A DNA stretch of 64,000 nucleotides from Candidatus Colimorpha pelethequi (GTDB taxonomy: Bacteria > Bacteroidota > Bacteroidia > Bacteroidales > P3), in contig JAGHVO010000026.1 in NCBI GenBank assembly GCA_018064245.1, positions 1 to 64,000 on the forward strand, in the 5' to 3' direction. Made by a program: the position numbers and the translations under genes. How positions within the stretch are numbered: the first letter of the stretch is position 1; each line of letters starts with the position of its first letter. This document shows positions 1 through 64,000 of the stretch, one piece after another. Under the pieces are notes generated by a model. The model was not told the DNA's origin and made no database searches. It worked only from the letters and a program-made list of their open reading frames with translations.

Positions 1-148
1 CTACAAAAATAAGAAATTTCGTTGAATTTCCACAATTTTTTTACGAATTTCAAACTAAAAACGCAACTTTGAAATCAACAAAACCATCGTAATTCTTTCA
101 CGCTTTCAGCATTCACACCTCACAAATCACTATTCGTCAAAATAATCC

Positions 149-179
149 CTTGTACTTTCAGCAAAAATTCGTAATTTTG
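149..179 (+). promoter_or_regulatory. Bacteroidota-type promoter for the MBL nuclease gene
   Basis: A CTTG element at 149-152 is followed after 19 bases by TAATTTTG at 172-179. This fits the known Bacteroidota sigma-70 consensus (TTTG, about 19-20 bases, TAnnTTTG). It would start transcription about 25-30 bases upstream of the ATG at 215. The first 148 bases are AT-rich with no gene I can support. Confidence 0.6.
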
Positions 180-214
180 TAATTTATTTTTAAACACATC
201 AACTCTATCATACT

Positions 215-1615
215 ATGAAACTGGAATTTATGGGTGCCGCCCAAGAAGTAACCGGCAGCAAACATTTGATTACCACAAAAAAAGGACTCAAAATACTGCT
301 CGACTGCGGCATGTATCAAGGCAAAGGATTGGAGACCGACGCAATGAACCGCGACCTCGGTTTCGACCCCAGAGAGATTGACTACGTCATTCTTTCCCAC
401 GCACACATCGACCACTCAGGCTTGATTCCCTATATCTACAAACTCGGATTCAACGGAACCGTGCTTTGCACTCCCGCCACCCGCGACCTCTGCGCCATTA
501 TGCTTGCCGACGCCGGCCGCATCCAGGAATCCGATGTGCACACTTTCAACAAGAAACGCAAAGCCAACGGCGAAGAGCCCGTGGAACCCATCTACACCCT
601 CGATGACGCCCAAGCATGTATGAGCTGTTTCATCAGTGTGCCCTACCACAAGAAATTCAACATCGAAGGCGAACTCACCGTAGAATTCTTCGACGCAGGC
701 CACATCCTCGGCAGCAGCTGCGTGAGACTGGAAATCAAGGAAGGACGCCGTACCATCAAGCTGGGCTTCACCGGCGACATCGGACGTTACGACAAGCATA
801 TCCTCAAAGACCCAGAGCCATTCCCCCAGGTTGATTACCTCATCATGGAATCCACCTACGGCGACCGTCTGCACACCACCCTAGACACCGCCGAGCAAGA
901 ACTGCTCATGGCCGTGCTGGACACCTGCACCAAGAAAAAGGGCAAACTCATCATCCCCTCTTTCGCCATCGGCCGCGCACAGGAAATCATCTACGCCCTC
1001 GACCGTTTGGAACACTCCAAGTTGTTGCCAGACATCGACGTCTTTGTGGATAGTCCGTTGAGCATCTCCGCCACCAACATCATGCGACTCCATTCCGAAT
1101 GCTTTAACGACGACATTTCGGAATACATGAAGACCGACCCCGACCCATTCGGGTTCAACCGTCTGCAATATATCCAGTCCGTCGAGGCATCCAAGGCCCT
1201 CAACGTACGCCACAAACCCTGCGTCATCATCTCCGCATCGGGCATGATGGAGGCAGGCCGCGTAAAGCACCACATCGCCAACCATATCGAGAACCCCGCA
1301 ACCACCATTCTCTGCGTGGGTTACTGCGAACCCAAGACCCTCGGCGCCAAGATTATGCGTGGCGACAAGAGCGTTTCCATCTTCGGACACCCCCACACCG
1401 TGCGTGCCGAGTTGCGTCGCATCGAGTCACTCTCCGGCCATGGCGACTACAGCGAGATGATGCGATACATCAGCTGTCAGAACAAAAGCAAGATCAAACA
1501 CCTCTTCCTTGTTCACGGCGAAGCCGAGACACAAGAGCATTTCAAACAGACCCTCGAAAGCGAAGGATACAAGAACATCTCCATCCCCACCTTCCGCGAA
1601 GCCGTGGAGCTGTGA
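215..1615 (+). CDS. MBL-fold beta-CASP ribonuclease (CPSF73/YSH1-like)
   Basis: A 466-residue metallo-beta-lactamase-fold hydrolase of the beta-CASP branch, known to cut RNA with two zinc ions in the cytoplasm. The zinc-binding signature HAHIDH is at residues 62-67. A FTGDIG segment supplies the later metal aspartate. The beta-CASP stretch IIPSFAIGRAQE follows near residue 245. The C-terminal RMMBL part carries LSGHGDYSEM near residue 405. Length and domain order are as expected for stand-alone bacterial and archaeal members. The ATG at 215 is the first in frame and sits behind a good promoter. The next gene (cstA) begins 85 bases after the stop. RNA substrate and exact role (mRNA decay or maturation) are inferred from the family only. 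Confidence 0.85.
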   Translation: MKLEFMGAAQEVTGSKHLITTKKGLKILLDCGMYQGKGLETDAMNRDLGFDPREIDYVILSHAHIDHSGLIPYIYKLGFNGTVLCTPATRDLCAIMLADAGRIQESDVHTFNKKRKANGEEPVEPIYTLDDAQACMSCFISVPYHKKFNIEGELTVEFFDAGHILGSSCVRLEIKEGRRTIKLGFTGDIGRYDKHILKDPEPFPQVDYLIMESTYGDRLHTTLDTAEQELLMAVLDTCTKKKGKLIIPSFAIGRAQEIIYALDRLEHSKLLPDIDVFVDSPLSISATNIMRLHSECFNDDISEYMKTDPDPFGFNRLQYIQSVEASKALNVRHKPCVIISASGMMEAGRVKHHIANHIENPATTILCVGYCEPKTLGAKIMRGDKSVSIFGHPHTVRAELRRIESLSGHGDYSEMMRYISCQNKSKIKHLFLVHGEAETQEHFKQTLESEGYKNISIPTFREAVEL

Positions 1616-1700
1616 TCGGTGGCTAAAGTAATGTTGATTTGTTGAACTGTTAATTTGAAGATTTGACAAACTCTTAACTCATAATTCTTAACTCTAAACC

Positions 1701-3251
1701 ATGATATCCTTCATCATTGCCATCATATTGCTGCTCTTGGGATACTTCATCTATTCCAAGATCATCGAACGCCTTGTGAAAATCGACCCCGACCGCGTCA
1801 CTCCTGCCGTATCGATGGCCGACGGCGTCGATTACGTTCCCATGAAGCCTTGGCGCATCTTCCTCATCCAGTTCCTGAACATTGCAGGCGTTGGTCCCAT
1901 CTGTGGCGCCATTATGGGAGCCCAGTTCGGCTCCGCCTCGTTTCTCTGGATTGTCTTCGGCAGCATTTTCGCTGGTGCCGTCCACGACTTTATCGCCGCC
2001 TTCATCTCGCTGCGCCACAAAGGCTGTTCGCTACCCGAAATCCACGGCCGCTATATGGGACATGGCGCCCGCGACTTCATGCGTGGTTTCACCATCGTGC
2101 TGATGATTTTGGTAGGAGCCGTGTTTGTGAACACCCCCGCCGTGTTGCTCAACGCCAACTTCACGCCCGACTGGAACATCTTCATCTGGGTTATCATCAT
2201 CTTCGCCTACTACCTCATTGCCACCTTGCTGCCCATCGACAAGCTCATCGGCCGCATCTACCCTGTCTTTGGATTCCTGTTGCTGGGCATGGCTGTAGCC
2301 ATTCTCGTGGCACTCTTCTCCCACTGGGGCTCCACCTCACAGTACATTCCCGAAGTGTGGAACGGACTCCACAACGACCATCCCGACGCCGTCCACAACC
2401 CCATATTCCCGATGATGTTCATCAGCATAGCCTGCGGCGCCATCAGTGGTTTCCACGCCACCCAGTCTCCCTTGATGGCACGTTGTATGGTCAATGAACG
2501 ACAGACCCGCCCCATCTTCTACGGTGCCATGATCACCGAAGGTATCGTAGCGCTCATCTGGGCAGCAGCTGCCACTTATTTCTTCCACGAGCCCCTGCTC
2601 GCCGCCGAATCGGCAGGCAAAGGCGGTCCCGCCATGGTTGGCATCATCGCCAACCACTGGTTCACACCTGTAGTGGCGACCATCACCATCTTAGGCGTCA
2701 TCAGTGCCGCCGTCACCTCGGGCGACACAGCGCTGCGTTCCGCCCGACTCATCGTTGCCGACTTTATGAAGATTGACCAAAAGCCCATCTCAAAACGACT
2801 GCTGGTAGCCGTTCCAATCTTCGTCATCACGGCAGGCGTATTGGTTTACAGTCTGATGGACGCAAAAGGCTTCGACCTCATCTGGCGTTACTTCGCCTGG
2901 GCGAACCAAGTCCTCGCCACCGTAACTCTTTGGGCGATATCAGTTTTCCTGGTATGGAAAGGCAAGCACTACTGGTTCACCATCATTCCCGCCATTTTCA
3001 TGACCATGGTCACGGGATGTTTCCTTTTCGTGGCAGAGAAAGAAGGACTGGGTTCCCTCCTGCCCCGCTGGCTCGGCTATAGCATCGGAGGTCTCATCAC
3101 CATTGCCGCCACAGCCCGATTCTTCTACTGGGAAAAGCACCGCAGTCCCAAGCTCATCAAGGACGGCGACGAAGAAATTGACTACTTCGACAAAGAGGCG
3201 ATGGCAAAAAAATATGCCGAACAGGCAACAAAAAACGAAAATTTGCGTTAA
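1701..3251 (+). CDS. cstA: Carbon starvation protein CstA family transporter
   Basis: A 516-residue polytopic inner-membrane protein of the CstA family, which in E. coli takes up peptides and pyruvate during carbon shortage. Family features visible are FLIQFLNIAGVGPICGAI near residues 54-71, the GAVHDF segment, and many hydrophobic helices. The chain is shorter than E. coli CstA (about 700 residues), as is usual for Bacteroidota members. It ends in a charged cytoplasmic tail. The start at 1701 is the first ATG in frame after a spacer of low-complexity intergenic repeat. It shares strand and close spacing with the upstream nuclease and the downstream secreted protein, so co-transcription is possible. 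Substrate is inferred from the family, not visible in the sequence. Confidence 0.88.
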   Translation: MISFIIAIILLLLGYFIYSKIIERLVKIDPDRVTPAVSMADGVDYVPMKPWRIFLIQFLNIAGVGPICGAIMGAQFGSASFLWIVFGSIFAGAVHDFIAAFISLRHKGCSLPEIHGRYMGHGARDFMRGFTIVLMILVGAVFVNTPAVLLNANFTPDWNIFIWVIIIFAYYLIATLLPIDKLIGRIYPVFGFLLLGMAVAILVALFSHWGSTSQYIPEVWNGLHNDHPDAVHNPIFPMMFISIACGAISGFHATQSPLMARCMVNERQTRPIFYGAMITEGIVALIWAAAATYFFHEPLLAAESAGKGGPAMVGIIANHWFTPVVATITILGVISAAVTSGDTALRSARLIVADFMKIDQKPISKRLLVAVPIFVITAGVLVYSLMDAKGFDLIWRYFAWANQVLATVTLWAISVFLVWKGKHYWFTIIPAIFMTMVTGCFLFVAEKEGLGSLLPRWLGYSIGGLITIAATARFFYWEKHRSPKLIKDGDEEIDYFDKEAMAKKYAEQATKNENLR

Positions 3252-3275
3252 AAGATAAATATCAATAGTATTTCT

Positions 3276-4106
3276 ATGAAAAAATATTTCGCACTCGCAC
3301 TGACATTATTAGTAATTGGAAGCGCATTGGCAGGCAATAACGGCCGCAAAAACTCCCGCACCGAAGTGGGCATCAACGGCAACGCATTGTATTATCTTGA
3401 ATACACTTACGACCTCAGAGGGGGCAAGGACAACGGTCGCCGCCTCGTGCGCGTTGATTCCGTAACCTTCGACAAGCGCGGCAACTTCCAAGACCGCTAT
3501 CGTCGTGAGGAAGGTGGCAAATACACCTGGTTCTCCTACTATTTTGACGTCAATGGCTACAATTTGGGTTGGAACGAATACAACGCCAAGAATGTCCTCA
3601 CCGCACGCACTGCCTATCTCAACGACAAGAACGGCAACTGCATCGAGCGGACCAACTTCATCAGCAACCAGATGACCAAGCAGGAGACCTCCCGCTACGA
3701 GAACAACCGCCTTGTCGAGGAGCAGAGCTACGACAACCAGGGCAACATGACCGAGAAGCGCGTCTATAAATACGACAACGCCGGCAACAACACCGAGTTG
3801 GAATTCTACGACCGTGAAGGCAACCTGCGTCAGCACTACCTCTACAAATACGACAACCGTGGCAACCGCATCGAATGGCGCTTCTACGATGCCGACGAAT
3901 TCCTCGTAGCCCTCACCACCTACTACTACGACGACCACGACAACTGCATAGAGGTTTCTTCCTTCAACTACGACGAACACCTCAACTGGAAGCACAGCTA
4001 TGTTTACGAATACGACGAGGACGACAACTGGGTACGCCAGACCATCTACCGCAACGGCACCCCCTACCAAGTCATCGAACGAGAAATCGCATTTCCCGCT
4101 TATTGA
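3276..4106 (+). CDS. Secreted tyrosine/aspartate-rich repeat protein (YD-like)
   Basis: A 276-residue exported protein. The first 20 residues (MKKYFALALTLLVIGSALAG) form a clear signal peptide. The mature part is built from short repeats of the type YKYDNAGN / YKYDNRGN / YEYDEDDN, each about 20-25 residues. These resemble the YD repeats of RHS proteins but are too few for a closed RHS barrel. The gene starts 24 bases after cstA and may be read with it. The similarity in style to the 1396-residue RHS protein at 42.4 kb is notable, but I see no shared domain beyond the repeat. Function unknown; a surface or periplasmic beta-rich protein is my inference. Confidence 0.75.
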   Translation: MKKYFALALTLLVIGSALAGNNGRKNSRTEVGINGNALYYLEYTYDLRGGKDNGRRLVRVDSVTFDKRGNFQDRYRREEGGKYTWFSYYFDVNGYNLGWNEYNAKNVLTARTAYLNDKNGNCIERTNFISNQMTKQETSRYENNRLVEEQSYDNQGNMTEKRVYKYDNAGNNTELEFYDREGNLRQHYLYKYDNRGNRIEWRFYDADEFLVALTTYYYDDHDNCIEVSSFNYDEHLNWKHSYVYEYDEDDNWVRQTIYRNGTPYQVIEREIAFPAY

Positions 4107-4860
4107 TTTTCTTTAGCTGATTAGCATGATATTATCGGGGCGGTCGCGGGGCGGTCGCCCCGATTGCATTATGTTTTCACAAAATCCACTCCCACTTACC
4201 CGAAGGTGCTTCTATGCGAAAAATAATCACGGTTATTATAACCACGGTTATTTTTATAAAATATCACATATTAAATTAAATGATTATCCGCAAAGGGGTG
4301 TATTTATGGCATTACGCAGAAGAAAACATGCAGGCGGGTCTTCGCACCTGTATGCTGTGACATAAACACCCTCCTTGAGTGCAAGCACTCAGATAGGGGC
4401 GTTCTTCCCACAGCAAGGCGCGCAAGCGCGCCGCCTGCAGCAGAAAATGAGGCTTCGCCGAAAAAAAACGCGCCACAAGTGGCGAGAAAATGCCTCGGAC
4501 GGTTAAAGGGTCTATAAATCATAACTCACTAATCCTCGCCCCGTGAACTGTGAATGATGAGTTTTCAAATCAACAAATCAACGTCCATACTGTCCGAGCA
4601 ATTTTCTGCAAGACTTCAGGCTGGCATTTTCTCCGTAAGGCGTTTTCGGGCGGGGTGATGCTCCTGCCATCGCTTGCGGTGGCGAACCCTTGGGGTGGAT
4701 GGGGACGAAAGCTTGCTTTCTGGCTCCACCCATCCCCAAGGGTTGGCGACTTGCCGTAGGAGCATCACGCCGCCGTTTTCTTTTTGATTAGTATCTGATG
4801 ACTTGTGACCGAAGGCTATGGATTATCACCTTTATGCGGATAATCATATTAAATTATTAC
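4107..4860. other. Non-coding, hairpin-rich stretch at the left edge of the accessory block
   Basis: No credible gene is visible in this 750-base stretch. It holds a string of perfect short hairpins: a GC-rich one at 4147-4162, GAGTG-CAAG-CACTC at 4377-4390, GGCGCG-CAAG-CGCGCC at 4417-4432, GGC-TTC-GCC at 4451-4459, and CGCCA-CAAG-TGGCG at 4471-4484. Three share a CAAG loop. Between 4294 and 4375, GGGTGTATTTATG can pair with CATAAACACCC around an inner CATGCAGG/CCTGTATG stem. A large cruciform follows (4649-4774). It could be a structured RNA, a decayed mobile element, or an intergenic repeat. GC content is visibly higher than in the genes to its right. Confidence 0.5.
4649..4774. repeat. Long imperfect inverted repeat with branched fold
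   Basis: The outer arms GGCGGGGTGATGCTCCT (4649-4665) and AGGAGCATCACGCCGCC (4758-4774) pair with one mismatch. The inner arms AACCCTTGGGG (4685-4695) and CCCCAAGGGTT (4734-4744) pair perfectly. The left side bulge 4666-4683 forms its own 7-bp stem with a CTTG loop. The apex 4707-4720 (GAAAG-CTTG-CTTTC) is another hairpin. The result is a multi-branched structure about 126 bases long. No transposase is nearby. Confidence 0.7.
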
Positions 4861-5247
4861 ATGGAGCATTGGTGCAGAAAAAGCGAGTTAAACATCTTAA
4901 TTGACGAGCAAAAGATTTCAAAAACCCAAGCCAGGTTTACGCTTGTCATGGGAAGGCGACGAATTGGGATAACATACCTAATCCGCAAAAGTCTCGAAAG
5001 GCAACCACACCTCTATCTTTTGGCAATGAATGAGGCAGAAGGGACACTTTGCAGACGATTCCAAAACCAAATCGAAATCGACATGGTAGCGCTTGAAAGC
5101 ATCAACCATCGCATCCGCATCGCAGAAACCAAAATGCAGAAAGGCAAGGTATCCATACCATTACCGCAAGACAAGGCGCGCAAAATCCAACCCCACTTCA
5201 AGCACTACCAAGTTGAATACGTCGCCCTCTCGTTGGAAGACCTGTAG
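4861..5247 (+). pseudogene. Internally deleted archaeal-type ATPase (PF01637/DUF234-like) remnant
   Basis: The 128-residue frame from ATG 4861 reads as the head and tail of a roughly 450-residue ATPase joined together. The head contains FTLVMGRRRIGITYLIRK, matching the family's Walker A stretch, but the essential lysine is isoleucine (GRRRIGITYL). It continues with YLLAMNEAEGTLCRRFQ, typical of the next helix. It then jumps straight to EIDMVALESINHRIRIAETK...YVALSLEDL, typical of the C-terminal nuclease-like DUF234 region. The whole middle of the protein is missing without loss of frame. The frame is open further upstream (to 4798), but that part looks non-coding. I regard it as dead: no nucleotide-binding lysine and no core domain. 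Confidence 0.65.
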
Positions 5248-5711
5248 CAGATAATACACAATACAAGCGAGTTACAACAAAGACCAAACTACATTTTCCA
5301 GAGCGGTCAGGATGCAGGGGCTGCAGTCAGCATACTTTTACCGACGAATGACAGCTGCGCATCTAAAAAAAAAACGGAGCATTGCCGTTCACTTTTCTGC
5401 TATCTCCACGTTAATTGTATGTAGGGATCAATCTAACATACAAGCATTACCGCTCACCTACGAGAGCGGTGTTGCCAGCACCGAAAACGAAAACATCGTA
5501 CGAAAACGAAAACTAGATATGGGGATTTGAAGGGAATTTGTTGATTTATTGACCTCGATGAGAAGATGCTGGAAGAGTATGTCGGAGTCGTCAAGCAGTT
5601 GAAGAATGGTTCCCCATCCGTATGATTGCAAAGAATGATGGGGATGTATCAGCGCTGCTCAGAGAATAAAGAAAAAGTTCGGGGATAATGTGGCATAGAA
5701 AGGAGAACACT

Positions 5712-5846
5712 ATGGAACGTACAACGTTGAAGTTTGATTATTTGATTGGGTATAAAAACGAAATAGAGTTGCTTTCAAGCGGTTTTTCATTTCGTAGGGT
5801 TCGGAGTAAAACAGGAAGAGCCATCAATACATTAAGAAACTTATGA
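5712..5846 (+). CDS. Possible 44-residue small protein
   Basis: An ATG at 5712 preceded by a good ribosome-binding site (AAAGGAGAACACT) opens a frame of 44 codons ending TGA at 5844-5846. The product is basic in its second half (FSFRRVRSKTGRAINTLRNL). I do not recognise it. It sits alone between the dead ATPase and the restriction-modification gene, in a stretch (5248-6041) where nothing else looks coding, so it may be a remnant of a larger gene. The only positive evidence is the ribosome-binding site. Confidence 0.3.
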   Translation: MERTTLKFDYLIGYKNEIELLSSGFSFRRVRSKTGRAINTLRNL

Positions 5847-6041
5847 AGAATATTCAATCTTTGAATTTGTGTACAAACAACAATCTATTAATAGTTTAGA
5901 ATTATAAAAAAAATCCATTTAACCCTGGCGAATGGCTCACATGGGGTTTATTGTGCTGGAATACAATATTATTTGGTTTTTTACGTTTATTTTTAAAAAG
6001 TAAACGCCGTAGTGCGAAACATTATAATAAAAGACATCAGT

Positions 6042-9000
6042 ATGACAAAAGACAACATAAATGAGTTGTTGAGACTCCTCAAATTTGAAAAAAACAAAAA
6101 TATTTTTTCTAAACAATACAATACAGGTGTCGAACTAAAAGTTGATGTATCTGGCAATGGATACATTGGCTACCATGAATGTGGGATTACTATTGGACGT
6201 GAGACAACATGTAATCTCCTTGAACCAGAAAGTCTTGTAGTACTTACATGTGTAGATCAATTGTTGTCCAAAGAATATAGACCCGAACATCTTGAACTAG
6301 AACCCGCTTGGAAATTAGGTCACAGCGCCAAGGGTGGTTATGCCGACATATGGATTCGCACTTTTCAAGACGGTAATTTGGAACTTCAAACGGCAGAAAA
6401 GCAGTCTTTATGTATTATTGAGTGCAAAAAATGGGATAAATATGAAGAGGCTTGGACTGATACTACAGAAGATGGGGCTCAGTTGTTCAGCTACTATCAG
6501 CAAGAGCGAGCCACAAAATTTCTTTGCTTATATACAGCGGACATTATTGACGGTGTGGTGAAGCCGAGTTATCGTCTTATCAACGTACAGGACAACAAAG
6601 AACTACTTGAATCGGACGAGACACTAAAGGGATACGGTGGTGCCAACAACAATAAAGAGCTTTTTTCTACATGGCGTGATACTTATCATTGTGAGTATGC
6701 AACACGTGGGCTTTTTGAAGACGACATTGCTCCATACGAAATAGGGAAAAACAAATATACGGTCAACGACCTTGAACCTGTCAGTAGTGACACCATTCAG
6801 AAGAAATACAATGAGTTTGCTCTCATTCTCCGTCAACATAATGTTGGCGGTCACGAGAACGCTTTCGACAAACTGGTAAACCTCTTTCTGGCCAAAGTTG
6901 TGGACGAAACCAACAATCGAGATGATTTGCAATTCTATTGGAAAGGCTCTGCCTATGATGACGCATATCGCCTACAAGACCGTCTGCAACGGCTCTACCG
7001 CGATGGTATGAAGCGTTTTCTCAATGAGGATGTAACCTATATTGAGGACAGCGAAATAGAAAAAGCATTCCGTCGCTTCCGTAACGATCCCGATGCAACC
7101 AAACGTACAATTAAAGAATATTTCCGTGCATTAAAGTTCTTTTCTGATAACGATTTTTCATTTATTAGCGTACACAACAAGCGACTCTTTGAACAAAATG
7201 CGGCTATCCTGCTTAAGGTAGTAAAAATGTTGCAGGATATCAAACTCAAAGGAACCGACCAGAACCAGCTTTTAGGAGACCTCTTTGAAGGTTTCTTGAA
7301 CAAAGGCGTGAAACAGAGCGAGGGGCAGTTCTTCACCCCCATGCCAATTGTCCGTTTCCTTGTTTCTTCATTGCCCTTGGAGCAGTTTATCCGCGACCAT
7401 GAGGAGTTGCCTTGTACAATCGACTATGCTTGTGGTGCCGGTCATTTTCTTACGGAATACGCCGTCCAAATAGAGGAGTTTGTCAAGAAGTACCGGCCGG
7501 ATATTCCCTTAAAGGAATACTACGCTCGTATTACTGGTGTTGAAAAGGAATACCGACTTTCGAAGGTGTCGAAGGTTTCGGCTTTCATGTATGGTCATGA
7601 TGAAATCAATATCATCTACTCCGATGCACTTGCCCCACATCCTGATATACGAGATGGCTCCTATGATATTCTAATTGCAAATCCGCCTTACTCCGTAAAG
7701 GGCTTCCTTGAGATGCTAACCGAGCCGCAACGCAAACAATACTCGCTTTTCTCCAACGGCCTTAACCTTGGGAAAAACAATGCTATCGAGACATTCTTTA
7801 TTGAGCGTGCAGCGCAACTGCTCCGAGCCGGTGGCGTTGCAGGTATAATACTTCCTGTTTCTGTGTTGAACAAAGATGGTATATATGCACGTGCCAGAGA
7901 GATAATCTTGCAGAAGTTCGACATTGTGTCCATTGTCGAGTTTGGCAGTGGTACTTTTGGAAAGACGGGAACCAATACGATATCATTGTTCCTGCGCCGC
8001 AAAGAAACCAATACACCTGATGCAGAACATCTTTCTGTACGTGTTGCCAGCTGGTTTGATGGACACCACGAAACAGATGAGGTTTATGATGACTCCGACC
8101 TGCTTGATGCCTACTGTGAACATTTAGGGTATTCGTTGGACGACTATCGTGCTTTCCTTTCTGGAACACTTACAGAATCGTTCATGAACCACGATACAAT
8201 TCAAGTCTATCATACAGCATTCTTTGGTAACGGACGCAATGCAATGAAAGGTATTTGCGACGAAGCTAAGGAAATTCGTTCACGTTTTGTCAGCCGTCAG
8301 CATACCCAAGTTTACAGAAGACAGGCTGAGGAGTTGCAGCGAAAAGAGGAAACTTTGGCATTCCTCCAATTTATAACAGCCATAGAACGGGAGAAGGTTT
8401 ATTATTACCTGCTGTGTGCTACCGTAACAAATCCTGTTGTGATTGTGAAATCGCCTTCCACAAATACTGAAATGAAGCAATTCCTTGGCTATGAATGGAG
8501 TGACAGCAAGGGAAGCGAAGGTATTAAATATCTCAATGTAAACGTACAGAATAACGATGAAAATGATGGTGATGATGAGGATTGTACCATACAGCAAATA
8601 CGAGGCATTGATGGGATAAGCACGCCGCTGTTCAATCCGGCAAACCTTTACGACCCGGAAAAGATAAACAGTATTATTCGTACGGTGTTTACAGGCGATG
8701 ATATAACAATACCTGACGAATTGTCATCCAACGTGGAGGTTTATTCGTTAGTTGATTTGATTGATTTCTCACGCTCCGATTTCAACAAAGAGATTAAAAC
8801 CACTCCCATTCTTTCCTATCCACAAATTGAAAGCAAATATCCATCCGAAAAATTGGGGACTATTGCACCCTATGTAACAGATAAGGTTAGCAGTAGCTCT
8901 ATTGATGTATCCACTTATGTTACTACCGCCAATATGTTACAAAACAGAGCTGGTGTAGAGCCAGCAAGTGAGCTACCCGACATTGAAAGAGTTACAGCAT

Positions 9001-9371
9001 ATAAGACTGGAGATATTCTTGTCTCAAATATCCGTCCTTATTTAAAAAAGATTTGGTTGTCCAATCGTGACGGAGGCTGCTCAAATGACGTACTTGTGTT
9101 TAGAAACAACAAACAGAAGGAGTATGATACGCAATACCTTCACACAATACTTTCGCTGGATATTTTCTTTGATTACATGATGGTGGGCAAGACCGGGCTC
9201 AAAATGCCCCGTGGTGACAAGAAAGCCATACCGGGTTTCTTGATACCCAAACCGCCAATGAATATTCAGCAGAAGATTGTTGCTGAATGTAAAATAGTCG
9301 ATGAAAGATATAAAGAAGCATCGGAGTGTTCTATCAAAAAGCAAGATATCCTTGATAAGTATTTAAAATAA
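6042..9371 (+). CDS. Single-chain restriction-modification-specificity enzyme (N6-adenine methylase)
   Basis: A predicted DNA adenine methyltransferase of 1109 residues with extra domains, acting on host DNA in the cytoplasm. Order of parts: an N-terminal region with GYADIWI (about residues 99-105) and IIECKK (about 125-130), the spacing of a PD-(D/E)XK nuclease; a helical HsdM-type N domain; methylase motif I DYACGAGHF (about 461-469); catalytic motif IV NPPY (about 547-550); and a C-terminal target-recognition region from about residue 850 that resembles an HsdS half (ending in MNIQQKIVAECKIVDERYK). Cutting, methylating and recognition are therefore probably in one chain, as in type IIG/IIL enzymes. 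I chose ATG 6042 over an upstream GTG at 6012 as the better start. The stop overlaps the next gene's ATG by one base (TAATG), implying translational coupling. AT-rich codon use contrasts with the flanking housekeeping genes. Confidence 0.85.
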   Translation: MTKDNINELLRLLKFEKNKNIFSKQYNTGVELKVDVSGNGYIGYHECGITIGRETTCNLLEPESLVVLTCVDQLLSKEYRPEHLELEPAWKLGHSAKGGYADIWIRTFQDGNLELQTAEKQSLCIIECKKWDKYEEAWTDTTEDGAQLFSYYQQERATKFLCLYTADIIDGVVKPSYRLINVQDNKELLESDETLKGYGGANNNKELFSTWRDTYHCEYATRGLFEDDIAPYEIGKNKYTVNDLEPVSSDTIQKKYNEFALILRQHNVGGHENAFDKLVNLFLAKVVDETNNRDDLQFYWKGSAYDDAYRLQDRLQRLYRDGMKRFLNEDVTYIEDSEIEKAFRRFRNDPDATKRTIKEYFRALKFFSDNDFSFISVHNKRLFEQNAAILLKVVKMLQDIKLKGTDQNQLLGDLFEGFLNKGVKQSEGQFFTPMPIVRFLVSSLPLEQFIRDHEELPCTIDYACGAGHFLTEYAVQIEEFVKKYRPDIPLKEYYARITGVEKEYRLSKVSKVSAFMYGHDEINIIYSDALAPHPDIRDGSYDILIANPPYSVKGFLEMLTEPQRKQYSLFSNGLNLGKNNAIETFFIERAAQLLRAGGVAGIILPVSVLNKDGIYARAREIILQKFDIVSIVEFGSGTFGKTGTNTISLFLRRKETNTPDAEHLSVRVASWFDGHHETDEVYDDSDLLDAYCEHLGYSLDDYRAFLSGTLTESFMNHDTIQVYHTAFFGNGRNAMKGICDEAKEIRSRFVSRQHTQVYRRQAEELQRKEETLAFLQFITAIEREKVYYYLLCATVTNPVVIVKSPSTNTEMKQFLGYEWSDSKGSEGIKYLNVNVQNNDENDGDDEDCTIQQIRGIDGISTPLFNPANLYDPEKINSIIRTVFTGDDITIPDELSSNVEVYSLVDLIDFSRSDFNKEIKTTPILSYPQIESKYPSEKLGTIAPYVTDKVSSSSIDVSTYVTTANMLQNRAGVEPASELPDIERVTAYKTGDILVSNIRPYLKKIWLSNRDGGCSNDVLVFRNNKQKEYDTQYLHTILSLDIFFDYMMVGKTGLKMPRGDKKAIPGFLIPKPPMNIQQKIVAECKIVDERYKEASECSIKKQDILDKYLK

Positions 9372-10048
9372 TGGATAATATGGGATACGGAATTGTTTAC
9401 TTACTGACAAATCCAGCAATGCCAGGGTTGGTTAAGATTGGAATGACCACGCAGGAAGACATTGACAAGCGAATGCGGGAACTATATACCACTGGAGTAC
9501 CCGTGCCATTTGAATGTCAATTCGCTTGTCGAGTAAAGAAAGATGATTGTGGCAAAATAGAGAAAGCATTACACACCGCTTTCGCCCCACAGCGTATCAA
9601 TGCTAACCGTGAGTTTTTCCGTATTCAGGTTGAACAGGCAAAAGCCATCCTTGAACTATTCCACCATGTTGATATTACTGAAGATGTGGTAGTTGAAATC
9701 GACAATGATTTAACAGAGGATGACCGTGCAGCCTCAAAGAAAGCACAAATACATCGTCCGCCACTGAATTTCTTCCAGATGGGCTTGCAAAAGGGTGATA
9801 TTTTGAATTGGAAAGAGAATCCTGAGGTAACAATTTCTGTCTATACCGACAGAACAGTAATGCACAATGGGGAAAGAAATGGCCATCAGTGCCGTGACTC
9901 GAGATCTGAAAGGCTCAAAGTGGTATGTCGCTCCCGGTGCCTATTGGACCCACAAAGGCCGCCTGCTCTCAGAAATTTACGACGAGACTTACCCTGTGGA
10001 AGAATAATTGAAGTTTCCATGTCATCAACATTACTATCATCCTATTAA
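9371..10048 (+). CDS. GIY-YIG (T5orf172-type) protein with a frameshift near the C terminus
   Basis: The N-terminal 100 residues match the T5orf172/Mug113 branch of the GIY-YIG nucleases: GIVYLLTNPAMPGLVKIGMT, then RMRELYTTGVPVPFEC and IEKALHTAF. Such proteins are common companions of restriction systems. After residue 167 (HNGE) the frame changes character. One base too many in the A run at 9873-9875 shifts it, and the +1 frame continues with MAISAVTRDLKGSKW and YVAPGAYWTHKGRLL to a TAA at 10005-10007, which is how the family normally ends. As read, the protein instead carries about 58 unrelated residues to 10048. Either a recent mutation, a sequencing error in the A run, or frameshifting could explain this. 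It overlaps the preceding gene by one base and lies 44 bases before the next. Confidence 0.75.
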   Translation: MDNMGYGIVYLLTNPAMPGLVKIGMTTQEDIDKRMRELYTTGVPVPFECQFACRVKKDDCGKIEKALHTAFAPQRINANREFFRIQVEQAKAILELFHHVDITEDVVVEIDNDLTEDDRAASKKAQIHRPPLNFFQMGLQKGDILNWKENPEVTISVYTDRTVMHNGERNGHQCRDSRSERLKVVCRSRCLLDPQRPPALRNLRRDLPCGRIIEVSMSSTLLSSY

Positions 10049-10092
10049 AACATGAATTTGATTAGCCATTGTATAAAATAATATAGACAGAG

Positions 10093-13000
10093 ATGCAACA
10101 GGATAATACCGATGTTTCCCCTATCAGAATTCTTCATATTTCTGATTTCCATCTGAACGGAAAATATGTTGAAGATGCCAAGACGTTATTGAACTATTTA
10201 ATTGACGCTATTATAGGCTCAGGTCAACAGATTGACCTTGTTGTCTTTTCTGGAGATATGATAGATAAAGGCGGAAAAGATTTTGTAGGAGGGATAAACG
10301 AAGCCTTTAGTACATTCAAAGAAATAGTTATTGATTCTATTTGTTCTAAATTAAAAATTTCTCCGGATAGGTTCATATTTACACCTGGCAATCATGATGT
10401 GAATACAAAAAAAGTGAATCATTATGAGGATGTTGGAATTGAGAACGAATCTATGAATAACGAGGATCAAGTGAGCCAATTTATCAAAGGTCCAGAGCTT
10501 CCCAGGGCAACACAGAGAATAGAAGACGTGAAAAATTTTGAAAAAGAATTCTATACCAGTAATATGGGTGATAGATATCATTATGGTATTTTGGCTTCAA
10601 ATTTCTTATATGAAATTAAAGGAAAATCTATTGGGATCACATCTTTAAACACGGTATGGAGGTATAACGAAGAATCAAAGCGCACAAACAAAATTGTCTT
10701 AGGAAAAGACCAAATTAGAAAATCTCATGAAAAAATTAAAGATTGTCAGCTAAAATTAGCAATTACGCACTATGATTATCTTGAATTGCCTGAATTTGAG
10801 AAAGACGAAGTCGCGAAAATGATTGCTGAAAACTACGATGCTTTTTTTGTTGGCCACACTCATAGTTCAAACGTTTATTTCATGGACATAGATACTGGTT
10901 ATTCTTTTTTGCATGTTAGAACAGCCGGTTCATTAATTGCCAACAATGATATAATGTCTGTAGATTTTCAAAACGCATTCCATATTGTTTCATACTATCC
11001 GGACCATATTGAGGCCGTTTTGTACAAACAAGAAAACGGACAATTTTTCAATCAAGACAAAAATTATGGAAATATAGGAGATGGGTCAGGTATTTTTTAC
11101 AAGAAGATACCCTCTAAAGAGGAGTCTGCAGAGTCGGCAATAAAGAGAGCGCAACAAGAACATAAGCAACAGGAGGAAGACTTTTTAAAGAGGATATCTC
11201 CATTTACGACGATTGAGAAGTATATTGCCGAAGTAACAGATGTGTTTTTTAAAATGGATTTCGTAACATGTGCAAGAATTGAGGAAATAATGAAAACACT
11301 CAAAGATTCTTCTATTCAGAACATTCATTTCTTAGCACTTTCTGGAATGGGGAAGACCCGTATTATTATGGAGGCATTTAAGAATGAAGATAATGTGTTT
11401 TATTCTCCAACAGCAAACTGTACCGATCCATTGAGAACTCTTGTTAGAGACAGACCAGATTGCACTATAATTGTTGACGACTGCGACAACGACCAACGAA
11501 GAAAACTAAAAAAGATCATTAGAACACATGGAATCGATAACAGATTAATAACGATAAACAACGAACTGTCATGTGATGAGGAGCAAGTAGATGGTGATGT
11601 CTTGATACAATTCGAGTATGATGAAGCAAAAGAGGTGGTAAACAAACTTATCGAAACAGAGAAAGGAATTGCACAGGATGAAAACATAGTTGGAATTATA
11701 AAGGAGTATGCTGGTAATATTCCATATATGGCTGTGCTGATGATAGACGCATATAAGAACAGAGGTACTTTAAGAATTGACAATTCAGATGCTCTCCTCA
11801 AAGAGTTGTTAAGAGGTAGAAACCGTAAAAACGAAAATCAAGAAAAGGTATTGAAGTCTATCGCACTCTTTAATCCTTTAGGTTATTCCGATCCTGTTGA
11901 CGATGAATATGAATATGTGAAAAACAACTGCAACATTCATCATATCTTTGCAAATCAGAATATTGTAGATGTTGTTTTTAGTGATACCATTAACATATTT
12001 CTCAAAAAAAGGAAACTAATTGAATATAAAGGTAACTGTATTAGAATTCGGCCCAAACCACTTGCAGAATGGTTGACGGAATACTGGTTGACGGAATACG
12101 GAGACAGTTTACCTGGTATTTTAGAAAACCTTAACCAACAAGATAGCTCATTATCAAATAGACTTGTCCGAGCATTCTCTTCTCGAATAGAAAACATGAA
12201 AGACTATAGTAATGCAAAAGAGCTATTTGACAAATTGCATAATCTTGACAATGGTTTTTTTCACGATGAGAGAATAGCGTTCTCCGAAGCAGGCTCACGG
12301 CTATTTCTCTCGATGGGAACAGTGAGCCCTGTCATGGTTGCAAAGAACATTCATGGCTTGCTTGCCAATAGGGAGACGGATAAGGATTGGTTGGAAAAAA
12401 ACGTAACTGATGATATAAGAAGAAATCTTGTATATGCTTTGGAACGAATCGCTATATTAAGCAAAGACGCATTCCCTTTTGTTGCGAAGTCATTACTAAT
12501 ACTCTCAGATGCTGAAAATGAATCATTCTCAAATAACTCATCAGGTGTTTTTGTTCAGCTATTCCATATTCTATTGGCGGGAACAAATGCACCACTTTCT
12601 TCGAGGATAGGAATACTTGAAGAGAACCAAGATAAAAAAGAGTACACGGCGATTATTGTAAGGGCTATTGATGCAGCCTTTAAATCTCGTGATTTCTCGT
12701 GGTTTGATACTTCAGGAATATCTCAATCGCTAACAAAGGTTGACAATGATTACAACCCAACATACCAAGAGGTGCATGAGTATTGGGACAAATGTGCGAA
12801 TATCCTAATATCGATTTCTGAGCGTACAAATGAATACGATACTAAAATAAGGAAGATTGTGAACGAACATATTTCCGACTACTACCACTTAAATGACATA
12901 CAGACCTTGACGAAACTATTGACCTATTATGGGGAAAAATGCAACTACGATTGGCCAGAGATTAGAAAGACCTTGCGTTATAACATTAATTATTGGAGTA

Positions 13001-14460
13001 AAAACGAAGAAGATAAGGTTATTGATTCTAAAAAATGGTTTAATCTATTTGAACCAAAGTCTTTTATTCTTCGCGTTAAAGATGCAATCGAAAACCAATA
13101 TTTGGAAAATCGAAAGAATTTTGAACAACTTCATAAAGAGATTTATCAAGTAATGGATCCTTATGCAAGAGAATTTGTCGAAAAGAAAATATATTTGACT
13201 GACGAATTGCCAAGGATTTTAAAAGATTGGGAGTTCCAAAGTCATTGGATGATTCAAAGGATTGTTAATAATAAAGACATTTCAATAGTAACCCACAAAG
13301 AAATCCTTGAGGCCATTTTCAATTGTGTAATTCAAGAAGACCCCAATTTTGAAAGTCCATTTATTACTCAGTATTGTATTGAACTATGTAAAAAAAGGAA
13401 TGACAGGTACATTGATTTAGTGCAGTCCTTCCAATCAAAGTTATACGATAATTCATATTATCGGTTGTCCGCTTCAATAGAAGGAATTATTGACGACGAT
13501 AGTCATTCGTTATTACCTGTTGTTATTTCAAAGTATAAGCAAGGGAACTATGATAATTATTGCATTGACAACTACCTTCGTAGATATAGCTGGCAATATC
13601 GACTGGATAGTATCTTGACTATAACAAAGGAGCTTCTTCAGGAGGAAATAGATGAAGATGAAGTCGTTTTCCCCTATTTTACAAATGGTATTTTGCTTAA
13701 CAATGTCCAATCCATTAGTGATGACAATATACTGAGCGAAATAGAAAGGATTGTTTTGTCTTATTCATATATGGGAAAGACATTCAATACTGCTCATCAA
13801 GTTGTGGAACTAATGAGCGATATATTGGGAATGCATTATCGTCCAGATTTCGCTCTTCAGGTTCATAAAAAAATTGTTTCTGTATTATCATCCAATAAAA
13901 TAACAATTCACAATCCTTTTGATAAGATATACGAAACCCTTCTGCCAAAATATCAGAACGTCATTCTTGAACGTTTTTTTGAAGATATTGCCGCAAATGA
14001 CGACAGAATGAAATACTATTGGGAAGTCCACTATAGTTTGGGGTCTGGCTTCGGTTACGGGGTTGGGCCTTTATTCAAATGTGACTATGAGTCCTTAAAA
14101 CGGGCATGCATTAAGTATCCTGAAACATTGCCAGAACGTATGGCAGAAATGTGTCCTGTCGTTGAACCTGACAAACAGCCACAAGATACTTTTTTTTGGT
14201 GGTTATGCGACAATTTTGGTGACAGGGAGGATATGTTGAGAGGTTTTAGTGGTAATCTGGGAACATACAGTTATTGCGGGTCAGCATCGGACTCCTTTGC
14301 CGATTATATTGCCTCCAGAGAAGACATCCTAACTCCATATCTTCAACATCCAAACAAAACGGTACAAGAATGGGCACAACGCCAAATAAATTCTCTCCGA
14401 AAAGAAGTCCAGTATGAACGAGATAGTGAAGAATACTCAAAAATGATTCATCAAAGATAA
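10093..14460 (+). CDS. Metallophosphoesterase-STAND NTPase fusion, probable defence protein
   Basis: A 1455-residue cytoplasmic protein. Residues 11-260 are a calcineurin-like phosphoesterase with all metal motifs: DFH (18-20), GD (54-55), GNHD (99-102), TH (H226) and GHTH (254-257). A charged linker (about 340-370) leads to a P-loop NTPase with Walker A SGMGKT (K421) and Walker B TIIVDDCD (D462, D463). NIPYMA, resembling the GxP motif of STAND/NB-ARC ATPases, follows near residue 550, then a winged-helix-like segment. The last 750 residues are helical with no family I recognise; in STAND proteins this end usually senses the trigger. By analogy the phosphoesterase would be the effector, cutting nucleic acid or a nucleotide once the ATPase oligomerises. 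Its place between a restriction enzyme and an AlbA_2 gene supports a defence role. That role is inferred. Confidence 0.75.
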   Translation: MQQDNTDVSPIRILHISDFHLNGKYVEDAKTLLNYLIDAIIGSGQQIDLVVFSGDMIDKGGKDFVGGINEAFSTFKEIVIDSICSKLKISPDRFIFTPGNHDVNTKKVNHYEDVGIENESMNNEDQVSQFIKGPELPRATQRIEDVKNFEKEFYTSNMGDRYHYGILASNFLYEIKGKSIGITSLNTVWRYNEESKRTNKIVLGKDQIRKSHEKIKDCQLKLAITHYDYLELPEFEKDEVAKMIAENYDAFFVGHTHSSNVYFMDIDTGYSFLHVRTAGSLIANNDIMSVDFQNAFHIVSYYPDHIEAVLYKQENGQFFNQDKNYGNIGDGSGIFYKKIPSKEESAESAIKRAQQEHKQQEEDFLKRISPFTTIEKYIAEVTDVFFKMDFVTCARIEEIMKTLKDSSIQNIHFLALSGMGKTRIIMEAFKNEDNVFYSPTANCTDPLRTLVRDRPDCTIIVDDCDNDQRRKLKKIIRTHGIDNRLITINNELSCDEEQVDGDVLIQFEYDEAKEVVNKLIETEKGIAQDENIVGIIKEYAGNIPYMAVLMIDAYKNRGTLRIDNSDALLKELLRGRNRKNENQEKVLKSIALFNPLGYSDPVDDEYEYVKNNCNIHHIFANQNIVDVVFSDTINIFLKKRKLIEYKGNCIRIRPKPLAEWLTEYWLTEYGDSLPGILENLNQQDSSLSNRLVRAFSSRIENMKDYSNAKELFDKLHNLDNGFFHDERIAFSEAGSRLFLSMGTVSPVMVAKNIHGLLANRETDKDWLEKNVTDDIRRNLVYALERIAILSKDAFPFVAKSLLILSDAENESFSNNSSGVFVQLFHILLAGTNAPLSSRIGILEENQDKKEYTAIIVRAIDAAFKSRDFSWFDTSGISQSLTKVDNDYNPTYQEVHEYWDKCANILISISERTNEYDTKIRKIVNEHISDYYHLNDIQTLTKLLTYYGEKCNYDWPEIRKTLRYNINYWSKNEEDKVIDSKKWFNLFEPKSFILRVKDAIENQYLENRKNFEQLHKEIYQVMDPYAREFVEKKIYLTDELPRILKDWEFQSHWMIQRIVNNKDISIVTHKEILEAIFNCVIQEDPNFESPFITQYCIELCKKRNDRYIDLVQSFQSKLYDNSYYRLSASIEGIIDDDSHSLLPVVISKYKQGNYDNYCIDNYLRRYSWQYRLDSILTITKELLQEEIDEDEVVFPYFTNGILLNNVQSISDDNILSEIERIVLSYSYMGKTFNTAHQVVELMSDILGMHYRPDFALQVHKKIVSVLSSNKITIHNPFDKIYETLLPKYQNVILERFFEDIAANDDRMKYYWEVHYSLGSGFGYGVGPLFKCDYESLKRACIKYPETLPERMAEMCPVVEPDKQPQDTFFWWLCDNFGDREDMLRGFSGNLGTYSYCGSASDSFADYIASREDILTPYLQHPNKTVQEWAQRQINSLRKEVQYERDSEEYSKMIHQR

Positions 14461-14491
14461 ATTTCGTCTGTAATAAACACTATGACAACAT

Positions 14492-15997
14492 ATGAATCAA
14501 ACTGATATAAACAATACGCTGATAAAAGGCGAGTGTACAATCCTTGAGTGCAAGCGTGCAAAATCCGAAGTTCCGAAATCTGTTTGGGAAACATATTCTG
14601 CATTTGCCAACACCATCGGTGGTGTGATTCTGCTGGGTATTGAAGAGAATCGTAAAGAAACAGATATAACAAAACGTTTTCAAATAGTTGGTGTAGATGA
14701 TGCACAGAAGATTGTCAATGACTTCTGGAACACCCTCAACAGCGATAAGGTAAACGAAAATATCCTTATTAGCGAGGATGTGAATATTGTCGAGATAAAC
14801 GATGTGCAGATAGTATGTATCCATGTGCCACAAGCAGATTGGAGAATGAAACCCATTTACCTGAATGGCAATGTGTATAAAGGGACTTATAGACGAAACC
14901 ACGAAGGTGATTATCATTGTACAGAACGTCAGGTAAGGGCAATGATACGAGACTCGTTTGAAGACGGAAACGACGGTATGCTGCTGGAGCACTACGATAT
15001 GAACGATATCGACATTGACACATTGCGCCGTTACCGTACCCTATTCCAATATAGGAACGAGGGGCACGTATGGAATGAGGCCGATGACAAAACGTTTCTC
15101 AAGAATCTTGGTGGTTATATTGTTGATAGGGCTACAGGAAAAGAAGGACTTTCAATGGCTGGACTGATGATGTTTGGCAAAGGATTATCGGTGCAAGAGC
15201 GGTTCGCCAATTTTAGGATGGACTACATCGATTTCTGCAATCTCATCGGTGATGAACGTTATAGTGACAGACTGACATACGATGGACGTTGGGAGAATAA
15301 CCTCTATCAGTTCTTCAGCAGGGTAATACCGAAAGTCACGGCAGACCTTCCAAGACCATTCCGTATGGAAGGAATACAGAGAGTGGATGACACACCACAG
15401 CACAAGGCGGTGAGAGAAGCCTTCACAAATGCCATCATACACTCCGACTTGTTGATGGATGCCGGAATATTACGAGTTGAGAAACACGACGACAGGTTGT
15501 GTTTTCGTAATCCTGGACTACTGAAACTACCTATCGAGATGATATACGAAGGCGGAAATTCCAAGGCTCGTAATCCAAGAATTCAAAATATGCTCCGTAT
15601 GATTGGTTATGGGGAAAACGTCGGGTCTGGATTCCCAACCATCATATCTGCTTGGAATGAAGCTCGATGGGCTGATCCCGAATTGAAAAACAAGATTGAA
15701 GTTGATGAGGTGGAATTGGTGCTTCCTTTACCTAATAAGAAGGATAGAGATGCAAATGACACACTAAATGATACGCTAAATGATACACTAAATGATACAC
15801 TAAATGATGATGTGATGACAACATACACGATTATTCGTCTAAATCCAGGTATCCAGCGTAAAGGCATTTCCGACATCTCTGGGAAAAGTGTCGCTACAAC
15901 CAGTAGATATTTGGCTATCCTTGTGAAAGAGGGTTTGATTGAGCATCGAGATTCAGACAAGACAGGAGGATACTATGCAAAAGAAGGTACAAAATAG
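14492..15997 (+). CDS. AlbA_2 (Schlafen-type) ATP-binding putative regulator
   Basis: A 501-residue protein of the family often annotated as ATP-binding protein or RecG-like transcriptional regulator. The AlbA_2 domain lies at the N terminus (LECKRA ... ANTIGGVILLGIEE, about residues 16-50). A GHKL-like ATP-binding region follows, with HKAVREAFTNAIIHSDL near 305-321 and GYGENVGSGFP near 371-381. A winged-helix domain forms the end (about 445-501). Just before that lies a tandem TLND repeat (positions 15755-15802). Such genes frequently sit inside restriction-modification loci of Bacteroidota, and this one follows the phosphoesterase-NTPase by 31 bases. A regulatory or RNA/DNA-binding role is inferred from the family. 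Confidence 0.8.
   Translation: MNQTDINNTLIKGECTILECKRAKSEVPKSVWETYSAFANTIGGVILLGIEENRKETDITKRFQIVGVDDAQKIVNDFWNTLNSDKVNENILISEDVNIVEINDVQIVCIHVPQADWRMKPIYLNGNVYKGTYRRNHEGDYHCTERQVRAMIRDSFEDGNDGMLLEHYDMNDIDIDTLRRYRTLFQYRNEGHVWNEADDKTFLKNLGGYIVDRATGKEGLSMAGLMMFGKGLSVQERFANFRMDYIDFCNLIGDERYSDRLTYDGRWENNLYQFFSRVIPKVTADLPRPFRMEGIQRVDDTPQHKAVREAFTNAIIHSDLLMDAGILRVEKHDDRLCFRNPGLLKLPIEMIYEGGNSKARNPRIQNMLRMIGYGENVGSGFPTIISAWNEARWADPELKNKIEVDEVELVLPLPNKKDRDANDTLNDTLNDTLNDTLNDDVMTTYTIIRLNPGIQRKGISDISGKSVATTSRYLAILVKEGLIEHRDSDKTGGYYAKEGTK
15755..15802 (+). repeat. Four in-frame 12-bp tandem repeats inside the AlbA_2 gene
   Basis: Four copies of AATGAYACRCTA lie end to end (15755-15766, 15767-15778, 15779-15790, 15791-15802), with a half copy after. 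They encode the repeated tetrapeptide TLND between the ATP-binding region and the C-terminal winged helix. Because the unit is 12 bp, copy-number change would alter linker length without breaking the frame. Confidence 0.9.
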
Positions 15998-16323
15998 AAT
16001 GTAGTCGGTCAATTACAAATAGGTGAAAACCAATAATCATCGGCCATAAAAGTGGCCATAATTTGGGCCTATTTTTATTTGATACGATTAAGAAATTTGT
16101 TGCGCTAATATTTGTAAATTATTAACAGATAGAGCACTACTTATTTTATGGTTATTTGATAGTCCATACTGAAATCAATGTGAATTCAAATGACATTTTC
16201 ATTGAAAAAAAACCGATTGGGCAGATAGGAGGACGCATTAGGTTCCGTTTTGACAAAAAGAGCGTTGTATTTAGGAATCTTGAATAATTGAAACAGCGGA
16301 AATGATTGTCAGAAACAGGAATC
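15998..16323. other. Intergenic stretch with a small gene remnant
   Basis: No complete gene is visible. A GGCC-rich imperfect hairpin near 16042-16070 could end transcription of the AlbA_2 gene. An ATG-less open frame ending at 16287 encodes about 50 residues (last part IGGRIRFRFDKKSVVFRNLE) that look like the tail of a lost gene. I could not identify it. Confidence 0.3.
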
Positions 16324-16419
16324 TTTCTTTGCAAAGAAAAGAAAGATGCTAAAATCTTTCTTTGTAAAGAAAGAAAACACACAAAATATTTTCTTTGTAA
16401 AAAAAAAAACGTACATTTG
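16324..16419 (+). promoter_or_regulatory. Three 33-bp-spaced palindromes and promoter of the AAA_14 gene
   Basis: TTTCTTTGCAAAGAAA at 16324-16339 is a near-perfect palindrome. A second copy (TTTCTTTGTAAAGAAA) begins at 16357 and a third, decayed at its right end, at 16390: exact 33-base spacing, about three helical turns. Downstream, TACATTTG at 16412-16419 fits the Bacteroidota -7 element, and the third palindrome covers the expected -33 region. This layout suggests a repressor bound on one face of the helix, most simply autoregulation of the gene at 16446. Confidence 0.55.
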
Positions 16420-16445
16420 CAGATGGAATCATAAATTGATTGTAT

Positions 16446-17642
16446 ATGCAAAATCTTGTATCTGCGTACAATAGAAGTATTGATGAGGTATCGGACAACT
16501 TCAAGAGATATCTGTATGGTACTATAGACTGGCAAGAACGCCTGATTGGGATAAAGGGGTCTCGCGGAGTAGGAAAGACCACAATGTTGCTTCAACATAT
16601 AAAGACATCATTTCCAGAAAGATCCCAGGCATTCTATGTTTCGTTGGACAATATGTGGTTCAGCAGCCACACCCTCTCTGAACTGGTGGAGTATCTCTAT
16701 ACCCACGGCGTGACACACCTATTCCTTGACGAAGTACACCGCTACCCGCAATGGGTGCGCGAGATAAAAAACAGCTACGACAGCTATCCCAAACTGCATA
16801 TTGTTTTCACCGGTTCGTCATTATTGGAGATAGACAACGCTCAAGCCGACCTTTCAAGGAGGGTAAGAATGTACCATTTGCACGGTCTTTCATTTAGGGA
16901 GTATCTCGAACTCAAAGGCGTAGCGACATTGCCAACGCTTCAGTTGGAAGAGATACTGACTCATCATGTACAACGGGCTGCTGAAATCACCTCGCAGATA
17001 AAAATACTTCCTTATTTTGAACAATATATACAATGTGGATACTATCCTTTCTTTGTCGAAGTGTCGTCTCAAGATAGTTATAGGGAAAGGTTGCAACGAG
17101 TGATATCTACAATAATAGAGAATGACATTCCCGCCGTAGAGAAAGTAGAATATGAGACCCTGCTAAAGGTAAAACGTCTGCTGATGTTATTGTCTCAAAT
17201 GGTCCCTTTCACGCTAAACATCACGTCGATATGTGAAAAGATATCCGTTACTCGCAATCAGCTCATACGGCTCTTGTCTCTGATGGAGCGAGCTTCATTG
17301 ATACGCCAACTGAGGGATGACAGCAAAGGGATGAAGTCGATAGGAAAACCCGATAAAATACTGTTTGACAATCCCAATGTGATGCACGCTTTGAGCGGCA
17401 ATACGGATATAGGGACAATGCGGGAGTCATTTTTGGCGATGTCGATTGCTCATTCTCACCAGATACAGCAACCAAAGCAGGGAGACCTATTGGTGGACAA
17501 CACCTATCTGTTTGAAGTCGGAGGGAAAGACAAGGGCTTTGCCCAAATACGCAACATCGAGAATAGTTTTGTAGCCGCAGATGGCATTGAAGTAGGCTTC
17601 GGGAACAAAATTCCCTTATGGCTTTTCGGTTTCTTGTATTAA
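16446..17642 (+). CDS. AAA_14/DUF4143 ATP-binding protein
   Basis: A 398-residue ATPase of the AAA_14-DUF4143 family, widespread in Bacteroidota and of unknown cellular role. Walker A is GSRGVGKTT (about residues 38-46). Walker B is HLFLDEVHRYPQW (about 91-103). Sensor-like VFTGSSLLEID follows at about 120-130, then a winged-helix region, and the nuclease-like DUF4143 tail (LVDNTYLFEVGGKDKGFAQIRN) closes the chain. An in-frame TTG lies six bases upstream, but ATG 16446 is the better start. It stands alone with its own promoter and palindrome array. Members are often found in mobile or defence regions. The complete motifs contrast with the dead relative at 4861-5247. Confidence 0.8.
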   Translation: MQNLVSAYNRSIDEVSDNFKRYLYGTIDWQERLIGIKGSRGVGKTTMLLQHIKTSFPERSQAFYVSLDNMWFSSHTLSELVEYLYTHGVTHLFLDEVHRYPQWVREIKNSYDSYPKLHIVFTGSSLLEIDNAQADLSRRVRMYHLHGLSFREYLELKGVATLPTLQLEEILTHHVQRAAEITSQIKILPYFEQYIQCGYYPFFVEVSSQDSYRERLQRVISTIIENDIPAVEKVEYETLLKVKRLLMLLSQMVPFTLNITSICEKISVTRNQLIRLLSLMERASLIRQLRDDSKGMKSIGKPDKILFDNPNVMHALSGNTDIGTMRESFLAMSIAHSHQIQQPKQGDLLVDNTYLFEVGGKDKGFAQIRNIENSFVAADGIEVGFGNKIPLWLFGFLY

Positions 17643-17782
17643 GAAGCCGTTTTAAATTAGCGCCGTAAGTACAGCATAACAAGCCAATTAACCATTCCGC
17701 CCTATAGAGTCTGACTCGATGACAACGATGGTTGCGTCGGATTATCTAATGGCAGATGCAGAACCCAAACACAAAATCAATT

Positions 17783-17805
17783 TATAGTCGGATCTTGTAT
17801 TTGCT
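17783..17805. repeat. Distal copy of the oxyR 3' end (23-bp direct repeat)
   Basis: The 23 bases from 17783 to 17805 are identical to 18250-18272, which encode the last residues of OxyR (minus strand, SKYKIR plus the start of the stop). This copy lies immediately after the stop codon of the 87-residue gene. The two copies bracket about 445 bases. Confidence 0.85.
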
Positions 17806-18068
17806 TACGGGAAGTAGTTTAGGTTTGGATTTTTGACACTTTCAATATAGTATTCTTCGGCTTCTTCCTCGGTCATAATTCTAACGTTGCAATTATCATC
17901 AACCATCGTGAATTGTATGGGAAAAGCAAAATCGATTAGATAATTTTCTACTTCGAAATAATACAATTCATATTTTTTCCATACACCAACTTTTTTAATG
18001 CTAATATTAGCACCTGGAAAATCTTGAGAAATAAAATCTTTTACGGCTTTGGTCTTCTTTGTAAACAT
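17805..18068 (-). CDS. Small 87-residue protein of unknown function
   Basis: An 87-residue acidic protein starting with a basic stretch (MFTKKTKAVKDFISQDFPGA). It alternates hydrophobic and charged residues in a way that suggests a small alpha/beta fold (VWKKYELYYFEVENYLIDFAF). No signal peptide or membrane helix. I do not recognise a family. The stop codon abuts the distal copy of the oxyR 3' end, so the gene seems to be the cargo between two copies of that sequence. AT-rich composition matches the defence block on its left rather than oxyR on its right. Confidence 0.6.
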   Translation of the reverse strand: MFTKKTKAVKDFISQDFPGANISIKKVGVWKKYELYYFEVENYLIDFAFPIQFTMVDDNCNVRIMTEEEAEEYYIESVKNPNLNYFP

Positions 18069-18163
18069 TTTGAATCAATTTTTTCAATAATTCGACATCA
18101 AAAAATATGCCAAAGCCGAAAAACGGACAAAGAAATTTGCACAAAAATGGGGATTTATTTGAA

Positions 18164-18194
18164 AAAAGCTGCCTGAAGATTTCAAGCAGCTTTT
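18164..18194 (-). terminator. Rho-independent terminator after oxyR
   Basis: AAAAGCTGC (18164-18172) pairs with GCAGCTTTT (18186-18194). Read on the minus strand the hairpin ends in a T run. It lies 55 bases beyond the oxyR stop. Confidence 0.7.
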
Positions 18195-18248
18195 CTCGTT
18201 ATTCAGAAAAATATGTCTTTTACAATGGTCTGCAAATGCGAGTACAAA

Positions 18249-19175
18249 CTATAGTCGGATCTTGTATTTGCTGATGTGTTCGTCGAGCATTTCGGGTGGG
18301 ACGATGGTCTTGACGGCATCGGCGATGACGTTCAGCATGCCTTCACGGACGTAGTCCTTACGGACGAAGAGCGACACCTCACGAGTGGGAACAGGATTGA
18401 CCAACGAGCGGATGTTGCGTTGCATAGTCTCCCGCAACAGCGGGATGTGCAGTTCCGGCATTACAGTGTAGCCGCCATTCGCATCAACAATCATGACCAA
18501 TGCCGCCATACAGCCCGACTCAAAAACAGCCTTGTGAGAGTTGTCCTCATCGCAAAATTCGGGCAGCTGTTCCTGGAAACAGATTTCCTGCTTCAACTCC
18601 CAAAGTCGCTCGCGCGGTATCTCGTGGGAATTGATTTCAGCCTGCTGGTACAAAGGATCCAACGGCGAGACATACGCCACCAACTTTTCATGATAGAGCG
18701 GGATCTCCAGCAGGTCGTCCTCCTTGTGCGCCAACGACATAATGGCCATATCCAGCTCAGCCTTGCGCAACTTCAAAAGAATCTCGTCGCGATTCAGTTC
18801 CCGCGCTCTGATGATGATTTCGGGATAGTTTTTCCGCAGATAAGAAAACATCTTGGGCAAGATGTACGGGGCGATGGTTGGCGTGATTCCCATGCGAAGC
18901 TTTCCTCCCACTCGCTGTCGTTCGGTGAGCGCCATTTCTTGCAACTGACGTGAATTGTAGAGGATGACTTTCGCCTGACTGATGACCTGCATACCCGCCA
19001 ACGTTGGCTCTACAGGGTGGGAATTGCGGTCGAAAATCACGACATCCAACTCGTCTTCGAGTTTCTTAATCAGTGAACTGAGCGTGGACTGGGTTACGCC
19101 GCAAGACTCGGCGGCCCTAACAAAGTGACGATGAGCGTCCACTGCCACGATGTACTCTAATTGCTGGAGGGTCAT
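18249..19175 (-). CDS. oxyR: OxyR, peroxide-sensing LysR-type regulator
   Basis: A 308-residue LysR-family activator that turns on peroxide-defence genes when oxidised. The N-terminal winged helix-turn-helix is clear (ESCGVTQSTLSSLIKKLEDEL, residues 23-43), followed by a LysR substrate-binding domain (about 92-295). The redox pair is present as C199 and C208 in CFQEQLPEFC, matching the numbering and eight-residue gap of E. coli OxyR C199/C208. That makes OxyR more likely than a general LysR regulator. ATG 19175 starts directly before the MTLQQLEYIV motif usual for the family. A probable operator lies upstream (19325-19360) and a terminator downstream. Its last 22 bases plus one are duplicated at 17783-17805. 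Confidence 0.9.
   Translation of the reverse strand: MTLQQLEYIVAVDAHRHFVRAAESCGVTQSTLSSLIKKLEDELDVVIFDRNSHPVEPTLAGMQVISQAKVILYNSRQLQEMALTERQRVGGKLRMGITPTIAPYILPKMFSYLRKNYPEIIIRARELNRDEILLKLRKAELDMAIMSLAHKEDDLLEIPLYHEKLVAYVSPLDPLYQQAEINSHEIPRERLWELKQEICFQEQLPEFCDEDNSHKAVFESGCMAALVMIVDANGGYTVMPELHIPLLRETMQRNIRSLVNPVPTREVSLFVRKDYVREGMLNVIADAVKTIVPPEMLDEHISKYKIRL
18250..18272. repeat. Proximal copy of the 23-bp direct repeat (oxyR 3' end)
   Basis: Identical to 17783-17805. This copy is the functional 3' end of oxyR. The arrangement resembles attachment sites left when DNA inserts at a gene's 3' end and restores its last codons, but no integrase is present. Confidence 0.8.
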
Positions 19176-19283
19176 AATAATTGAGAATTGGGGATTTGTT
19201 GAACTATTGATATGTTGATTTAAAGATCAATTCACTATTCACCAATCACTGATCACTGGTCGCTTCTACCTTTTTTCACAATG

Positions 19284-19360
19284 CAAAAGTACTAACATAT
19301 TTTTGAATAGAAAATAAAAAATACATTGACAAAATCAATAAACCTATTGAGATTATCAAT
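19284..19360 (-). promoter_or_regulatory. oxyR promoter and probable OxyR operator
   Basis: On the minus strand TACTTTTG (19291-19284) is a good Bacteroidota -7 element. Just upstream lie two dyads, ATTGA-N5-TCAAT at 19325-19339 and again at 19346-19360, with centres 21 bp apart. Two LysR-type palindromes two helical turns apart is the known OxyR tetramer layout, and their place upstream of the -33 region suits autoregulation. The rest of the gap to 19543 is low-complexity repeat with no gene. Confidence 0.55.
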
Positions 19361-19543
19361 GAAGCAGCAACTAATGATTGACGACCAGCGACTGAGAATT
19401 GAGGTTTAATTAAAAATCAGGGAGACGAGCCGAGAGCTTAGAACTTATCAAACTGAGCATTAATTAGTTGAAAGACCGTTGAAAGTTAAGAGTTAAAAGT
19501 TTAAACTTTCCCAGTCACTAATCGCTGTTCACTATTCACAAAT

Positions 19544-20191
19544 TCACTTCTTTCGCTCGCAGTAGCGACGATAAGGGCAGGCGTAGGGCAGATCACAATG
19601 CTCGTCGATAGACACCTCTGGTTCAAATCCCTGCAGCACCTCTTTGAAACGAGCGATGGTTTCAGCGATGGTTGCATGCAACGCCACCGACTGCTGCGCA
19701 AAGTCCTCCTGCACAAAGCCGTCGTTGCCATCGTTGTAAAGAAGGTAGAAATGATTCAGACCGTCCAAGCAATGCGACAGAACGTAGTGCTGCACTGCCA
19801 AATCGTTTTGAAACACCTCTTTTGCCGAGGTGCCGTTCTTGATTTCATAGACGTCAATCGTACCGTCGTCGTGTTTGTGCACTACATCGGCAAGCACCAA
19901 CACGTCGTCGTAGATAAATCCCGCTTCAAAAAGGACTACTTCGCCCTCTTGGGCAAGTTTTTCGCGCGTCAGCACGGGATATTGGTCCATTTTCCAACCC
20001 AACAACTTACTGAGGTTCATACCTTGAGGAAACCGATCCCGAAAAGAAGCCTCAAAATCGCGCCCCTGGCGGAATTTCGCCAATACCTCAGGCGGATAGT
20101 ATGCCAACTTGGGATTATAGACATCCAAGTAAAGCGCCCTCTCGCACTGAAGTCCACGAATGTACTTGCTCTTTGTCAGAATGTAGTTCAC
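19544..20191 (-). CDS. Cas4/RecB-like PD-(D/E)XK nuclease with iron-sulfur cysteines
   Basis: A 215-residue protein resembling Cas4 and the N-terminal part of DUF2779 proteins. It starts with YILTKSKYIRGLQCERALYL (C16), has the nuclease core ADVVHKHDD...DVYEIKNGT (an acidic residue, then E-I-K), and ends with EHCDLPYACPYRRYC (C199, C205, C211). One early and three late cysteines are the classic ligand set for the 4Fe-4S cluster of Cas4/AddB nucleases. No CRISPR array or cas gene is in the window, so it is a stand-alone member, perhaps in DNA repair. It lies 95 bases downstream of the LOG gene on the same strand. Confidence 0.75.
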   Translation of the reverse strand: MNYILTKSKYIRGLQCERALYLDVYNPKLAYYPPEVLAKFRQGRDFEASFRDRFPQGMNLSKLLGWKMDQYPVLTREKLAQEGEVVLFEAGFIYDDVLVLADVVHKHDDGTIDVYEIKNGTSAKEVFQNDLAVQHYVLSHCLDGLNHFYLLYNDGNDGFVQEDFAQQSVALHATIAETIARFKEVLQGFEPEVSIDEHCDLPYACPYRRYCERKK

Positions 20192-20286
20192 AAGAAAGTG
20201 TATAATTAGTTGAGAGTTGAGAGTCAGTATTAAGTTGAAAGTTAACAGTTATAATCAATCACTTGGAACCATCCACAGTTCACAAC

Positions 20287-20850
20287 TCACTGATCACAGT
20301 TCACGGCCCCATAGTTATCCAACTGGGCAAGTAGTTCCTCCGGCGAACTGGAAACAAATATTAAACGTTCCAATCCAGGACGGAGCAATCCTTCGGAAAG
20401 CATGTGGTCTATCAGTTGCATGAAGAGATTGTAATACCCGTCAATGTTGAGCAATCCGATTGGTTTGTCACACTGGTGGAGTTGGTTTGCCACCAACACC
20501 TCGGTAATTTCGTCCAAAGTGCCCACGCCACCCGGCAGGGCGATGAAGGCGTCGGAGCGCTCGATGAGCAGTTGCTTGCGTTCCGCCATATTCTTCACCT
20601 TAACCAATTCAGATACAGGTTGGGAATAGATGACCTCGTCGGAGAAGATGGTGGGAATGACGCCAACCACCTCTGCCCCACCCTCGTAGGCCGCTTTGGC
20701 CACCACGCCCATATAGCCGAAATTGCTGCCGCCATAAAGCAACGTACGGCGCTGATTAGCAATCAGCTGCCCAAGATTTTGGGCAGCTGATTCATAGTTA
20801 GGGTTTGCGCCTTTGTGGGAGGCACAAAAAACCGCGATATTTTTGCGCAT
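20287..20850 (-). CDS. LOG family protein (TIGR00730), nucleotide phosphoribohydrolase
   Basis: A 187-residue Rossmann-fold protein of the LOG family, known to release the base from nucleoside 5'-monophosphates. The signature LPGGVGTLDEITEV, with the substrate-binding PGGxGTxxE motif, lies near residues 104-117. GGSNFGYMGVVAKAA lies near residues 40-54. Length is normal for bacterial members. The gene follows the transketolase C-terminal gene by only three bases and is almost certainly read with it. In bacteria the physiological role is mostly housekeeping of nucleotides; a cytokinin role is not implied. Confidence 0.88.
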   Translation of the reverse strand: MRKNIAVFCASHKGANPNYESAAQNLGQLIANQRRTLLYGGSNFGYMGVVAKAAYEGGAEVVGVIPTIFSDEVIYSQPVSELVKVKNMAERKQLLIERSDAFIALPGGVGTLDEITEVLVANQLHQCDKPIGLLNIDGYYNLFMQLIDHMLSEGLLRPGLERLIFVSSSPEELLAQLDNYGAVNCDQ

Positions 20851-20853
20851 AGA

Positions 20854-21807
20854 TTATTTTCTTTTCAGCACTGCATGAACCTTCTCAACGATGTTCTTGG
20901 CGCGGAGACCGTAGTTGGTGAGCATCTCGTCGGGAGTACCGCTCTCGCCAAACTTGTCGTCAACAGCCACATACTCCATAGGAGTGGGACAGTTCATTGC
21001 CAAAGTCTGCGCTACGCTGTCGCCCAAACCGCCATTGAAAAGATGTTCTTCGCAGGTAACCACGGCACGGGTCTTGCGAGCGGAAGCGATGATAGCCTCT
21101 TTGTCGAGGGGCTTGATGGTGTGGATGTTGATGACCTCAGCCTTGATGCCTTCAGCTTCGAGGGCCTTGGCAGCTTCGAGGGCTTCCCATACCAGATGTC
21201 CGCAAGCGAACAAAGTAACGTCGCTACCTTCGTTGAGCAACTGAGCCTTGCCAATCTCAAAAGGAGCGCCTTCTTCGGTGAAGTTGGGCATCTTGGAGCG
21301 ACCGAGACGCAGATAAACGGGACCTACATGCTTGGCGGCGGCGATGGTGGCAGCCTTGGCCTGGTTGAAATCGCAAGGAACAAGCACCGTCATGTTGGGC
21401 AAAGCCTTCATCAAGGCGATGTCCTCCATAGTCTGGTGGGTAGCACCGTCCTCACCGAGAGAGATACCAGCGTGGGAGCCACAGATTTTTACGTTCTTGT
21501 TGGAGTAGGCAAGCACCTGACGAATCTGGTCATAGACACGACCCGTCACGAACTCGGCGAAACCGCCCACGAAGGGAACCTTGCCGCAGAGCGAAAGACC
21601 GGCGGCGATGCCGACCATGTTAGCCTCAGCGATACCGCACTGGACAAAACGGTCGGGAAATTCCTTTGCGAAACCATCCATTTTGACAGAGCCTTTCACG
21701 TCAGCGGTCAAAGCGACGACATCGGGATTCTGCTTACCAGCCTCCACCAAACCTTCGCCCATACCAGCGCGGAGCTCTTTTGACTTTTGATTTTCGTATG
21801 TACGCAT
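20854..21807 (-). CDS. Transketolase C-terminal subunit
   Basis: The 317-residue pyrimidine-binding and C-terminal half of transketolase, which transfers two-carbon units in the pentose phosphate pathway. It contains RFVQCGIAEANMVGIAAGLS, where the conserved glutamate activates thiamine diphosphate, plus GGFAEFVTGRVYDQIR and GEDGATHQTMEDIALMKALP, all diagnostic. I start it at ATG 21807 (MRTYENQKSK) because the longer open frame to 21882 overlaps the upstream gene and has no family similarity. The partner N-terminal half lies 1.5 kb upstream (23285-24136), with the vWA gene between. Both halves are needed for an active enzyme. Confidence 0.92.
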   Translation of the reverse strand: MRTYENQKSKELRAGMGEGLVEAGKQNPDVVALTADVKGSVKMDGFAKEFPDRFVQCGIAEANMVGIAAGLSLCGKVPFVGGFAEFVTGRVYDQIRQVLAYSNKNVKICGSHAGISLGEDGATHQTMEDIALMKALPNMTVLVPCDFNQAKAATIAAAKHVGPVYLRLGRSKMPNFTEEGAPFEIGKAQLLNEGSDVTLFACGHLVWEALEAAKALEAEGIKAEVINIHTIKPLDKEAIIASARKTRAVVTCEEHLFNGGLGDSVAQTLAMNCPTPMEYVAVDDKFGESGTPDEMLTNYGLRAKNIVEKVHAVLKRK

Positions 21808-21878
21808 ATTATTGAAATAATTTAAAAATTTAGAATTAAGAATAAAAGTGTTTATATAATGATGTCCATTCACCTCCA

Positions 21879-23243
21879 TCACAGCACCAAATCCGTCTGC
21901 TTGGCGGCATCAATCTTGAACTTATACGTCTTTACTGACTTGGAATCCATTTTGTTCTGCTGTTGCACCTCCAGCTGGTATTCGCCCGGTTGCAGCACCA
22001 AACGTTCGTTGACGGCGTTAGGATTCAGGTCGCAGACATAGGTCAGCACACCCTCTTCCACCACAAAAATACTTCCTATCAAAATCTGCTTGGGCTTAGA
22101 AATCGTGAGCAGTCCAGGCATGGGAATCGAGAGGTCGGTATTGGATTTTTCGCGCACCTCCACCCCTTTCAACTTGATTGGAGGAACACAAAGCACATCA
22201 ACATCATAGACGCCAGAGAGATACGATTTCGTCTCACCCACCTGCTGCGTGGCAAGAATCTGAGATTCACCGCTGGGACGCACCACCACGGAAGCCTTCG
22301 GAACAGGCCAAGTGACCCGCTGCTGTTCCTGACGGATGCGCAACTGGCCTTGGCTGACACCAACAGCCAGTCGGGAAACCACGCCAGGCGCAAACTCCAC
22401 ATGATGCAACGTTGTAACAGGCTGCGTGAAGAAAGTCAGGTCGTAAGTCACCAACGGATCCACCTCGAAAGTGTCCTGTACGCCACCCATGCAACGCGTA
22501 AGATATTTCACCACACCCGTCTGACTGTCGTAGAACGCCACAGGAACATCACCGTCAAGCGGCTGATCCTCGCTATCTTCGAGTTCCATCATCACGAAAG
22601 CCTTCTCGTCGGAGAGTTTGAAGATGCTGTACAACGCATCGGCATACTGTTCCTCGTTGGGGACGTAAGTAAACTTGCCCGCGCAATCCAGTTCACGGTC
22701 AAAGTCGCTCGGGTTTCCGATACCCAAGATGAAAGTCTGCACCACGATGCCACTCAGCTGAACCTGACGCGCCACGTTGCAGATACTGCCGTCGCTGTCG
22801 TCGATGCCATCGGTGATGATAAGGATGATGTTGCGAGAGTTCTTCGACACGGGAAAGTCGTGCAATGCGTCGGTGAGCGCCGTCGCAGCCGTACAGCCGC
22901 CGTTGGGCACCAAAGTCTTGATTTTGCTCTGCAGCTTGTAGCTGTTGTCCTCGCCGAAAGGCACCTCCAGACGTGTTCCATAGGCATCCTTGTTGAGATG
23001 TCCGAACACACGCAAAGCGACATCAATGTCGTTCTGCGCCGCCACGCTGTCGATGAAATGGAGCATCACCTGCTGCGTGACCTTGATTTTGGAGTCGCTC
23101 TGCCACTGATCCCACATGCTGTTGGAGCAGTCCAAAATGAGCAGCACACGCGTCTTGTCGGGTACGGGCTTCGGTTTTTTCCGTTGCGCCGATGCCGAAA
23201 AGACGACAGTCAAAAGCAACAATATGGCAAGAAGACGTTTCAA
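21879..23243 (-). CDS. Secreted von Willebrand factor A domain protein
   Basis: A 454-residue exported protein: signal peptide MKRLLAILLLLTVVFSASAQ, then a vWA domain (about residues 30-200) with an intact metal-ion site (DCSNS at 39-43, the threonine stretch GGCTAATALT near 115-124, and IITDGIDDSD near 141-150). The C-terminal half is beta-rich with no family I recognise and lacks a T9SS sorting signal, so the protein is probably periplasmic. It sits between the two halves of transketolase on the same strand, with gaps of about 40 and 70 bases, so all are likely on one transcript. A functional link to transketolase is not obvious. Confidence 0.82.
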   Translation of the reverse strand: MKRLLAILLLLTVVFSASAQRKKPKPVPDKTRVLLILDCSNSMWDQWQSDSKIKVTQQVMLHFIDSVAAQNDIDVALRVFGHLNKDAYGTRLEVPFGEDNSYKLQSKIKTLVPNGGCTAATALTDALHDFPVSKNSRNIILIITDGIDDSDGSICNVARQVQLSGIVVQTFILGIGNPSDFDRELDCAGKFTYVPNEEQYADALYSIFKLSDEKAFVMMELEDSEDQPLDGDVPVAFYDSQTGVVKYLTRCMGGVQDTFEVDPLVTYDLTFFTQPVTTLHHVEFAPGVVSRLAVGVSQGQLRIRQEQQRVTWPVPKASVVVRPSGESQILATQQVGETKSYLSGVYDVDVLCVPPIKLKGVEVREKSNTDLSIPMPGLLTISKPKQILIGSIFVVEEGVLTYVCDLNPNAVNERLVLQPGEYQLEVQQQNKMDSKSVKTYKFKIDAAKQTDLVL

Positions 23244-23284
23244 AGCGATTGGACCTTAGACGTAAGACCTATTTATACCAAGAA

Positions 23285-24136
23285 TTAGAAATCGCCGAGT
23301 TCAGTTTCAGGCAGCTGAGCCAAAGCCTTGGGGAGATCCTCCTCGCTTACGACAGCGCCGTGATACTTGTTGATGCCCTGCATGAAATCGACACCATAGC
23401 CCATTTCGGTGGTGAGGATAACAGCCACGGGAGCGCCCTGACCTGTAAGAGCCTTTGCCTTAGCCATGCCGTCGAGCACTTGCTGCATATCGTTGCCGTT
23501 AGCGATCACGACAACCTTCCACTGGAAAGCCTCAAACTTAGCCTTCAGGTCGCCGAGGTCCATGACCTGCATGGTAGTGCCATCAATCTGCTGATGGTTG
23601 AAGTCGATGGTAGCGATATAGTTATCCACATGCTTAGCGCCAGCGAACATGACAGCTTCCCAAATCTGACCTTCCTGCAATTCGCCGTCACCGTGGAGGG
23701 TATAGACCAAAGAGTCGTCGCCCGTCATTTTCTTGCCCAAAGCGGCGCCAATGCCTACCGACATACCCTGTCCGAGAGAGCCTGAAGCCATACGGATGCC
23801 AGGCAGACCGTGCTCGGTAGAGGGGTGACCCTGGAGACGGGTACCAAACTTACGGAAAGTTTTGAGTTCCTCAACGGGGAAATAGCCAACACGCGCCATG
23901 GTGCTGTAGATGACCGGCGTGATGTGGCCCTGCGACACGAAAAGCATATCCTGACCCTTGCCGTCCATGGTGAAATGTTTGGGGTCGTGCTTCATGATGT
24001 TGAACTGCATCGCAACCATCCAATCTGCGGTACCCATAGAGCCGCCCGGGTGGCCGGATTTTGCAGCCGTTGTCATGCGGAGAATATCTCTGCGAATCTG
24101 AGTAGCAATAGTTTGTAATTCAGTAGTTGTTTTCAT
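23285..24136 (-). CDS. Transketolase N-terminal subunit
   Basis: The 283-residue thiamine diphosphate-binding half of transketolase. SGHPGGSMGTADWMVAM near residues 25-41 and HGDGELQEGQIWEA near 146-159 are the diphosphate/metal-binding motifs. LPGIRMASGSLGQGMSVGIG lies between them. ATG 24136 (MKTTTELQTIA) is chosen over a longer frame reaching 24193 that reads through the promoter. It heads a minus-strand run: transketolase N, vWA protein, transketolase C, LOG protein. Confidence 0.92.
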   Translation of the reverse strand: MKTTTELQTIATQIRRDILRMTTAAKSGHPGGSMGTADWMVAMQFNIMKHDPKHFTMDGKGQDMLFVSQGHITPVIYSTMARVGYFPVEELKTFRKFGTRLQGHPSTEHGLPGIRMASGSLGQGMSVGIGAALGKKMTGDDSLVYTLHGDGELQEGQIWEAVMFAGAKHVDNYIATIDFNHQQIDGTTMQVMDLGDLKAKFEAFQWKVVVIANGNDMQQVLDGMAKAKALTGQGAPVAVILTTEMGYGVDFMQGINKYHGAVVSEEDLPKALAQLPETELGDF

Positions 24137-24158
24137 ATCTGTTAAAAATTGTTTTTTG

Positions 24159-24166
24159 CAAAGGTA
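24159..24166 (-). promoter_or_regulatory. -7 element for the transketolase operon
   Basis: TACCTTTG on the minus strand, 23 bases upstream of the start codon, fits TAnnTTTG. A TTTG further up is spaced 24 bases away, longer than usual, so the -33 element is uncertain. Confidence 0.4.
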
Positions 24167-24402
24167 ACAAAAAGATTGTAAGTGATAATACAAAGTTATA
24201 AACGTTTATCAACCTTATGCAAAATATTTTGCAACATTATATAAATCAATAATCTAAAATAGCAAAAACCAATCGGAAACATTCCGTATACGAAGGACAC
24301 TTGAAATGATTGAAAAAAGAGTCCAAGCGACCCAATCCACACCAATTTTCAAATAAAACAACCAAAAAGCAAATTAGGTCCGTTTTATTGCAAAAAATGT
24401 CG

Positions 24403-24410
24403 TACTTTTG
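24403..24410 (+). promoter_or_regulatory. -7 element for yidC in the 24137-24574 gap
   Basis: TACTTTTG fits the Bacteroidota -7 consensus. The -33 position is T-rich but not a clean TTTG. The 5' leader would be about 160 bases. I see no gene in the 438-base gap between the divergent transketolase and yidC genes. Confidence 0.45.
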
Positions 24411-24574
24411 CAATTTATTGTTATTTAGTACCTATTTATATAAAATGCTATATAATAATATAAAACGACAAAAGTAACGCATCAAAGAAACAACGTTTTT
24501 TACAAGCCGAAAGCGAAAATCCGATTTTCATGGATGCCGCCCAAGCAAGAAAAACGCCTAAACAAAACTCATTT

Positions 24575-26554
24575 ATGAACAAACACTCTATCACCGGACT
24601 GGTACTTATCTTCCTCATTTTCGTGGGCTATATGTGGTGGGTTTCTCCTTCCAAAGAAGAGATGGCCCAAATGCAGGCACGCCACGATTCCGCCGTTCAG
24701 GCCTACAACGACTCTGTAGCACTTGCCGACAGTTTGGCAGCAATCCAGCAAGAGCTCCAAGCCAAAATTGAGCAGGGCGACAGCGACGCCATCAAGCAGA
24801 TGCAACTTGCCAACCGCATCGACATGGGCGCTTTCAACGCAAGCGGCGACGGCGACAACCAGCTGGTTCAGATCAACAACGACCTCATGCAAATTGCCAT
24901 CTCCCCCAAAGGTGCCATGGTGCAAGAGGTTATACTCAACGACTATACAACCTTCGACAAACGTCCGTTGCAGTTGGTTTCCTCCTCGGAAGACAACCTT
25001 GACCTGATGTTCTACACCACCGACAACAAACTGGTGCAGAGCAAGGACCTCTATTTCGTACCCTTTATTGATGGCAAACGCATTGTCGCCGGCGAGCCTA
25101 TTACCGTGGCAAAGGACGATTCTTTGACCATCAGCTTCCGCGCCTTCGCCTCCAACGACAGCGTGAACGACGGCAACAGCTACCTCGAATATCGCTACCA
25201 AGTAAACGGCGACAGCTACGAGGTTGATTTCGACATTGTTTTCCACAACCTGGATCAAGCCGTCAAGGCAAACCCCGACATGGACCTCAGTTGGAGCAAC
25301 CGTATGCTGCGCCAGGAGAAAGTCGATCCCAGCGCCCGCAACAGCCGCAACCCCAACAAAGACCCCGAACGCTTCTACAGCAACATCTTCTACAAGCCCA
25401 GCAAGGACAATGTGGACGAGTTGAAACGTGGCGGCAACGCCGAGAAAAGCACCAGCAGTTCTCTGCAGTGGATTGCCTACAAACAGCAGTTCTTCTGCGC
25501 CATTCTCATGGCCGACAATCGTTTCGAGAGTGCCAAGATGGAGGTGAACACCGACAAGGCCGACACCAACATGAACTATCTCTGCGACATGAGCAGCACC
25601 ATGCGCATCGCCTATGAGTCGAAGCCCGACTACACGATGGGGATGAACTTCTATTTCGGACCCAGCAAATACCGCGACCTGCGAGCCATGCACAAAGACT
25701 TTGAGCGCATGCTTCCCTTGGGATGGGGATTCTTCCTCACACAGTGGATCAGCCGTTTTGCAATTATTCCCGTATTCAACTTCCTCGAGCAGTTCAACTG
25801 GAACTACGGCATCATCGTAATCATCCTCACTTTCCTGCTGCGCTTGGTACTCTTCCCCTTGACATTCAAGTCCTACCAAGGATCCGCCATTATGCGCATC
25901 CTGCGTCCCGAGATGGAAGCCTTGAACAAGAAGTACCCCAACCAAGACCAGATGATGCAGAAGCAGCAAGAGATGACGCGTCTGCAGAAGCGCGCCGGCT
26001 ACAGTCCTATGGCAGGCTGTCTGCCCGCATTGGTTCAGTTCCCCATCATCTGGGCCATGTTCCGTTTCTACCCCGCATCCATCGAGTTGCGCCAGCAACC
26101 CTTCTTGTGGTGTAACGACCTTTCGACCTACGATTCCATCCTCAACTTTGGATTCACCATTCCCCTGTATGGCGACCACGTCAGTTTGTTCTGCTTGCTG
26201 ATGTTCGGCGTACAGTTCCTCTACACCTGGTACACGATGAAGAGCCAGCAAGGCCAAGCCACCATGCCCGGAATGAAATTCATGATGTACTTTATGCCCT
26301 TCATGATGCTCTTCCTCTTCAACAGCCAGTCCGCCGCACTGAACCTCTACTACTTCTGCTCACTGTCCCTCACCATGTTGCAGATGATTCTGATTCACAA
26401 GTTCACCAGCGAGAAGAAAGTCCGCGCCCGCATGGCTGCCTACGACGTCAAGAACAAAAACGTTCCGCAGAAAAAATCCAAGTTCCAGCAGCGTCTCGAA
26501 GAAATGCAGAAGATGTCCGAAGAGATGCAGAAACAGCAGGCTAAGAGGAAATAG
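24575..26554 (+). CDS. yidC: Membrane protein insertase YidC
   Basis: A 659-residue YidC/Oxa1 insertase that places proteins in the inner membrane, alone or with SecYEG. An N-terminal membrane helix (about residues 5-21) is followed by a long periplasmic domain as in Gram-negative YidC. The conserved 60KD_IMP domain begins near residue 385 (GWGFFLTQWISRFAIIPVFN) and includes FPLTFKSYQGSAIMRILRPE, MAGCLPALVQFPIIWAMFRF and the later helices. The tail is basic and coiled (MQKMSEEMQKQQAKRK), a feature linked to ribosome contact. I start it at ATG 24575 (MNKHSITGLV) rather than at 24530, since the extra 15 residues do not look like a signal anchor. Confidence 0.95.
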   Translation: MNKHSITGLVLIFLIFVGYMWWVSPSKEEMAQMQARHDSAVQAYNDSVALADSLAAIQQELQAKIEQGDSDAIKQMQLANRIDMGAFNASGDGDNQLVQINNDLMQIAISPKGAMVQEVILNDYTTFDKRPLQLVSSSEDNLDLMFYTTDNKLVQSKDLYFVPFIDGKRIVAGEPITVAKDDSLTISFRAFASNDSVNDGNSYLEYRYQVNGDSYEVDFDIVFHNLDQAVKANPDMDLSWSNRMLRQEKVDPSARNSRNPNKDPERFYSNIFYKPSKDNVDELKRGGNAEKSTSSSLQWIAYKQQFFCAILMADNRFESAKMEVNTDKADTNMNYLCDMSSTMRIAYESKPDYTMGMNFYFGPSKYRDLRAMHKDFERMLPLGWGFFLTQWISRFAIIPVFNFLEQFNWNYGIIVIILTFLLRLVLFPLTFKSYQGSAIMRILRPEMEALNKKYPNQDQMMQKQQEMTRLQKRAGYSPMAGCLPALVQFPIIWAMFRFYPASIELRQQPFLWCNDLSTYDSILNFGFTIPLYGDHVSLFCLLMFGVQFLYTWYTMKSQQGQATMPGMKFMMYFMPFMMLFLFNSQSAALNLYYFCSLSLTMLQMILIHKFTSEKKVRARMAAYDVKNKNVPQKKSKFQQRLEEMQKMSEEMQKQQAKRK

Positions 26555-26744
26555 GGAACCGCGAGATGACAAATGTTGAGTTGTTGGATTGTTGAGTTGT
26601 TGAATTGAGAATAGAGAACTGTGACAAGGCTTCTTAATTCATAACGCTTAATTCTTAACTCTTAACAGACCCTAAGCTCTCAACTCAAAAACGCCACATT
26701 TAATTAGAACAAACAATAATTATTAATAACAATTTTAAATTATC

Positions 26745-28109
26745 ATGTTAGTAGCTCTCATTGCCACATTTATTATCGGCTACGCTTGCATCGCGCTTGA
26801 GCACCCGATAAAAATCAACAAAACAGCAACAGCATTACTCCTCGGCGTTTTGCTGTGGACACTCTATGCATTCTCTGCCAGCACTTTCGCAGGATTGATT
26901 CCCGAAGGCACCACTTGGCAGAACGAACTCACCCACCACTTGGGCTCTACCGCAGAAATCGTCTTCTTCCTCCTCGGTGCCATGACCATCGTCACCTTGG
27001 TAGATGAATATCAAGGTTTCCGCCTGATCACCGACATGATCAAGACCCGCAACAAGAAGAAACTGCTCTGGACCCTGAGTTTCATCACCTTCTTCTTGTC
27101 GGCAGTACTCGACAATATGACCACCGCCATCGTGATGTGCGCCCTCTTGCGCAAACTCATCGGCGACAAGAAAGAGCGTTGGCTCTTTGCCGGCATGATC
27201 ATCCTCGCCGCCAATGCTGGTGGCGCATGGAGCCCCATTGGAGACGTAACCACCATCATGCTGTGGATTGGCGGCCAGGTTACAACCGTCAACATTATGG
27301 TCAAGACCCTCTTGGCATCAATAGTCTGCATGGTTGTTCCCGTGCTTTTGCTCGGCACCCAACTTCACGGTGACGTAGAGAAACCCGAAAGCGACGACTG
27401 TGGCATCGAGATCGACAAGAAATGGAGAAACATGATATTCTTCATCGGCATCGGCGCTTTGGTATTCGTTCCCATCTTCAAGACCATCACCCATCTGCCT
27501 CCCTATCTGGGCATGTTGTTCGGTCTTTCCGTACTGTGGATCATCACCGAAATCATCAGCCGCAAACACTCCAAAGAGAACTTCAAGCTGCCCACAGCCA
27601 TGAGCACTTTGGAACATATCGACACCCCCAGCATTCTCTTCTTCCTCGGCATCTTGATGGCCGTGGCTTGCTTGGAGACCTGCGGCGCCCTCGGTATGTT
27701 GGCCACCGGACTGAACGATACCTTCTTGAACATCAAAGCCGGCAACGAGCCTATCGGATTCTTCATCATCGACCTCATCATCGGTGTGCTCTCCTCTATC
27801 ATCGACAACGTTCCTTTGGTAGCCGCTACCATGGGTATGTACCCCTTGGGAGGTGAAGACCTCATCTTTAGTGTCAACCATCCCTTCTGGGAGTTCTTAG
27901 CCTACTGTGCTGGTACTGGTGGAAGCTTGCTCATCATCGGTTCCGCAGCTGGCGTAGCCGTAATGGGTATGGAAAAGATCGACTTCATCTGGTATCTCAA
28001 GAAAATCTCTCCGCTGGCTTTGGCCGGTTATCTCGCAGGTGCTATCGTTTTCATTTTGATGGATGTTACCCTTTTTGAGAAAGTAGAATGGCTGAGAAAC
28101 TTGGCATAA
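26745..28109 (+). CDS. nhaD: NhaD family sodium/proton antiporter
   Basis: A 454-residue inner-membrane antiporter of the NhaD/IT superfamily, which exchanges internal sodium for external protons. Typical segments are FFLSAVLDNMTTAIVM near residues 110-125, ANAGGAWSPIGDVTTIMLWI near 152-171, and the second half repeat IIDNVPLVAATMGMYPL. The two DN and GDV/TT motifs carry the acidic residues that bind the cation. Length and hydrophobic pattern (about 12-13 helices) are normal. Its last 22 bases overlap the start of the next gene, so the two are translationally coupled. Confidence 0.9.
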   Translation: MLVALIATFIIGYACIALEHPIKINKTATALLLGVLLWTLYAFSASTFAGLIPEGTTWQNELTHHLGSTAEIVFFLLGAMTIVTLVDEYQGFRLITDMIKTRNKKKLLWTLSFITFFLSAVLDNMTTAIVMCALLRKLIGDKKERWLFAGMIILAANAGGAWSPIGDVTTIMLWIGGQVTTVNIMVKTLLASIVCMVVPVLLLGTQLHGDVEKPESDDCGIEIDKKWRNMIFFIGIGALVFVPIFKTITHLPPYLGMLFGLSVLWIITEIISRKHSKENFKLPTAMSTLEHIDTPSILFFLGILMAVACLETCGALGMLATGLNDTFLNIKAGNEPIGFFIIDLIIGVLSSIIDNVPLVAATMGMYPLGGEDLIFSVNHPFWEFLAYCAGTGGSLLIIGSAAGVAVMGMEKIDFIWYLKKISPLALAGYLAGAIVFILMDVTLFEKVEWLRNLA

Positions 28110-29392
28110 AAGAGTTGTGGACTCGCAAGAGTCCATGGCTCAAAGCATTGGACATTGTCATCCTCCTGTTTGCACTCGCCGGATTTGCCATCCTCGGCGC
28201 ATGGGGTGCCTACCAGTTAGGGGTGACCAACAACAAAGGCGGAGTGGACAAAAACTATCGCTACTTGATGTCGGTAGAAGAGATGGAAGCCCTTCAGGAC
28301 TCCACCCTCACCGAGCAACAGATTGAGGAGCAATGGTTCACACAATATGCGAAACTGGCAGCCTATGGCCGCTTCTACCCCACCAATGCGAAACTCATCA
28401 TGAACGCCGCACAAGCCTCGAACGATCCAACCATCATCGACCGCATGATAGCAGCGTCCAACATCTACACCCAAGACAACAACGCTTATGTTGACTTGAT
28501 GAACAAACTCGAGAACATCATCAACAAACAGCCCCAACAAGAAGCCCCCAACGTCATTCCCTGGATGAACACCGTGGAATGGGAGGCCTTGAAAGAAGCC
28601 ATCCTCCGCGACAGCGCCCTCATCAACGAAGCAGGGCGCCTGTCGGGAGTGGAACCCCGCCTCATTGCAGGCTGTCTTATCGGCGAACAGATCCGTCTGT
28701 TCAACTCCAAGCGCGAGATGTTCAAGAAGTATCTCGGACCCGTGAAGGTACTCTCCGTCCAGTCGCAGTTCTCCTACGGCGTAAACGGCATCAAGGAGTT
28801 CACCGCCAAGGCGGTGGAAGACCACCTGAAAGACCCCTCGTCGGAATACTACATGGGCAAGCACTACGAGAACCTGCTTGACTTTGAGACAGCAGACCAC
28901 TCCAACGAGCGCTACAAACGACTTGTGGATTATCGCAACCACCTCTATTCCTATATCTATACAGGCTGCATCCTCCACCAAACCATGCTCCAATGGAAGC
29001 GCGCCGGACACGACATCAGCAACCGCCCCGACATTCTCTTCACCTTGTTCAACGTTGGATTCTCGCAATCCATTCCCAAGGAAGACCCCGTCTGCGGCGG
29101 CAGCCACATCCGTGTTGACGGCCAGCTCTACACCTTCGGAGCCATCGGCTTTGACTTCTACTACAGCGGCGAACTGGCACAGGCATTCCCCTACTGGAAA
29201 CAGAAGTTCCTCACGGGCGACGAGCAAGCCATGACAGCCGAACAAGTGGCAGCCATCCAAGAGAACATGAGCGACTGCAACCGACCTGTAAAAGGATTGG
29301 AATACATGGACAGCAACAAATCCGCAGCACCTGCCGCACCCGCCAGCGACGGCATAGAGCAGATACCCGTAACCCCAGCAGTAGCCTATTAA
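28088..29392 (+). CDS. Membrane-anchored protein of unknown function, coupled to nhaD
   Basis: A 434-residue protein with one membrane helix near the N terminus (about residues 20-42) and a large remainder that should face the periplasm. The stretch AGRLSGVEPRLIAGCLIGEQIRLF (about 182-205) recalls the start of lysozyme-like folds, with a possible catalytic glutamate in GEQ, and QSQFSYGVNGIKEF is a later conserved-looking part. I do not claim a family. The tail (about residues 400-434) is alanine- and proline-rich. Overlap with nhaD by 22 bases and a gap of about 50 bases to the Wzz gene suggest one transcript. A cell-wall function is only a guess. Confidence 0.7.
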   Translation: MAEKLGIKELWTRKSPWLKALDIVILLFALAGFAILGAWGAYQLGVTNNKGGVDKNYRYLMSVEEMEALQDSTLTEQQIEEQWFTQYAKLAAYGRFYPTNAKLIMNAAQASNDPTIIDRMIAASNIYTQDNNAYVDLMNKLENIINKQPQQEAPNVIPWMNTVEWEALKEAILRDSALINEAGRLSGVEPRLIAGCLIGEQIRLFNSKREMFKKYLGPVKVLSVQSQFSYGVNGIKEFTAKAVEDHLKDPSSEYYMGKHYENLLDFETADHSNERYKRLVDYRNHLYSYIYTGCILHQTMLQWKRAGHDISNRPDILFTLFNVGFSQSIPKEDPVCGGSHIRVDGQLYTFGAIGFDFYYSGELAQAFPYWKQKFLTGDEQAMTAEQVAAIQENMSDCNRPVKGLEYMDSNKSAAPAAPASDGIEQIPVTPAVAY

Positions 29393-29445
29393 AGGTCGTA
29401 GCCCAAAGACTGAATCATTTAATTATCAATTAGAAAATCAACAAG

Positions 29446-30333
29446 ATGGAACAAACAACCAACAACAATGACGGAGCAAAGGCGTTGCTGTTTCTGAACA
29501 AATGGAAACACGCCTTGATCATCGTTTTCTGCATCGCTTTTATAGCATCGCTTCTGGTGGCATTGTTCACCACGCCCAAATACAAAAGCACCGCAGTAAT
29601 CTTCCCCGCCAATTCCAACAGAGTCTCCAAAGCCATCCTTGCCGACCGTTACAGCATCGACTATATGGACTATGGTTCGGAGCGTGATTGTGAATACGCC
29701 ATCCAGATTCTCAGTTCCTCCACCATGATGCTCGCCGCCAATGCGCAGTTCAACCTCTACGAGCATTACGAAATCGACACCAACCAAAACGGATATCAAT
29801 ACAAGTTGGCAAAAACCTACATGCATTCCGTAAAGGTGGAACGCACCGAATACATGGCCGTGGAGATATCCGTCATTGACGAAGATCCGCAGATGTCCGC
29901 CGACTTGGCGAACTTCATCGCCAGCCATTACGACACCATCTGCCATGAAATCCAGTATGGTCGTTCCAAAGACGCCTACACCGTAATGACCGGCGTCTGC
30001 GCCGAACTTGAGCAGAACATCAACGCCCTCAACGACTCGTTGCGCGCCCACCCCGACCGCAAGAGCAGCTACGACCAGCTCATTATGGCAAACTGCCAGG
30101 AACTCGCCAACCTCCAATCGCGCGCTGCGCAGACCAAGGTGGACATGAACGAGAACATCCACTACAAGTTCTGGTTGGAGAAGGCCAACGTTCCCGACAA
30201 GAAATACAGTCCCAAGCGCCTGCTCGTGACCATTGTCGGCACGCTCAGCACCTGGTTGCTCTTCCTCTTCTTGTTGATGGTGGTAGAGAAAATCAGAGAA
30301 ATCAAGTCCCAGACCACCGAAGAATCCCGCTAA
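29446..30333 (+). CDS. Wzz/chain-length determinant-like protein
   Basis: A 295-residue inner-membrane protein with two membrane helices (about residues 23-43 and 262-282) and a periplasmic middle with a coiled helix, the layout of polysaccharide co-polymerases (Wzz). The N-terminal part KYKSTAVIFPANSNRVSKAI is typical after the first helix. The second helix is preceded by KANVPDKKYSPKRLLVTIVG, which fits the proline-rich segment before TM2. No cytoplasmic tyrosine kinase domain. It probably sets the length of O-antigen or capsule chains made with the ligase/polymerase gene that begins 58 bases later. Confidence 0.8.
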   Translation: MEQTTNNNDGAKALLFLNKWKHALIIVFCIAFIASLLVALFTTPKYKSTAVIFPANSNRVSKAILADRYSIDYMDYGSERDCEYAIQILSSSTMMLAANAQFNLYEHYEIDTNQNGYQYKLAKTYMHSVKVERTEYMAVEISVIDEDPQMSADLANFIASHYDTICHEIQYGRSKDAYTVMTGVCAELEQNINALNDSLRAHPDRKSSYDQLIMANCQELANLQSRAAQTKVDMNENIHYKFWLEKANVPDKKYSPKRLLVTIVGTLSTWLLFLFLLMVVEKIREIKSQTTEESR

Positions 30334-30391
30334 ATCACCATCCAAGTTTCGCAAGTGGAGAAATACGTGGAACTTGAATTCCTTATTTAGA

Positions 30392-31855
30392 ATGAAAACA
30401 ACAGCCAATAGGAAAACACTGATTGCAGCAGTATCCTGTACACTGTTGTTTTTTGTCTTTGCAGCCTATTGCATCACGCAAGGAGCGTATATAGGATTCG
30501 CCTTACCCTTGGCGTTTTTTGCCGTGTGGATGCTCATTGCCAAAATGGACCTATCGTTGATGGTGATAGCATTCTGCACCCCTTTCGCCATTGACTGGGA
30601 GTTCTTTTCCAAGATGAACCTCTCCATGCCCACCGAACCACTGATGATACTCTTCTCGGTAGTTTTCCTGGTGCGGCTGTTGCTCCCAAACGGCGACAAC
30701 AAAGACAAGAGTCGATCCTCAATTATCGATTATCAATTCCTGAAACACCCCGTCACCGTAGCCGTCTTGCTGGGCACCGTGTGGATGCTGCTCACCGCCA
30801 TCACGTCGGTGATACCCTGGGTATCCTTCAAGTATCTTGCCGCCAGGTTGTGGTTCATCATCCCCTTCTATTTCGCCATCGCACAGACATTCCGCAATCC
30901 CAAACGCATCAATCAGTTTCTTTGCTGCTATGGTTTCGGACTCGCCGTGGTAGTCATCTACTCCACCATCCACACCATCCAAAGTCCGTCCGACCTTCAG
31001 GTGTTGCACCGCGTGATGAAACCCTTCTACAACGACCACACCGCCTACGGCGCCATCCTGTCGCTATTCCTGCCCGTGTTCTGCTATCTGGCCGCAAGCG
31101 CCAAAGGCAAAACCAAGCTGTTCTATATCATCTGCGCCCTGCTGTTCCTCGTCGGACTCATCTTCTCCTATTCCCGCGCCGCATGGCTCAGCGTGCTTTG
31201 CGCCATGATGGTCTATTTCATCGTTCATTTCCGCATCCGCTGGTATTGGATAGCCGTCGTTGTAGGCATCGGAGTCTCGTTCTTTTTCGTGAACCAAAGC
31301 CAGATCATGTACAAGATGGGCAAGAACCAGCAAGATTCCGCCCTCGACATCGGAGAGCAGATACAGTCCATCTCCAACATCTCCACCGACGCCTCCAACC
31401 TCGAGCGACTCAACCGTTGGGCGTGCGCTTTCCGCATCTTTGGCGAGCATCCCGTCTTCGGCTCCGGTCCAGGGACCTACCAGCACATCTACTCCCGCTA
31501 TCAGAAATCCTACCAGCGTTCCACTATCAGCACCGATTTCGGCGACTTAGGCAACGCCCATAGCGAATACATAGGACCGCTTACCGAGCAAGGCGTTCCA
31601 GGAGCCATTTTTGTGCTGTGTATCTTCGGGCTCACCTTTGTTTCCGGCCTCCGCGCCTATAGAATGGCGCCACACGAGCCACTCGGCAAGCTTGCCCTGG
31701 CGCTCACGCTCAGCCTGCTCACCTACTACGTTCACGGATTCTTCAACAATTTCCTCGACACCGACAAGCTCAGCGTTCCCTTCTGGGCACTGACCGCCGC
31801 GATAGTCGCCATTGAGATCAAGCTCAAGAACGAACCGTCACGCGAGAAGCATTAA
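30392..31855 (+). CDS. O-antigen ligase/polymerase family protein (Wzy_C)
   Basis: A 487-residue inner-membrane protein with about 12 hydrophobic helices. A large loop in the second half contains FSYSRAAWLSVLCAM (about residues 250-264) and FGSGPGTYQHIY ... GNAHSEYIGPLTEQGVPGAIF, the hallmark of the Wzy_C family. The arginine in the first and the histidine in NAHSEY are the residues known to matter in WaaL ligases. It either attaches O-antigen to lipid A-core or polymerises it; the sequence does not settle which. ATG 30392 is preferred over a TTG at 30374. Partner of the Wzz-like gene upstream. No glycosyltransferases are nearby. Confidence 0.85.
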   Translation: MKTTANRKTLIAAVSCTLLFFVFAAYCITQGAYIGFALPLAFFAVWMLIAKMDLSLMVIAFCTPFAIDWEFFSKMNLSMPTEPLMILFSVVFLVRLLLPNGDNKDKSRSSIIDYQFLKHPVTVAVLLGTVWMLLTAITSVIPWVSFKYLAARLWFIIPFYFAIAQTFRNPKRINQFLCCYGFGLAVVVIYSTIHTIQSPSDLQVLHRVMKPFYNDHTAYGAILSLFLPVFCYLAASAKGKTKLFYIICALLFLVGLIFSYSRAAWLSVLCAMMVYFIVHFRIRWYWIAVVVGIGVSFFFVNQSQIMYKMGKNQQDSALDIGEQIQSISNISTDASNLERLNRWACAFRIFGEHPVFGSGPGTYQHIYSRYQKSYQRSTISTDFGDLGNAHSEYIGPLTEQGVPGAIFVLCIFGLTFVSGLRAYRMAPHEPLGKLALALTLSLLTYYVHGFFNNFLDTDKLSVPFWALTAAIVAIEIKLKNEPSREKH

Positions 31856-32559
31856 ATAAATCAAGTTTCGCACGTTGTTTTTTATTGAGTTCCATTCGTT
31901 TCTCTTTCGCTTGTAAGGTGATTCTTCATTTCTCTTTTGCTTTATTATTCTCCGCTTTACTTCGCTCTGCTCGTAATGCCCAAGGGCACCGCTATCGAAA
32001 GCCACAGGCTTTCTTCACAAAAGCGAAACGAAGCAAAGAGAAAATACCCCGGCTGTAGAAAATTTGCTAAAAAAATGAACTCCGAAAGCTAAAGCGAATG
32101 AACTCGCTTTGCTCAGACACATTCGCTTCTTAACGCTTTCGCAGCCCATTTTTCTATACGCAAATTTCCTAAGGCCGGACCTGCAATCACACTGCTTATC
32201 ACACTGCTTACCACACTTGTTTTCACTGCACAAAGGCAGCATAATTTATCAGCGTACAAAAAATACTAGGGAAAAGACAATAAGCTCTGTAGGAGCGATA
32301 CATTATAGCACAGGAGGCAAGTCCTACGTGAAAAGTCGTCTTGTCAAAAGAGTACAGAAGGTACGACAGAACTACATATTCAAACACTCTTGCTTCGGTT
32401 TGCGAATTATAGACTGACGAAAAGAATTCTGGCTAATTTCACACAAGCGCTAGCATTTCTTCTCAATACAGCATTGCGGAACTTTCCAAGAGCCGAGCGC
32501 AGAGAAAATTGATTTTCTATGCCGAGGCGAAAGGAAGGTCTTTGACTTAAATTAGATAA
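31856..32559. other. Non-coding gap with hairpins and dispersed-repeat-like sequence
   Basis: No credible gene in 704 bases. Visible items: GAAAGCC-ACA-GGCTTTC at about 31996-32012, a T/C-rich stretch 31898-31965 whose imperfect complement lies at 32020-32042, GTAGGA/TCCTAC arms at 32289-32327, and AGAAAATTGATTTTCT at about 32504-32520 that could end the minus-strand TonB-C gene. The style recalls the hairpin-rich stretch at 4.1-4.8 kb. Confidence 0.4.
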
Positions 32560-33330
32560 TCATTCTTCCGGCAATGTAAAACTTATGGGGAGATTGTATT
32601 GTGCTCTTACAATTTCACCACTCCGCTTTCCGGGATTCCATCGTGGCATAGAGCGAACCACACGCAACGCTTCCAGACCGCATCCGCCACCAATATCACG
32701 CAAAACCTTTGAAAAAATGATAGAGCCATCGGTCTCTACAACAAAAGACACGTACACTTTACCCTCAATATGATTCGCCAAAGCCTTTTCCGGGTATTGG
32801 ATGTTGGCTTGAAGAAATTCATAAAGAGCCTCTATTCCTCCAGGAAACTCAGGGGCCTCATCACAAACAGTATAGGCTAAGTCGTCGTCATATCCACCAC
32901 ACATAACATCGTCATCAATAGCACTTGTATCGGACTGGCTGATTATTAAATCCCCGCCAACAACAGGAAACGTATCATGAGATTGGAGTTTTGGGGAAGA
33001 CATAGTATCATTCTGCTGAACGATACTGTCGGCAGGCACAGCCATCTCTCCTGGAAGCACATAAGGATCGGCAGGTATTTCGCCACCACCGCAAGCGGTG
33101 AGACTGGCAAGACTTACCGCCACGCCCGCCACGGTAGCCACACGACCCATCTTGATGCGTTGCATAAGTTCCCGCTCGAGATAGCGCACCTCGGACTCAC
33201 AACGGGGACACGTGCCCCGACATTCGCCTTGGTAGGTACATTCGGGGATTTCCAACGGAATGCCGTTCTCCTCAGCAATGGTGCGGCGGATTTGCTTTAA
33301 TTCAGCGCAGATGCGTTTCCCTCGGGACAT
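32560..33330 (-). CDS. Zinc-ribbon-headed TonB C-terminal domain protein
   Basis: A 256-residue protein with two clear parts. Residues 1-50 hold cysteines C8, C31, C37, C41 and C44 in CTYQGECRGTCPRC, which look like a small metal-binding knuckle. A hydrophobic helix (about 61-80) then crosses the membrane. The end (about 165-256) is a TonB C-terminal domain: NIQYPEKALANHIEGKVYVSFVVETDGSI ... RSMPRWNPGKRSG. TonB C-domains pass energy from the inner membrane to outer-membrane transporters, but the usual ExbB/ExbD genes are absent and the N-terminal part is unlike TonB. The same head recurs on the protein at 62772-63563. It lies just downstream of the OmpA-like gene on the same strand. Confidence 0.8.
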   Translation of the reverse strand: MSRGKRICAELKQIRRTIAEENGIPLEIPECTYQGECRGTCPRCESEVRYLERELMQRIKMGRVATVAGVAVSLASLTACGGGEIPADPYVLPGEMAVPADSIVQQNDTMSSPKLQSHDTFPVVGGDLIISQSDTSAIDDDVMCGGYDDDLAYTVCDEAPEFPGGIEALYEFLQANIQYPEKALANHIEGKVYVSFVVETDGSIIFSKVLRDIGGGCGLEALRVVRSMPRWNPGKRSGEIVRAQYNLPISFTLPEE

Positions 33331-33344
33331 AATGATTTGTTTTG

Positions 33345-33372
33345 AAAAAAAGAGGCGGCCTGCGACCGCCTC
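33345..33372 (-). terminator. Rho-independent terminator after the OmpA-like gene
   Basis: GAGGCGG (33352-33358) pairs perfectly with CCGCCTC (33366-33372) and the minus strand continues into seven T (33351-33345). It lies 17 bases beyond the OmpA stop and separates it from the TonB-C gene. Confidence 0.85.
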
Positions 33373-33388
33373 CTAAAATACTTGGCGC

Positions 33389-34384
33389 TTAGTGCAACAT
33401 ATTCAAGATATCCTCAATCTTGGGGGTGAGGATAATCTCCGTGCGACGGTTCATGGCCTTGTTGGCGGCGCTGCTGTTCTCCACCTTGGGAGCGAACTCG
33501 CCGTGGCCGCTTGCCTCCACTCTGGCGGGGTCGATCTTGGGACCGTATTGGAGGAGCAGTTTCACGATGGAAGTGGCGCGCATCACGCTCAAATCCCAGT
33601 TGTCCTTAACAGCCGTAGAACCCTTGAAAGCATCGTTGTCGGTATGACCTTCCACCATTATGTTGAGGTCTTCGTTCTCCTCCAACACCTTGGCAAGTTC
33701 CTTGATAGCCTGGTTGCCCTCTTTGGAGACCGTCCAGCTGGCTGACGGGAACATCAGCTTGCTGTCCATAGAGACATACACCTTGCCGTCCTTGGTTTCC
33801 ACGTTGAGGCCCTTGTCGGTAAAGCCCACCAAAGCGTTGGTGACGGCGTTGCGCACCTCCTCAATCTCACGTTCCTTGGCGGCGAGAGCGTCCTTGGCGG
33901 CCTGTTCGGCAGCTTCCAACTCCGCCTGACGCTGTTGCAACGCAGTCTGCTGCTCGGCGAACTGAGCCTCCTGGGCACGGATGGCAGCCTCCTTTTCGGC
34001 AAGTTCCTTGGTGCGAGCCGTGAGCAAGTTGTTAGCCTTTGTCAAGTCGCGCGTCTTGCCAGAGAGCTGTTGCGCATAGTTCTCCATTGTAGTGTCGTAT
34101 TGATTCTGCAGCTGTTCGAGACGCAGCACAAGATCCTCCACACGCGCTTCGGCGCTGATACGTGCATTTGACATCTCCGTCATGTTGGCGTTAAGAGCCT
34201 GATTCTGGCGAAGCAACTCGGCATTCTCCTCTTGGAGATTTTGCAGTTCCTGCTTGGCGACAGAAAGCTCACGCGTTTGTTGGCGATGCTTGTTGTTGAG
34301 ATCGTCGAACTTGCTCAACGAGACGCAGGAGGTAGCAAAAAGGCATACTAAAGAGAGGAGGGAGAGAAGAAAAAACTTTTTCAT
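33389..34384 (-). CDS. OmpA-family lipoprotein with long coiled coil
   Basis: A 331-residue outer-membrane lipoprotein. The signal peptide MKKFFLLSLLSLVCLFATSC ends in a lipobox cysteine at residue 20. Residues about 30-185 form a heptad-rich coiled coil (QLQNQYDTTMENYAQQLSGK, then QQRQAELEAAEQAAKD). The C-terminal OmpA domain (about 200-325) has DLNIMVEGHTDNDAF and the closing NRRTEIIL, which bind peptidoglycan. It therefore probably ties the outer membrane to the cell wall with a long spacer. ATG 34384 is chosen because it starts the signal peptide; the frame runs on to 34435 without sense. Confidence 0.88.
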   Translation of the reverse strand: MKKFFLLSLLSLVCLFATSCVSLSKFDDLNNKHRQQTRELSVAKQELQNLQEENAELLRQNQALNANMTEMSNARISAEARVEDLVLRLEQLQNQYDTTMENYAQQLSGKTRDLTKANNLLTARTKELAEKEAAIRAQEAQFAEQQTALQQRQAELEAAEQAAKDALAAKEREIEEVRNAVTNALVGFTDKGLNVETKDGKVYVSMDSKLMFPSASWTVSKEGNQAIKELAKVLEENEDLNIMVEGHTDNDAFKGSTAVKDNWDLSVMRATSIVKLLLQYGPKIDPARVEASGHGEFAPKVENSSAANKAMNRRTEIILTPKIEDILNMLH

Positions 34385-34571
34385 ATTTAGAAGATTTGTT
34401 GATTTGTTGCTCACTCTAATTAAATCTGATTCCAAGGTGCTCGCATCCCTTCGGGTGGAACTGTTGATTTGAGGGGGTGGTTAGATATTATAGACATTAG
34501 ATCGCTGCTCACTAGTCACAGATCACTGATCACTAATTATAAAAAAAATAACGTGATTTCGTTTTTTTTCG

Positions 34572-34579
34572 TATTTTTG
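34572..34579 (+). promoter_or_regulatory. -7 element for the clc gene
   Basis: TATTTTTG, 21 bases upstream of the start codon, fits TAnnTTTG. I see no clean TTTG at the -33 position. Confidence 0.45.
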
Positions 34580-34600
34580 TAGGTGAAATAAATAATAAAT

Positions 34601-36388
34601 ATGCATCGGGCACGACTTTACAAAGCCATACACATCTGGCGGCTGCGACATCTGTCGCAGCGCACCTATCTGCTCATATTGAGTTTGATAGTGGGTGTAT
34701 TGTCCGGCCTGGCGGCCGTATTGCTCAAGACCATCGTGCACCAAGTCAACCGGTTGCTCCTCAGTCTTGACATAGAGACCTTTGTAGGCGGCAACCTATT
34801 AATGCTCATCTACCCCATCGTAGGCATCCTGCTCACGCTGCTGTTCATCAAGTTTTTCGTAGGCGGCAACATCGGCCACGGAATTCCATCGGTACTGTTT
34901 GCCATCTCGCGAAAAAGAGGCATTCTTCCTCCCAAAAACATGTACAGTTCCCTCATCGCCTCCACGCTCACCGTGGCGTTCGGCGGCAGTGTGGGACTTG
35001 AGGCACCCATCGCCTCCACGGGTAGCGCCATCGGATCCAACATCGGACGCATCTGCCGCCTCTCCACCAAGCATGTAAAGATGCTGTTAGGCTGCGGCGC
35101 CGCAGGCGCCGTAGCAGGCATTTTCAAGGCCCCCATCGCAGGCATCTTCTTCGCCGTGGAGGTCTTCATGTTCGACCTCACCAGCACCACGGCAATCCCG
35201 CTGATGCTCTCCTCCATCTCCGCCTCCACGGTAGCCTACTTCTTGATGGGCACCGACGTGCAGTTCGCCTTCAGCGTCACCGAGGAGTTCAGCCTCATCC
35301 AGATACCCTTCTATGTGATTTTGGGCGTTTTCTGCGCCTGCGCCTCGGTCTATTTCCTACGCGTAACCGACAAAGTAGAGACCTGGTTCTCACGATTCCC
35401 ATCCAAATGGACCCGTCTGATACTCGGCGGCATCATTCTCGGTCTGCTCATCTTCCTCTTCCCACCCCTCTTCGGCGAAGGTTACGGCAGTCTCACCGCC
35501 CTGCTTCGCGGCGACAGCTCGGTGCTTTTCGCGCATAGCATTTTCGAAAAATTCCAAGCGGAAAACTGGGCGTTGCTCATCATGCTCATCGCCCTCATAC
35601 TCCTCAAAGTCGTGGCAACCGCCACCACCATCGGCAGCGGAGGAGCAGGCGGAACCTTCGGACCCTCGCTTATCGTGGGCGGTTTGAGCGGCTATTTTGT
35701 GGCCGTGCTCTGCAACAGTCTGGGCTGTCCCGAACAGTCGTGCGCCAACTTCGCCCTTGTAGGCATGGCGGCGGTGATGTCGGGCGTGATGCACGCCCCC
35801 TTGATGGCCACCTTCCTCATCGCCGAAATCACCGGTGGCTACGAACTGATGGCACCCCTACTCATCGCCGTAGCGGTAACCTATATCTGCGTAAATCCCT
35901 TCGAGAAGCACTCCATCTACGCCCGCAAACTCGCCGTACATGGCGACCTCCTGACCCACGACAAAGACAAATCAGCATGGCACCTGATGGATCTTAGAAA
36001 GATTATCGAGAACGACTTCATACCCGTGCACCAAGGTCGGCCGTTGCGTGACCTCGTGGAAGCCATCAAGCGTTCACACCGCAACATCTTCCCCGTGTTG
36101 GATGCCGAGAACCATTTCGTAGGCGTAATTCATCTCGACGATGTGCGCAAAGTCATCTTCCAGCCCGAACTCTACGACACACAGAAATTGGACGAGTACA
36201 TCTATCCCATCTCCGAAGGCGACATCGTAAACATCAACGACTCGCCCTTCTCCGTGGTGAAGAAGTTCCAGATAGGCAACCGATACAACCTCATCGTGAT
36301 TGACGACGAGCGGAACTACATCGGCGTACTTTCGCGCGCCAACACCTTCTCCGCCTACCGCCAGTTCGTTTACGAAACAACGGAGTAA
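34601..36388 (+). CDS. ClC-family chloride channel/transporter with CBS domains
   Basis: A 595-residue inner-membrane ClC protein. Family signatures: GHGIPSVLFAI (anion pathway), GGSVGLEAPIAS with gating glutamate E134, and GAGGTFGPSLIVGG. Two CBS modules occupy the end (about residues 465-590: FIPVHQGRPLRDLVEAIKRS and INDSPFSVVKKFQIGNRYNL), which usually sense adenosine nucleotides. The glutamate is kept, as in gated channels and proton-coupled exchangers; I cannot tell which this is. The final 17 residues (RANTFSAYRQFVYETTE) are encoded a second time at 48953-49006, where only synonymous changes separate the copies. Confidence 0.9.
   Translation: MHRARLYKAIHIWRLRHLSQRTYLLILSLIVGVLSGLAAVLLKTIVHQVNRLLLSLDIETFVGGNLLMLIYPIVGILLTLLFIKFFVGGNIGHGIPSVLFAISRKRGILPPKNMYSSLIASTLTVAFGGSVGLEAPIASTGSAIGSNIGRICRLSTKHVKMLLGCGAAGAVAGIFKAPIAGIFFAVEVFMFDLTSTTAIPLMLSSISASTVAYFLMGTDVQFAFSVTEEFSLIQIPFYVILGVFCACASVYFLRVTDKVETWFSRFPSKWTRLILGGIILGLLIFLFPPLFGEGYGSLTALLRGDSSVLFAHSIFEKFQAENWALLIMLIALILLKVVATATTIGSGGAGGTFGPSLIVGGLSGYFVAVLCNSLGCPEQSCANFALVGMAAVMSGVMHAPLMATFLIAEITGGYELMAPLLIAVAVTYICVNPFEKHSIYARKLAVHGDLLTHDKDKSAWHLMDLRKIIENDFIPVHQGRPLRDLVEAIKRSHRNIFPVLDAENHFVGVIHLDDVRKVIFQPELYDTQKLDEYIYPISEGDIVNINDSPFSVVKKFQIGNRYNLIVIDDERNYIGVLSRANTFSAYRQFVYETTE
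36336..36384. repeat. Left copy of a 49-bp direct repeat (clc 3' end)
   Basis: Matches 48954-49002 at 48 of 49 positions. This copy is the working end of the clc gene. The two copies bracket the three giant secreted-protein genes. Confidence 0.85.
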
Positions 36389-36444
36389 AGGACTTTAACT
36401 TTGACCTTGACCTATTCTCAATTTACAATCTACAATCTTTTTTT

Positions 36445-39400
36445 ATGTCCATCCACCTCAAGTATCTTTTTGCAATATTCTTGCTAATTCCGTTTGTAGC
36501 CGAGGCGCAAAACAATCCTACCACGATAACCATAGGAGACGGTTCCTACGCCAGCTACGACAGTCCTTTCAATAATTATTATTGGCACAGCTGGAACCAA
36601 GAGATATATCCGGCAAGTGTCATAAGTCAAAGCGGATATATCACCAGCATAGCCTACAACTGTGCAAACGAAGACACCATAACGTTTGACAATTTGAGGA
36701 TATATATGGGAGTGACCAGCAATTCGGAGGTTGAAACGGAATACGACTGGCTCCCGATGGACAGTCTCACGTTAGTTTATTTCGCCAACAATATCCTCAT
36801 GGGAACTCACACAGGTTGGACTTCGTTCACATTGGGCACACCGTTCTATTATGATGCTTCTCAGGGAAATCTAGTGGTCGTGGTGGCAAAAAACACCGCT
36901 TACGGCTATTCTTCCAGCCTCCAATGGTACGCTACCGAACTGCACGACGCCGATGACTATGAAGTCTATGCGACCCTCTTCCGTGAAAACGACGGGGATG
37001 AATACTATGCCGAACATCCTGGCGACGAATGGGGCTACCGCACCAACATCCGAGCCAACATCCGACTTTCCCTCCAACCTTCGATAGACAATATCTGTAT
37101 TGCGCCTTCCATCTCGGTGGAATCAGTCTCAGTCACCTCCGCTGTCGTGCATTGGACTCCAGGCGGAAACGAGAATGCCTGGGAATTGGCTTACGGTCCC
37201 CGCGGCTTCGATAACATCACCGAAGGAACCCATGTTACCATTTCCGACACCACCTACACCGTCACGGGACTGGAGGGCAACAGAGAGTACGACTTCTATA
37301 TGCGATCCCTGTGCGCGGAAGAAAGTCTCAGCCAGTGGAACTATACGAGGTTTCGTACCGAATGCGGCTATATCGACCAGTTCCCATTCGTGGAGGACTT
37401 TGAGGACTACAGCACCTGGAACCATCTTGTACCCGACTGCTGGACCAAGATGGAGGGCAGAGACGACGATATGGGCATTATCGACTGGGGCCACATGAGC
37501 TACGGATGCTTGTCGCTTTCGAGTTGGGAGGACACAGTAGATGTGCTGGCACTCCCACTGATGGACCGCATCGATACGCTGCAAATCTCGTTTTACGCCC
37601 AGATAGATTCAGGAGTGCAACTGCAGGTAGGCGTGATGGAGGGCGACACATTTCATCTTGTGCAGGACGTCACATCTCAAGCCGGCATCGAGGACTATAG
37701 TCTGCAAAGTATAGTCGTAAGTTTTGCCGACTATCACGGCACGTGCAACCGTATCGCCTTCCGTACCCTGTTCGACAACAATTACGAAACAGTGTATATC
37801 GATGATGTCATCGTGGATGGCAACAGCTCGTATATAGGGAGCCATACCTACACCGTCAGTTGGAACGATTTCGACTACAACATGGGCTATTTTAGTGTGT
37901 ATGAAGAGGGGACAGACAGATATGTCACCAATGGCGCCATTGTAGATAGCAACACAACCCTGCGTATGCACATTGGCTGCTATGAGGGAGTGTTCCTCAA
38001 CTCGTTTACTTGCAATGGCACATCTTTGCTGCCTTATCCCATCCATACAGACACAACCATTTATATTCAGGCAGACAGCAATCTGAATTTCTATCTTGAA
38101 TTTGCCGCCTACCTCCCCGACCTGCACGTCACGGCGCTCTCACACTCACCCATGATTGCCGGTCAGACCGCTACCATCAGCTGGACCGTCCGAAACGACG
38201 GACTCGCCCCAACGCCCAACGGCGAGCTGTGGTACGACCGCCTGTGGCTTTCGGTGGAGTGCCGCGTAGCCGCCAACGATGACAATCCCGTCTTCCTGGG
38301 CGAGTTCCCCTGTGTGCGGGTATTGGACACTGGCGATTTCTACACACAGACACAGTCCGTGATTATCCCCGAAGGGTTGAGCGGCAGCTACTACCTCTTT
38401 GCCATCACCGACGCCTACGACGCGCATACCATACTTTGGGGAGAAGACACGGCCGTGGTGCCTTATCGTCCCGACCCCTATCTGGGAGCCTACGCAGCCC
38501 ACTGCATAGGAGCGAACTGCGGCGATGGTGCCGGAAACCGCATCTTGGAGATGTCGGAGATAAGCAACGGAAGCAGCTATCACGACAACTTCTTCTACGA
38601 CACCGCAAGCGTGGGCGTACCCCCTGCGGCAGATTTCCAGATTGCGTCGGTCATAGCGCCAAGCGACTGCTACTCGGGCACAGAGCAGCAAGTCCTGGCA
38701 ACCATCCAAAACCTCGGACAATGCACCAGCGGCGAACGCATCGATGCACTGTTCCTCTCGCCCCACGACACGTTTGACAGCCTCGCAGTGATGGTAGGCA
38801 TGGCGAAGCGCACCTATTGGGCGCCCTATGTGCCACTGGGACCCTACGACCACCCCGACACCATCATCATCAGCGGAAACGACACCCTGGAGTACCACAT
38901 CATGAGCGACCCTGTCTATCCTCCGTTGGCTGTAGGCGAGTCCTGCCTCGACACACTCTATGCGACTATCCCCTATGAGATGTTCGGCACCCATTATTTC
39001 TATGTATGGACCAACTACGACGGCCGCACCAACGAGTATGCCAACGTAAGCAACAATGTGTTCCGTTCCGACTCGGTCCATATCCAACTCACGCCGCCAG
39101 CCGATCTGGTGCCAGCCGATCTCTCATTCCCCACCGCCGTCAGCACAGGCGAAGCCCTGCCCTATTCCTTCACCATCGTCAACCAAGGCGCAGGAGAGCC
39201 CAACATCATCGATTGGATCAACAACGTGTTCCTCACCCGTTCCCCTGCGGAACTTGAAGACGTGATGATTATCGGCACCCATCCTTATAGCGGCCTCACC
39301 TACGGAACGTTTGGGCCCGAGGCGTCCCATACCTTTAGAGACTCAGTGGTTTTCAGCAGCAGCAACAACATCCCCGCCGGAGAGTACTATCTCTATGTAG

Positions 39401-42342
39401 ATGTGGATGCCCACGACGATGTTTTTGAATACCTCTACGAAGACAACAACCTGATGCAGTACACCCATACGCTCACCGTGATGAATCCCGACCTGCAGAT
39501 CGGGCAAGTCTTGATAGACGACACGCTGATGGCAGGCAGCACTTCGACCGCCGTGGCATTCCAGCTCCGCAATACAGGAGCAGGCCGCGTGACCAAAAGC
39601 GGTGTCCGCCATAGCATCTACCTCACTTCCGACTACAACGGTGCAAACATCGTGAGCAGCTGTGATCTGATTGAGAACGTCCAAATTAACGGCAACGATT
39701 CGGTGATGAGATATCACTATATGCCCATCAACCCCAATCTCGCCGATGGGCGATATTACCTATGGGTGATGGCAGACAGCTACGACCGAGTGGCAGAGTC
39801 CGACAACGAGAACAACCGCTCTTCGCGGCAGTCGGTATATGTTCGCCACCAACAGCTGTCCGACCTCGATGTCACTTCGTTCACTATGCCCGACGAGGTC
39901 CAGGCAGGCTTGCCCGCCCAAATTTCGTTTGACATCCAAAACATTGGCGAGGTGGATTATTCCGCAACCGATTGTCCTATATCTGTATATGCCCTCAACG
40001 GCGAAGACACCATCCTGTGTCCTTGCTTGTCGCAGTCTGCGCCATCAGGCACCGAGGTGGCTATCCGTATCGGCAACACACTCCACTTCGAGCAACAAGT
40101 CCTTGTCGCCCCCAATATCAGTTCGGGTTCGCACACCTTCTTGCTGATAGTCGATAAAGACAGCACCTTTGCCGAGCCCTCCAAGGCAAACAATCTTCGC
40201 TCTGCCACCTCCGCCGTGACCTCCTACGACTTTGATTTGGCCGTCACGAATGTACAGACTGCCACTTCGGCACAGCGAGGCGACACAATCACCGTGTCGT
40301 GGACGGTCACCAATGTAGGCAGCGTGCCCTCCTCCACCGTTCCTATGCATGTACTGGTGGAAGATCGCGACTGCCTCTTAAGCGAGTTGGGACACTATGA
40401 CGAAGAAGGTGTCACGACTTATTTCGACCCGTTGTGGAGCGATTGGGTCTATCTGGCAGAAGGCACATCCACGATAGGTTCGCCCCTCTGCACCGTGGAG
40501 CATCATGTAGCCCTCAATCCCAATGGCAGCTACACCGTCAGCCAGACCTGCGTGCTGCCCCTGAACCACTACGGAAACCTCGACATCTTGGTGCGCACCG
40601 ATGCTTCGGGCACGGCATACGACAACAATCTTTCCAACAACTCCGCCACTTCGCCCATCACCGTACAGCTGGGCGAAGTGCCCGACTTGCAGATTGTCTC
40701 TTTGGACTTTCCTGCCGAAATAGAAAGCAACCAGTCCTACCGTCTGGCATATACCATCCAAAACGTTGGCTCCGCCAGCACCCCAGAAGACCAGTCGTGG
40801 ATTGACGCCTTCTATCTGACCGCCGACAACACCGTGGACGACAACACCTTTATAGGCTATACCCGTTTTATGGGAGTTCTGCCACCCAACGCCACCTACA
40901 GCGACACCATTGATGTTTTTGTAGGCGATATTCCCGTAGGGGACTATAGTCTGATAGGCATTACCGACAAAAACAATGAGCTTTTTGAACATGATGGAGA
41001 GTCCAACAACCAATCTTCACGCAACGTGACCGTGCGGCTGCCGCTTCCTTGCGACCTAAAGCCGCTCACACCCACCTTCCCCGCCAATGTCTATGCCGGC
41101 GGACCCGTCACCATCAACTGGACCGTGAGCAACATCGGACGCAACGTCGCTTTGGGACAAGTGAAGGATGTGGTCTATCTCTCAACCGACAACCGCTGGA
41201 GCAATGATGATATCATGCTCGGACATCTCTTCGATGCTATCGCCGTCGAAGCGGGAAGCTCCACAACACGCACCCTGAGCACCTATCTTTCCGGGGTACC
41301 CATTGGCGACTACTACGTCATTGTGAAATGCAACACCCTCAATGCACTCAATGAGATGTCCTACACCAACAACGAGGCACTCTCGCCCACCAAGCTCCAT
41401 GTCGATTGCCGACTTTTGGCTATCGGCGAGCAAGTCGAAGACTCCCTGTTTTCCTCGGGCGAGTTGTGCTACAGAATGGACGTCTCGGCGGACGATGCGG
41501 GGCAGACACTTGCCATCCGTCTCGAAGGCGATAGTGCCCAGTTCTGGGACGGTCTTTTTGTCAGTTACGGTCAAATGCCTTCGGCGATGACGTTCGACCA
41601 TGTCTCCGCCATTCCCTACAGCAACCTACAGGAACTCCTGATTCCGAGTCTCCAGCAAGGCACCTACTTCATCATGGCGCGCCCCTCCACGCAACAATCC
41701 CCCACACTACAATCCACATTCTACAATCTACAATCCAACATTGTCAATTTCGAAATATTATCCGTCAACGCTTCCTCCGGTTCCAATTCGGGCTACACCA
41801 CCGTACAGGTCAGGGGTGCCAAATTCGAGCCAGTCATGGATTTTTGGCTTGTGAAAGACAGTGTGCGCATTCCCGCCGACCAGTTCATCTTCCACAATGC
41901 CTCCGATGTAGATGTCACCTTCAACCTCATCGATAAGCCCACAGGCATCTACGATCTTTGGGCAGAGCTGCCCGACGGCACCACCGCCGTCAAGACCCAG
42001 ACATTCTCGGTCAACAGTGGCTTGCCCGCGGGTCTCACTGGCCGTTTCGACGTCCAAGGCCGCGGAAAGATTCGCAAAAACCAAGTCATGCCCATCACCA
42101 TCTACTATGCCAACGATGGCGACAGCGATGTGGAGGTCTCCAGCCTTCAGGTAGATTGCATAGGTGGCGAAGTTTCGCTCCAAGCCAACGGGCCTTACAG
42201 CAGTTCCATCATATTCCCAGCCTTCGACGGCGCAGATGCCCGCACACTCCGCCCAGGCCAGACCGGCGCCAAGGTGATCTTTTTCCGAGCCACCAGCAAC
42301 AAACCCTCCTTAACCCTCTCCTCCGTCAACTACACCGAATAG
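36445..42342 (+). CDS. Giant secreted protein with FN3 and eight CARDB repeats
   Basis: A 1965-residue exported protein. The signal peptide is MSIHLKYLFAIFLLIPFVAEAQ. A fibronectin type III domain lies at about residues 215-305 (SVESVSVTSAVVHWTPGGN). Eight CARDB repeats follow between about 555 and 1650, each opening with a motif like DLHVTALSHSPMIAGQTATI, DLQIGQVLIDDTLMAGSTST or DLAVTNVQTATSAQRGDTIT. CARDB modules are Ig-like adhesion folds. The C terminus has no T9SS sorting domain, which is odd for a protein this size in this group. The RHS gene follows after 21 bases. Around 41690-41745 the coding sequence consists of intergenic-type repeat DNA (encoding TLQSTFYNLQSN). Confidence 0.85.
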   Translation: MSIHLKYLFAIFLLIPFVAEAQNNPTTITIGDGSYASYDSPFNNYYWHSWNQEIYPASVISQSGYITSIAYNCANEDTITFDNLRIYMGVTSNSEVETEYDWLPMDSLTLVYFANNILMGTHTGWTSFTLGTPFYYDASQGNLVVVVAKNTAYGYSSSLQWYATELHDADDYEVYATLFRENDGDEYYAEHPGDEWGYRTNIRANIRLSLQPSIDNICIAPSISVESVSVTSAVVHWTPGGNENAWELAYGPRGFDNITEGTHVTISDTTYTVTGLEGNREYDFYMRSLCAEESLSQWNYTRFRTECGYIDQFPFVEDFEDYSTWNHLVPDCWTKMEGRDDDMGIIDWGHMSYGCLSLSSWEDTVDVLALPLMDRIDTLQISFYAQIDSGVQLQVGVMEGDTFHLVQDVTSQAGIEDYSLQSIVVSFADYHGTCNRIAFRTLFDNNYETVYIDDVIVDGNSSYIGSHTYTVSWNDFDYNMGYFSVYEEGTDRYVTNGAIVDSNTTLRMHIGCYEGVFLNSFTCNGTSLLPYPIHTDTTIYIQADSNLNFYLEFAAYLPDLHVTALSHSPMIAGQTATISWTVRNDGLAPTPNGELWYDRLWLSVECRVAANDDNPVFLGEFPCVRVLDTGDFYTQTQSVIIPEGLSGSYYLFAITDAYDAHTILWGEDTAVVPYRPDPYLGAYAAHCIGANCGDGAGNRILEMSEISNGSSYHDNFFYDTASVGVPPAADFQIASVIAPSDCYSGTEQQVLATIQNLGQCTSGERIDALFLSPHDTFDSLAVMVGMAKRTYWAPYVPLGPYDHPDTIIISGNDTLEYHIMSDPVYPPLAVGESCLDTLYATIPYEMFGTHYFYVWTNYDGRTNEYANVSNNVFRSDSVHIQLTPPADLVPADLSFPTAVSTGEALPYSFTIVNQGAGEPNIIDWINNVFLTRSPAELEDVMIIGTHPYSGLTYGTFGPEASHTFRDSVVFSSSNNIPAGEYYLYVDVDAHDDVFEYLYEDNNLMQYTHTLTVMNPDLQIGQVLIDDTLMAGSTSTAVAFQLRNTGAGRVTKSGVRHSIYLTSDYNGANIVSSCDLIENVQINGNDSVMRYHYMPINPNLADGRYYLWVMADSYDRVAESDNENNRSSRQSVYVRHQQLSDLDVTSFTMPDEVQAGLPAQISFDIQNIGEVDYSATDCPISVYALNGEDTILCPCLSQSAPSGTEVAIRIGNTLHFEQQVLVAPNISSGSHTFLLIVDKDSTFAEPSKANNLRSATSAVTSYDFDLAVTNVQTATSAQRGDTITVSWTVTNVGSVPSSTVPMHVLVEDRDCLLSELGHYDEEGVTTYFDPLWSDWVYLAEGTSTIGSPLCTVEHHVALNPNGSYTVSQTCVLPLNHYGNLDILVRTDASGTAYDNNLSNNSATSPITVQLGEVPDLQIVSLDFPAEIESNQSYRLAYTIQNVGSASTPEDQSWIDAFYLTADNTVDDNTFIGYTRFMGVLPPNATYSDTIDVFVGDIPVGDYSLIGITDKNNELFEHDGESNNQSSRNVTVRLPLPCDLKPLTPTFPANVYAGGPVTINWTVSNIGRNVALGQVKDVVYLSTDNRWSNDDIMLGHLFDAIAVEAGSSTTRTLSTYLSGVPIGDYYVIVKCNTLNALNEMSYTNNEALSPTKLHVDCRLLAIGEQVEDSLFSSGELCYRMDVSADDAGQTLAIRLEGDSAQFWDGLFVSYGQMPSAMTFDHVSAIPYSNLQELLIPSLQQGTYFIMARPSTQQSPTLQSTFYNLQSNIVNFEILSVNASSGSNSGYTTVQVRGAKFEPVMDFWLVKDSVRIPADQFIFHNASDVDVTFNLIDKPTGIYDLWAELPDGTTAVKTQTFSVNSGLPAGLTGRFDVQGRGKIRKNQVMPITIYYANDGDSDVEVSSLQVDCIGGEVSLQANGPYSSSIIFPAFDGADARTLRPGQTGAKVIFFRATSNKPSLTLSSVNYTE

Positions 42343-42363
42343 CCACAAAGCCCCCCTATTGCC

Positions 42364-45300
42364 ATGAAATCCATTCTCCATTCTCAATTCTCAATTCATA
42401 AATATATAGTTCTGTCCACCCTGATGGTCGTTCTGGGAACATCGTTGGAAGCACAAAACGCCACCCAGCCCAAGATTTCCTGTCCCAACGGGCTTATGGT
42501 GGGAGCCAGCAACGGTTCACTGTTCTACCACCGTGCCGACTACCACGCCTCAGCGCCTGGTCCCGACATCGATGTGTCGTTCTACTACAACAGCATCACG
42601 CCCAAGAAAGATTATGGCTACGGTCGGGGGTGGAACCTCGGAGTTCAGGCACGCTACGAGGAAGACTCGCTCGGCGTGACCATCATCCAAGGAAACGGGC
42701 GCCAAGATCATTTCGACCGATTCGGAAGCCACTACGAGCCCAGCAAGCCCGGGGTGTTCTTCGACTTGGTCAAGGTAGATAGCGGCTACGTGCTCACTAC
42801 GCCACAAGGCACCCAATACAAGTTCTTCGACACCACACATTGCTGCGTAACCCAAATAGCCGACAGGAACGGCAACAAGCTGATTTTTACCTATAGTTCA
42901 GGACTGCTGAGCACGCTAAGCGACAATGTAGGCCATAGCGTCACATTTGTGTGGACGGACGGCCACCTCACCTCCTTCAAGCCCTTCCACACACAGCACG
43001 ATTGGCAGTTCCGCTACGACAACAACAGCCGGCTAAGCCAGGTGACCAACCCCATGGGACAGACCGAGCACTACGCCTACTACGACAACCATCGGCTCAA
43101 GACCGTCACGAACGCCAAGGGAGAAATCACCAAGATAAGCTACAACTCGCTACGGGCGGTGAGCCGCGTGGAAACAGCCGTGACAGACAAGTCGATACGC
43201 TACGACTGGGAGAGCCGTCGCACCACCGTGGTTGACCTCAGCAAAAACGACGGCACGAAACAGTACAGTTCGTATGTCTGGGACGAAGAAGGTCGCCTTG
43301 TCGCCCAGCGAGGCAACTGCTGCGGACACGCCACAGAGTATTGCTACGATGGCGAAAACAATGTTGTCATGACTCGCGACGCCTACGGCTACGAGACGCA
43401 CCTCACCTACGACGCCAAGGGCAACTGTCTGAGCATTACCGACGCTGCGGGAAACACACAGTACTATACCTACGGGCCCTTTGCCAACAAGACCTCCTAC
43501 ACCGACCAGCTGGGTCGCCAATTCACCTACAGCTACGACCAGCATGGCAACCTCACCGCCATCCACGGTCCCCTCAACTATACGGTAACATTCGTCAACA
43601 ACGCCTACGGACTACCCACCTCAGTCACAGGTCCGCTAACCAACAGCACCACACACTACACCTACGACACCTACGGCAACATCGCCACGGCAACCGACGC
43701 TTTGGGCCACACCTACACCTACACCCACAACGCTTACGGGAGCCCCACAATGGTCACCAATCCGATAGGAGGCACCACGCAGTTCCACTACGACGACATG
43801 AACCGCCTCATAGCCACCACCGACGCCATGGGCGTTACAACCAACTACCAGTACGACGAGACGGGACGTATCAGCGGACACAAGCAAGGAAACGCACCTT
43901 GGGACGCCATCACCTACGACGCCGAGGGCAATCTCAGCGCCTACCGAGACGCAGCTCTGCACGAGACCGCCTATAACTACAACCAGCAAGGCAACGCGAT
44001 AAGCGTCACAGATGCCCTGGGAGGCACGACACGGCTCTTCTACGATGGAAACAACCACCTTGAGATGTCCGTCTCGCCTACGGGCGACTCCACGTACTTT
44101 TTCTACGACGAGAGAGGCAATCTCAGCAACACAGTCTATCCTTCGGGACGAGAGGTCACGATACAGTACGACAGCCTTGACCGCAAGACACGCGTGTGGG
44201 ACCAACTGGGCGCCGTGGCTGAATATCATTACGATGCCGTGGGCAACCTCGTCCGTACCGAAGACGGCGAGGGCAATTTTGTGACCTATACCTACGATGC
44301 GCTCAACAGGATAGAGAGCAGAAACAGCAACGGCAGCGAGGAACACTTCACCTACGATTTGGCGGGCAAGATGCTCACCCACACAGACGCACTGAACCAT
44401 ACCACCAGCTACGCCTACGATCTGGCGGGCAACCTAACCACCACGACAGACGCCCTGGGCAATACAACCACCTACACCTATGACGCCATGGGCAACCTCG
44501 CCTCGGTCACCGATGCGAAAAACCAAACCACGAGCTACGAGTACAACCCGAACGGGAAGCGTGCCAAGGTCACCTTCCCCAACGGCAAGAACCGCAGGTA
44601 CTACTACAACGACCGCGGACTGCTGGTGCGCGAAAAAGACGAGGAGGGACGCTGGATAGACTACGCCTACTACGACGACAATAAGATTCAGTCGCGCAGC
44701 TGCAACGGCGAGAGCGAGACCTACGTATATGACGCCAACGGACTTGTGACCAGCGCCTCCAACAACGGTCACACCGTAACCTACACCTACGATGCCTCGG
44801 GCCGACTGCACTCCGAGCGTCATAGCGATTCCTCTATACAATCCGCACTCGTGCTTCACGGGTACGACAGCCACGCCAACAGCCACACCCTCACCTACCC
44901 ATCGGGCGCTGTGGTCGTGGAACACTACGACCTGCGAGGCCGCCTCGCCTCGATTGAGGAGAACGGCACCAATGTGGCGTCCTACACCTACAACCGCAAC
45001 AACCAACCCACCGAAGCCCTATACGCCAACAATGTGGCTTCCCGCTACCACTACAACACCCACGGGCGAATGGACAGCCTGAGCACGGGCACCAGTATCC
45101 TGGGCATGGCATACCACTACGACTACGGAGACAACCTGCTTGCTACCGAGAACACGGGAACCCGCAGCGAGCGTTTCGCATACGACAACCAGAACCGTCT
45201 CACCCACTACCAGCAAGGAGTGATGGGGCAGAACCTGACAATAGACAGTCCCGTGGCAGAGAGCCACTACACCCTCGACGCCCTCGGCAACCGCACCACA

Positions 45301-46554
45301 CTTAGCAGCAATACAGGCACGCACACCTACGCCACCAACAGCAGCAACGGCTACACCGCCGTGGATGGGCGCATGCTGCAGTATGACGATTGCGGCAACC
45401 TCATCTCCGACGGCGTACACACCTATCAGTACAACTGGAACAACCTCCTGGTGTCGGTCGATAACGGCGCCACGGCGACCTACAGCTACGACGCTTTCCA
45501 CCGCCGTGTGGCGAAAAGTACGGCAGCAGGCAGGACCCACTACCTGTATGACGGTAACAAAATCCTCGAGGAGCGCAACGATTCCAATCAGCTGGCGGCT
45601 TCGTACATCTATGGCGCCTTGGGAGCCGACGATGTGGTGCGGATGCGGCGCAACAGCCAAAACTATTACTTCCACACCGACCGATTACTCTCCGTGAGGG
45701 CTGTCACCAACGGCTCGGGCAATGTGGTGGAACGCTACGACTACGACCCCTTCGGCAGACCTGCCATCTATGACGCAGCGGAGACCACGCTGACGCAATC
45801 GGCTTTGGCGAACAGCCGCCTCTTCACGGGAAGAGAGTACGACAGCGAGAGCGGACTCTACCACTACAGGCTGCGCACGATGAACCCCGAGCTGGGACGA
45901 TTCCAACAGTACGACCCACTCTACTATGCCGACTGCATGAACCTCTACGCCTATGTAGGCAACCGACCCACCTACTATGTGGATCCCACGGGAGCGCTGA
46001 GCGAACAAGCCCGAGGCGACATCTCGGCAGGCCTGGACATGTTCGGAACGGCGCACGACCTAGCCTCGGGCGTGCTGGTCAACAGTATGGGGAACACGAT
46101 AAATGCGGGCGAGATGACGCTAAGTCAGACGATGGGCGTCTATAACGAGATATCGCGCATCGAGTCGGCAAGCACCGCGGTAGGAGTGGCACTCGCTCCC
46201 GTGTCGATCATCCTCGCCACCGAGTCGGCAATGGACAACTACAGCAGCGGCAACATGACGGGCTACTACCTTGACTGCGCAAGTGCCTACACCAGTATGA
46301 CGGGACTCTTCGGCGCAGGCTTGAGCAGCCTGACCACGATGGGCTACGGAGCAGCATACGCCACCGTAGGCGGCATTCTGTCAAGCGTGGCAGCCGTGGT
46401 AGGAGCCGGACTAGGAAGCTATAGCGCGATGTCGTGGGTGATGGAGAACACGAGCCTGGGCAAGAACTACCTAGGGAAGCTCTACGAAATCCCCTTCAAG
46501 ATACAAGACTGGTGGAACAGCCGCGGCGACAAAGACTCAAAACCCTGCAACTAA
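42364..46554 (+). CDS. Secreted RHS/YD-repeat protein with RHS core domain
   Basis: A 1396-residue exported protein. The signal peptide covers about residues 1-31, ending TSLEAQ. About 1100 residues of YD repeats follow (for example YDALNRIESRNSNGSEEHFT, YDAMGNLASVTDAKNQTTS), building the hollow RHS shell. The core-associated motif is ESGLYHYRLRTMNPELGRFQ near residue 1163, ending YVDPTG near 1210, where such shells normally cut themselves. The 185-residue tail after it is variable and rich in glycine and alanine, with hydrophobic runs, and matches no toxin I know. No immunity gene follows. The start of the signal peptide is encoded by intergenic-type repeat DNA (CATTCTCAATTCTCAATTCA). Confidence 0.87.
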   Translation: MKSILHSQFSIHKYIVLSTLMVVLGTSLEAQNATQPKISCPNGLMVGASNGSLFYHRADYHASAPGPDIDVSFYYNSITPKKDYGYGRGWNLGVQARYEEDSLGVTIIQGNGRQDHFDRFGSHYEPSKPGVFFDLVKVDSGYVLTTPQGTQYKFFDTTHCCVTQIADRNGNKLIFTYSSGLLSTLSDNVGHSVTFVWTDGHLTSFKPFHTQHDWQFRYDNNSRLSQVTNPMGQTEHYAYYDNHRLKTVTNAKGEITKISYNSLRAVSRVETAVTDKSIRYDWESRRTTVVDLSKNDGTKQYSSYVWDEEGRLVAQRGNCCGHATEYCYDGENNVVMTRDAYGYETHLTYDAKGNCLSITDAAGNTQYYTYGPFANKTSYTDQLGRQFTYSYDQHGNLTAIHGPLNYTVTFVNNAYGLPTSVTGPLTNSTTHYTYDTYGNIATATDALGHTYTYTHNAYGSPTMVTNPIGGTTQFHYDDMNRLIATTDAMGVTTNYQYDETGRISGHKQGNAPWDAITYDAEGNLSAYRDAALHETAYNYNQQGNAISVTDALGGTTRLFYDGNNHLEMSVSPTGDSTYFFYDERGNLSNTVYPSGREVTIQYDSLDRKTRVWDQLGAVAEYHYDAVGNLVRTEDGEGNFVTYTYDALNRIESRNSNGSEEHFTYDLAGKMLTHTDALNHTTSYAYDLAGNLTTTTDALGNTTTYTYDAMGNLASVTDAKNQTTSYEYNPNGKRAKVTFPNGKNRRYYYNDRGLLVREKDEEGRWIDYAYYDDNKIQSRSCNGESETYVYDANGLVTSASNNGHTVTYTYDASGRLHSERHSDSSIQSALVLHGYDSHANSHTLTYPSGAVVVEHYDLRGRLASIEENGTNVASYTYNRNNQPTEALYANNVASRYHYNTHGRMDSLSTGTSILGMAYHYDYGDNLLATENTGTRSERFAYDNQNRLTHYQQGVMGQNLTIDSPVAESHYTLDALGNRTTLSSNTGTHTYATNSSNGYTAVDGRMLQYDDCGNLISDGVHTYQYNWNNLLVSVDNGATATYSYDAFHRRVAKSTAAGRTHYLYDGNKILEERNDSNQLAASYIYGALGADDVVRMRRNSQNYYFHTDRLLSVRAVTNGSGNVVERYDYDPFGRPAIYDAAETTLTQSALANSRLFTGREYDSESGLYHYRLRTMNPELGRFQQYDPLYYADCMNLYAYVGNRPTYYVDPTGALSEQARGDISAGLDMFGTAHDLASGVLVNSMGNTINAGEMTLSQTMGVYNEISRIESASTAVGVALAPVSIILATESAMDNYSSGNMTGYYLDCASAYTSMTGLFGAGLSSLTTMGYGAAYATVGGILSSVAAVVGAGLGSYSAMSWVMENTSLGKNYLGKLYEIPFKIQDWWNSRGDKDSKPCN

Positions 46555-46632
46555 CCCCTCTATATTCCATAGGAATCCTAGATTCCCTAGAATCCCTAGA
46601 TTATTAATAGCAATCAATTATCCTCAACAACA

Positions 46633-48807
46633 ATGACCTCTCTCAAACTCATATTCCTCTCATGCATGGCAGCCTTGACGCTCCTTCCTTCCACACTCTA
46701 TGCCCAGACCAATAGCACTTGTGCGCAGGGTGCGCAGGAGGAGGACAAGGACAAGGCGAAAGTCGAGAACATGCTCGACTCCGTCTCTTTCGACGCCGAG
46801 GAGTCGGCGGACCCCAACAAGATTACCGGGCTGCCGGGCTACAACAGGGACCGGCGCGACAGCTCCAACTGGGTGGCAGCCACTCAGCGACTCGCCTATA
46901 CCATCTATTTCGAGAACGACCCCGTGCAGGCTACCGCTGCGGCGCAGAAGGTGCAGATCAGACACCGATTGCACCAGAAGGTAAACTACGCCTCGGTACT
47001 CTTGGGCACTTTCGGCTTTGGCGACAAGAGTTTCACCATTGAGGGCAACCGGACGAGCTACCAGCAACGACTCGACTTGCGCGCAAGCATGGGCATCTAT
47101 GTCGATGTGGTGGCAGGTCTCGACGTGGTCAACAATGAGGTGTTCTGGACCTTCCAGACCATCGATCCCGCCACGGGGCTGCCTCCGCTGGGCGTGGGCG
47201 ATGGATTCCTGCCCGTGAACGACTCGCTCCATTCGGGCGAGGGCTTCGTAAGCTTCTCGGTGGCTCCCAAGTCGGGGGACTGCAGCTCGGGGGAGGTCAT
47301 CACAGCCGACGCATCCATCGTTTTCGACCGCAATGCGGCGATTCCCACCAACGTGTGGCACAACACCATAGACGCCACGGCGCCCAGCAGCACCATAGCC
47401 GTGATTCCCGCCGTGGGAGGCGACTCCATCCGTTTCTCGGGGACAGATGACGCCACCGGGTGCGGCGTGGCGCGCTACAAGCTCTACCTCTCAGTCAACG
47501 AAGGGGCATACCAACTCTATGGCGTCTATCCTGAGGGAGCAGCGGCATTTGTCGCCTCGGTATCCGACGAAGAACACCGCTACATCTCCCTAGCGGAAGA
47601 CCATGTGGGCAACCTAGAGCGCAAAGACACCGCAGACGCCCATTCGGGGAACGCCGTGATGAACGTGGATTTGGCAACCTATCCCGCCTTGGCAGGCAGC
47701 GTGAACGGAGCAGGAAGTGTAGCGCGAGGCAGCATGGTCACGGTGACCGCCATCCCCGCTACAGGCTATCATTTCGTGCGCTGGACCGCAGGAGGCGTCA
47801 CACGCTCGACCGAAAGCTCCTACACATTCACTGTTGACGAGAACATCTCGCTTACCGCCTATTTCGAATCCAACGAATATCCGCTCACCATCCAGCAAGA
47901 CGAAGGCCTTGAAGTATCGGTACGCAACGCCGATTGGGTGGCACTCGCCTCCAATCAGACCATCCGTCATTTCGACACACTCTTTGTCAGCTATCAAGTT
48001 GCCGCCTGCCATCAGTTTGCCGCCCTCACCGTGAACGGCAACCCGTTGTCAAGCGACGGGAGACACATCGTTAACGGTCCCGTCACGGTGAACGCCACCT
48101 CCACCTTGGCTCCGCCCGAGGTCACCGCTTTTGACGCATTCATCTGCGAAGGCGAGGAATATTCCTTCGGAGGCGAAATCTTCGCCGAGAGTGGCACCTA
48201 CAACGATACGCTCCAGAGCGTAACAGGGTGCGACAGCGTTGCGCAACTGCATCTCGTGGTAAACCCCGCCACCATGGGCGGCGATACCATTACGGCGTGC
48301 GACAACTACGAGTGGAACGAAGTGGAATACGCCGAATCGGGCATCTATACCTTCAACTCCACCAATGCGGCGGGATGCGACAGCGTGGCGACACTCAGCC
48401 TCACCATCAACTACAGCACCGCCTGCGAGCTTTACGACACCGTTTCGGGCAGCTACGAGTGGGACGGAGAGACCTACACAGAAAGCGGCACCTACACCCA
48501 CACCTACCAGACCCTAGCAGGATGCGACAGCGTTGTCACGCTCCACTTAGTGGTCAACGGAATCGGCATAGCCGAGGTTGACCTTGAAGGACTCTCCATC
48601 TATCCCAACCCCACGCAAAGCAAAATCCAGATCACCCTCGAGGGCGCCGAACTGCTACAGGTAGAAGTGCTTGACCTCGTAGGACGCGTGATGCAGACCA
48701 CCACAACGCCGTGGATAGACCTCACGCCCTACAAAGAAGGCAGCTACCTCCTAAGAATCAGCACCACCCAAGGAACAGCGATAAAGAAAGTGGTCAAGAT
48801 TAGTTGA
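46633..48807 (+). CDS. Secreted adhesin-like protein with T9SS type A sorting domain
   Basis: A 724-residue exported protein: signal peptide MTSLKLIFLSCMAALTLLPSTLYAQ; a domain with RLAYTIYFENDPVQATAAAQ near residues 78-97, typical of Bacteroidota repeat proteins; an InlB-B-like module (YHFVRWTAGGVTRSTESSYT, about 380-400); three copies of a CDSVATLSLTIN type repeat (about 530-645); and a T9SS C-terminal sorting domain (ISIYPNPTQSKIQI ... VVKIS, about 655-724). The sorting domain sends it through type IX secretion to the cell surface. Of the three neighbouring giants it alone carries this signal, so it may anchor or accompany the other two. Confidence 0.85.
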   Translation: MTSLKLIFLSCMAALTLLPSTLYAQTNSTCAQGAQEEDKDKAKVENMLDSVSFDAEESADPNKITGLPGYNRDRRDSSNWVAATQRLAYTIYFENDPVQATAAAQKVQIRHRLHQKVNYASVLLGTFGFGDKSFTIEGNRTSYQQRLDLRASMGIYVDVVAGLDVVNNEVFWTFQTIDPATGLPPLGVGDGFLPVNDSLHSGEGFVSFSVAPKSGDCSSGEVITADASIVFDRNAAIPTNVWHNTIDATAPSSTIAVIPAVGGDSIRFSGTDDATGCGVARYKLYLSVNEGAYQLYGVYPEGAAAFVASVSDEEHRYISLAEDHVGNLERKDTADAHSGNAVMNVDLATYPALAGSVNGAGSVARGSMVTVTAIPATGYHFVRWTAGGVTRSTESSYTFTVDENISLTAYFESNEYPLTIQQDEGLEVSVRNADWVALASNQTIRHFDTLFVSYQVAACHQFAALTVNGNPLSSDGRHIVNGPVTVNATSTLAPPEVTAFDAFICEGEEYSFGGEIFAESGTYNDTLQSVTGCDSVAQLHLVVNPATMGGDTITACDNYEWNEVEYAESGIYTFNSTNAAGCDSVATLSLTINYSTACELYDTVSGSYEWDGETYTESGTYTHTYQTLAGCDSVVTLHLVVNGIGIAEVDLEGLSIYPNPTQSKIQITLEGAELLQVEVLDLVGRVMQTTTTPWIDLTPYKEGSYLLRISTTQGTAIKKVVKIS

Positions 48808-48953
48808 TTTGTTGGATTGAAGGAACGTGACTAGTGATTAGTGACCCGAAATGGTTCTGATAGATTGGGGAATTAATTAGTTTAGAGTTTCCTTTCAATA
48901 TTAGTATTGCTGAAGTATAGCGGCGGAAACTCCCAAAAGAGAGCAAAGGATTC

Positions 48954-49002
48954 GCGCCAACACCTTCTCCGCCTACCGACAGTTCGTTTACGAAACAACG
49001 GA
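48954..49002. repeat. Right copy of the 49-bp direct repeat (second clc 3' end)
   Basis: It lies in the 503-base non-coding gap 48808-49310. Read in frame it encodes RANTFSAYRQFVYETTE and a stop (TGA instead of TAA), the same residues as the clc end. The two differences before the stop (CGC to CGA, GAG to GAA) are synonymous. Nothing upstream of it resembles the rest of clc. The rest of the gap holds a 35-bp repeat copy and the LRR promoter, and no gene. Confidence 0.85.
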
Positions 49003-49054
49003 ATGAGCGAATTGAGATTTGCGAACCATTTGTGGCAATTTGTGTTTTGTTTTT

Positions 49055-49089
49055 TTTCAACGCAAATTATCGTGAATGAGTCCCAAATT
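49055..49089. repeat. Left copy of a 35-bp direct repeat flanking the LRR cassette
   Basis: TTTCAACGCAAATTATCGTG plus 15 further bases, matching 51452-51486 at 34 of 35 positions. The copies flank the LRR gene, the 65-residue gene and their terminator, about 2.4 kb in all. Confidence 0.8.
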
Positions 49090-49138
49090 TTTTCGTAAAC
49101 AATGTGTTTTGTTAAAAGATTCAAATTTGGTGGGTCCA

Positions 49139-49170
49139 TTTGGTTGATAGAGAATTCTTTTTTACTTTTG
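49139..49170 (+). promoter_or_regulatory. Strong Bacteroidota promoter for the LRR gene
   Basis: TTTG at 49139-49142, 20 bases, then TACTTTTG at 49163-49170: a full match to the consensus. The leader to the start codon would be about 135 bases, long enough for leader control, but I see no known riboswitch in it. Confidence 0.7.
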
Positions 49171-49310
49171 CACTTTTATTACCCTCTCCGGAATATTTTC
49201 GGGGTTGGGCAATTTGGTAAATATCAATTTGTTATAAATATTTATAAAAGCATCAACTTGTCGCCAAAACATTACAAACCCGCTACGACATCAATTAAAA
49301 TTTTAAAATA

Positions 49311-51080
49311 ATGAAAAAAATCTTATTACTTTTAACCTTGAGCCTCTGCTCGCTTGGAGCATGGGCACAAGACTTCTACAACGGAGACCATACATTAGGT
49401 TTTACCATTACAGGAACCAACGAGGTCTCTGTAGCCGCAGGAACTACAGCACCTACAGGCACCCTTGTAATTCCCTCAACCGTCGAAAATGCTGGCACTA
49501 CCTATACGGTGACCAGCCTCGCTTATAATGCTTTCTATGGTTGTAGCAGCCTCACGAGTGTGACCATTCCCAATTCGGTGAATAGCATCGAGGGTTATGC
49601 TTTCTATAATTGCAGCGACCTCACGAGCGTGACCATCCCCAATTCGGTGACCAGCATCGGAGCTAGTGCTTTCAATAGTTGCAGTAGCCTCACGAACGTG
49701 ACCATTCCCAATTCGGTAACCTCTATGGGAACTAATGTTTTCACTTATTGCAGAAGCCTCGCGAGCGTGACAATATCCAATTTAATAAACTATATTCCAG
49801 AATACACCTTCTATGATTGCCGTAATCTCACGAACATCACCATTCCCAATTCGGTAACCACCATCTACAAAAATGCTTTCGAAGGTTGCACTAGCCTCAC
49901 AAGCGTCACCATCCCCAATTCCGTGCGTACTATCGGAGGTAGTGCTTTCTATCGCTGTAGCGGTCTCACAAGCGTCACCATCGGCAATTCGGTAATGTTA
50001 ATCCAAATTTCTGCTTTCGAGAATTGCAGTGGTCTCACAAGCGTTACCATCGGCAATTCGGTGCGCTCTATCACGGGTACTCCTTTCATAAATTGCAGCA
50101 ATTTGAAAACCGTCTATAACTTTTCCAGTTTTTTATCCATCGGAACAACTTTGTATGGTTTAAATGCCACTCGAGTGATTGTTCCCACCAAATCCGGTAC
50201 CGGGACAAATACACTCTTCCAAATCCCCGAAACCTATACCTTTGTGGATAATGATAATTCTACTTCTGCAACGGAAATCCCACGTTCTACTATTCCAAAT
50301 ATTGCCAACCTCATCTACAAAGATGGCGGTTCCTGGTTGGCAAAAGAGATTGTTTTGACCGATGATTCGAATGCTTTCGTGGCTCCTGTTCCTTTCACCG
50401 CCGAAACTGTAACTTACACCCGCGAGTTCACCAACAGCAACCGCAGCACACTCTATCTGCCCTTTGCCGTTGCTGTGGCTTCCATTCCCGAGGATCTTGA
50501 AATCTATGATTTTTCCGGATTCAATGGAACCAGCATCTCCTTCGCCGAACATACGGGAGGCATCGCCGCCTACACCCCCTACCTCGTGGGCTACGACATC
50601 AGCAGCAAGGACGGCAACCCGACCAAATGCACCTTCAACCTGACCAATGTCGCCTTCCCCGTAACTCCCGCAGCTTCGACCAATGCTATTACAAATAACG
50701 GAATGACCTTCCAAGGCACCACACAGCGCACCTGTATGACCAGCTCGAACTACGGCTACTCCAACGGTTACTTCGTGCAGAGCGGCAACGGCGGCGACCA
50801 CACGGGCCACGCCCACGTCAATCCTTTCCGCTGCTATTTCACCTATTCAGCCAGCGGTCCTATGGGAATTCCTCCCACGCTCGGCATCGACCTCACCAAC
50901 AACGGCCTCACAGGCATCGAGACTCCCGACAAGCCCGTCCTTCAGAACAACATCCGCTACAGCGACGATGTGTTTGACACCATGGGTCGCCTGGTGCGCA
51001 AGCACGCCAAGGACCTTGAAGGACTGCCCAGAGGCATCTATATCTGGAAAGGCAAGAAAGTGCTGCATTTCAATGATTAG
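49311..51080 (+). CDS. Secreted BspA-like leucine-rich repeat protein
   Basis: A 589-residue exported protein with signal peptide MKKILLLLTLSLCSLGAWAQ. Residues about 45-290 hold roughly ten LRR_5 (BspA-type) repeats of about 23 residues, with consensus AF.GCSSLTSVTIPNSVTSIG; these mediate binding to host or microbial surfaces in oral and gut Bacteroidales. A beta-rich domain follows. The end (YSDDVFDTMGRLVRKHAKDL then LPRGIYIWKGKKVLHFND) is the short C-terminal signal common in T9SS cargo of Bacteroidales. It has its own strong promoter, and a terminator sits after the next gene. Confidence 0.87.
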   Translation: MKKILLLLTLSLCSLGAWAQDFYNGDHTLGFTITGTNEVSVAAGTTAPTGTLVIPSTVENAGTTYTVTSLAYNAFYGCSSLTSVTIPNSVNSIEGYAFYNCSDLTSVTIPNSVTSIGASAFNSCSSLTNVTIPNSVTSMGTNVFTYCRSLASVTISNLINYIPEYTFYDCRNLTNITIPNSVTTIYKNAFEGCTSLTSVTIPNSVRTIGGSAFYRCSGLTSVTIGNSVMLIQISAFENCSGLTSVTIGNSVRSITGTPFINCSNLKTVYNFSSFLSIGTTLYGLNATRVIVPTKSGTGTNTLFQIPETYTFVDNDNSTSATEIPRSTIPNIANLIYKDGGSWLAKEIVLTDDSNAFVAPVPFTAETVTYTREFTNSNRSTLYLPFAVAVASIPEDLEIYDFSGFNGTSISFAEHTGGIAAYTPYLVGYDISSKDGNPTKCTFNLTNVAFPVTPAASTNAITNNGMTFQGTTQRTCMTSSNYGYSNGYFVQSGNGGDHTGHAHVNPFRCYFTYSASGPMGIPPTLGIDLTNNGLTGIETPDKPVLQNNIRYSDDVFDTMGRLVRKHAKDLEGLPRGIYIWKGKKVLHFND

Positions 51081-51125
51081 AGAACAGCGACCAGACATCT
51101 TAAATAATTCTCAAAATTTAATAGC

Positions 51126-51323
51126 ATGGAAGACAAGAAACAATATATCAAGCCCACCGTCAAATGTGTGGTATTCAAGGCAGAGCTCGGATTTGCAATG
51201 AGCCAAGGATTCAGCAGTTATAATTCGTCTAAAGAAGATTACGATTTTGAAGAGGATGCCCACAATGTTAATGGCAACCATTTCGGCGGTTTCTTCACCA
51301 ACAACACCGACGACTGGGACTAG
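51126..51323 (+). CDS. 65-residue small protein downstream of the LRR gene
   Basis: A 65-residue acidic peptide beginning MEDKKQYIKPTVKCVVFKAE and ending in FGGFFTNNTDDWD. Bacteroidales encode many peptides of this size with a KKxYxKPxVxVV head and a variable acidic tail; their role is not established. There is no ordinary signal peptide. The ATG lies 45 bases after the LRR stop, and a strong terminator lies 26 bases after its own stop, so it is the last gene of that transcript. A role as a peptide precursor or LRR partner is inference from position only. Confidence 0.65.
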   Translation: MEDKKQYIKPTVKCVVFKAELGFAMSQGFSSYNSSKEDYDFEEDAHNVNGNHFGGFFTNNTDDWD

Positions 51324-51348
51324 TGTAGCAAAAAGACTTATGTTTCAA

Positions 51349-51372
51349 GGGAGCCAATGGCTCCCTTTTTTT
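51349..51372 (+). terminator. Rho-independent terminator of the LRR operon
   Basis: GGGAGCC-AAT-GGCTCCC (51349-51365) followed by seven T. Perfect 7-bp stem and three-base loop. Confidence 0.9.
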
Positions 51373-51451
51373 GTCTCATTTACGATTCAATTCACGCCCA
51401 ATTTTCGGGCACGTCCGCCGAAGGCAAAAAACATTACCACCTGTAGCATTC

Positions 51452-51486
51452 TTTCAACGCAAATTATCGTGAATGAGTCGCAAATT
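51452..51486. repeat. Right copy of the 35-bp direct repeat
   Basis: Matches 49055-49089 with one substitution. It lies after the LRR operon terminator, in the gap 51324-51651, which holds only terminators and this repeat. Confidence 0.8.
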
Positions 51487-51560
51487 GACATTAATGTTCT
51501 TGACAGTTTTATACAAAACCATTCGTGTTATTCGAGCTATTCGTGTTCGCTACCCCACAT

Positions 51561-51590
51561 AAAAGAGGGGCGCAAGAATTGCGTCCCTCT
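51561..51590 (-). terminator. Hairpin terminator after the DUF4234 gene
   Basis: AGAGGGGCGCAA (51564-51575) pairs with TTGCGTCCCTCT (51579-51590) with one G-T or mismatch position. On the minus strand it is followed by four T. It lies about 60 bases beyond the stop. Confidence 0.6.
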
Positions 51591-51651
51591 GATTTCCTTG
51601 GAAAAGGATTTGACATCAGTTTTTACTGACGACTTCTGCCACGGAAGCCCC

Positions 51652-52155
51652 TCATCCGTTGATGTTGTAGTGAGCGTTTACGGCGTTCATGGATTTGAAG
51701 AGCTTGTAGTAGTAAATGAAGGGACCTACGATAATCAAAGATCCCAATATGCCCCATCCCCAGAAGGTGCCACCACTTACGCCACGATGCTGAGTACGTG
51801 CGAGCTGTTCGTTACCGATACGATTGCTGATCTTGGTCATCCAAACCAAAGGAACGATACCCAAAGAGAGCCACGAGAAGATGAAAAATACCAGACAATA
51901 GTGCATGGTATGCTTGCCGTCACGCCGCTGGGCGACCAAATTGATCTCCTCCGACATGTGAGAGAAAAGCACGATGGAATAGATTCCCAATGTAATAATA
52001 CTCAACAAGATGTATTTTAGCAAACCTCTCTTGGTCCTGAGTTGGCGTGCAGGAGGATTGGCAACGGGAGCGCTGACTGGTTCCTGTTTAGGCGTTTCGG
52101 AAGGAGTTCCTTCGCATTGCGCTTGGGTTTGGTTGTTGATGATTTCGTCTTCCAT
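51652..52155 (-). CDS. DUF4234 membrane protein
   Basis: A 167-residue membrane protein. The first 45 residues are polar and rich in Q, P and E (disordered). Then come KRGLLKYILLSIITLGIYSIV, the characteristic DUF4234 opening, and two further hydrophobic segments (about residues 88-107 and 135-152). The family has no known function. Its start lies about 60 bases downstream of the stop of the large oxidoreductase gene on the same strand, so the two may be co-transcribed. Confidence 0.8.
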   Translation of the reverse strand: MEDEIINNQTQAQCEGTPSETPKQEPVSAPVANPPARQLRTKRGLLKYILLSIITLGIYSIVLFSHMSEEINLVAQRRDGKHTMHYCLVFFIFSWLSLGIVPLVWMTKISNRIGNEQLARTQHRGVSGGTFWGWGILGSLIIVGPFIYYYKLFKSMNAVNAHYNING

Positions 52156-52215
52156 AATTTTAAATTTTTAATGAAACAATAAGGTGATATAAATGTTTAA
52201 TCTTCTAATTTTCTT

Positions 52216-55200
52216 CTATTTGAATGCGTTCTCCGAGAGTCCTTTGCCAGTGATTTTGAGATCGTCCATATAAGAAGGCACTTCGCGGCCGAGGTACTTA
52301 TCAACGTAAAGTTTGGCAAGGTACTGACCGAGCATGAATCCGTGTCCACGGAGACCCGTGCAGAGACCCACCTCGGGGTCGATGATGTAGCGCGGCTCGG
52401 TATAGCGACCTGCCCAGACGGCGAGGAAGCCCACCTCACGCAGGTTGGGAATCCACTCGGCGAAGACTTCGGCGACAATCTCGAGGAACTCTTTGCTGTT
52501 GTATTTGATATTCTGACGCGCCTCGTAGCTGTCGCAGTCGGGCGAGGCACAGCCGATAATCTGGCCAGTGTGGCCCCACTGTTGTCCGTAAACGGCGCTG
52601 AAGCCCTTGTAGTGACGACGGTCGATAATCATGTCCAGCGGGCCACCGTTGGGTCCCATCATGGGAAGACGACGGGTGATGAAGGCCTGATGCTTCACGG
52701 GGTAGAGGCCAGTGTCGAGGTCGAGCTGGTCGATGAACTTCTCTGCGCCCCAGCCCATTGCGTTGACAAAGTGGTCGCAGGTGTACTGAATATAATGACC
52801 CTCGTGGTTGCGGACCAGTGCCTCGTAGTGTCCGCCTACTTTCTGCACCTGCAGCAGCTCGCAGTCCTCGTAGTAGCGGCCGCCGTTCTGCACACCGATG
52901 GCACGGATATGGTCGATGACACGGCCCGGCGTGGCCTGCCAGCAGTCGCGGGTGATGAGAGCGTGGGAGTAAGTGTCCTTGGTGTCGTCCCATAGCGGGG
53001 AAATCTTTTTCTTGAAGTCCTTGCGGTCAATCATATAGGCGTCGCTCCAGGCGCGGGAGGCGTCGAGCGAACGGTAGGTGGCGTCGTCGTGCACGAGGTT
53101 GACATAGTGGGTGAGGCGGTAGTTGATGTTAAACTCGGCCTGCATATTCTTGAAGATCTCGTGGTTGTGGACGGCGATGTCGGCGATGTCGGGGTTGGAG
53201 AAAGCGGGACGGCCGCCGCCGATGCAACGCCAGGAGGCGCCACGGCTGTAGTTAATCATGACAGGTTTCTTGCCAGCCTCGGAGAAGTAGCGGAACAGTG
53301 CGCTGCCGGCGATGCCGCCACCAGCGATGAGCACCTCGATGTTCTCGTGTCTCACGTCGTTCATCTTCGGGAATACGAAGACCTCTTTGGTGTGCTCGTT
53401 GTAGAGGTCGCCGAGGGTGACCTGGTTGGACAGCGGAGCACGTGGTGTGGCGTCGCCTACCAGTTCGATGCCGTAGCTGCGAAGTATCTGCCGGGCACGG
53501 GGTATGCAGCGTTTGCCACGGCAGGGGCCCATGCCGAGACGGGTGATGTGCTTGAGCTCGTCAACCGAGATAGTCTTGCGGTCGCCTATGACCTCCAAGA
53601 CGCGGTCGAGCTTAATGTCCTCGCAGTGGCAGACGTATGTCTCGCTGGCCACCTCGTGGAGAGGCTTGAACGCCAACGGTGCAGGATAGTTCTCTTTCAC
53701 AATAAATCCCTTGATATCTGTGATCTGTGATCTGTGATCTGTGATCTGAGAGACCTTCACGCGCGCCACATTGGTCTTGTTGGGTTTGCGGAGAATCTTT
53801 TCAATCACGCCCTCGCCTACCTTCTTGCCGTTGTTGTCAATCAAGAACACTTCGCGACCCTCTTCCACCTCATATTCGATGGGGAGAAAGCAGATGCCCT
53901 TCTGTGTGTCGTAGCCGAAAATCGCCAAGCCGGGGCAGTTGCTGACACACTGCATACAGCCGATACACTTATCGTAATCAACGGTAGGCGTGCTGGAGGT
54001 TGTGGGCTTGGTGATGGCACCCTGCGGACAAGAGAACGAGCATGGGTTGCAGGCAAAACCATAGAGGCAGTCCATCTGCACGAACGGCTTGATTTTCATA
54101 CGCTCAGGCGTGGGCAGATTTGGCTTCTCAAGGATGCGGATGGGGTGCTGCTGAGAGTCGATATACTGACGAGAGATGTCGAGATAGTCGTCGTAGTTGT
54201 AGCGGACTCCGAGTGCTTGCGCCACTTCGTAGGCTGCCTGACGGCCTCGCAATACAGCACTCGTACCCTCACCGATACGGATGGCATCACCCACACCATA
54301 GACATTGTGGCCAAAGACCTCGCGACCCTTCACCAGCAGCTGGTTGTCGGGGATGAGGCCGGTGCAGATGTTGATGATGTCGATGTCGTCGATAATCTGT
54401 TCTGTGCCGGGGATGGCCTTGAAGTTCTCGCACTTGGCTATAACGGCACCCGTGACACCGGTGTGGTCGGCGTTGGGTATGGCACGGACGAGGGTGTAGC
54501 CCGTCATGATGGGAATGCCGAGACGGCGCACGCGGTTGGCCTGGACAGGGAAACCGCCTTCGCGGGGCATAGCCTCGATGATGGCTTTGATGGTAGCACC
54601 CGCCTGCATGCCCTGATAAGAGGTGAGGTAGCCGATGTTGCCAGCTCCCACGGTGAGGACACGTTTGCCGAGAAGCGTATGTTCCTGGTTCATCATCTTC
54701 TGGAAGACCGCAGCGGTATAGACGCCGGGGACGTCGTCGTTCTCGAAGGTTGGCATGAAGGGCACTGCGCCCGTGGCCACCACAAGATGTTCTGCATCAA
54801 CGTAGGAGACATCACCCGTAACGATATTCTTCACCGCCACACGGCCACCTTCCAAAAGATCCCACACCGTGCTATTCAGCAGGATGCCCTCGGGATTGTC
54901 GCCAGCGAGGGTCTTGGCGATATCAAAGCCACGCATACCGCCGAAACGTTTCTCCTTCTCGAAGAAGAAGAACTGGTGAGTCTGCATATTGAACTGTCCG
55001 CCGATACGACTGTTGTTGTCTATCACCAAATTACTGATGCCAAAAGCGTTGAGCTGCTCACGACAGGCAAGACCTGCTGGACCTGCGCCGATGATGGCGA
55101 CCTGGGTCTTATAGACCTTCACTTCACGCTGTTGCGGCTCGCGGATGTCGGGCATCTCGCTTGCCTCGGTGTCAACGTGATGCACCTCCTTCACGCCGTC

Positions 55201-55452
55201 AACCAGCGTAATACAGATGCGGCGCACCTGTCCGTCAACAACCATCTCGCAGGCACCGCACTTGCCGATACCGCAGTTCAGGCTACGATTGCGTCCATCG
55301 ATGCTGTGGCTATGCACCGGAAAACCAGCTTGATGCAGTGCCGCGGCAATCGTGTAACCCTTGCGGCCCTGGACTTTTTGTCCATCGTAAATGAATTCCA
55401 CCAACTCACTTTGCGGAATGTCGAGAATTGGGTGTTTTTCGATTTTATACAT
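52216..55452 (-). CDS. Fused iron-sulfur/flavin amine dehydrogenase (HcnABC/sarcosine oxidase-like)
   Basis: A 1078-residue cytoplasmic redox enzyme joining what are usually three subunits. In order: a 2Fe-2S domain with C60, C65, C68 and C80; a pyridine-nucleotide-disulfide-type FAD domain (GAGPAGL at 122-128, to about 440); two 4Fe-4S clusters (CNPCSFSCP and CIGCMQCVSNCP, about 465-515); a BFD-like 2Fe-2S domain (CHCED ... GPCRGKRC, about 635-690); and a D-amino-acid-oxidase-type FAD domain (AGGGIAGSALF near 720, to the end). The set matches HcnA, HcnB and HcnC and related proline/hydroxyproline dehydrogenases, so it probably oxidises a small amino acid or amine. Residues about 569-580 are encoded by 7-bp tandem repeats. 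Confidence 0.85.
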   Translation of the reverse strand: MYKIEKHPILDIPQSELVEFIYDGQKVQGRKGYTIAAALHQAGFPVHSHSIDGRNRSLNCGIGKCGACEMVVDGQVRRICITLVDGVKEVHHVDTEASEMPDIREPQQREVKVYKTQVAIIGAGPAGLACREQLNAFGISNLVIDNNSRIGGQFNMQTHQFFFFEKEKRFGGMRGFDIAKTLAGDNPEGILLNSTVWDLLEGGRVAVKNIVTGDVSYVDAEHLVVATGAVPFMPTFENDDVPGVYTAAVFQKMMNQEHTLLGKRVLTVGAGNIGYLTSYQGMQAGATIKAIIEAMPREGGFPVQANRVRRLGIPIMTGYTLVRAIPNADHTGVTGAVIAKCENFKAIPGTEQIIDDIDIINICTGLIPDNQLLVKGREVFGHNVYGVGDAIRIGEGTSAVLRGRQAAYEVAQALGVRYNYDDYLDISRQYIDSQQHPIRILEKPNLPTPERMKIKPFVQMDCLYGFACNPCSFSCPQGAITKPTTSSTPTVDYDKCIGCMQCVSNCPGLAIFGYDTQKGICFLPIEYEVEEGREVFLIDNNGKKVGEGVIEKILRKPNKTNVARVKVSQITDHRSQITDIKGFIVKENYPAPLAFKPLHEVASETYVCHCEDIKLDRVLEVIGDRKTISVDELKHITRLGMGPCRGKRCIPRARQILRSYGIELVGDATPRAPLSNQVTLGDLYNEHTKEVFVFPKMNDVRHENIEVLIAGGGIAGSALFRYFSEAGKKPVMINYSRGASWRCIGGGRPAFSNPDIADIAVHNHEIFKNMQAEFNINYRLTHYVNLVHDDATYRSLDASRAWSDAYMIDRKDFKKKISPLWDDTKDTYSHALITRDCWQATPGRVIDHIRAIGVQNGGRYYEDCELLQVQKVGGHYEALVRNHEGHYIQYTCDHFVNAMGWGAEKFIDQLDLDTGLYPVKHQAFITRRLPMMGPNGGPLDMIIDRRHYKGFSAVYGQQWGHTGQIIGCASPDCDSYEARQNIKYNSKEFLEIVAEVFAEWIPNLREVGFLAVWAGRYTEPRYIIDPEVGLCTGLRGHGFMLGQYLAKLYVDKYLGREVPSYMDDLKITGKGLSENAFK
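53714..53748. repeat. 7-bp tandem repeats inside the dehydrogenase gene
   Basis: Four perfect copies of TGATCTG (53721-53748) after one imperfect copy (53714-53720). On the coding strand they give SQITDHRSQITD in a linker between the second iron-sulfur part and the BFD domain. A 7-bp unit shifts the frame if one copy is gained or lost. The same oligomers occur between genes in this window. Confidence 0.85.
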
Positions 55453-55879
55453 AATATATAGTGTTTAATGATAATCACTTACAAGGCAAGCGAATGATTT
55501 TGAGCATAACAAAGTAAGATAAAATTTATCAAAAAAGCAAATAAATTCAACATTTTTTTTGATAACAAACCACTTACAATCGAATGAAAGTCAATCCCAA
55601 TGAGGAGTAGCGAGAAATTGGAGTCGAATAACAAAAGAAGAAAATATTTGGAAAAATCCAAAGTGGAGATAACTCAATCGACAATATCGGTTCAGAAGTT
55701 TTGGACTAAAAGAAAAGAAATCTAGAAATCTTAAAATTTAATAAATTTAACTATACGGAAATCATGTCAAAATTTTAACTTAATAAATCTTAAAACGACT
55801 GCGCCAATATTGTAAATTGTTGATTTTGTGCATTTTAAGCAAATTTCATAAATTACTGATTTTCAACATTATAAAGAGA

Positions 55880-55934
55880 GATCACCGAAGGATCACCGAA
55901 GGATCACCGAGAGATCACCGAGAGATCGCCGAAA
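55880..55934. repeat. Five 11-bp tandem repeats in the 55453-56278 gap
   Basis: Five end-to-end units of GATCACCGARR (55880-55890, 55891-55901, 55902-55912, 55913-55923, 55924-55934). Copies 1-2 and 3-4 are identical pairs and the fifth has diverged. Eleven bases is about one helical turn. The rest of this 826-base gap is very AT-rich, with no gene I can support. Confidence 0.9.
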
Positions 55935-56182
55935 AGAGACTGTAGTTTACTGATTTACAATTAATTAAAATGTTAAAAATACAATTGGTTGATTTACTGA
56001 ATTTTGAACAAAATCTGACAATTAAAAAATGAGCATTGTTATTTTAATTTATCTTAAATAAAAGCATAGATTTTATTGCAACTTATCAAAATCGGAGGCC
56101 GTTTTATCCATTACAACAAGAAACGATTTACCACTCAAAATAAATTCAAAGCAACCTATTGAAACAATCTTTGGAGGAACAA

Positions 56183-56214
56183 TTTGTTGGAATGCGAAAA
56201 AAAACGTATTTTTG
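56183..56214 (+). promoter_or_regulatory. Strong Bacteroidota promoter for the M28-gldFG run
   Basis: TTTG at 56183-56186, 20 bases, then TATTTTTG at 56207-56214. It lies 65 bases before the start of the M28-like gene and probably serves the genes after it. Confidence 0.65.
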
Positions 56215-56278
56215 CTATTTGGCGTAAATATATATATATTTATAAAAAATTAAATATCAAAAACATATCAAGACAATT

Positions 56279-57760
56279 ATGAGAGGAAAAGGTTCGCAAG
56301 TAGCTACGGTGAACTTCAAATCACTGTTTTTCATGTTGTGGTGCATCGCCATTTCGGCAGGTTTTGTACAAGGTCAGGATGTTTCCACATCAAACCTGAT
56401 GCGCCATATTCAGAATCTCTCCGCATCGGAATTCGGAGGCAGGCTGGCAGGTACACAAGGATACATGGATGCCGCAAAATATGTAGCCGAAGAGTTGCAG
56501 AGCTACGGCATCAAGCCCTACGATGAAAGCTGGGGCCAACTGTTTGAAGTGGAATGCAACGAGGTGGAAAATTGCACTTTCAACACATACGTAAACGACA
56601 ATGACGAGCGCACCGTTTATGTGCTGGGACGCGACTTCGTTTGCGGCAGCATGACCGGTCGTGGCTACGCCGACGCCAACGTGGTCTTTTGCGGCTACGG
56701 CATCGACGCACCCGCCTTCAACGAATATGCCGACGTGGACACCCGAGGCAAGATTGTAATGGTGGTTACGGGCGTTCCTGATTTCCTGCCCACTTCCATC
56801 ACGCAACCGTACGCCACGCTGCGCGACAAAGCACGCACAGCCAAAGCACATGGCGCCGTGGCATTGGTAGTTGTGAACCGTGCGGAGAACTGTCGTCGCA
56901 ACGAAGTGCAAGGCATGAACTACTGCGGAGAAGGTCCACATCTGGCCACTTTCCCCATCGTGCAACCCACAATGGAATGTGGAGAGTTGTTGATGGAAGG
57001 CGAGAAGAGCACCATTGAAAAGACCATGGCCACGATAGACGAGACGCTCAAACCCCAATCGTTTCACCTGTTGAAAAAATTCGAGATTGACGTCAACGCA
57101 CGCTATCAACCGCGCGCACTTACCGCCAACATTGTAGGATTCTTGAAAGGCTGGGACAAGAAAATGGACCAAGAACTCATCGTGGTGGGAGCCAACCTTG
57201 ACCACATCGGCATGCAAGGCGAGACCTGCCTGTTTCCTGGATCGGACGACAACGCCTCCGGAGTAGCCGCCCTGCTGGAGACCGCCCGACTGCTCACCAA
57301 ATATGAGAACCGTCCTCGCAGAAGCGTGGTGTTTGTAGTGTTCTCAGGCAGCGAAATACAGCACCTTGGCTCACAGATTTTCCTCTCCAATTTTGAAGAC
57401 ATCAAAAAAATTGAGGCTTATGTAGGCGCCGAGCGCATTGGCAACGGCGACAGCATCGTAGTAACGGGCAACGGAAGATATCCCGCATTGTGGGAAATCG
57501 CGCACAAAAACGATTCCACCATCGGAAAACTCGCCACGGGAGTGAAGACCATGCCCAAAGGCGACGCCGCACCTTTCGCCCAAGTAGGCATTCCTTCGAT
57601 AGTGTTCTGCACCTTGAACGGAAACCGCTACGCACATGTTCCCAGCGACAAGCCCGAGAACATCAACCGCGAGATAATCACCCAAAGCGCCCAGCTGATG
57701 TTCTTGACAATCAAAGAACTTACCGATGGCGACTATAGAGGCAGAAGCAAGAGAAGATGA
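56279..57760 (+). CDS. M28-fold exported protein, probably without peptidase activity
   Basis: A 493-residue exported protein with a hydrophobic N-terminal segment (about residues 14-31), a PA-type insert (about 130-250) and an M28 zinc aminopeptidase fold (about 285-480). The fold is clear from GSDDNASGVAALLETARLL, but the metal site is altered: GAHxDH is GANLDH (N306), the usual catalytic EE pair is S358-E359 in SGSEIQHLGS, and the conserved LDMIG aspartate is E385 in GAERIG. The aspartates 323-324 and H453 remain. I infer loss of peptidase activity. It lies 78 bases upstream of gldF. The ATG at 56279 has a strong promoter upstream. Confidence 0.8.
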   Translation: MRGKGSQVATVNFKSLFFMLWCIAISAGFVQGQDVSTSNLMRHIQNLSASEFGGRLAGTQGYMDAAKYVAEELQSYGIKPYDESWGQLFEVECNEVENCTFNTYVNDNDERTVYVLGRDFVCGSMTGRGYADANVVFCGYGIDAPAFNEYADVDTRGKIVMVVTGVPDFLPTSITQPYATLRDKARTAKAHGAVALVVVNRAENCRRNEVQGMNYCGEGPHLATFPIVQPTMECGELLMEGEKSTIEKTMATIDETLKPQSFHLLKKFEIDVNARYQPRALTANIVGFLKGWDKKMDQELIVVGANLDHIGMQGETCLFPGSDDNASGVAALLETARLLTKYENRPRRSVVFVVFSGSEIQHLGSQIFLSNFEDIKKIEAYVGAERIGNGDSIVVTGNGRYPALWEIAHKNDSTIGKLATGVKTMPKGDAAPFAQVGIPSIVFCTLNGNRYAHVPSDKPENINREIITQSAQLMFLTIKELTDGDYRGRSKRR

Positions 57761-57838
57761 GATTTTCAGATTGACTGATAAACTGATTTTCAATCATCTT
57801 AACTCCCAAATATCAATTTTTAATTATCAATTATCATA

Positions 57839-58573
57839 ATGTACGCACTTTACAAAAAGGAGCTTTCGAGTTTTTTCTCGTCATTGATAGGCTACCTCAC
57901 CATTGTGGTGTTCCTCATCTTGACAGGGTTGATGCTGTGGGTGTTCCGCTCCGACTTCAACATACTGGATTACGGCTTTGCAGGCATGGACGGACTTTTC
58001 CAGATCGCCCCGTTCCTATACTTGTTCCTCATTCCAGCCATCACAATGCGTTCGTTGGCAGAAGAAAAGAAAAACGGCACCATGGAACTGCTGCTCACCA
58101 AGCCTTTGACAGATATGTCGATCATCTGGGCCAAATTTCTGGCAGGATTCACGCTGGTGTTCATCTCGTTGATTCCCACACTGATTTGCTACATCACGGT
58201 ATATAGTTTGGGAGACCCCGTGGGCAACATCGATACAGGCAGTGTTGTAGGTTCCTATATTGGACTCCTCTTTTTAGGAGGCGCATTTGTCGCCATCGGA
58301 CTTTTCGCCAGTTCGCTGACCAACAGTCAGATCGTGGCCTTCATCGTAGCCGCCTTGCTCTGCGCATTCGCTTATTTAGGTTTTGAAACCTTGCATTACA
58401 TGGATTTCTTGGGCGACGTTGACCTGCTGGTGAAGTCGCTCGGCGTACGTCACCACTACGAATCCATCAGTCGTGGCGTAATAGACACCCGCGACGTGGT
58501 CTATTTCCTGAGCGTCATCGCACTTTTCCTCCTGTTGACCCGTATGGTGCTTCAAACCAGGAAATGGAAATAA
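57839..58573 (+). CDS. gldF: GldF-like ABC transporter permease
   Basis: A 244-residue ABC-2 type permease with six hydrophobic helices. The opening MYALYKKELSSFFSSLIGYL and the segment IPAITMRSLAEEKKNGTMEL followed by LTKPLTDMSIIWAKFLAG are typical of GldF. In gliding Flavobacteria GldF, GldG and the ATPase GldA form a transporter needed for motility; in non-gliding Bacteroidales the pair is kept with unknown substrate. The ATPase gene is not in this window. gldG follows after 78 bases made of CCTTAA-type repeats. Confidence 0.9.
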   Translation: MYALYKKELSSFFSSLIGYLTIVVFLILTGLMLWVFRSDFNILDYGFAGMDGLFQIAPFLYLFLIPAITMRSLAEEKKNGTMELLLTKPLTDMSIIWAKFLAGFTLVFISLIPTLICYITVYSLGDPVGNIDTGSVVGSYIGLLFLGGAFVAIGLFASSLTNSQIVAFIVAALLCAFAYLGFETLHYMDFLGDVDLLVKSLGVRHHYESISRGVIDTRDVVYFLSVIALFLLLTRMVLQTRKWK

Positions 58574-58577
58574 GCGA

Positions 58578-58607
58578 CCTTAACCTTGACCTTAACCTTA
58601 ACCTTAA
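58578..58607 (+). repeat. Hexamer tandem repeat between gldF and gldG
   Basis: Five units of CCTTRA (58578-58607), followed by TAATTCTCAATT. The same arrangement recurs at 61635-61664, and a decayed version follows clc at about 36390-36425. Confidence 0.85.
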
Positions 58608-58651
58608 CTAATTCTCAATTCGATAATCTCCCAATCTCCTAATTTTCTACC

Positions 58652-60418
58652 ATGAAAAAGGACAAAGACAACAAAAAACGGAACCTAAGACAGGCAAGCT
58701 GGATTGAGTTGGGTGCAGGTATCCTACTCATCATCTTCGCCAACATCATAAGCAACTACCTCTTCGCCCGCATCGACCTCACCGCCGAAAAACGCTACTC
58801 GCTGACACAGGCCACCAAACAGTTGGTGAAAAGCATCGACGAACCCGTGCTGTTCCGAGTCTATCTCAAAGACACCGCGTCGGCACCTTTCCCCGCAGAC
58901 TTCAAACGGTTGCAGAACGAGACCAAGCAGATGCTCAACCAGATGAGGGCCTACAACAAGAACATCCAATACGAATTTGTGAACCCCAACAGTTTCACCA
59001 ATCCCGAAGAGCGCAGAGGTTTTTATCAGAAGCTGATACAAAAAGGCATTCAGCCCACCCAGATACAGACCGGCAACGGCAGCGGAATGACGCAGACCAT
59101 CGACATCGTGCCCGCTGCCACGGTAACCTACAAAGGCCGCGAAACCGCCATACAGCTGCTGCAGCAACAAAAATACGTCTCGCAAGACGAACTACTGAAC
59201 AACTCCATCCAAAACCTTGAATATGTGCTGTCGAACGCCATCCGCTCCTTGGCGCGCGTGGACCAGCCCAGAATCGGATTCCTGGCAGGACACGGAGAAC
59301 TCGGTGGCGGCAACCTCTACGACATCCAGTCGGCATTGCAGGAATACTACGCCCTCTCCTACGTAAGCCTCGACTCCAACATCAACGTTCTCACAGGTCG
59401 CCAGCAGAAATCCGACTCCTCGTTCGGGTTCTACAACAAATACGACCTCCTGATAGTATCCAAACCCACGCAAGCCTTCAACGACAAAGACCTCTACATC
59501 CTCGACCAATATGTGATGTATGGCGGCAAGATACTCTGGCTTATCGACCCGCTTGACGCCGACTTGGACAGCCTTGCCCGCCAGCCCCAGATGGCCGCCA
59601 CACGCTACAACCTGCGTCTCGACGAAATGCTGTTCAACTACGGCGTGCGCATCAACCCCGACATCATCATGGACGTGCGTTGCCGACCCATACCCATGGC
59701 AGTAGGAATGGTGGGCGACAAGCCACAGCTGAAATTCTGTCCATGGTACTATTTCCCCGAAATCGTACCCACAGCGCAGCATCCTATCGTTCGCAACCTC
59801 GACTTGATCAAGACCGACTTTGTAAGCAGCATCGACCTCATAGACAACGACGACGATGTGGAAAAGACCGTATTGCTCACCACGTCGGAATATTCGCGCG
59901 TGAAGAACGCTCCTGCCATAATTGACCTTAACGACGGAAAAATAGAGCCCGACCAGCGTCTTTACAACAAACAGAACCTTCCCATTGCCGTATTGCTGGA
60001 AGGCAGTTTCAAGTCGATGTTCCGCAACCGCCTCTCGCCCGAATTCACCGAGCAAGCCGCCATGGGATTCAAAGAAAGCAGCAAACCCACCAAGATGATC
60101 GTAATCTCGGATGGTGACATGATCAAGAACCGCTACAACTACAACGACGGATCGGGATATCCCATGGGCTACGACAACTACACCAACACACTCTACGCCA
60201 ACAAAGAGTTCATCCTCAATGCAGCGAACTATCTCACCGGCGACGAAGGCTTCATGTCCAGTCGCAGCAGAGAGATCAAACTGCGCAAGATGGACGCCAT
60301 GAAGATACAGTCCAACCGCACCAAATATCAGCTGCTGAACGTGCTCCTGCCTTCGGCAATAATCCTGGCCGCCGGAGCAGTGATCCTCTTCCTGAGAAAA
60401 AGAAAATGGAAGAAATAA
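58652..60418 (+). CDS. gldG: GldG-like substrate-binding component of the Gld ABC transporter
   Basis: A 588-residue protein with a membrane helix near each end (about residues 20-38 and 562-582) and a large periplasmic part. ANIISNYLFARIDLTAEKRYSLT opens the GldG/ABC_transp_aux domain, and RPIPMAVGMVGDKPQLKFCPW and KMIVISDGDMIKNRYNYNDGSG are conserved parts of the family. It pairs with the GldF permease upstream. ATG 58652 begins the charged cytoplasmic head (MKKDKDNKKRNLRQ). Confidence 0.9.
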   Translation: MKKDKDNKKRNLRQASWIELGAGILLIIFANIISNYLFARIDLTAEKRYSLTQATKQLVKSIDEPVLFRVYLKDTASAPFPADFKRLQNETKQMLNQMRAYNKNIQYEFVNPNSFTNPEERRGFYQKLIQKGIQPTQIQTGNGSGMTQTIDIVPAATVTYKGRETAIQLLQQQKYVSQDELLNNSIQNLEYVLSNAIRSLARVDQPRIGFLAGHGELGGGNLYDIQSALQEYYALSYVSLDSNINVLTGRQQKSDSSFGFYNKYDLLIVSKPTQAFNDKDLYILDQYVMYGGKILWLIDPLDADLDSLARQPQMAATRYNLRLDEMLFNYGVRINPDIIMDVRCRPIPMAVGMVGDKPQLKFCPWYYFPEIVPTAQHPIVRNLDLIKTDFVSSIDLIDNDDDVEKTVLLTTSEYSRVKNAPAIIDLNDGKIEPDQRLYNKQNLPIAVLLEGSFKSMFRNRLSPEFTEQAAMGFKESSKPTKMIVISDGDMIKNRYNYNDGSGYPMGYDNYTNTLYANKEFILNAANYLTGDEGFMSSRSREIKLRKMDAMKIQSNRTKYQLLNVLLPSAIILAAGAVILFLRKRKWKK

Positions 60419-60544
60419 TACGGTGATCGGTGAACTGAGAACTGTTGATTTGTTGATCTGTTGATTTGTTGATTTGAAAGATTCTATTCACAATTCACCG
60501 TTGGGAATTTGAAAATTACAAGAATATAAAATAAAAAGTCCAAT

Positions 60545-61615
60545 ATGAAGAAACGCAATCTCATCATCATAGGTATCGTAGCTGTAATTGGCATCGCGAC
60601 ACTGATTATCGCCAACATCGGCGGCAAGGACGCCACCTTTGACCAAGACTACCACATTGCCGACCCCGAGACCATCACGAAGATTTTCTTGGCCGACAAG
60701 GAAAACAACAGCATTCTGCTGACCCGCAACGAAGACAGCACCTGGATGGTGGACGAGACCTATCCCGCCAGTCAACCTTTGGTGGACATGCTGCTGGAAA
60801 CGATGAACAAGATGCGCATCCGCAGTCAGGTGAACAAAGCCGCCGTGGCCAACATCATCAAAGACATCGCCGCCAACGGAACCAAAGTGGAGGTCTATCA
60901 GACACGCTATTTCATCAATTGGTTCAAAGGCAAACTCAAACTCTTCCCCCACGAGAAACTGACCGCCACATACTTTGTGGGACGTGAAACCCAAGACCAG
61001 ATGGCCTCCTACTTCTTCCGCGAAGGCGACAAATATCCCTTCATCATCCATATTCCTGGATTCCGCGGCAACCTCACGCCACGCTTTCCCACAGATCCCT
61101 TGGCATGGAGAAGCCACAGCATCGTAGATTGGGACGTGCGCCACATTCAGTCCATAGAGATGCAGATTACCGACAGTCCCGAGCAGTCATTCATCGTGCG
61201 GCGCAAAGGCGACACCTTCGAGATGGAACTTACCGCCACGCACCAAGTCGTGCCGCAGTTCGACACCATGCGCATGGCGCAATTGCTCTCCTCTTTCACG
61301 CAACTCAACTTTGACGAATTCGCCAAGGCAGTGCCACAGGTAGAGCTCGACACCACCTTCAGCAAAGCACCGCGCACCATTCTCACCATCACCGACATCA
61401 ACGGCAACAAGCGTCAGTTGAAGACCTATCTGAAATACAGCAATCCCAACGACCTGAAGAGCATGCCCGACACGGCAATGTACAGTGTGTTCGACCTCAA
61501 CAGACTCTACGCCATCTTGGACGACAAAGACACCGTTCTTATACAATATTATGTGTTCGACAATATCCTCCAGCCCGCAAGTTTCTTCTTGGGCGAAGAT
61601 GTGTCGCTGTATTAA
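60545..61615 (+). CDS. DUF4340 domain protein
   Basis: A 356-residue protein with an N-terminal membrane anchor (LIIIGIVAVIGIATLIIA, about residues 5-22) and a periplasmic remainder. The segment TITKIFLADKENNSILLTRN then WMVDETYPASQPLVDMLLET matches the DUF4340 pattern. In bacteria DUF4340 genes commonly sit next to GldG-type ABC transporter genes, as here, so it is probably an accessory of that transporter. The 126-base gap to gldG holds TTGATTTG-type repeats. Confidence 0.8.
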   Translation: MKKRNLIIIGIVAVIGIATLIIANIGGKDATFDQDYHIADPETITKIFLADKENNSILLTRNEDSTWMVDETYPASQPLVDMLLETMNKMRIRSQVNKAAVANIIKDIAANGTKVEVYQTRYFINWFKGKLKLFPHEKLTATYFVGRETQDQMASYFFREGDKYPFIIHIPGFRGNLTPRFPTDPLAWRSHSIVDWDVRHIQSIEMQITDSPEQSFIVRRKGDTFEMELTATHQVVPQFDTMRMAQLLSSFTQLNFDEFAKAVPQVELDTTFSKAPRTILTITDINGNKRQLKTYLKYSNPNDLKSMPDTAMYSVFDLNRLYAILDDKDTVLIQYYVFDNILQPASFFLGEDVSLY

Positions 61616-61634
61616 TGTTGATTTGACCTCTTAA

Positions 61635-61664
61635 CCTTGACCTTGACCTTAACCTTGACCTTGA
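61635..61664 (+). repeat. Hexamer tandem repeat upstream of surE
   Basis: Five units of CCTTRA (CCTTGA x2, CCTTAA, CCTTGA x2), followed by the same TAATTCTCAATT tail seen before gldG. It ends about 20 bases before the surE start. Confidence 0.85.
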
Positions 61665-61685
61665 CTAATTCTCAATTTATAAAAC

Positions 61686-62477
61686 GTGACTTCCAATTCT
61701 GAAACTCAGCCCTTGATTCTCATCACCAACGATGACAGCGTACATGCCAAAGGCATCAAAGTGCTGACAACTATCGCCCGCGAATTTGGCGACGTGGTAG
61801 TGGTTGCTCCCGAAACCAATTCCTCGGGACTGAGCCAGTCACTCACCATGAGTCGGCCGCTACGCGTCCGCAAAATCCTGGAACAGGAAGGACTACACAT
61901 CTACGCCTGCGACGGCACGCCAACCGACTGCGTGAAACTGGGGTCACAACATTTCTGTCCGCGCAAACCGAACTTGATTCTGTCGGGTATCAACCACGGA
62001 AGCAACTCCTCCATCAACATCCTCTACAGCGGCACGATGGGTGCCGTAATCGAAGCCACCGCCAACGGCTTCGACGCCATCGGTTTCTCGTTGCTCAACC
62101 ACAGCACCGATGCCGACTTCACACCAGGAATACCTTACATCAAGGAGATTATCGCCAAAGTGTTGCAACACGGACTGCCCGACGATGTGTCGCTCAACGT
62201 GAACATTCCCGACCTTCCCGCCGAGGAACTCAAAGGCATCCGAGTATGCCGTGAAGCCAAAGCAGCCTGGACCGACAGTTTCGAGGAGCGCCACGACCCC
62301 GCAGGAAGACCCTATTGGTGGCTCACGGGAGAATTTGTCTGCAACGACAAAGACCCCAACACCGACGAAGGCGCACTCTGTCAAGGTTACGTATCAGTGG
62401 TACCCGTACACCCCGACTACACCTGCTTCGAGGCGATTCCTACCATCAAAGAACTCTTCAATACAAGTGAAAGATAA
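61686..62477 (+). CDS. surE: 5'-nucleotidase SurE
   Basis: A 263-residue metal-dependent nucleotidase that removes phosphate from nucleoside 5'- and 3'-monophosphates. The metal-binding aspartates are in LITNDDSVHAKGI (residues about 11-23), the serine in NSSGLSQSLT, and the asparagine in SGINHGSN (about 99-106). The start is a GTG; no ATG fits before the conserved first strand LILITNDD. The usual NDDG glycine is serine here, a modest change next to the metal ligands. The next gene starts two bases after the stop. Confidence 0.92.
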   Translation: MTSNSETQPLILITNDDSVHAKGIKVLTTIAREFGDVVVVAPETNSSGLSQSLTMSRPLRVRKILEQEGLHIYACDGTPTDCVKLGSQHFCPRKPNLILSGINHGSNSSINILYSGTMGAVIEATANGFDAIGFSLLNHSTDADFTPGIPYIKEIIAKVLQHGLPDDVSLNVNIPDLPAEELKGIRVCREAKAAWTDSFEERHDPAGRPYWWLTGEFVCNDKDPNTDEGALCQGYVSVVPVHPDYTCFEAIPTIKELFNTSER

Positions 62478-62478
62478 T

Positions 62479-62760
62479 ATGTTGGACTACTTCAAACAAA
62501 ATGACTACAAGACAGGCGTGATTGCCGGACTGGGCGCCGAAGTGCTGACAGGACTGCTCATCTGGTTGGGACTTGTCATTGCACAGGAACCCGTAATGCC
62601 TCACTTGCGCTGGTTTGGCGGCATATTCATCCCCATACTACTCATCCTACGCTACTATGCCAAGAAGAACAGCTACGAAAAGACTTGCAAAGCCCTCATC
62701 GTGACATTCTTTCTTACATTCCTCATTTACATTGCATTAGTCCTGAAATACATAAACTAA
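62479..62760 (+). CDS. Small membrane protein of unknown function
   Basis: A 93-residue protein, MLDYFKQNDYKTGVIAGLGA at its start, with three hydrophobic segments (about residues 13-35, 42-56 and 69-90). The ATG at 62479 lies one base after the surE stop, so translation is probably coupled. A longer open frame in this phase runs back inside surE but has no membrane pattern and is not used. I recognise no family. It could be a small subunit or quality-control factor, but that is a guess. Confidence 0.75.
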   Translation: MLDYFKQNDYKTGVIAGLGAEVLTGLLIWLGLVIAQEPVMPHLRWFGGIFIPILLILRYYAKKNSYEKTCKALIVTFFLTFLIYIALVLKYIN

Positions 62761-62771
62761 ACAACCAATCC

Positions 62772-63563
62772 ATGGCCCAAGGGAAACACATCTGCGCAGA
62801 GCTGAAGCAAATCCGCCGCACCATTGCGGAGGAGAACGGCATTGCGTTGGAAATACCCGAATGTACTTTCGAAGGAGAATGTTCAGGTACCTGTCCCAGA
62901 TGTGAGGCCGAAATGCGCTACCTTGAGAACCAACTCGCCAAACGACTGTCGCTGGGCAAAGTCGCCACCGTTGCCGGACTGATGTTGACCCTTGCATCTC
63001 CTGCTGCGGCGCAAACCGACAAAGTGGGAAATGGCACAAATAACAAACCAATGCCTGACACCATCACTACGGGGAACTACAATTTCATCAAATGTAAAGT
63101 GATAGATGACAGCACACTCAAACCCATTCCTTTTGCAAAAATCATCCTCAAAAGAGGAACTGCGCCAGAAAGCATTGAGACCGATTTCGATGGAACGTTT
63201 ATTATGCGTCAATTGCCCAATGAAGACCTGACAGTGGAGGTTCGTTGCAATGGTTATTATTCTCGAGAATTGAATATTCCGTTGGACACAACAAGACTGG
63301 AAACACTTTCCATTGCACTAAAAAAGGATTCGAACCATAAGGATTCTCCTCAAGTTGCAAAGATGCATGCAAACAATTTTGATGAAGGAACTATCGTAGT
63401 AGAGAATAGAGCAAAAAGATCACAAGGAAATAACCAGCTTAGGGGTGCAGTTGCAGCAGAAATCCAGGTCGTCTTGGGTGGTACACCCGCTTCACTGAAC
63501 GGCGACGACCGAGCAAGACAACCAATCCTAAAGCCCGTCGATCCACAACATCAAGGAAAATAA
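62772..63563 (+). CDS. Zinc-ribbon-headed protein with carboxypeptidase-regulatory-like domain
   Basis: A 263-residue protein whose first 50 residues nearly repeat those of the TonB-C protein at 32560-33330: CAELKQIRRTIAEENGI, then cysteines C31, C37, C41 and C44 in CTFEGECSGTCPRC. A membrane helix or signal (about 58-80, ending ASPAAAQ) follows. Residues about 110-185 form a carboxypeptidase-regulatory-like beta sandwich (VIDDSTLKPIPFAKIILKRG, TDFDGTFIMRQLP), the fold found at the N terminus of TonB-dependent receptors. The tail is low in structure. It begins 11 bases after the small membrane protein gene. Confidence 0.78.
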   Translation: MAQGKHICAELKQIRRTIAEENGIALEIPECTFEGECSGTCPRCEAEMRYLENQLAKRLSLGKVATVAGLMLTLASPAAAQTDKVGNGTNNKPMPDTITTGNYNFIKCKVIDDSTLKPIPFAKIILKRGTAPESIETDFDGTFIMRQLPNEDLTVEVRCNGYYSRELNIPLDTTRLETLSIALKKDSNHKDSPQVAKMHANNFDEGTIVVENRAKRSQGNNQLRGAVAAEIQVVLGGTPASLNGDDRARQPILKPVDPQHQGK

Positions 63564-63611
63564 ACTCATTAACACATACATCAATCTCTTAACTCCTAAC
63601 TCTTAACTAAA

Positions 63612-64000
63612 ATGAAATACTACATCATCGCCGGCGAAGCCTCTGGAGACCTGCACGGAGCCAATCTGATGCGAGCCATTATGGCACACGATTCCGATGC
63701 GGAAATCCGTTTCTGGGGCGGTGATGCCATGCAAGCCGTGGGCGGCACGATGGTAAAACACATCAAAGACCTCGCCTACATGGGTTTTATCGAGGTGATG
63801 CTGCATCTCAAGACCGTATTGGGCAACATCAGCTTCTGCAAAAAGGACATCGTCGCCTTCAACCCCGACGCCATCATCTATATCGACTACCCCGGTTTCA
63901 ACCTCAAGATAGAAAAATTCGCCAAGGCCAAGGGCTTCCGCAACTTCCACTACATCTCGCCACAGCTGTGGGCATGGAAGAAAGGACGCATCAAGAACAT
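63612..64000 (+). CDS. lpxB: Lipid A disaccharide synthase LpxB (partial, runs off the window)
   Basis: The first 129 residues of LpxB, the glycosyltransferase that joins two acylated glucosamines in lipid A synthesis at the inner membrane. MKYYIIAGEASGDLHGANLM is the diagnostic opening. FWGGDAMQAVGG, MGFIEVMLHL and IDYPGFNLKI follow, and YISPQLWAWKKGRIKN reaches the window end. ATG 63612 fits the family start. The sequence stops in open frame at 64000, so the C-terminal two thirds are missing from view only. Confidence 0.93.
   Translation, partial: MKYYIIAGEASGDLHGANLMRAIMAHDSDAEIRFWGGDAMQAVGGTMVKHIKDLAYMGFIEVMLHLKTVLGNISFCKKDIVAFNPDAIIYIDYPGFNLKIEKFAKAKGFRNFHYISPQLWAWKKGRIKN

Follow-up and report, generated by a model that had tools for sequence, protein, structure and literature searches.

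Three secreted-protein-type genes between two ends of a chloride channel gene in Candidatus Colimorpha pelethequi: a probable insertion by one-sided homologous recombination

In the 64,000-nucleotide stretch of Candidatus Colimorpha pelethequi DNA analysed here (the window), the end of the chloride channel gene clc occurs twice, once in the gene itself and once in an intergenic position on the far side of three large genes. How did one gene come to have two ends, and how did the DNA between them arrive? Our comparison showed that the second end is real and somewhat longer than the preliminary description had it: the last 54 nt of clc recur at 48953-49006, one base further to the left and four further to the right. 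This distal copy reads RANTFSAYRQFVYETTE followed by TGA. It contains only the last 17 codons of clc and a stop, where the match ends, and it starts abruptly inside the gene, with similarity extending no further left. The copies differ at three positions (CGC/CGA, GAG/GAA and TAA/TGA), and the claim that these changes are purely synonymous was confirmed; by simulation, three random substitutions in this 54-nt block would all be silent with a probability of 0.010. A search of the 2.38-Mb genome (best 40 of 47 candidate places) gave two matches to the clc end itself, the distal copy scoring 98% over 50 nt (E 2e-18). The remaining four matches covered only the AT-rich stretch 3′ of the stop. Coordinates of all features are given in Table 1.

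Table 1. Features of the clc locus and of the DNA behind it, in window positions.
Feature	Position	Strand	Basis
clc, voltage-gated chloride channel with CBS domain, 595 aa, intact	34601..36388	+	Pfam PF00654 E 6e-78, CBS E 7e-10
clc end, proximal copy (part of gene)	36335..36388	+	sequence comparison
Cargo gene 1: 1965-aa CARDB/fn3-like protein	36445..42342	+	Pfam CARDB E 4e-43; fn3 match under family cut-off
Cargo gene 2: 1396-aa RHS-repeat protein	42364..46554	+	Pfam RHS_repeat E 2e-88
Cargo gene 3: 724-aa protein, type IX secretion sorting tail	46633..48807	+	Pfam Por_Secre_tail, DUF7619, Flg_new_2
clc end, distal copy, intergenic, own stop TGA	48953..49006	+	51/54 identical to 36335-36388, differences all silent
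Second cargo: BspA-type leucine-rich-repeat protein	49311..51080	+	Pfam LRR_5 E 3e-62
1078-aa oxidoreductase	52216..55452	-	Pfam DAO, Pyr_redox_2, Fer2_4
M28 peptidase, first operon gene, right border of extra DNA	56279..57760	+	directly after clc in relatives

One relative of the clc protein, P0001, is 97% identical to it, and the next, P0002, is 80% identical. Among 118 clc ends the ending YETTE belongs to the window's own gene only, and among the five clc proteins read it was found only in P0001; P0002 ends in ISESSEE. This restriction of YETTE to the window and P0001 suggests that the distal copy comes from the window's own close lineage. The silent changes support the earlier proposal that the second end once closed a working clc allele. 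A full clc paralogue in relatives had been named as one finding that would speak against an insertion; within the genus, 116 of the 117 genomes having clc showed a single match at E 1e-100.

Comparison with the order of genes in relatives places the extra DNA behind clc at 36389-56278, a length of 19.9 kb. An island at 36336..49002 had been described previously, and three secreted-protein-type genes do lie between the two clc ends; however, the extra DNA continues past the distal copy, which is therefore located inside it and does not mark its right end. The oxidoreductase to the right of the distal copy is absent behind clc in the other 117 loci, and copies about 90% identical stand beside other genes in the three relatives examined. 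Relatives of cargo gene 1 immediately precede an RHS gene in three genomes (G006, G083 and G122), and relatives of cargo gene 3 immediately follow one in the same three. The last ~180 aa of cargo gene 2 are uncovered, matches in three genomes ending at residue 1213-1218. The complete CARDB-RHS-T9SS-tail module was found at other loci in at least three of the 119 other genomes, a minimum because few candidates were scored in each. In the surroundings of the module in G006 and G083 no gene-end copy was recognised, and direct repeats were seen only inside genes and as AATTGAGA-like runs. It is likely that the DNA between the window's two clc ends is a foreign module.

Behind clc lies an insertion hotspot. 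The distance from clc to the following core gene can be as small as 13 bp and as large as 19.9 kb (47 loci with a Wzy anchor, 13 bp to 15.5 kb; 27 with an M28 anchor, 105 bp to 19.9 kb), and in 44 of 118 loci neither anchor lies within the examined stretch. In 17 of the 27 loci sharing the M28 anchor, the M28-ABC operon begins less than 700 bp after clc; its distance of 19.9 kb in the window agrees with the insertion behind clc that had been suggested. Classical homology-facilitated illegitimate recombination involves the deletion of a similar amount of recipient DNA. In the window, clc and its old neighbour, the M28 operon, are both retained, so what can be observed is a duplication, with no sign of a large loss. 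As a check on insertion, the preliminary description had proposed looking for strains whose clc is joined directly to the sequence after 49007. This arrangement was seen in 0 of the 117 other loci, by DNA or by downstream proteins, nor did these loci contain any empty or alternative site for the window. An equivalent junction was seen only for G090, whose distal copy agrees with the clc end of G125, as do the 32 bases that follow it; G125 is also the only candidate for a relative with an undivided target.

We then considered whether other genomes carry clc-end copies behind clc, bearing in mind that all genomes analysed are draft assemblies. Among the 118 clc loci, the window's included, copies of this kind occur in two other species, with a length of 40 nt in G012 and 68 nt in G090, and G061 has a weak one. 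One of 21 further loci, from another family, has a 312-bp copy at 99% (G054). The copies of G012 differ in their stops (TAA/TAG), by one silent change and by one Thr/Ala change, and those of G054 by two silent changes and one Met/Leu change; judged by such differences, the copies of the window, G012 and G054 appear to differ the way alleles do. The copies of G090, with one silent and one Ser/Thr change, are less clear-cut as alleles. Of the four strong cases, two have a different stop codon in each copy. On the left, the copies begin at scattered points, 54, 40, 68 and 312 nt from the end of the stop (window, G012, G090 and G054), as would be expected of random joins. Cargo is also present beyond the distal copy in the window and G012, and the downstream DNA of G054 showed no similarity to the 1.5-kb downstream flanks of 19 loci of its family.

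The distal copy of G090 is identical to the G125 clc end at 68/68 positions, a level reached by 0 of all 6903 clc pairs, and the clc bodies of the two genomes are 75% identical. The proximal copy of G090 is also unusually near the G125 end (65/68). This, with the distal copy being the one nearer to another species, would fit a donor-derived distal piece, too. Searched against 120 genomes (87 matched, at most seven candidate places each), the G125 clc end gave no other genuine copy away from clc, and viral contigs and plasmids gave no match to the window's clc end. Several candidates were dropped: a weak 21-nt match on the minus strand in L162, another of 17 nt adjoining the stop in L149, two 12-13-nt matches in the further loci (L246, L248), and two genome-wide matches inside long unrelated reading frames (G019 C93, G005 C37). 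The match G132 C70 is a second clc piece.

Is this pattern special to clc? Copies of the 3′ end were found for 3 of 115 clc genes and 1 of 1010 other ORFs in the same loci (p 0.001-0.004), but the loci were fetched for clc, and control ORFs consequently have less downstream sequence (at least 13 kb for 57/115 clc genes versus 182/1010 control ORFs). Restricted to 1 kb downstream, the counts are 2/111 and 0/937 (p 0.011, or 0.031 if the tandem repeat is counted). This 34-nt repeat at the end of another gene in L149, a tandem array, is the sole control case; two matches in L202 were left out as a pair of duplicated genes. Short copies of 5′ ends were not rarer in the control: 4 of 1125 ORFs (in L168, L169, L037 and L207, checked by protein start) have an intergenic copy on the same strand, and 10 have one of any kind. 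Terminus copies thus arise at other genes too, and what is special to clc is their repetition at one gene.

Based on these observations, we propose, with a probability of roughly 0.6, that the module between the clc ends arrived without an integrase, one of its sides being joined by recombination in the final tens of bases of clc and the opposite side by a non-homologous join. DNA of a close relative, reaching from the last bases of its clc into a downstream module, would have entered the cell, and its far end would have been end-joined to one of two partners, its own clc stub (giving a circle) or the resident clc. A single crossover by RecA within the short clc end would then have set the module behind a still complete clc and pushed the last codons and stop of the other allele to the far side of the module. 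Both copies would resemble functional gene ends since both had been such ends. The circle and the crossover are proposed steps, as is the choice of which copy was native. What the window displays is one homologous side and one non-homologous join, in that the distal copy has an abrupt left edge within clc. The available text of an E. coli study (PMC3240628) reports that 56 of 60 clones gave a PCR product for the duplicated part of the homologous gene end, and that 14 sequenced duplications of 109-950 bp were explained by an end-joined circle and a single crossover. The same text describes one-sided events as rare in E. coli, which counts against our explanation, and the homology of 54 bp in the window and 40 bp in G012 is short for a RecA crossover.

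The same junction would be left by unequal recombination of two chromosomes, in which the end of one cargo was joined non-homologously to the clc end of the other allele and ordinary homologous recombination occurred further right; the present data therefore hardly separate this from one-sided insertion. Such stacking assumes two alternative cargos, each once directly behind clc. The resemblance of the distal G090 end and its following 32 bases to G125 is in its favor, as is the cargo past the distal copy in the window and G012, and successive displacement of this sort is proposed for Vibrio effector arrays in the available part of Kirchberger et al. (PMC5361080). Nevertheless, none of the 117 other loci offers a donor chromosome for the window's second cargo, and we regard stacking as unlikely. 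A site-specific integrative element that attaches at the 3′ end of clc, its integrase lost or acting in trans (e.g. Xer), would account for direct repeats at both ends, for an element's copy that restores the gene and for one gene being hit in four genomes. However, the repeat edges differ, one spacer between copies is merely 233 bp, and no common motif was seen by eye at the cargo ends of the three junctions compared. The genome has three matches to the tyrosine recombinase family PF00589, none on this contig, and no match to the resolvase family PF00239 anywhere, so the earlier remark that an integrase is missing was borne out for the contig. Likewise, no integrase was found among the 25 commonest of the 54 Pfam families that 58 of 83 hotspot frames contain. 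Neither an integrase in or next to the element nor a fixed attachment core was thus found, and an integrative element seems quite unlikely.

A clc end duplicated locally, or what is left of a second clc gene, would explain why both copies share the YETTE ending, and the 5′-end copies in the control show that short terminus copies exist at other genes. This reading is disfavored and improbable, since the changes in the window are all silent, stop codons differ in half of the strong cases, and the G090 copy is closer to the clc end of another species than to that of its own genome; the single clc match in nearly all genomes of the genus argues against a remnant. An assembly error joining two strains must be weighed for draft assemblies of uncultured cells without reads, but false joins usually occur at long shared sequence, none of which was seen by eye between cargo and clc, and the pattern is repeated in four separate assemblies. 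We therefore consider such an error highly improbable.

With one-sided insertion as the preferred reading, similarities to known systems can be considered. The end-joined circle with a single crossover, or homology-facilitated illegitimate recombination (Amarir-Bouhram 2011, PMC3240628, available text), likewise has one homologous gene terminus, one non-homologous join and no integrase, and a partly duplicated homologous end flanks its product. It involves a laboratory plasmid in E. coli and 109-950 bp, whereas the clc case is natural, spans 40-312 bp, has copies that seem to differ as alleles and affects the same gene repeatedly. The type VI effector arrays of Vibrio cholerae, as far as the accessible portion of PMC5361080 describes them, share an upstream-homology anchor and an old gene end moved downstream. 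There the anchor is a secretion cluster and the leftovers are immunity genes; in contrast, the window has an unrelated core gene of which only the last codons are left. Highly variable content between fixed core genes, as found behind clc, also characterizes the hotspots of Oliveira 2017 (PMC5635113), in whose available sections many integration hotspots lack an integrase and flank recombination is proposed. The model given there is double homologous exchange, from which a gene-end scar would be unexpected.

Arguments about how DNA enters integrase-free hotspots have been mainly statistical. A scar that consists of a gene end with allelic differences records single events physically, telling that one side was homologous and the other not, and giving the length of the homologous stub. 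Since any core gene can be examined for such a scar, it could be counted how much of hotspot turnover is due to one-sided recombination. The window would also be a case of an RHS and surface-protein module that travels intact and brings along no mobility genes. A more far-reaching idea, which we offer tentatively and find possible but doubtful, is that the 3′ end of clc truly serves as a docking site without an integrase in different families of Bacteroidales, with defense, toxin-antitoxin and surface modules repeatedly swapped via the last few dozen bases of a core gene and a ladder of allelic gene ends as the record of captures. Our literature search found no paper joining Bacteroidales, chloride channel, genomic island and hotspot, and no title naming a clc hotspot among the matches listed. 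The clc scar resembles "insertion with long target duplication" (Nobusato 2000, as cited in the available text of PMC1643837 and PMC3031569), which also has long, variable flanking direct duplications; flanking direct duplication of target sequence is present in the window and three other genomes. Those insertions concern restriction genes, first in Helicobacter pylori, whereas the window holds a surface/RHS module and a duplicated gene end with its stop. In G054, a Tsp45I-type restriction system likewise lies beyond the distal clc copy.

The duplicated clc end claimed for the window in the preliminary description was borne out by our analysis. The window belongs to contig C21 of a genome of 2.38 Mb in 80 contigs, and the genome's named relatives are Bacteroidales of ruminant guts. 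The last 54 bases of clc recur in the same direction within intergenic DNA (51/54 identical), and the two ends differ at CGC/CGA, GAG/GAA and TAA/TGA. Simulation gave a probability of 0.010 that three random changes in this 54-nt block would all be silent. Further copies were sought across the genome, where 40 out of 47 candidate places were scored, and none turned up beyond these two. The three genes between the copies all point one way. The same trio, in the same order, was also found on G006:C6, G083:C114 and G122:C17 (contigs of three compared genomes), at unrelated loci where clc is absent from the fetched stretch; the window cargo is thus a whole module. At E 1e-40, the RHS gene occurs in at least 3 of 119 other genomes, with up to five candidates per genome scored for RHS and three for CARDB. 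Matches to these relatives stop at residue 1213-1218 of 1396, and the C-terminal ~180 aa are not common to them. Such a non-shared tip resembles polymorphic RHS proteins.

Features of the window from clc to the next core operon, in order
Feature	Position	Description	Basis
clc	34601-36388	intact	Pfam search
clc end, proximal copy	36335-36388	end of clc itself	
Cargo gene 1		1965-aa CARDB/fn3-like protein	Pfam
Cargo gene 2	42364-46554	1396-aa RHS-repeat protein	Pfam
Cargo gene 3		724-aa protein, type IX sorting tail	Pfam
clc end, distal copy	48953-49006	intergenic	
Dispersed repeat	49052-49089; 51449-51486	intergenic, on both sides of the LRR gene	
BspA-type repeat protein			
Open frame	51247-52020	257 aa, no Pfam family, unusual composition; possibly not a real gene	
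Oxidoreductase		other strand	
M28-ABC operon	start 56279		

Clc and its downstream DNA were compared across 118 loci, taken from 114 genomes of the genus, three named contigs and the window (1.50 Mb downstream in total, median 10.9 kb; four loci under 1 kb). M28 is the next core gene in 27 loci and lies no more than 700 bp away in 17 of them; in the window it is reached only after 19,891 bp. A Wzy-type gene takes this place in 47 loci, at distances of 13 bp to 15.5 kb, and 44/118 loci have neither anchor in the stretch covered. On the other side, an OmpA-family gene on the opposite strand precedes clc in 33 of the 34 loci of one subset (the exception being L132); those of a second subset mostly begin within clc and do not show this neighbor. 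The variable side of clc is thus its 3′ side. The larger gaps hold 83 reading frames, of which 58 were given to Pfam (14 of L144 and 11 others were left out). The 25 commonest of the 54 families found in these 58 frames include no integrase; AbiH, GmrSD, Vsr, RhuM and WYL are among them, as are PDDEXK transposase-like, TonB-receptor and peptidase families. In one genome (G134:C34:21976-23758) the clc gene itself looks interrupted, with residues 2-401 matched in one frame and the gene end ~500 bp further on.

When all clc ends were searched against all downstream DNA of the 118 loci, three strong copies emerged: that of the window, +12,565 downstream of clc, and one each in genomes G012 and G090. 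The G012 copy (40 nt, at +234) has TAG for TAA, one silent change and one Thr/Ala change. In G090 the copy spans 68 nt at +898, and HEPN and nucleotidyltransferase genes sit between the two ends. A weak fourth copy in G061 (L178; +1497..1520), behind a RhuM-like gene, matches 23/24 nt of a G020-like clc end including the stop. A further 21 loci yielded one strong case, G054 (L252); one of the 21 came from the genus and the other 20 from 19 genomes belonging to other families, one of these 20 having 5 bases of downstream sequence. In G054 the last 312 bp of clc are repeated ~3.9 kb downstream at 99% identity. LysR- and PTPS-family genes separate the two ends, and the distal one is followed by a HigB/HTH pair, an AAA_14 protein and a restriction-modification pair (a DNA methylase plus a Tsp45I-type enzyme).

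Chance was gauged with 1125 frames from the same loci, each 200 codons or longer, counting same-strand, intergenic, downstream copies of at least 30 nt at 88%. Four frames had a copy of their own 3′ end, namely three clc genes and one tandem repeat. This amounts to 3/115 clc vs 1/1010 others (Fisher p 0.004), 0/1010 without the tandem array (p 0.001), and 2/111 vs 0/937 within 1 kb (p 0.011; 0.031 with the tandem counted), although the loci were picked for clc, which thus had more downstream sequence on average than the control frames. Two 3′-end matches in L202 proved to be a duplicated gene pair and were kept out of the count. Copies of gene middles were never intergenic among the 1125 frames. 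However, 5′-end copies were no rarer (4/1125 same-strand intergenic, 10/1125 of any kind), so short terminus copies arise at other genes too; what is limited to clc is their repetition. The four same-strand genes, in L168, L169, L037 and L207, have their intergenic 5′-end copy nearby (44-76 nt, ≥92%), possibly a mirror scar or leader duplications. The clc end of genome G125, too diverged to detect the window's second copy, was searched in 120 genomes (87 matched, up to 7 places per genome scored). Apart from clc genes, it found only the G090 and G012 copies, a second clc piece in G132 and two other frames, which were rejected as unrelated genes.

The copies also bear on where the ends came from. 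The ending YETTE is unique to the window among the 118 clc ends; it is present in P0001, a clc relative 97% identical to the window protein, but P0002 (80%) and the three proteins read after it lack this ending. Both window alleles thus belong to one close lineage. The second G090 copy equals the G125 clc end at 68/68, and the following 32 bases match too, yet the clc bodies of the two genomes are 75% identical; none of 6903 clc gene pairs reached 68/68 (maximum 67). The proximal G090 end is likewise close to G125 (65/68), and either copy could be the native one.

The preliminary description had proposed insertion at a gene end, and this idea is well supported in kind. Oliveira et al. found integrases missing from most hotspots (PMC5635113). 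Profile searches gave no tyrosine recombinase or resolvase on the window contig. The copies stop at the stop codon, their starting points within clc vary, and they differ much as alleles do. Together with the missing recombinase and the full-module cargo, these features are all explained by the likely mechanism, recombination through homology on one side with a non-homologous join on the other, and we consider ordinary recombination more likely than a hidden integrase. Short stubs may prevail because they are the ones to survive: a cargo between long direct repeats would be deleted. A similar product, with the homologous gene end partly duplicated, was described in E. coli by Amarir-Bouhram et al., who detected it by PCR in 56/60 clones, with duplications of 109-950 bp in 14 sequenced clones; they invoke circularization and one crossover, true one-sided events being rare (PMC3240628). 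Homology-facilitated illegitimate recombination was proposed for effector arrays by Kirchberger et al. (PMC5361080), and "insertion with long target duplication" is a term of Nobusato et al. 2000 (as cited in PMC1643837, PMC3031569). As far as our searches show, it is new that the scar recurs behind a single core gene across two families, as is the allelic nature of the clc-end scars.

Beyond the distal copy, the two window copies of the dispersed repeat are 95% identical to each other and 82-86% identical to two places on G000:C10, a contig of another compared genome.
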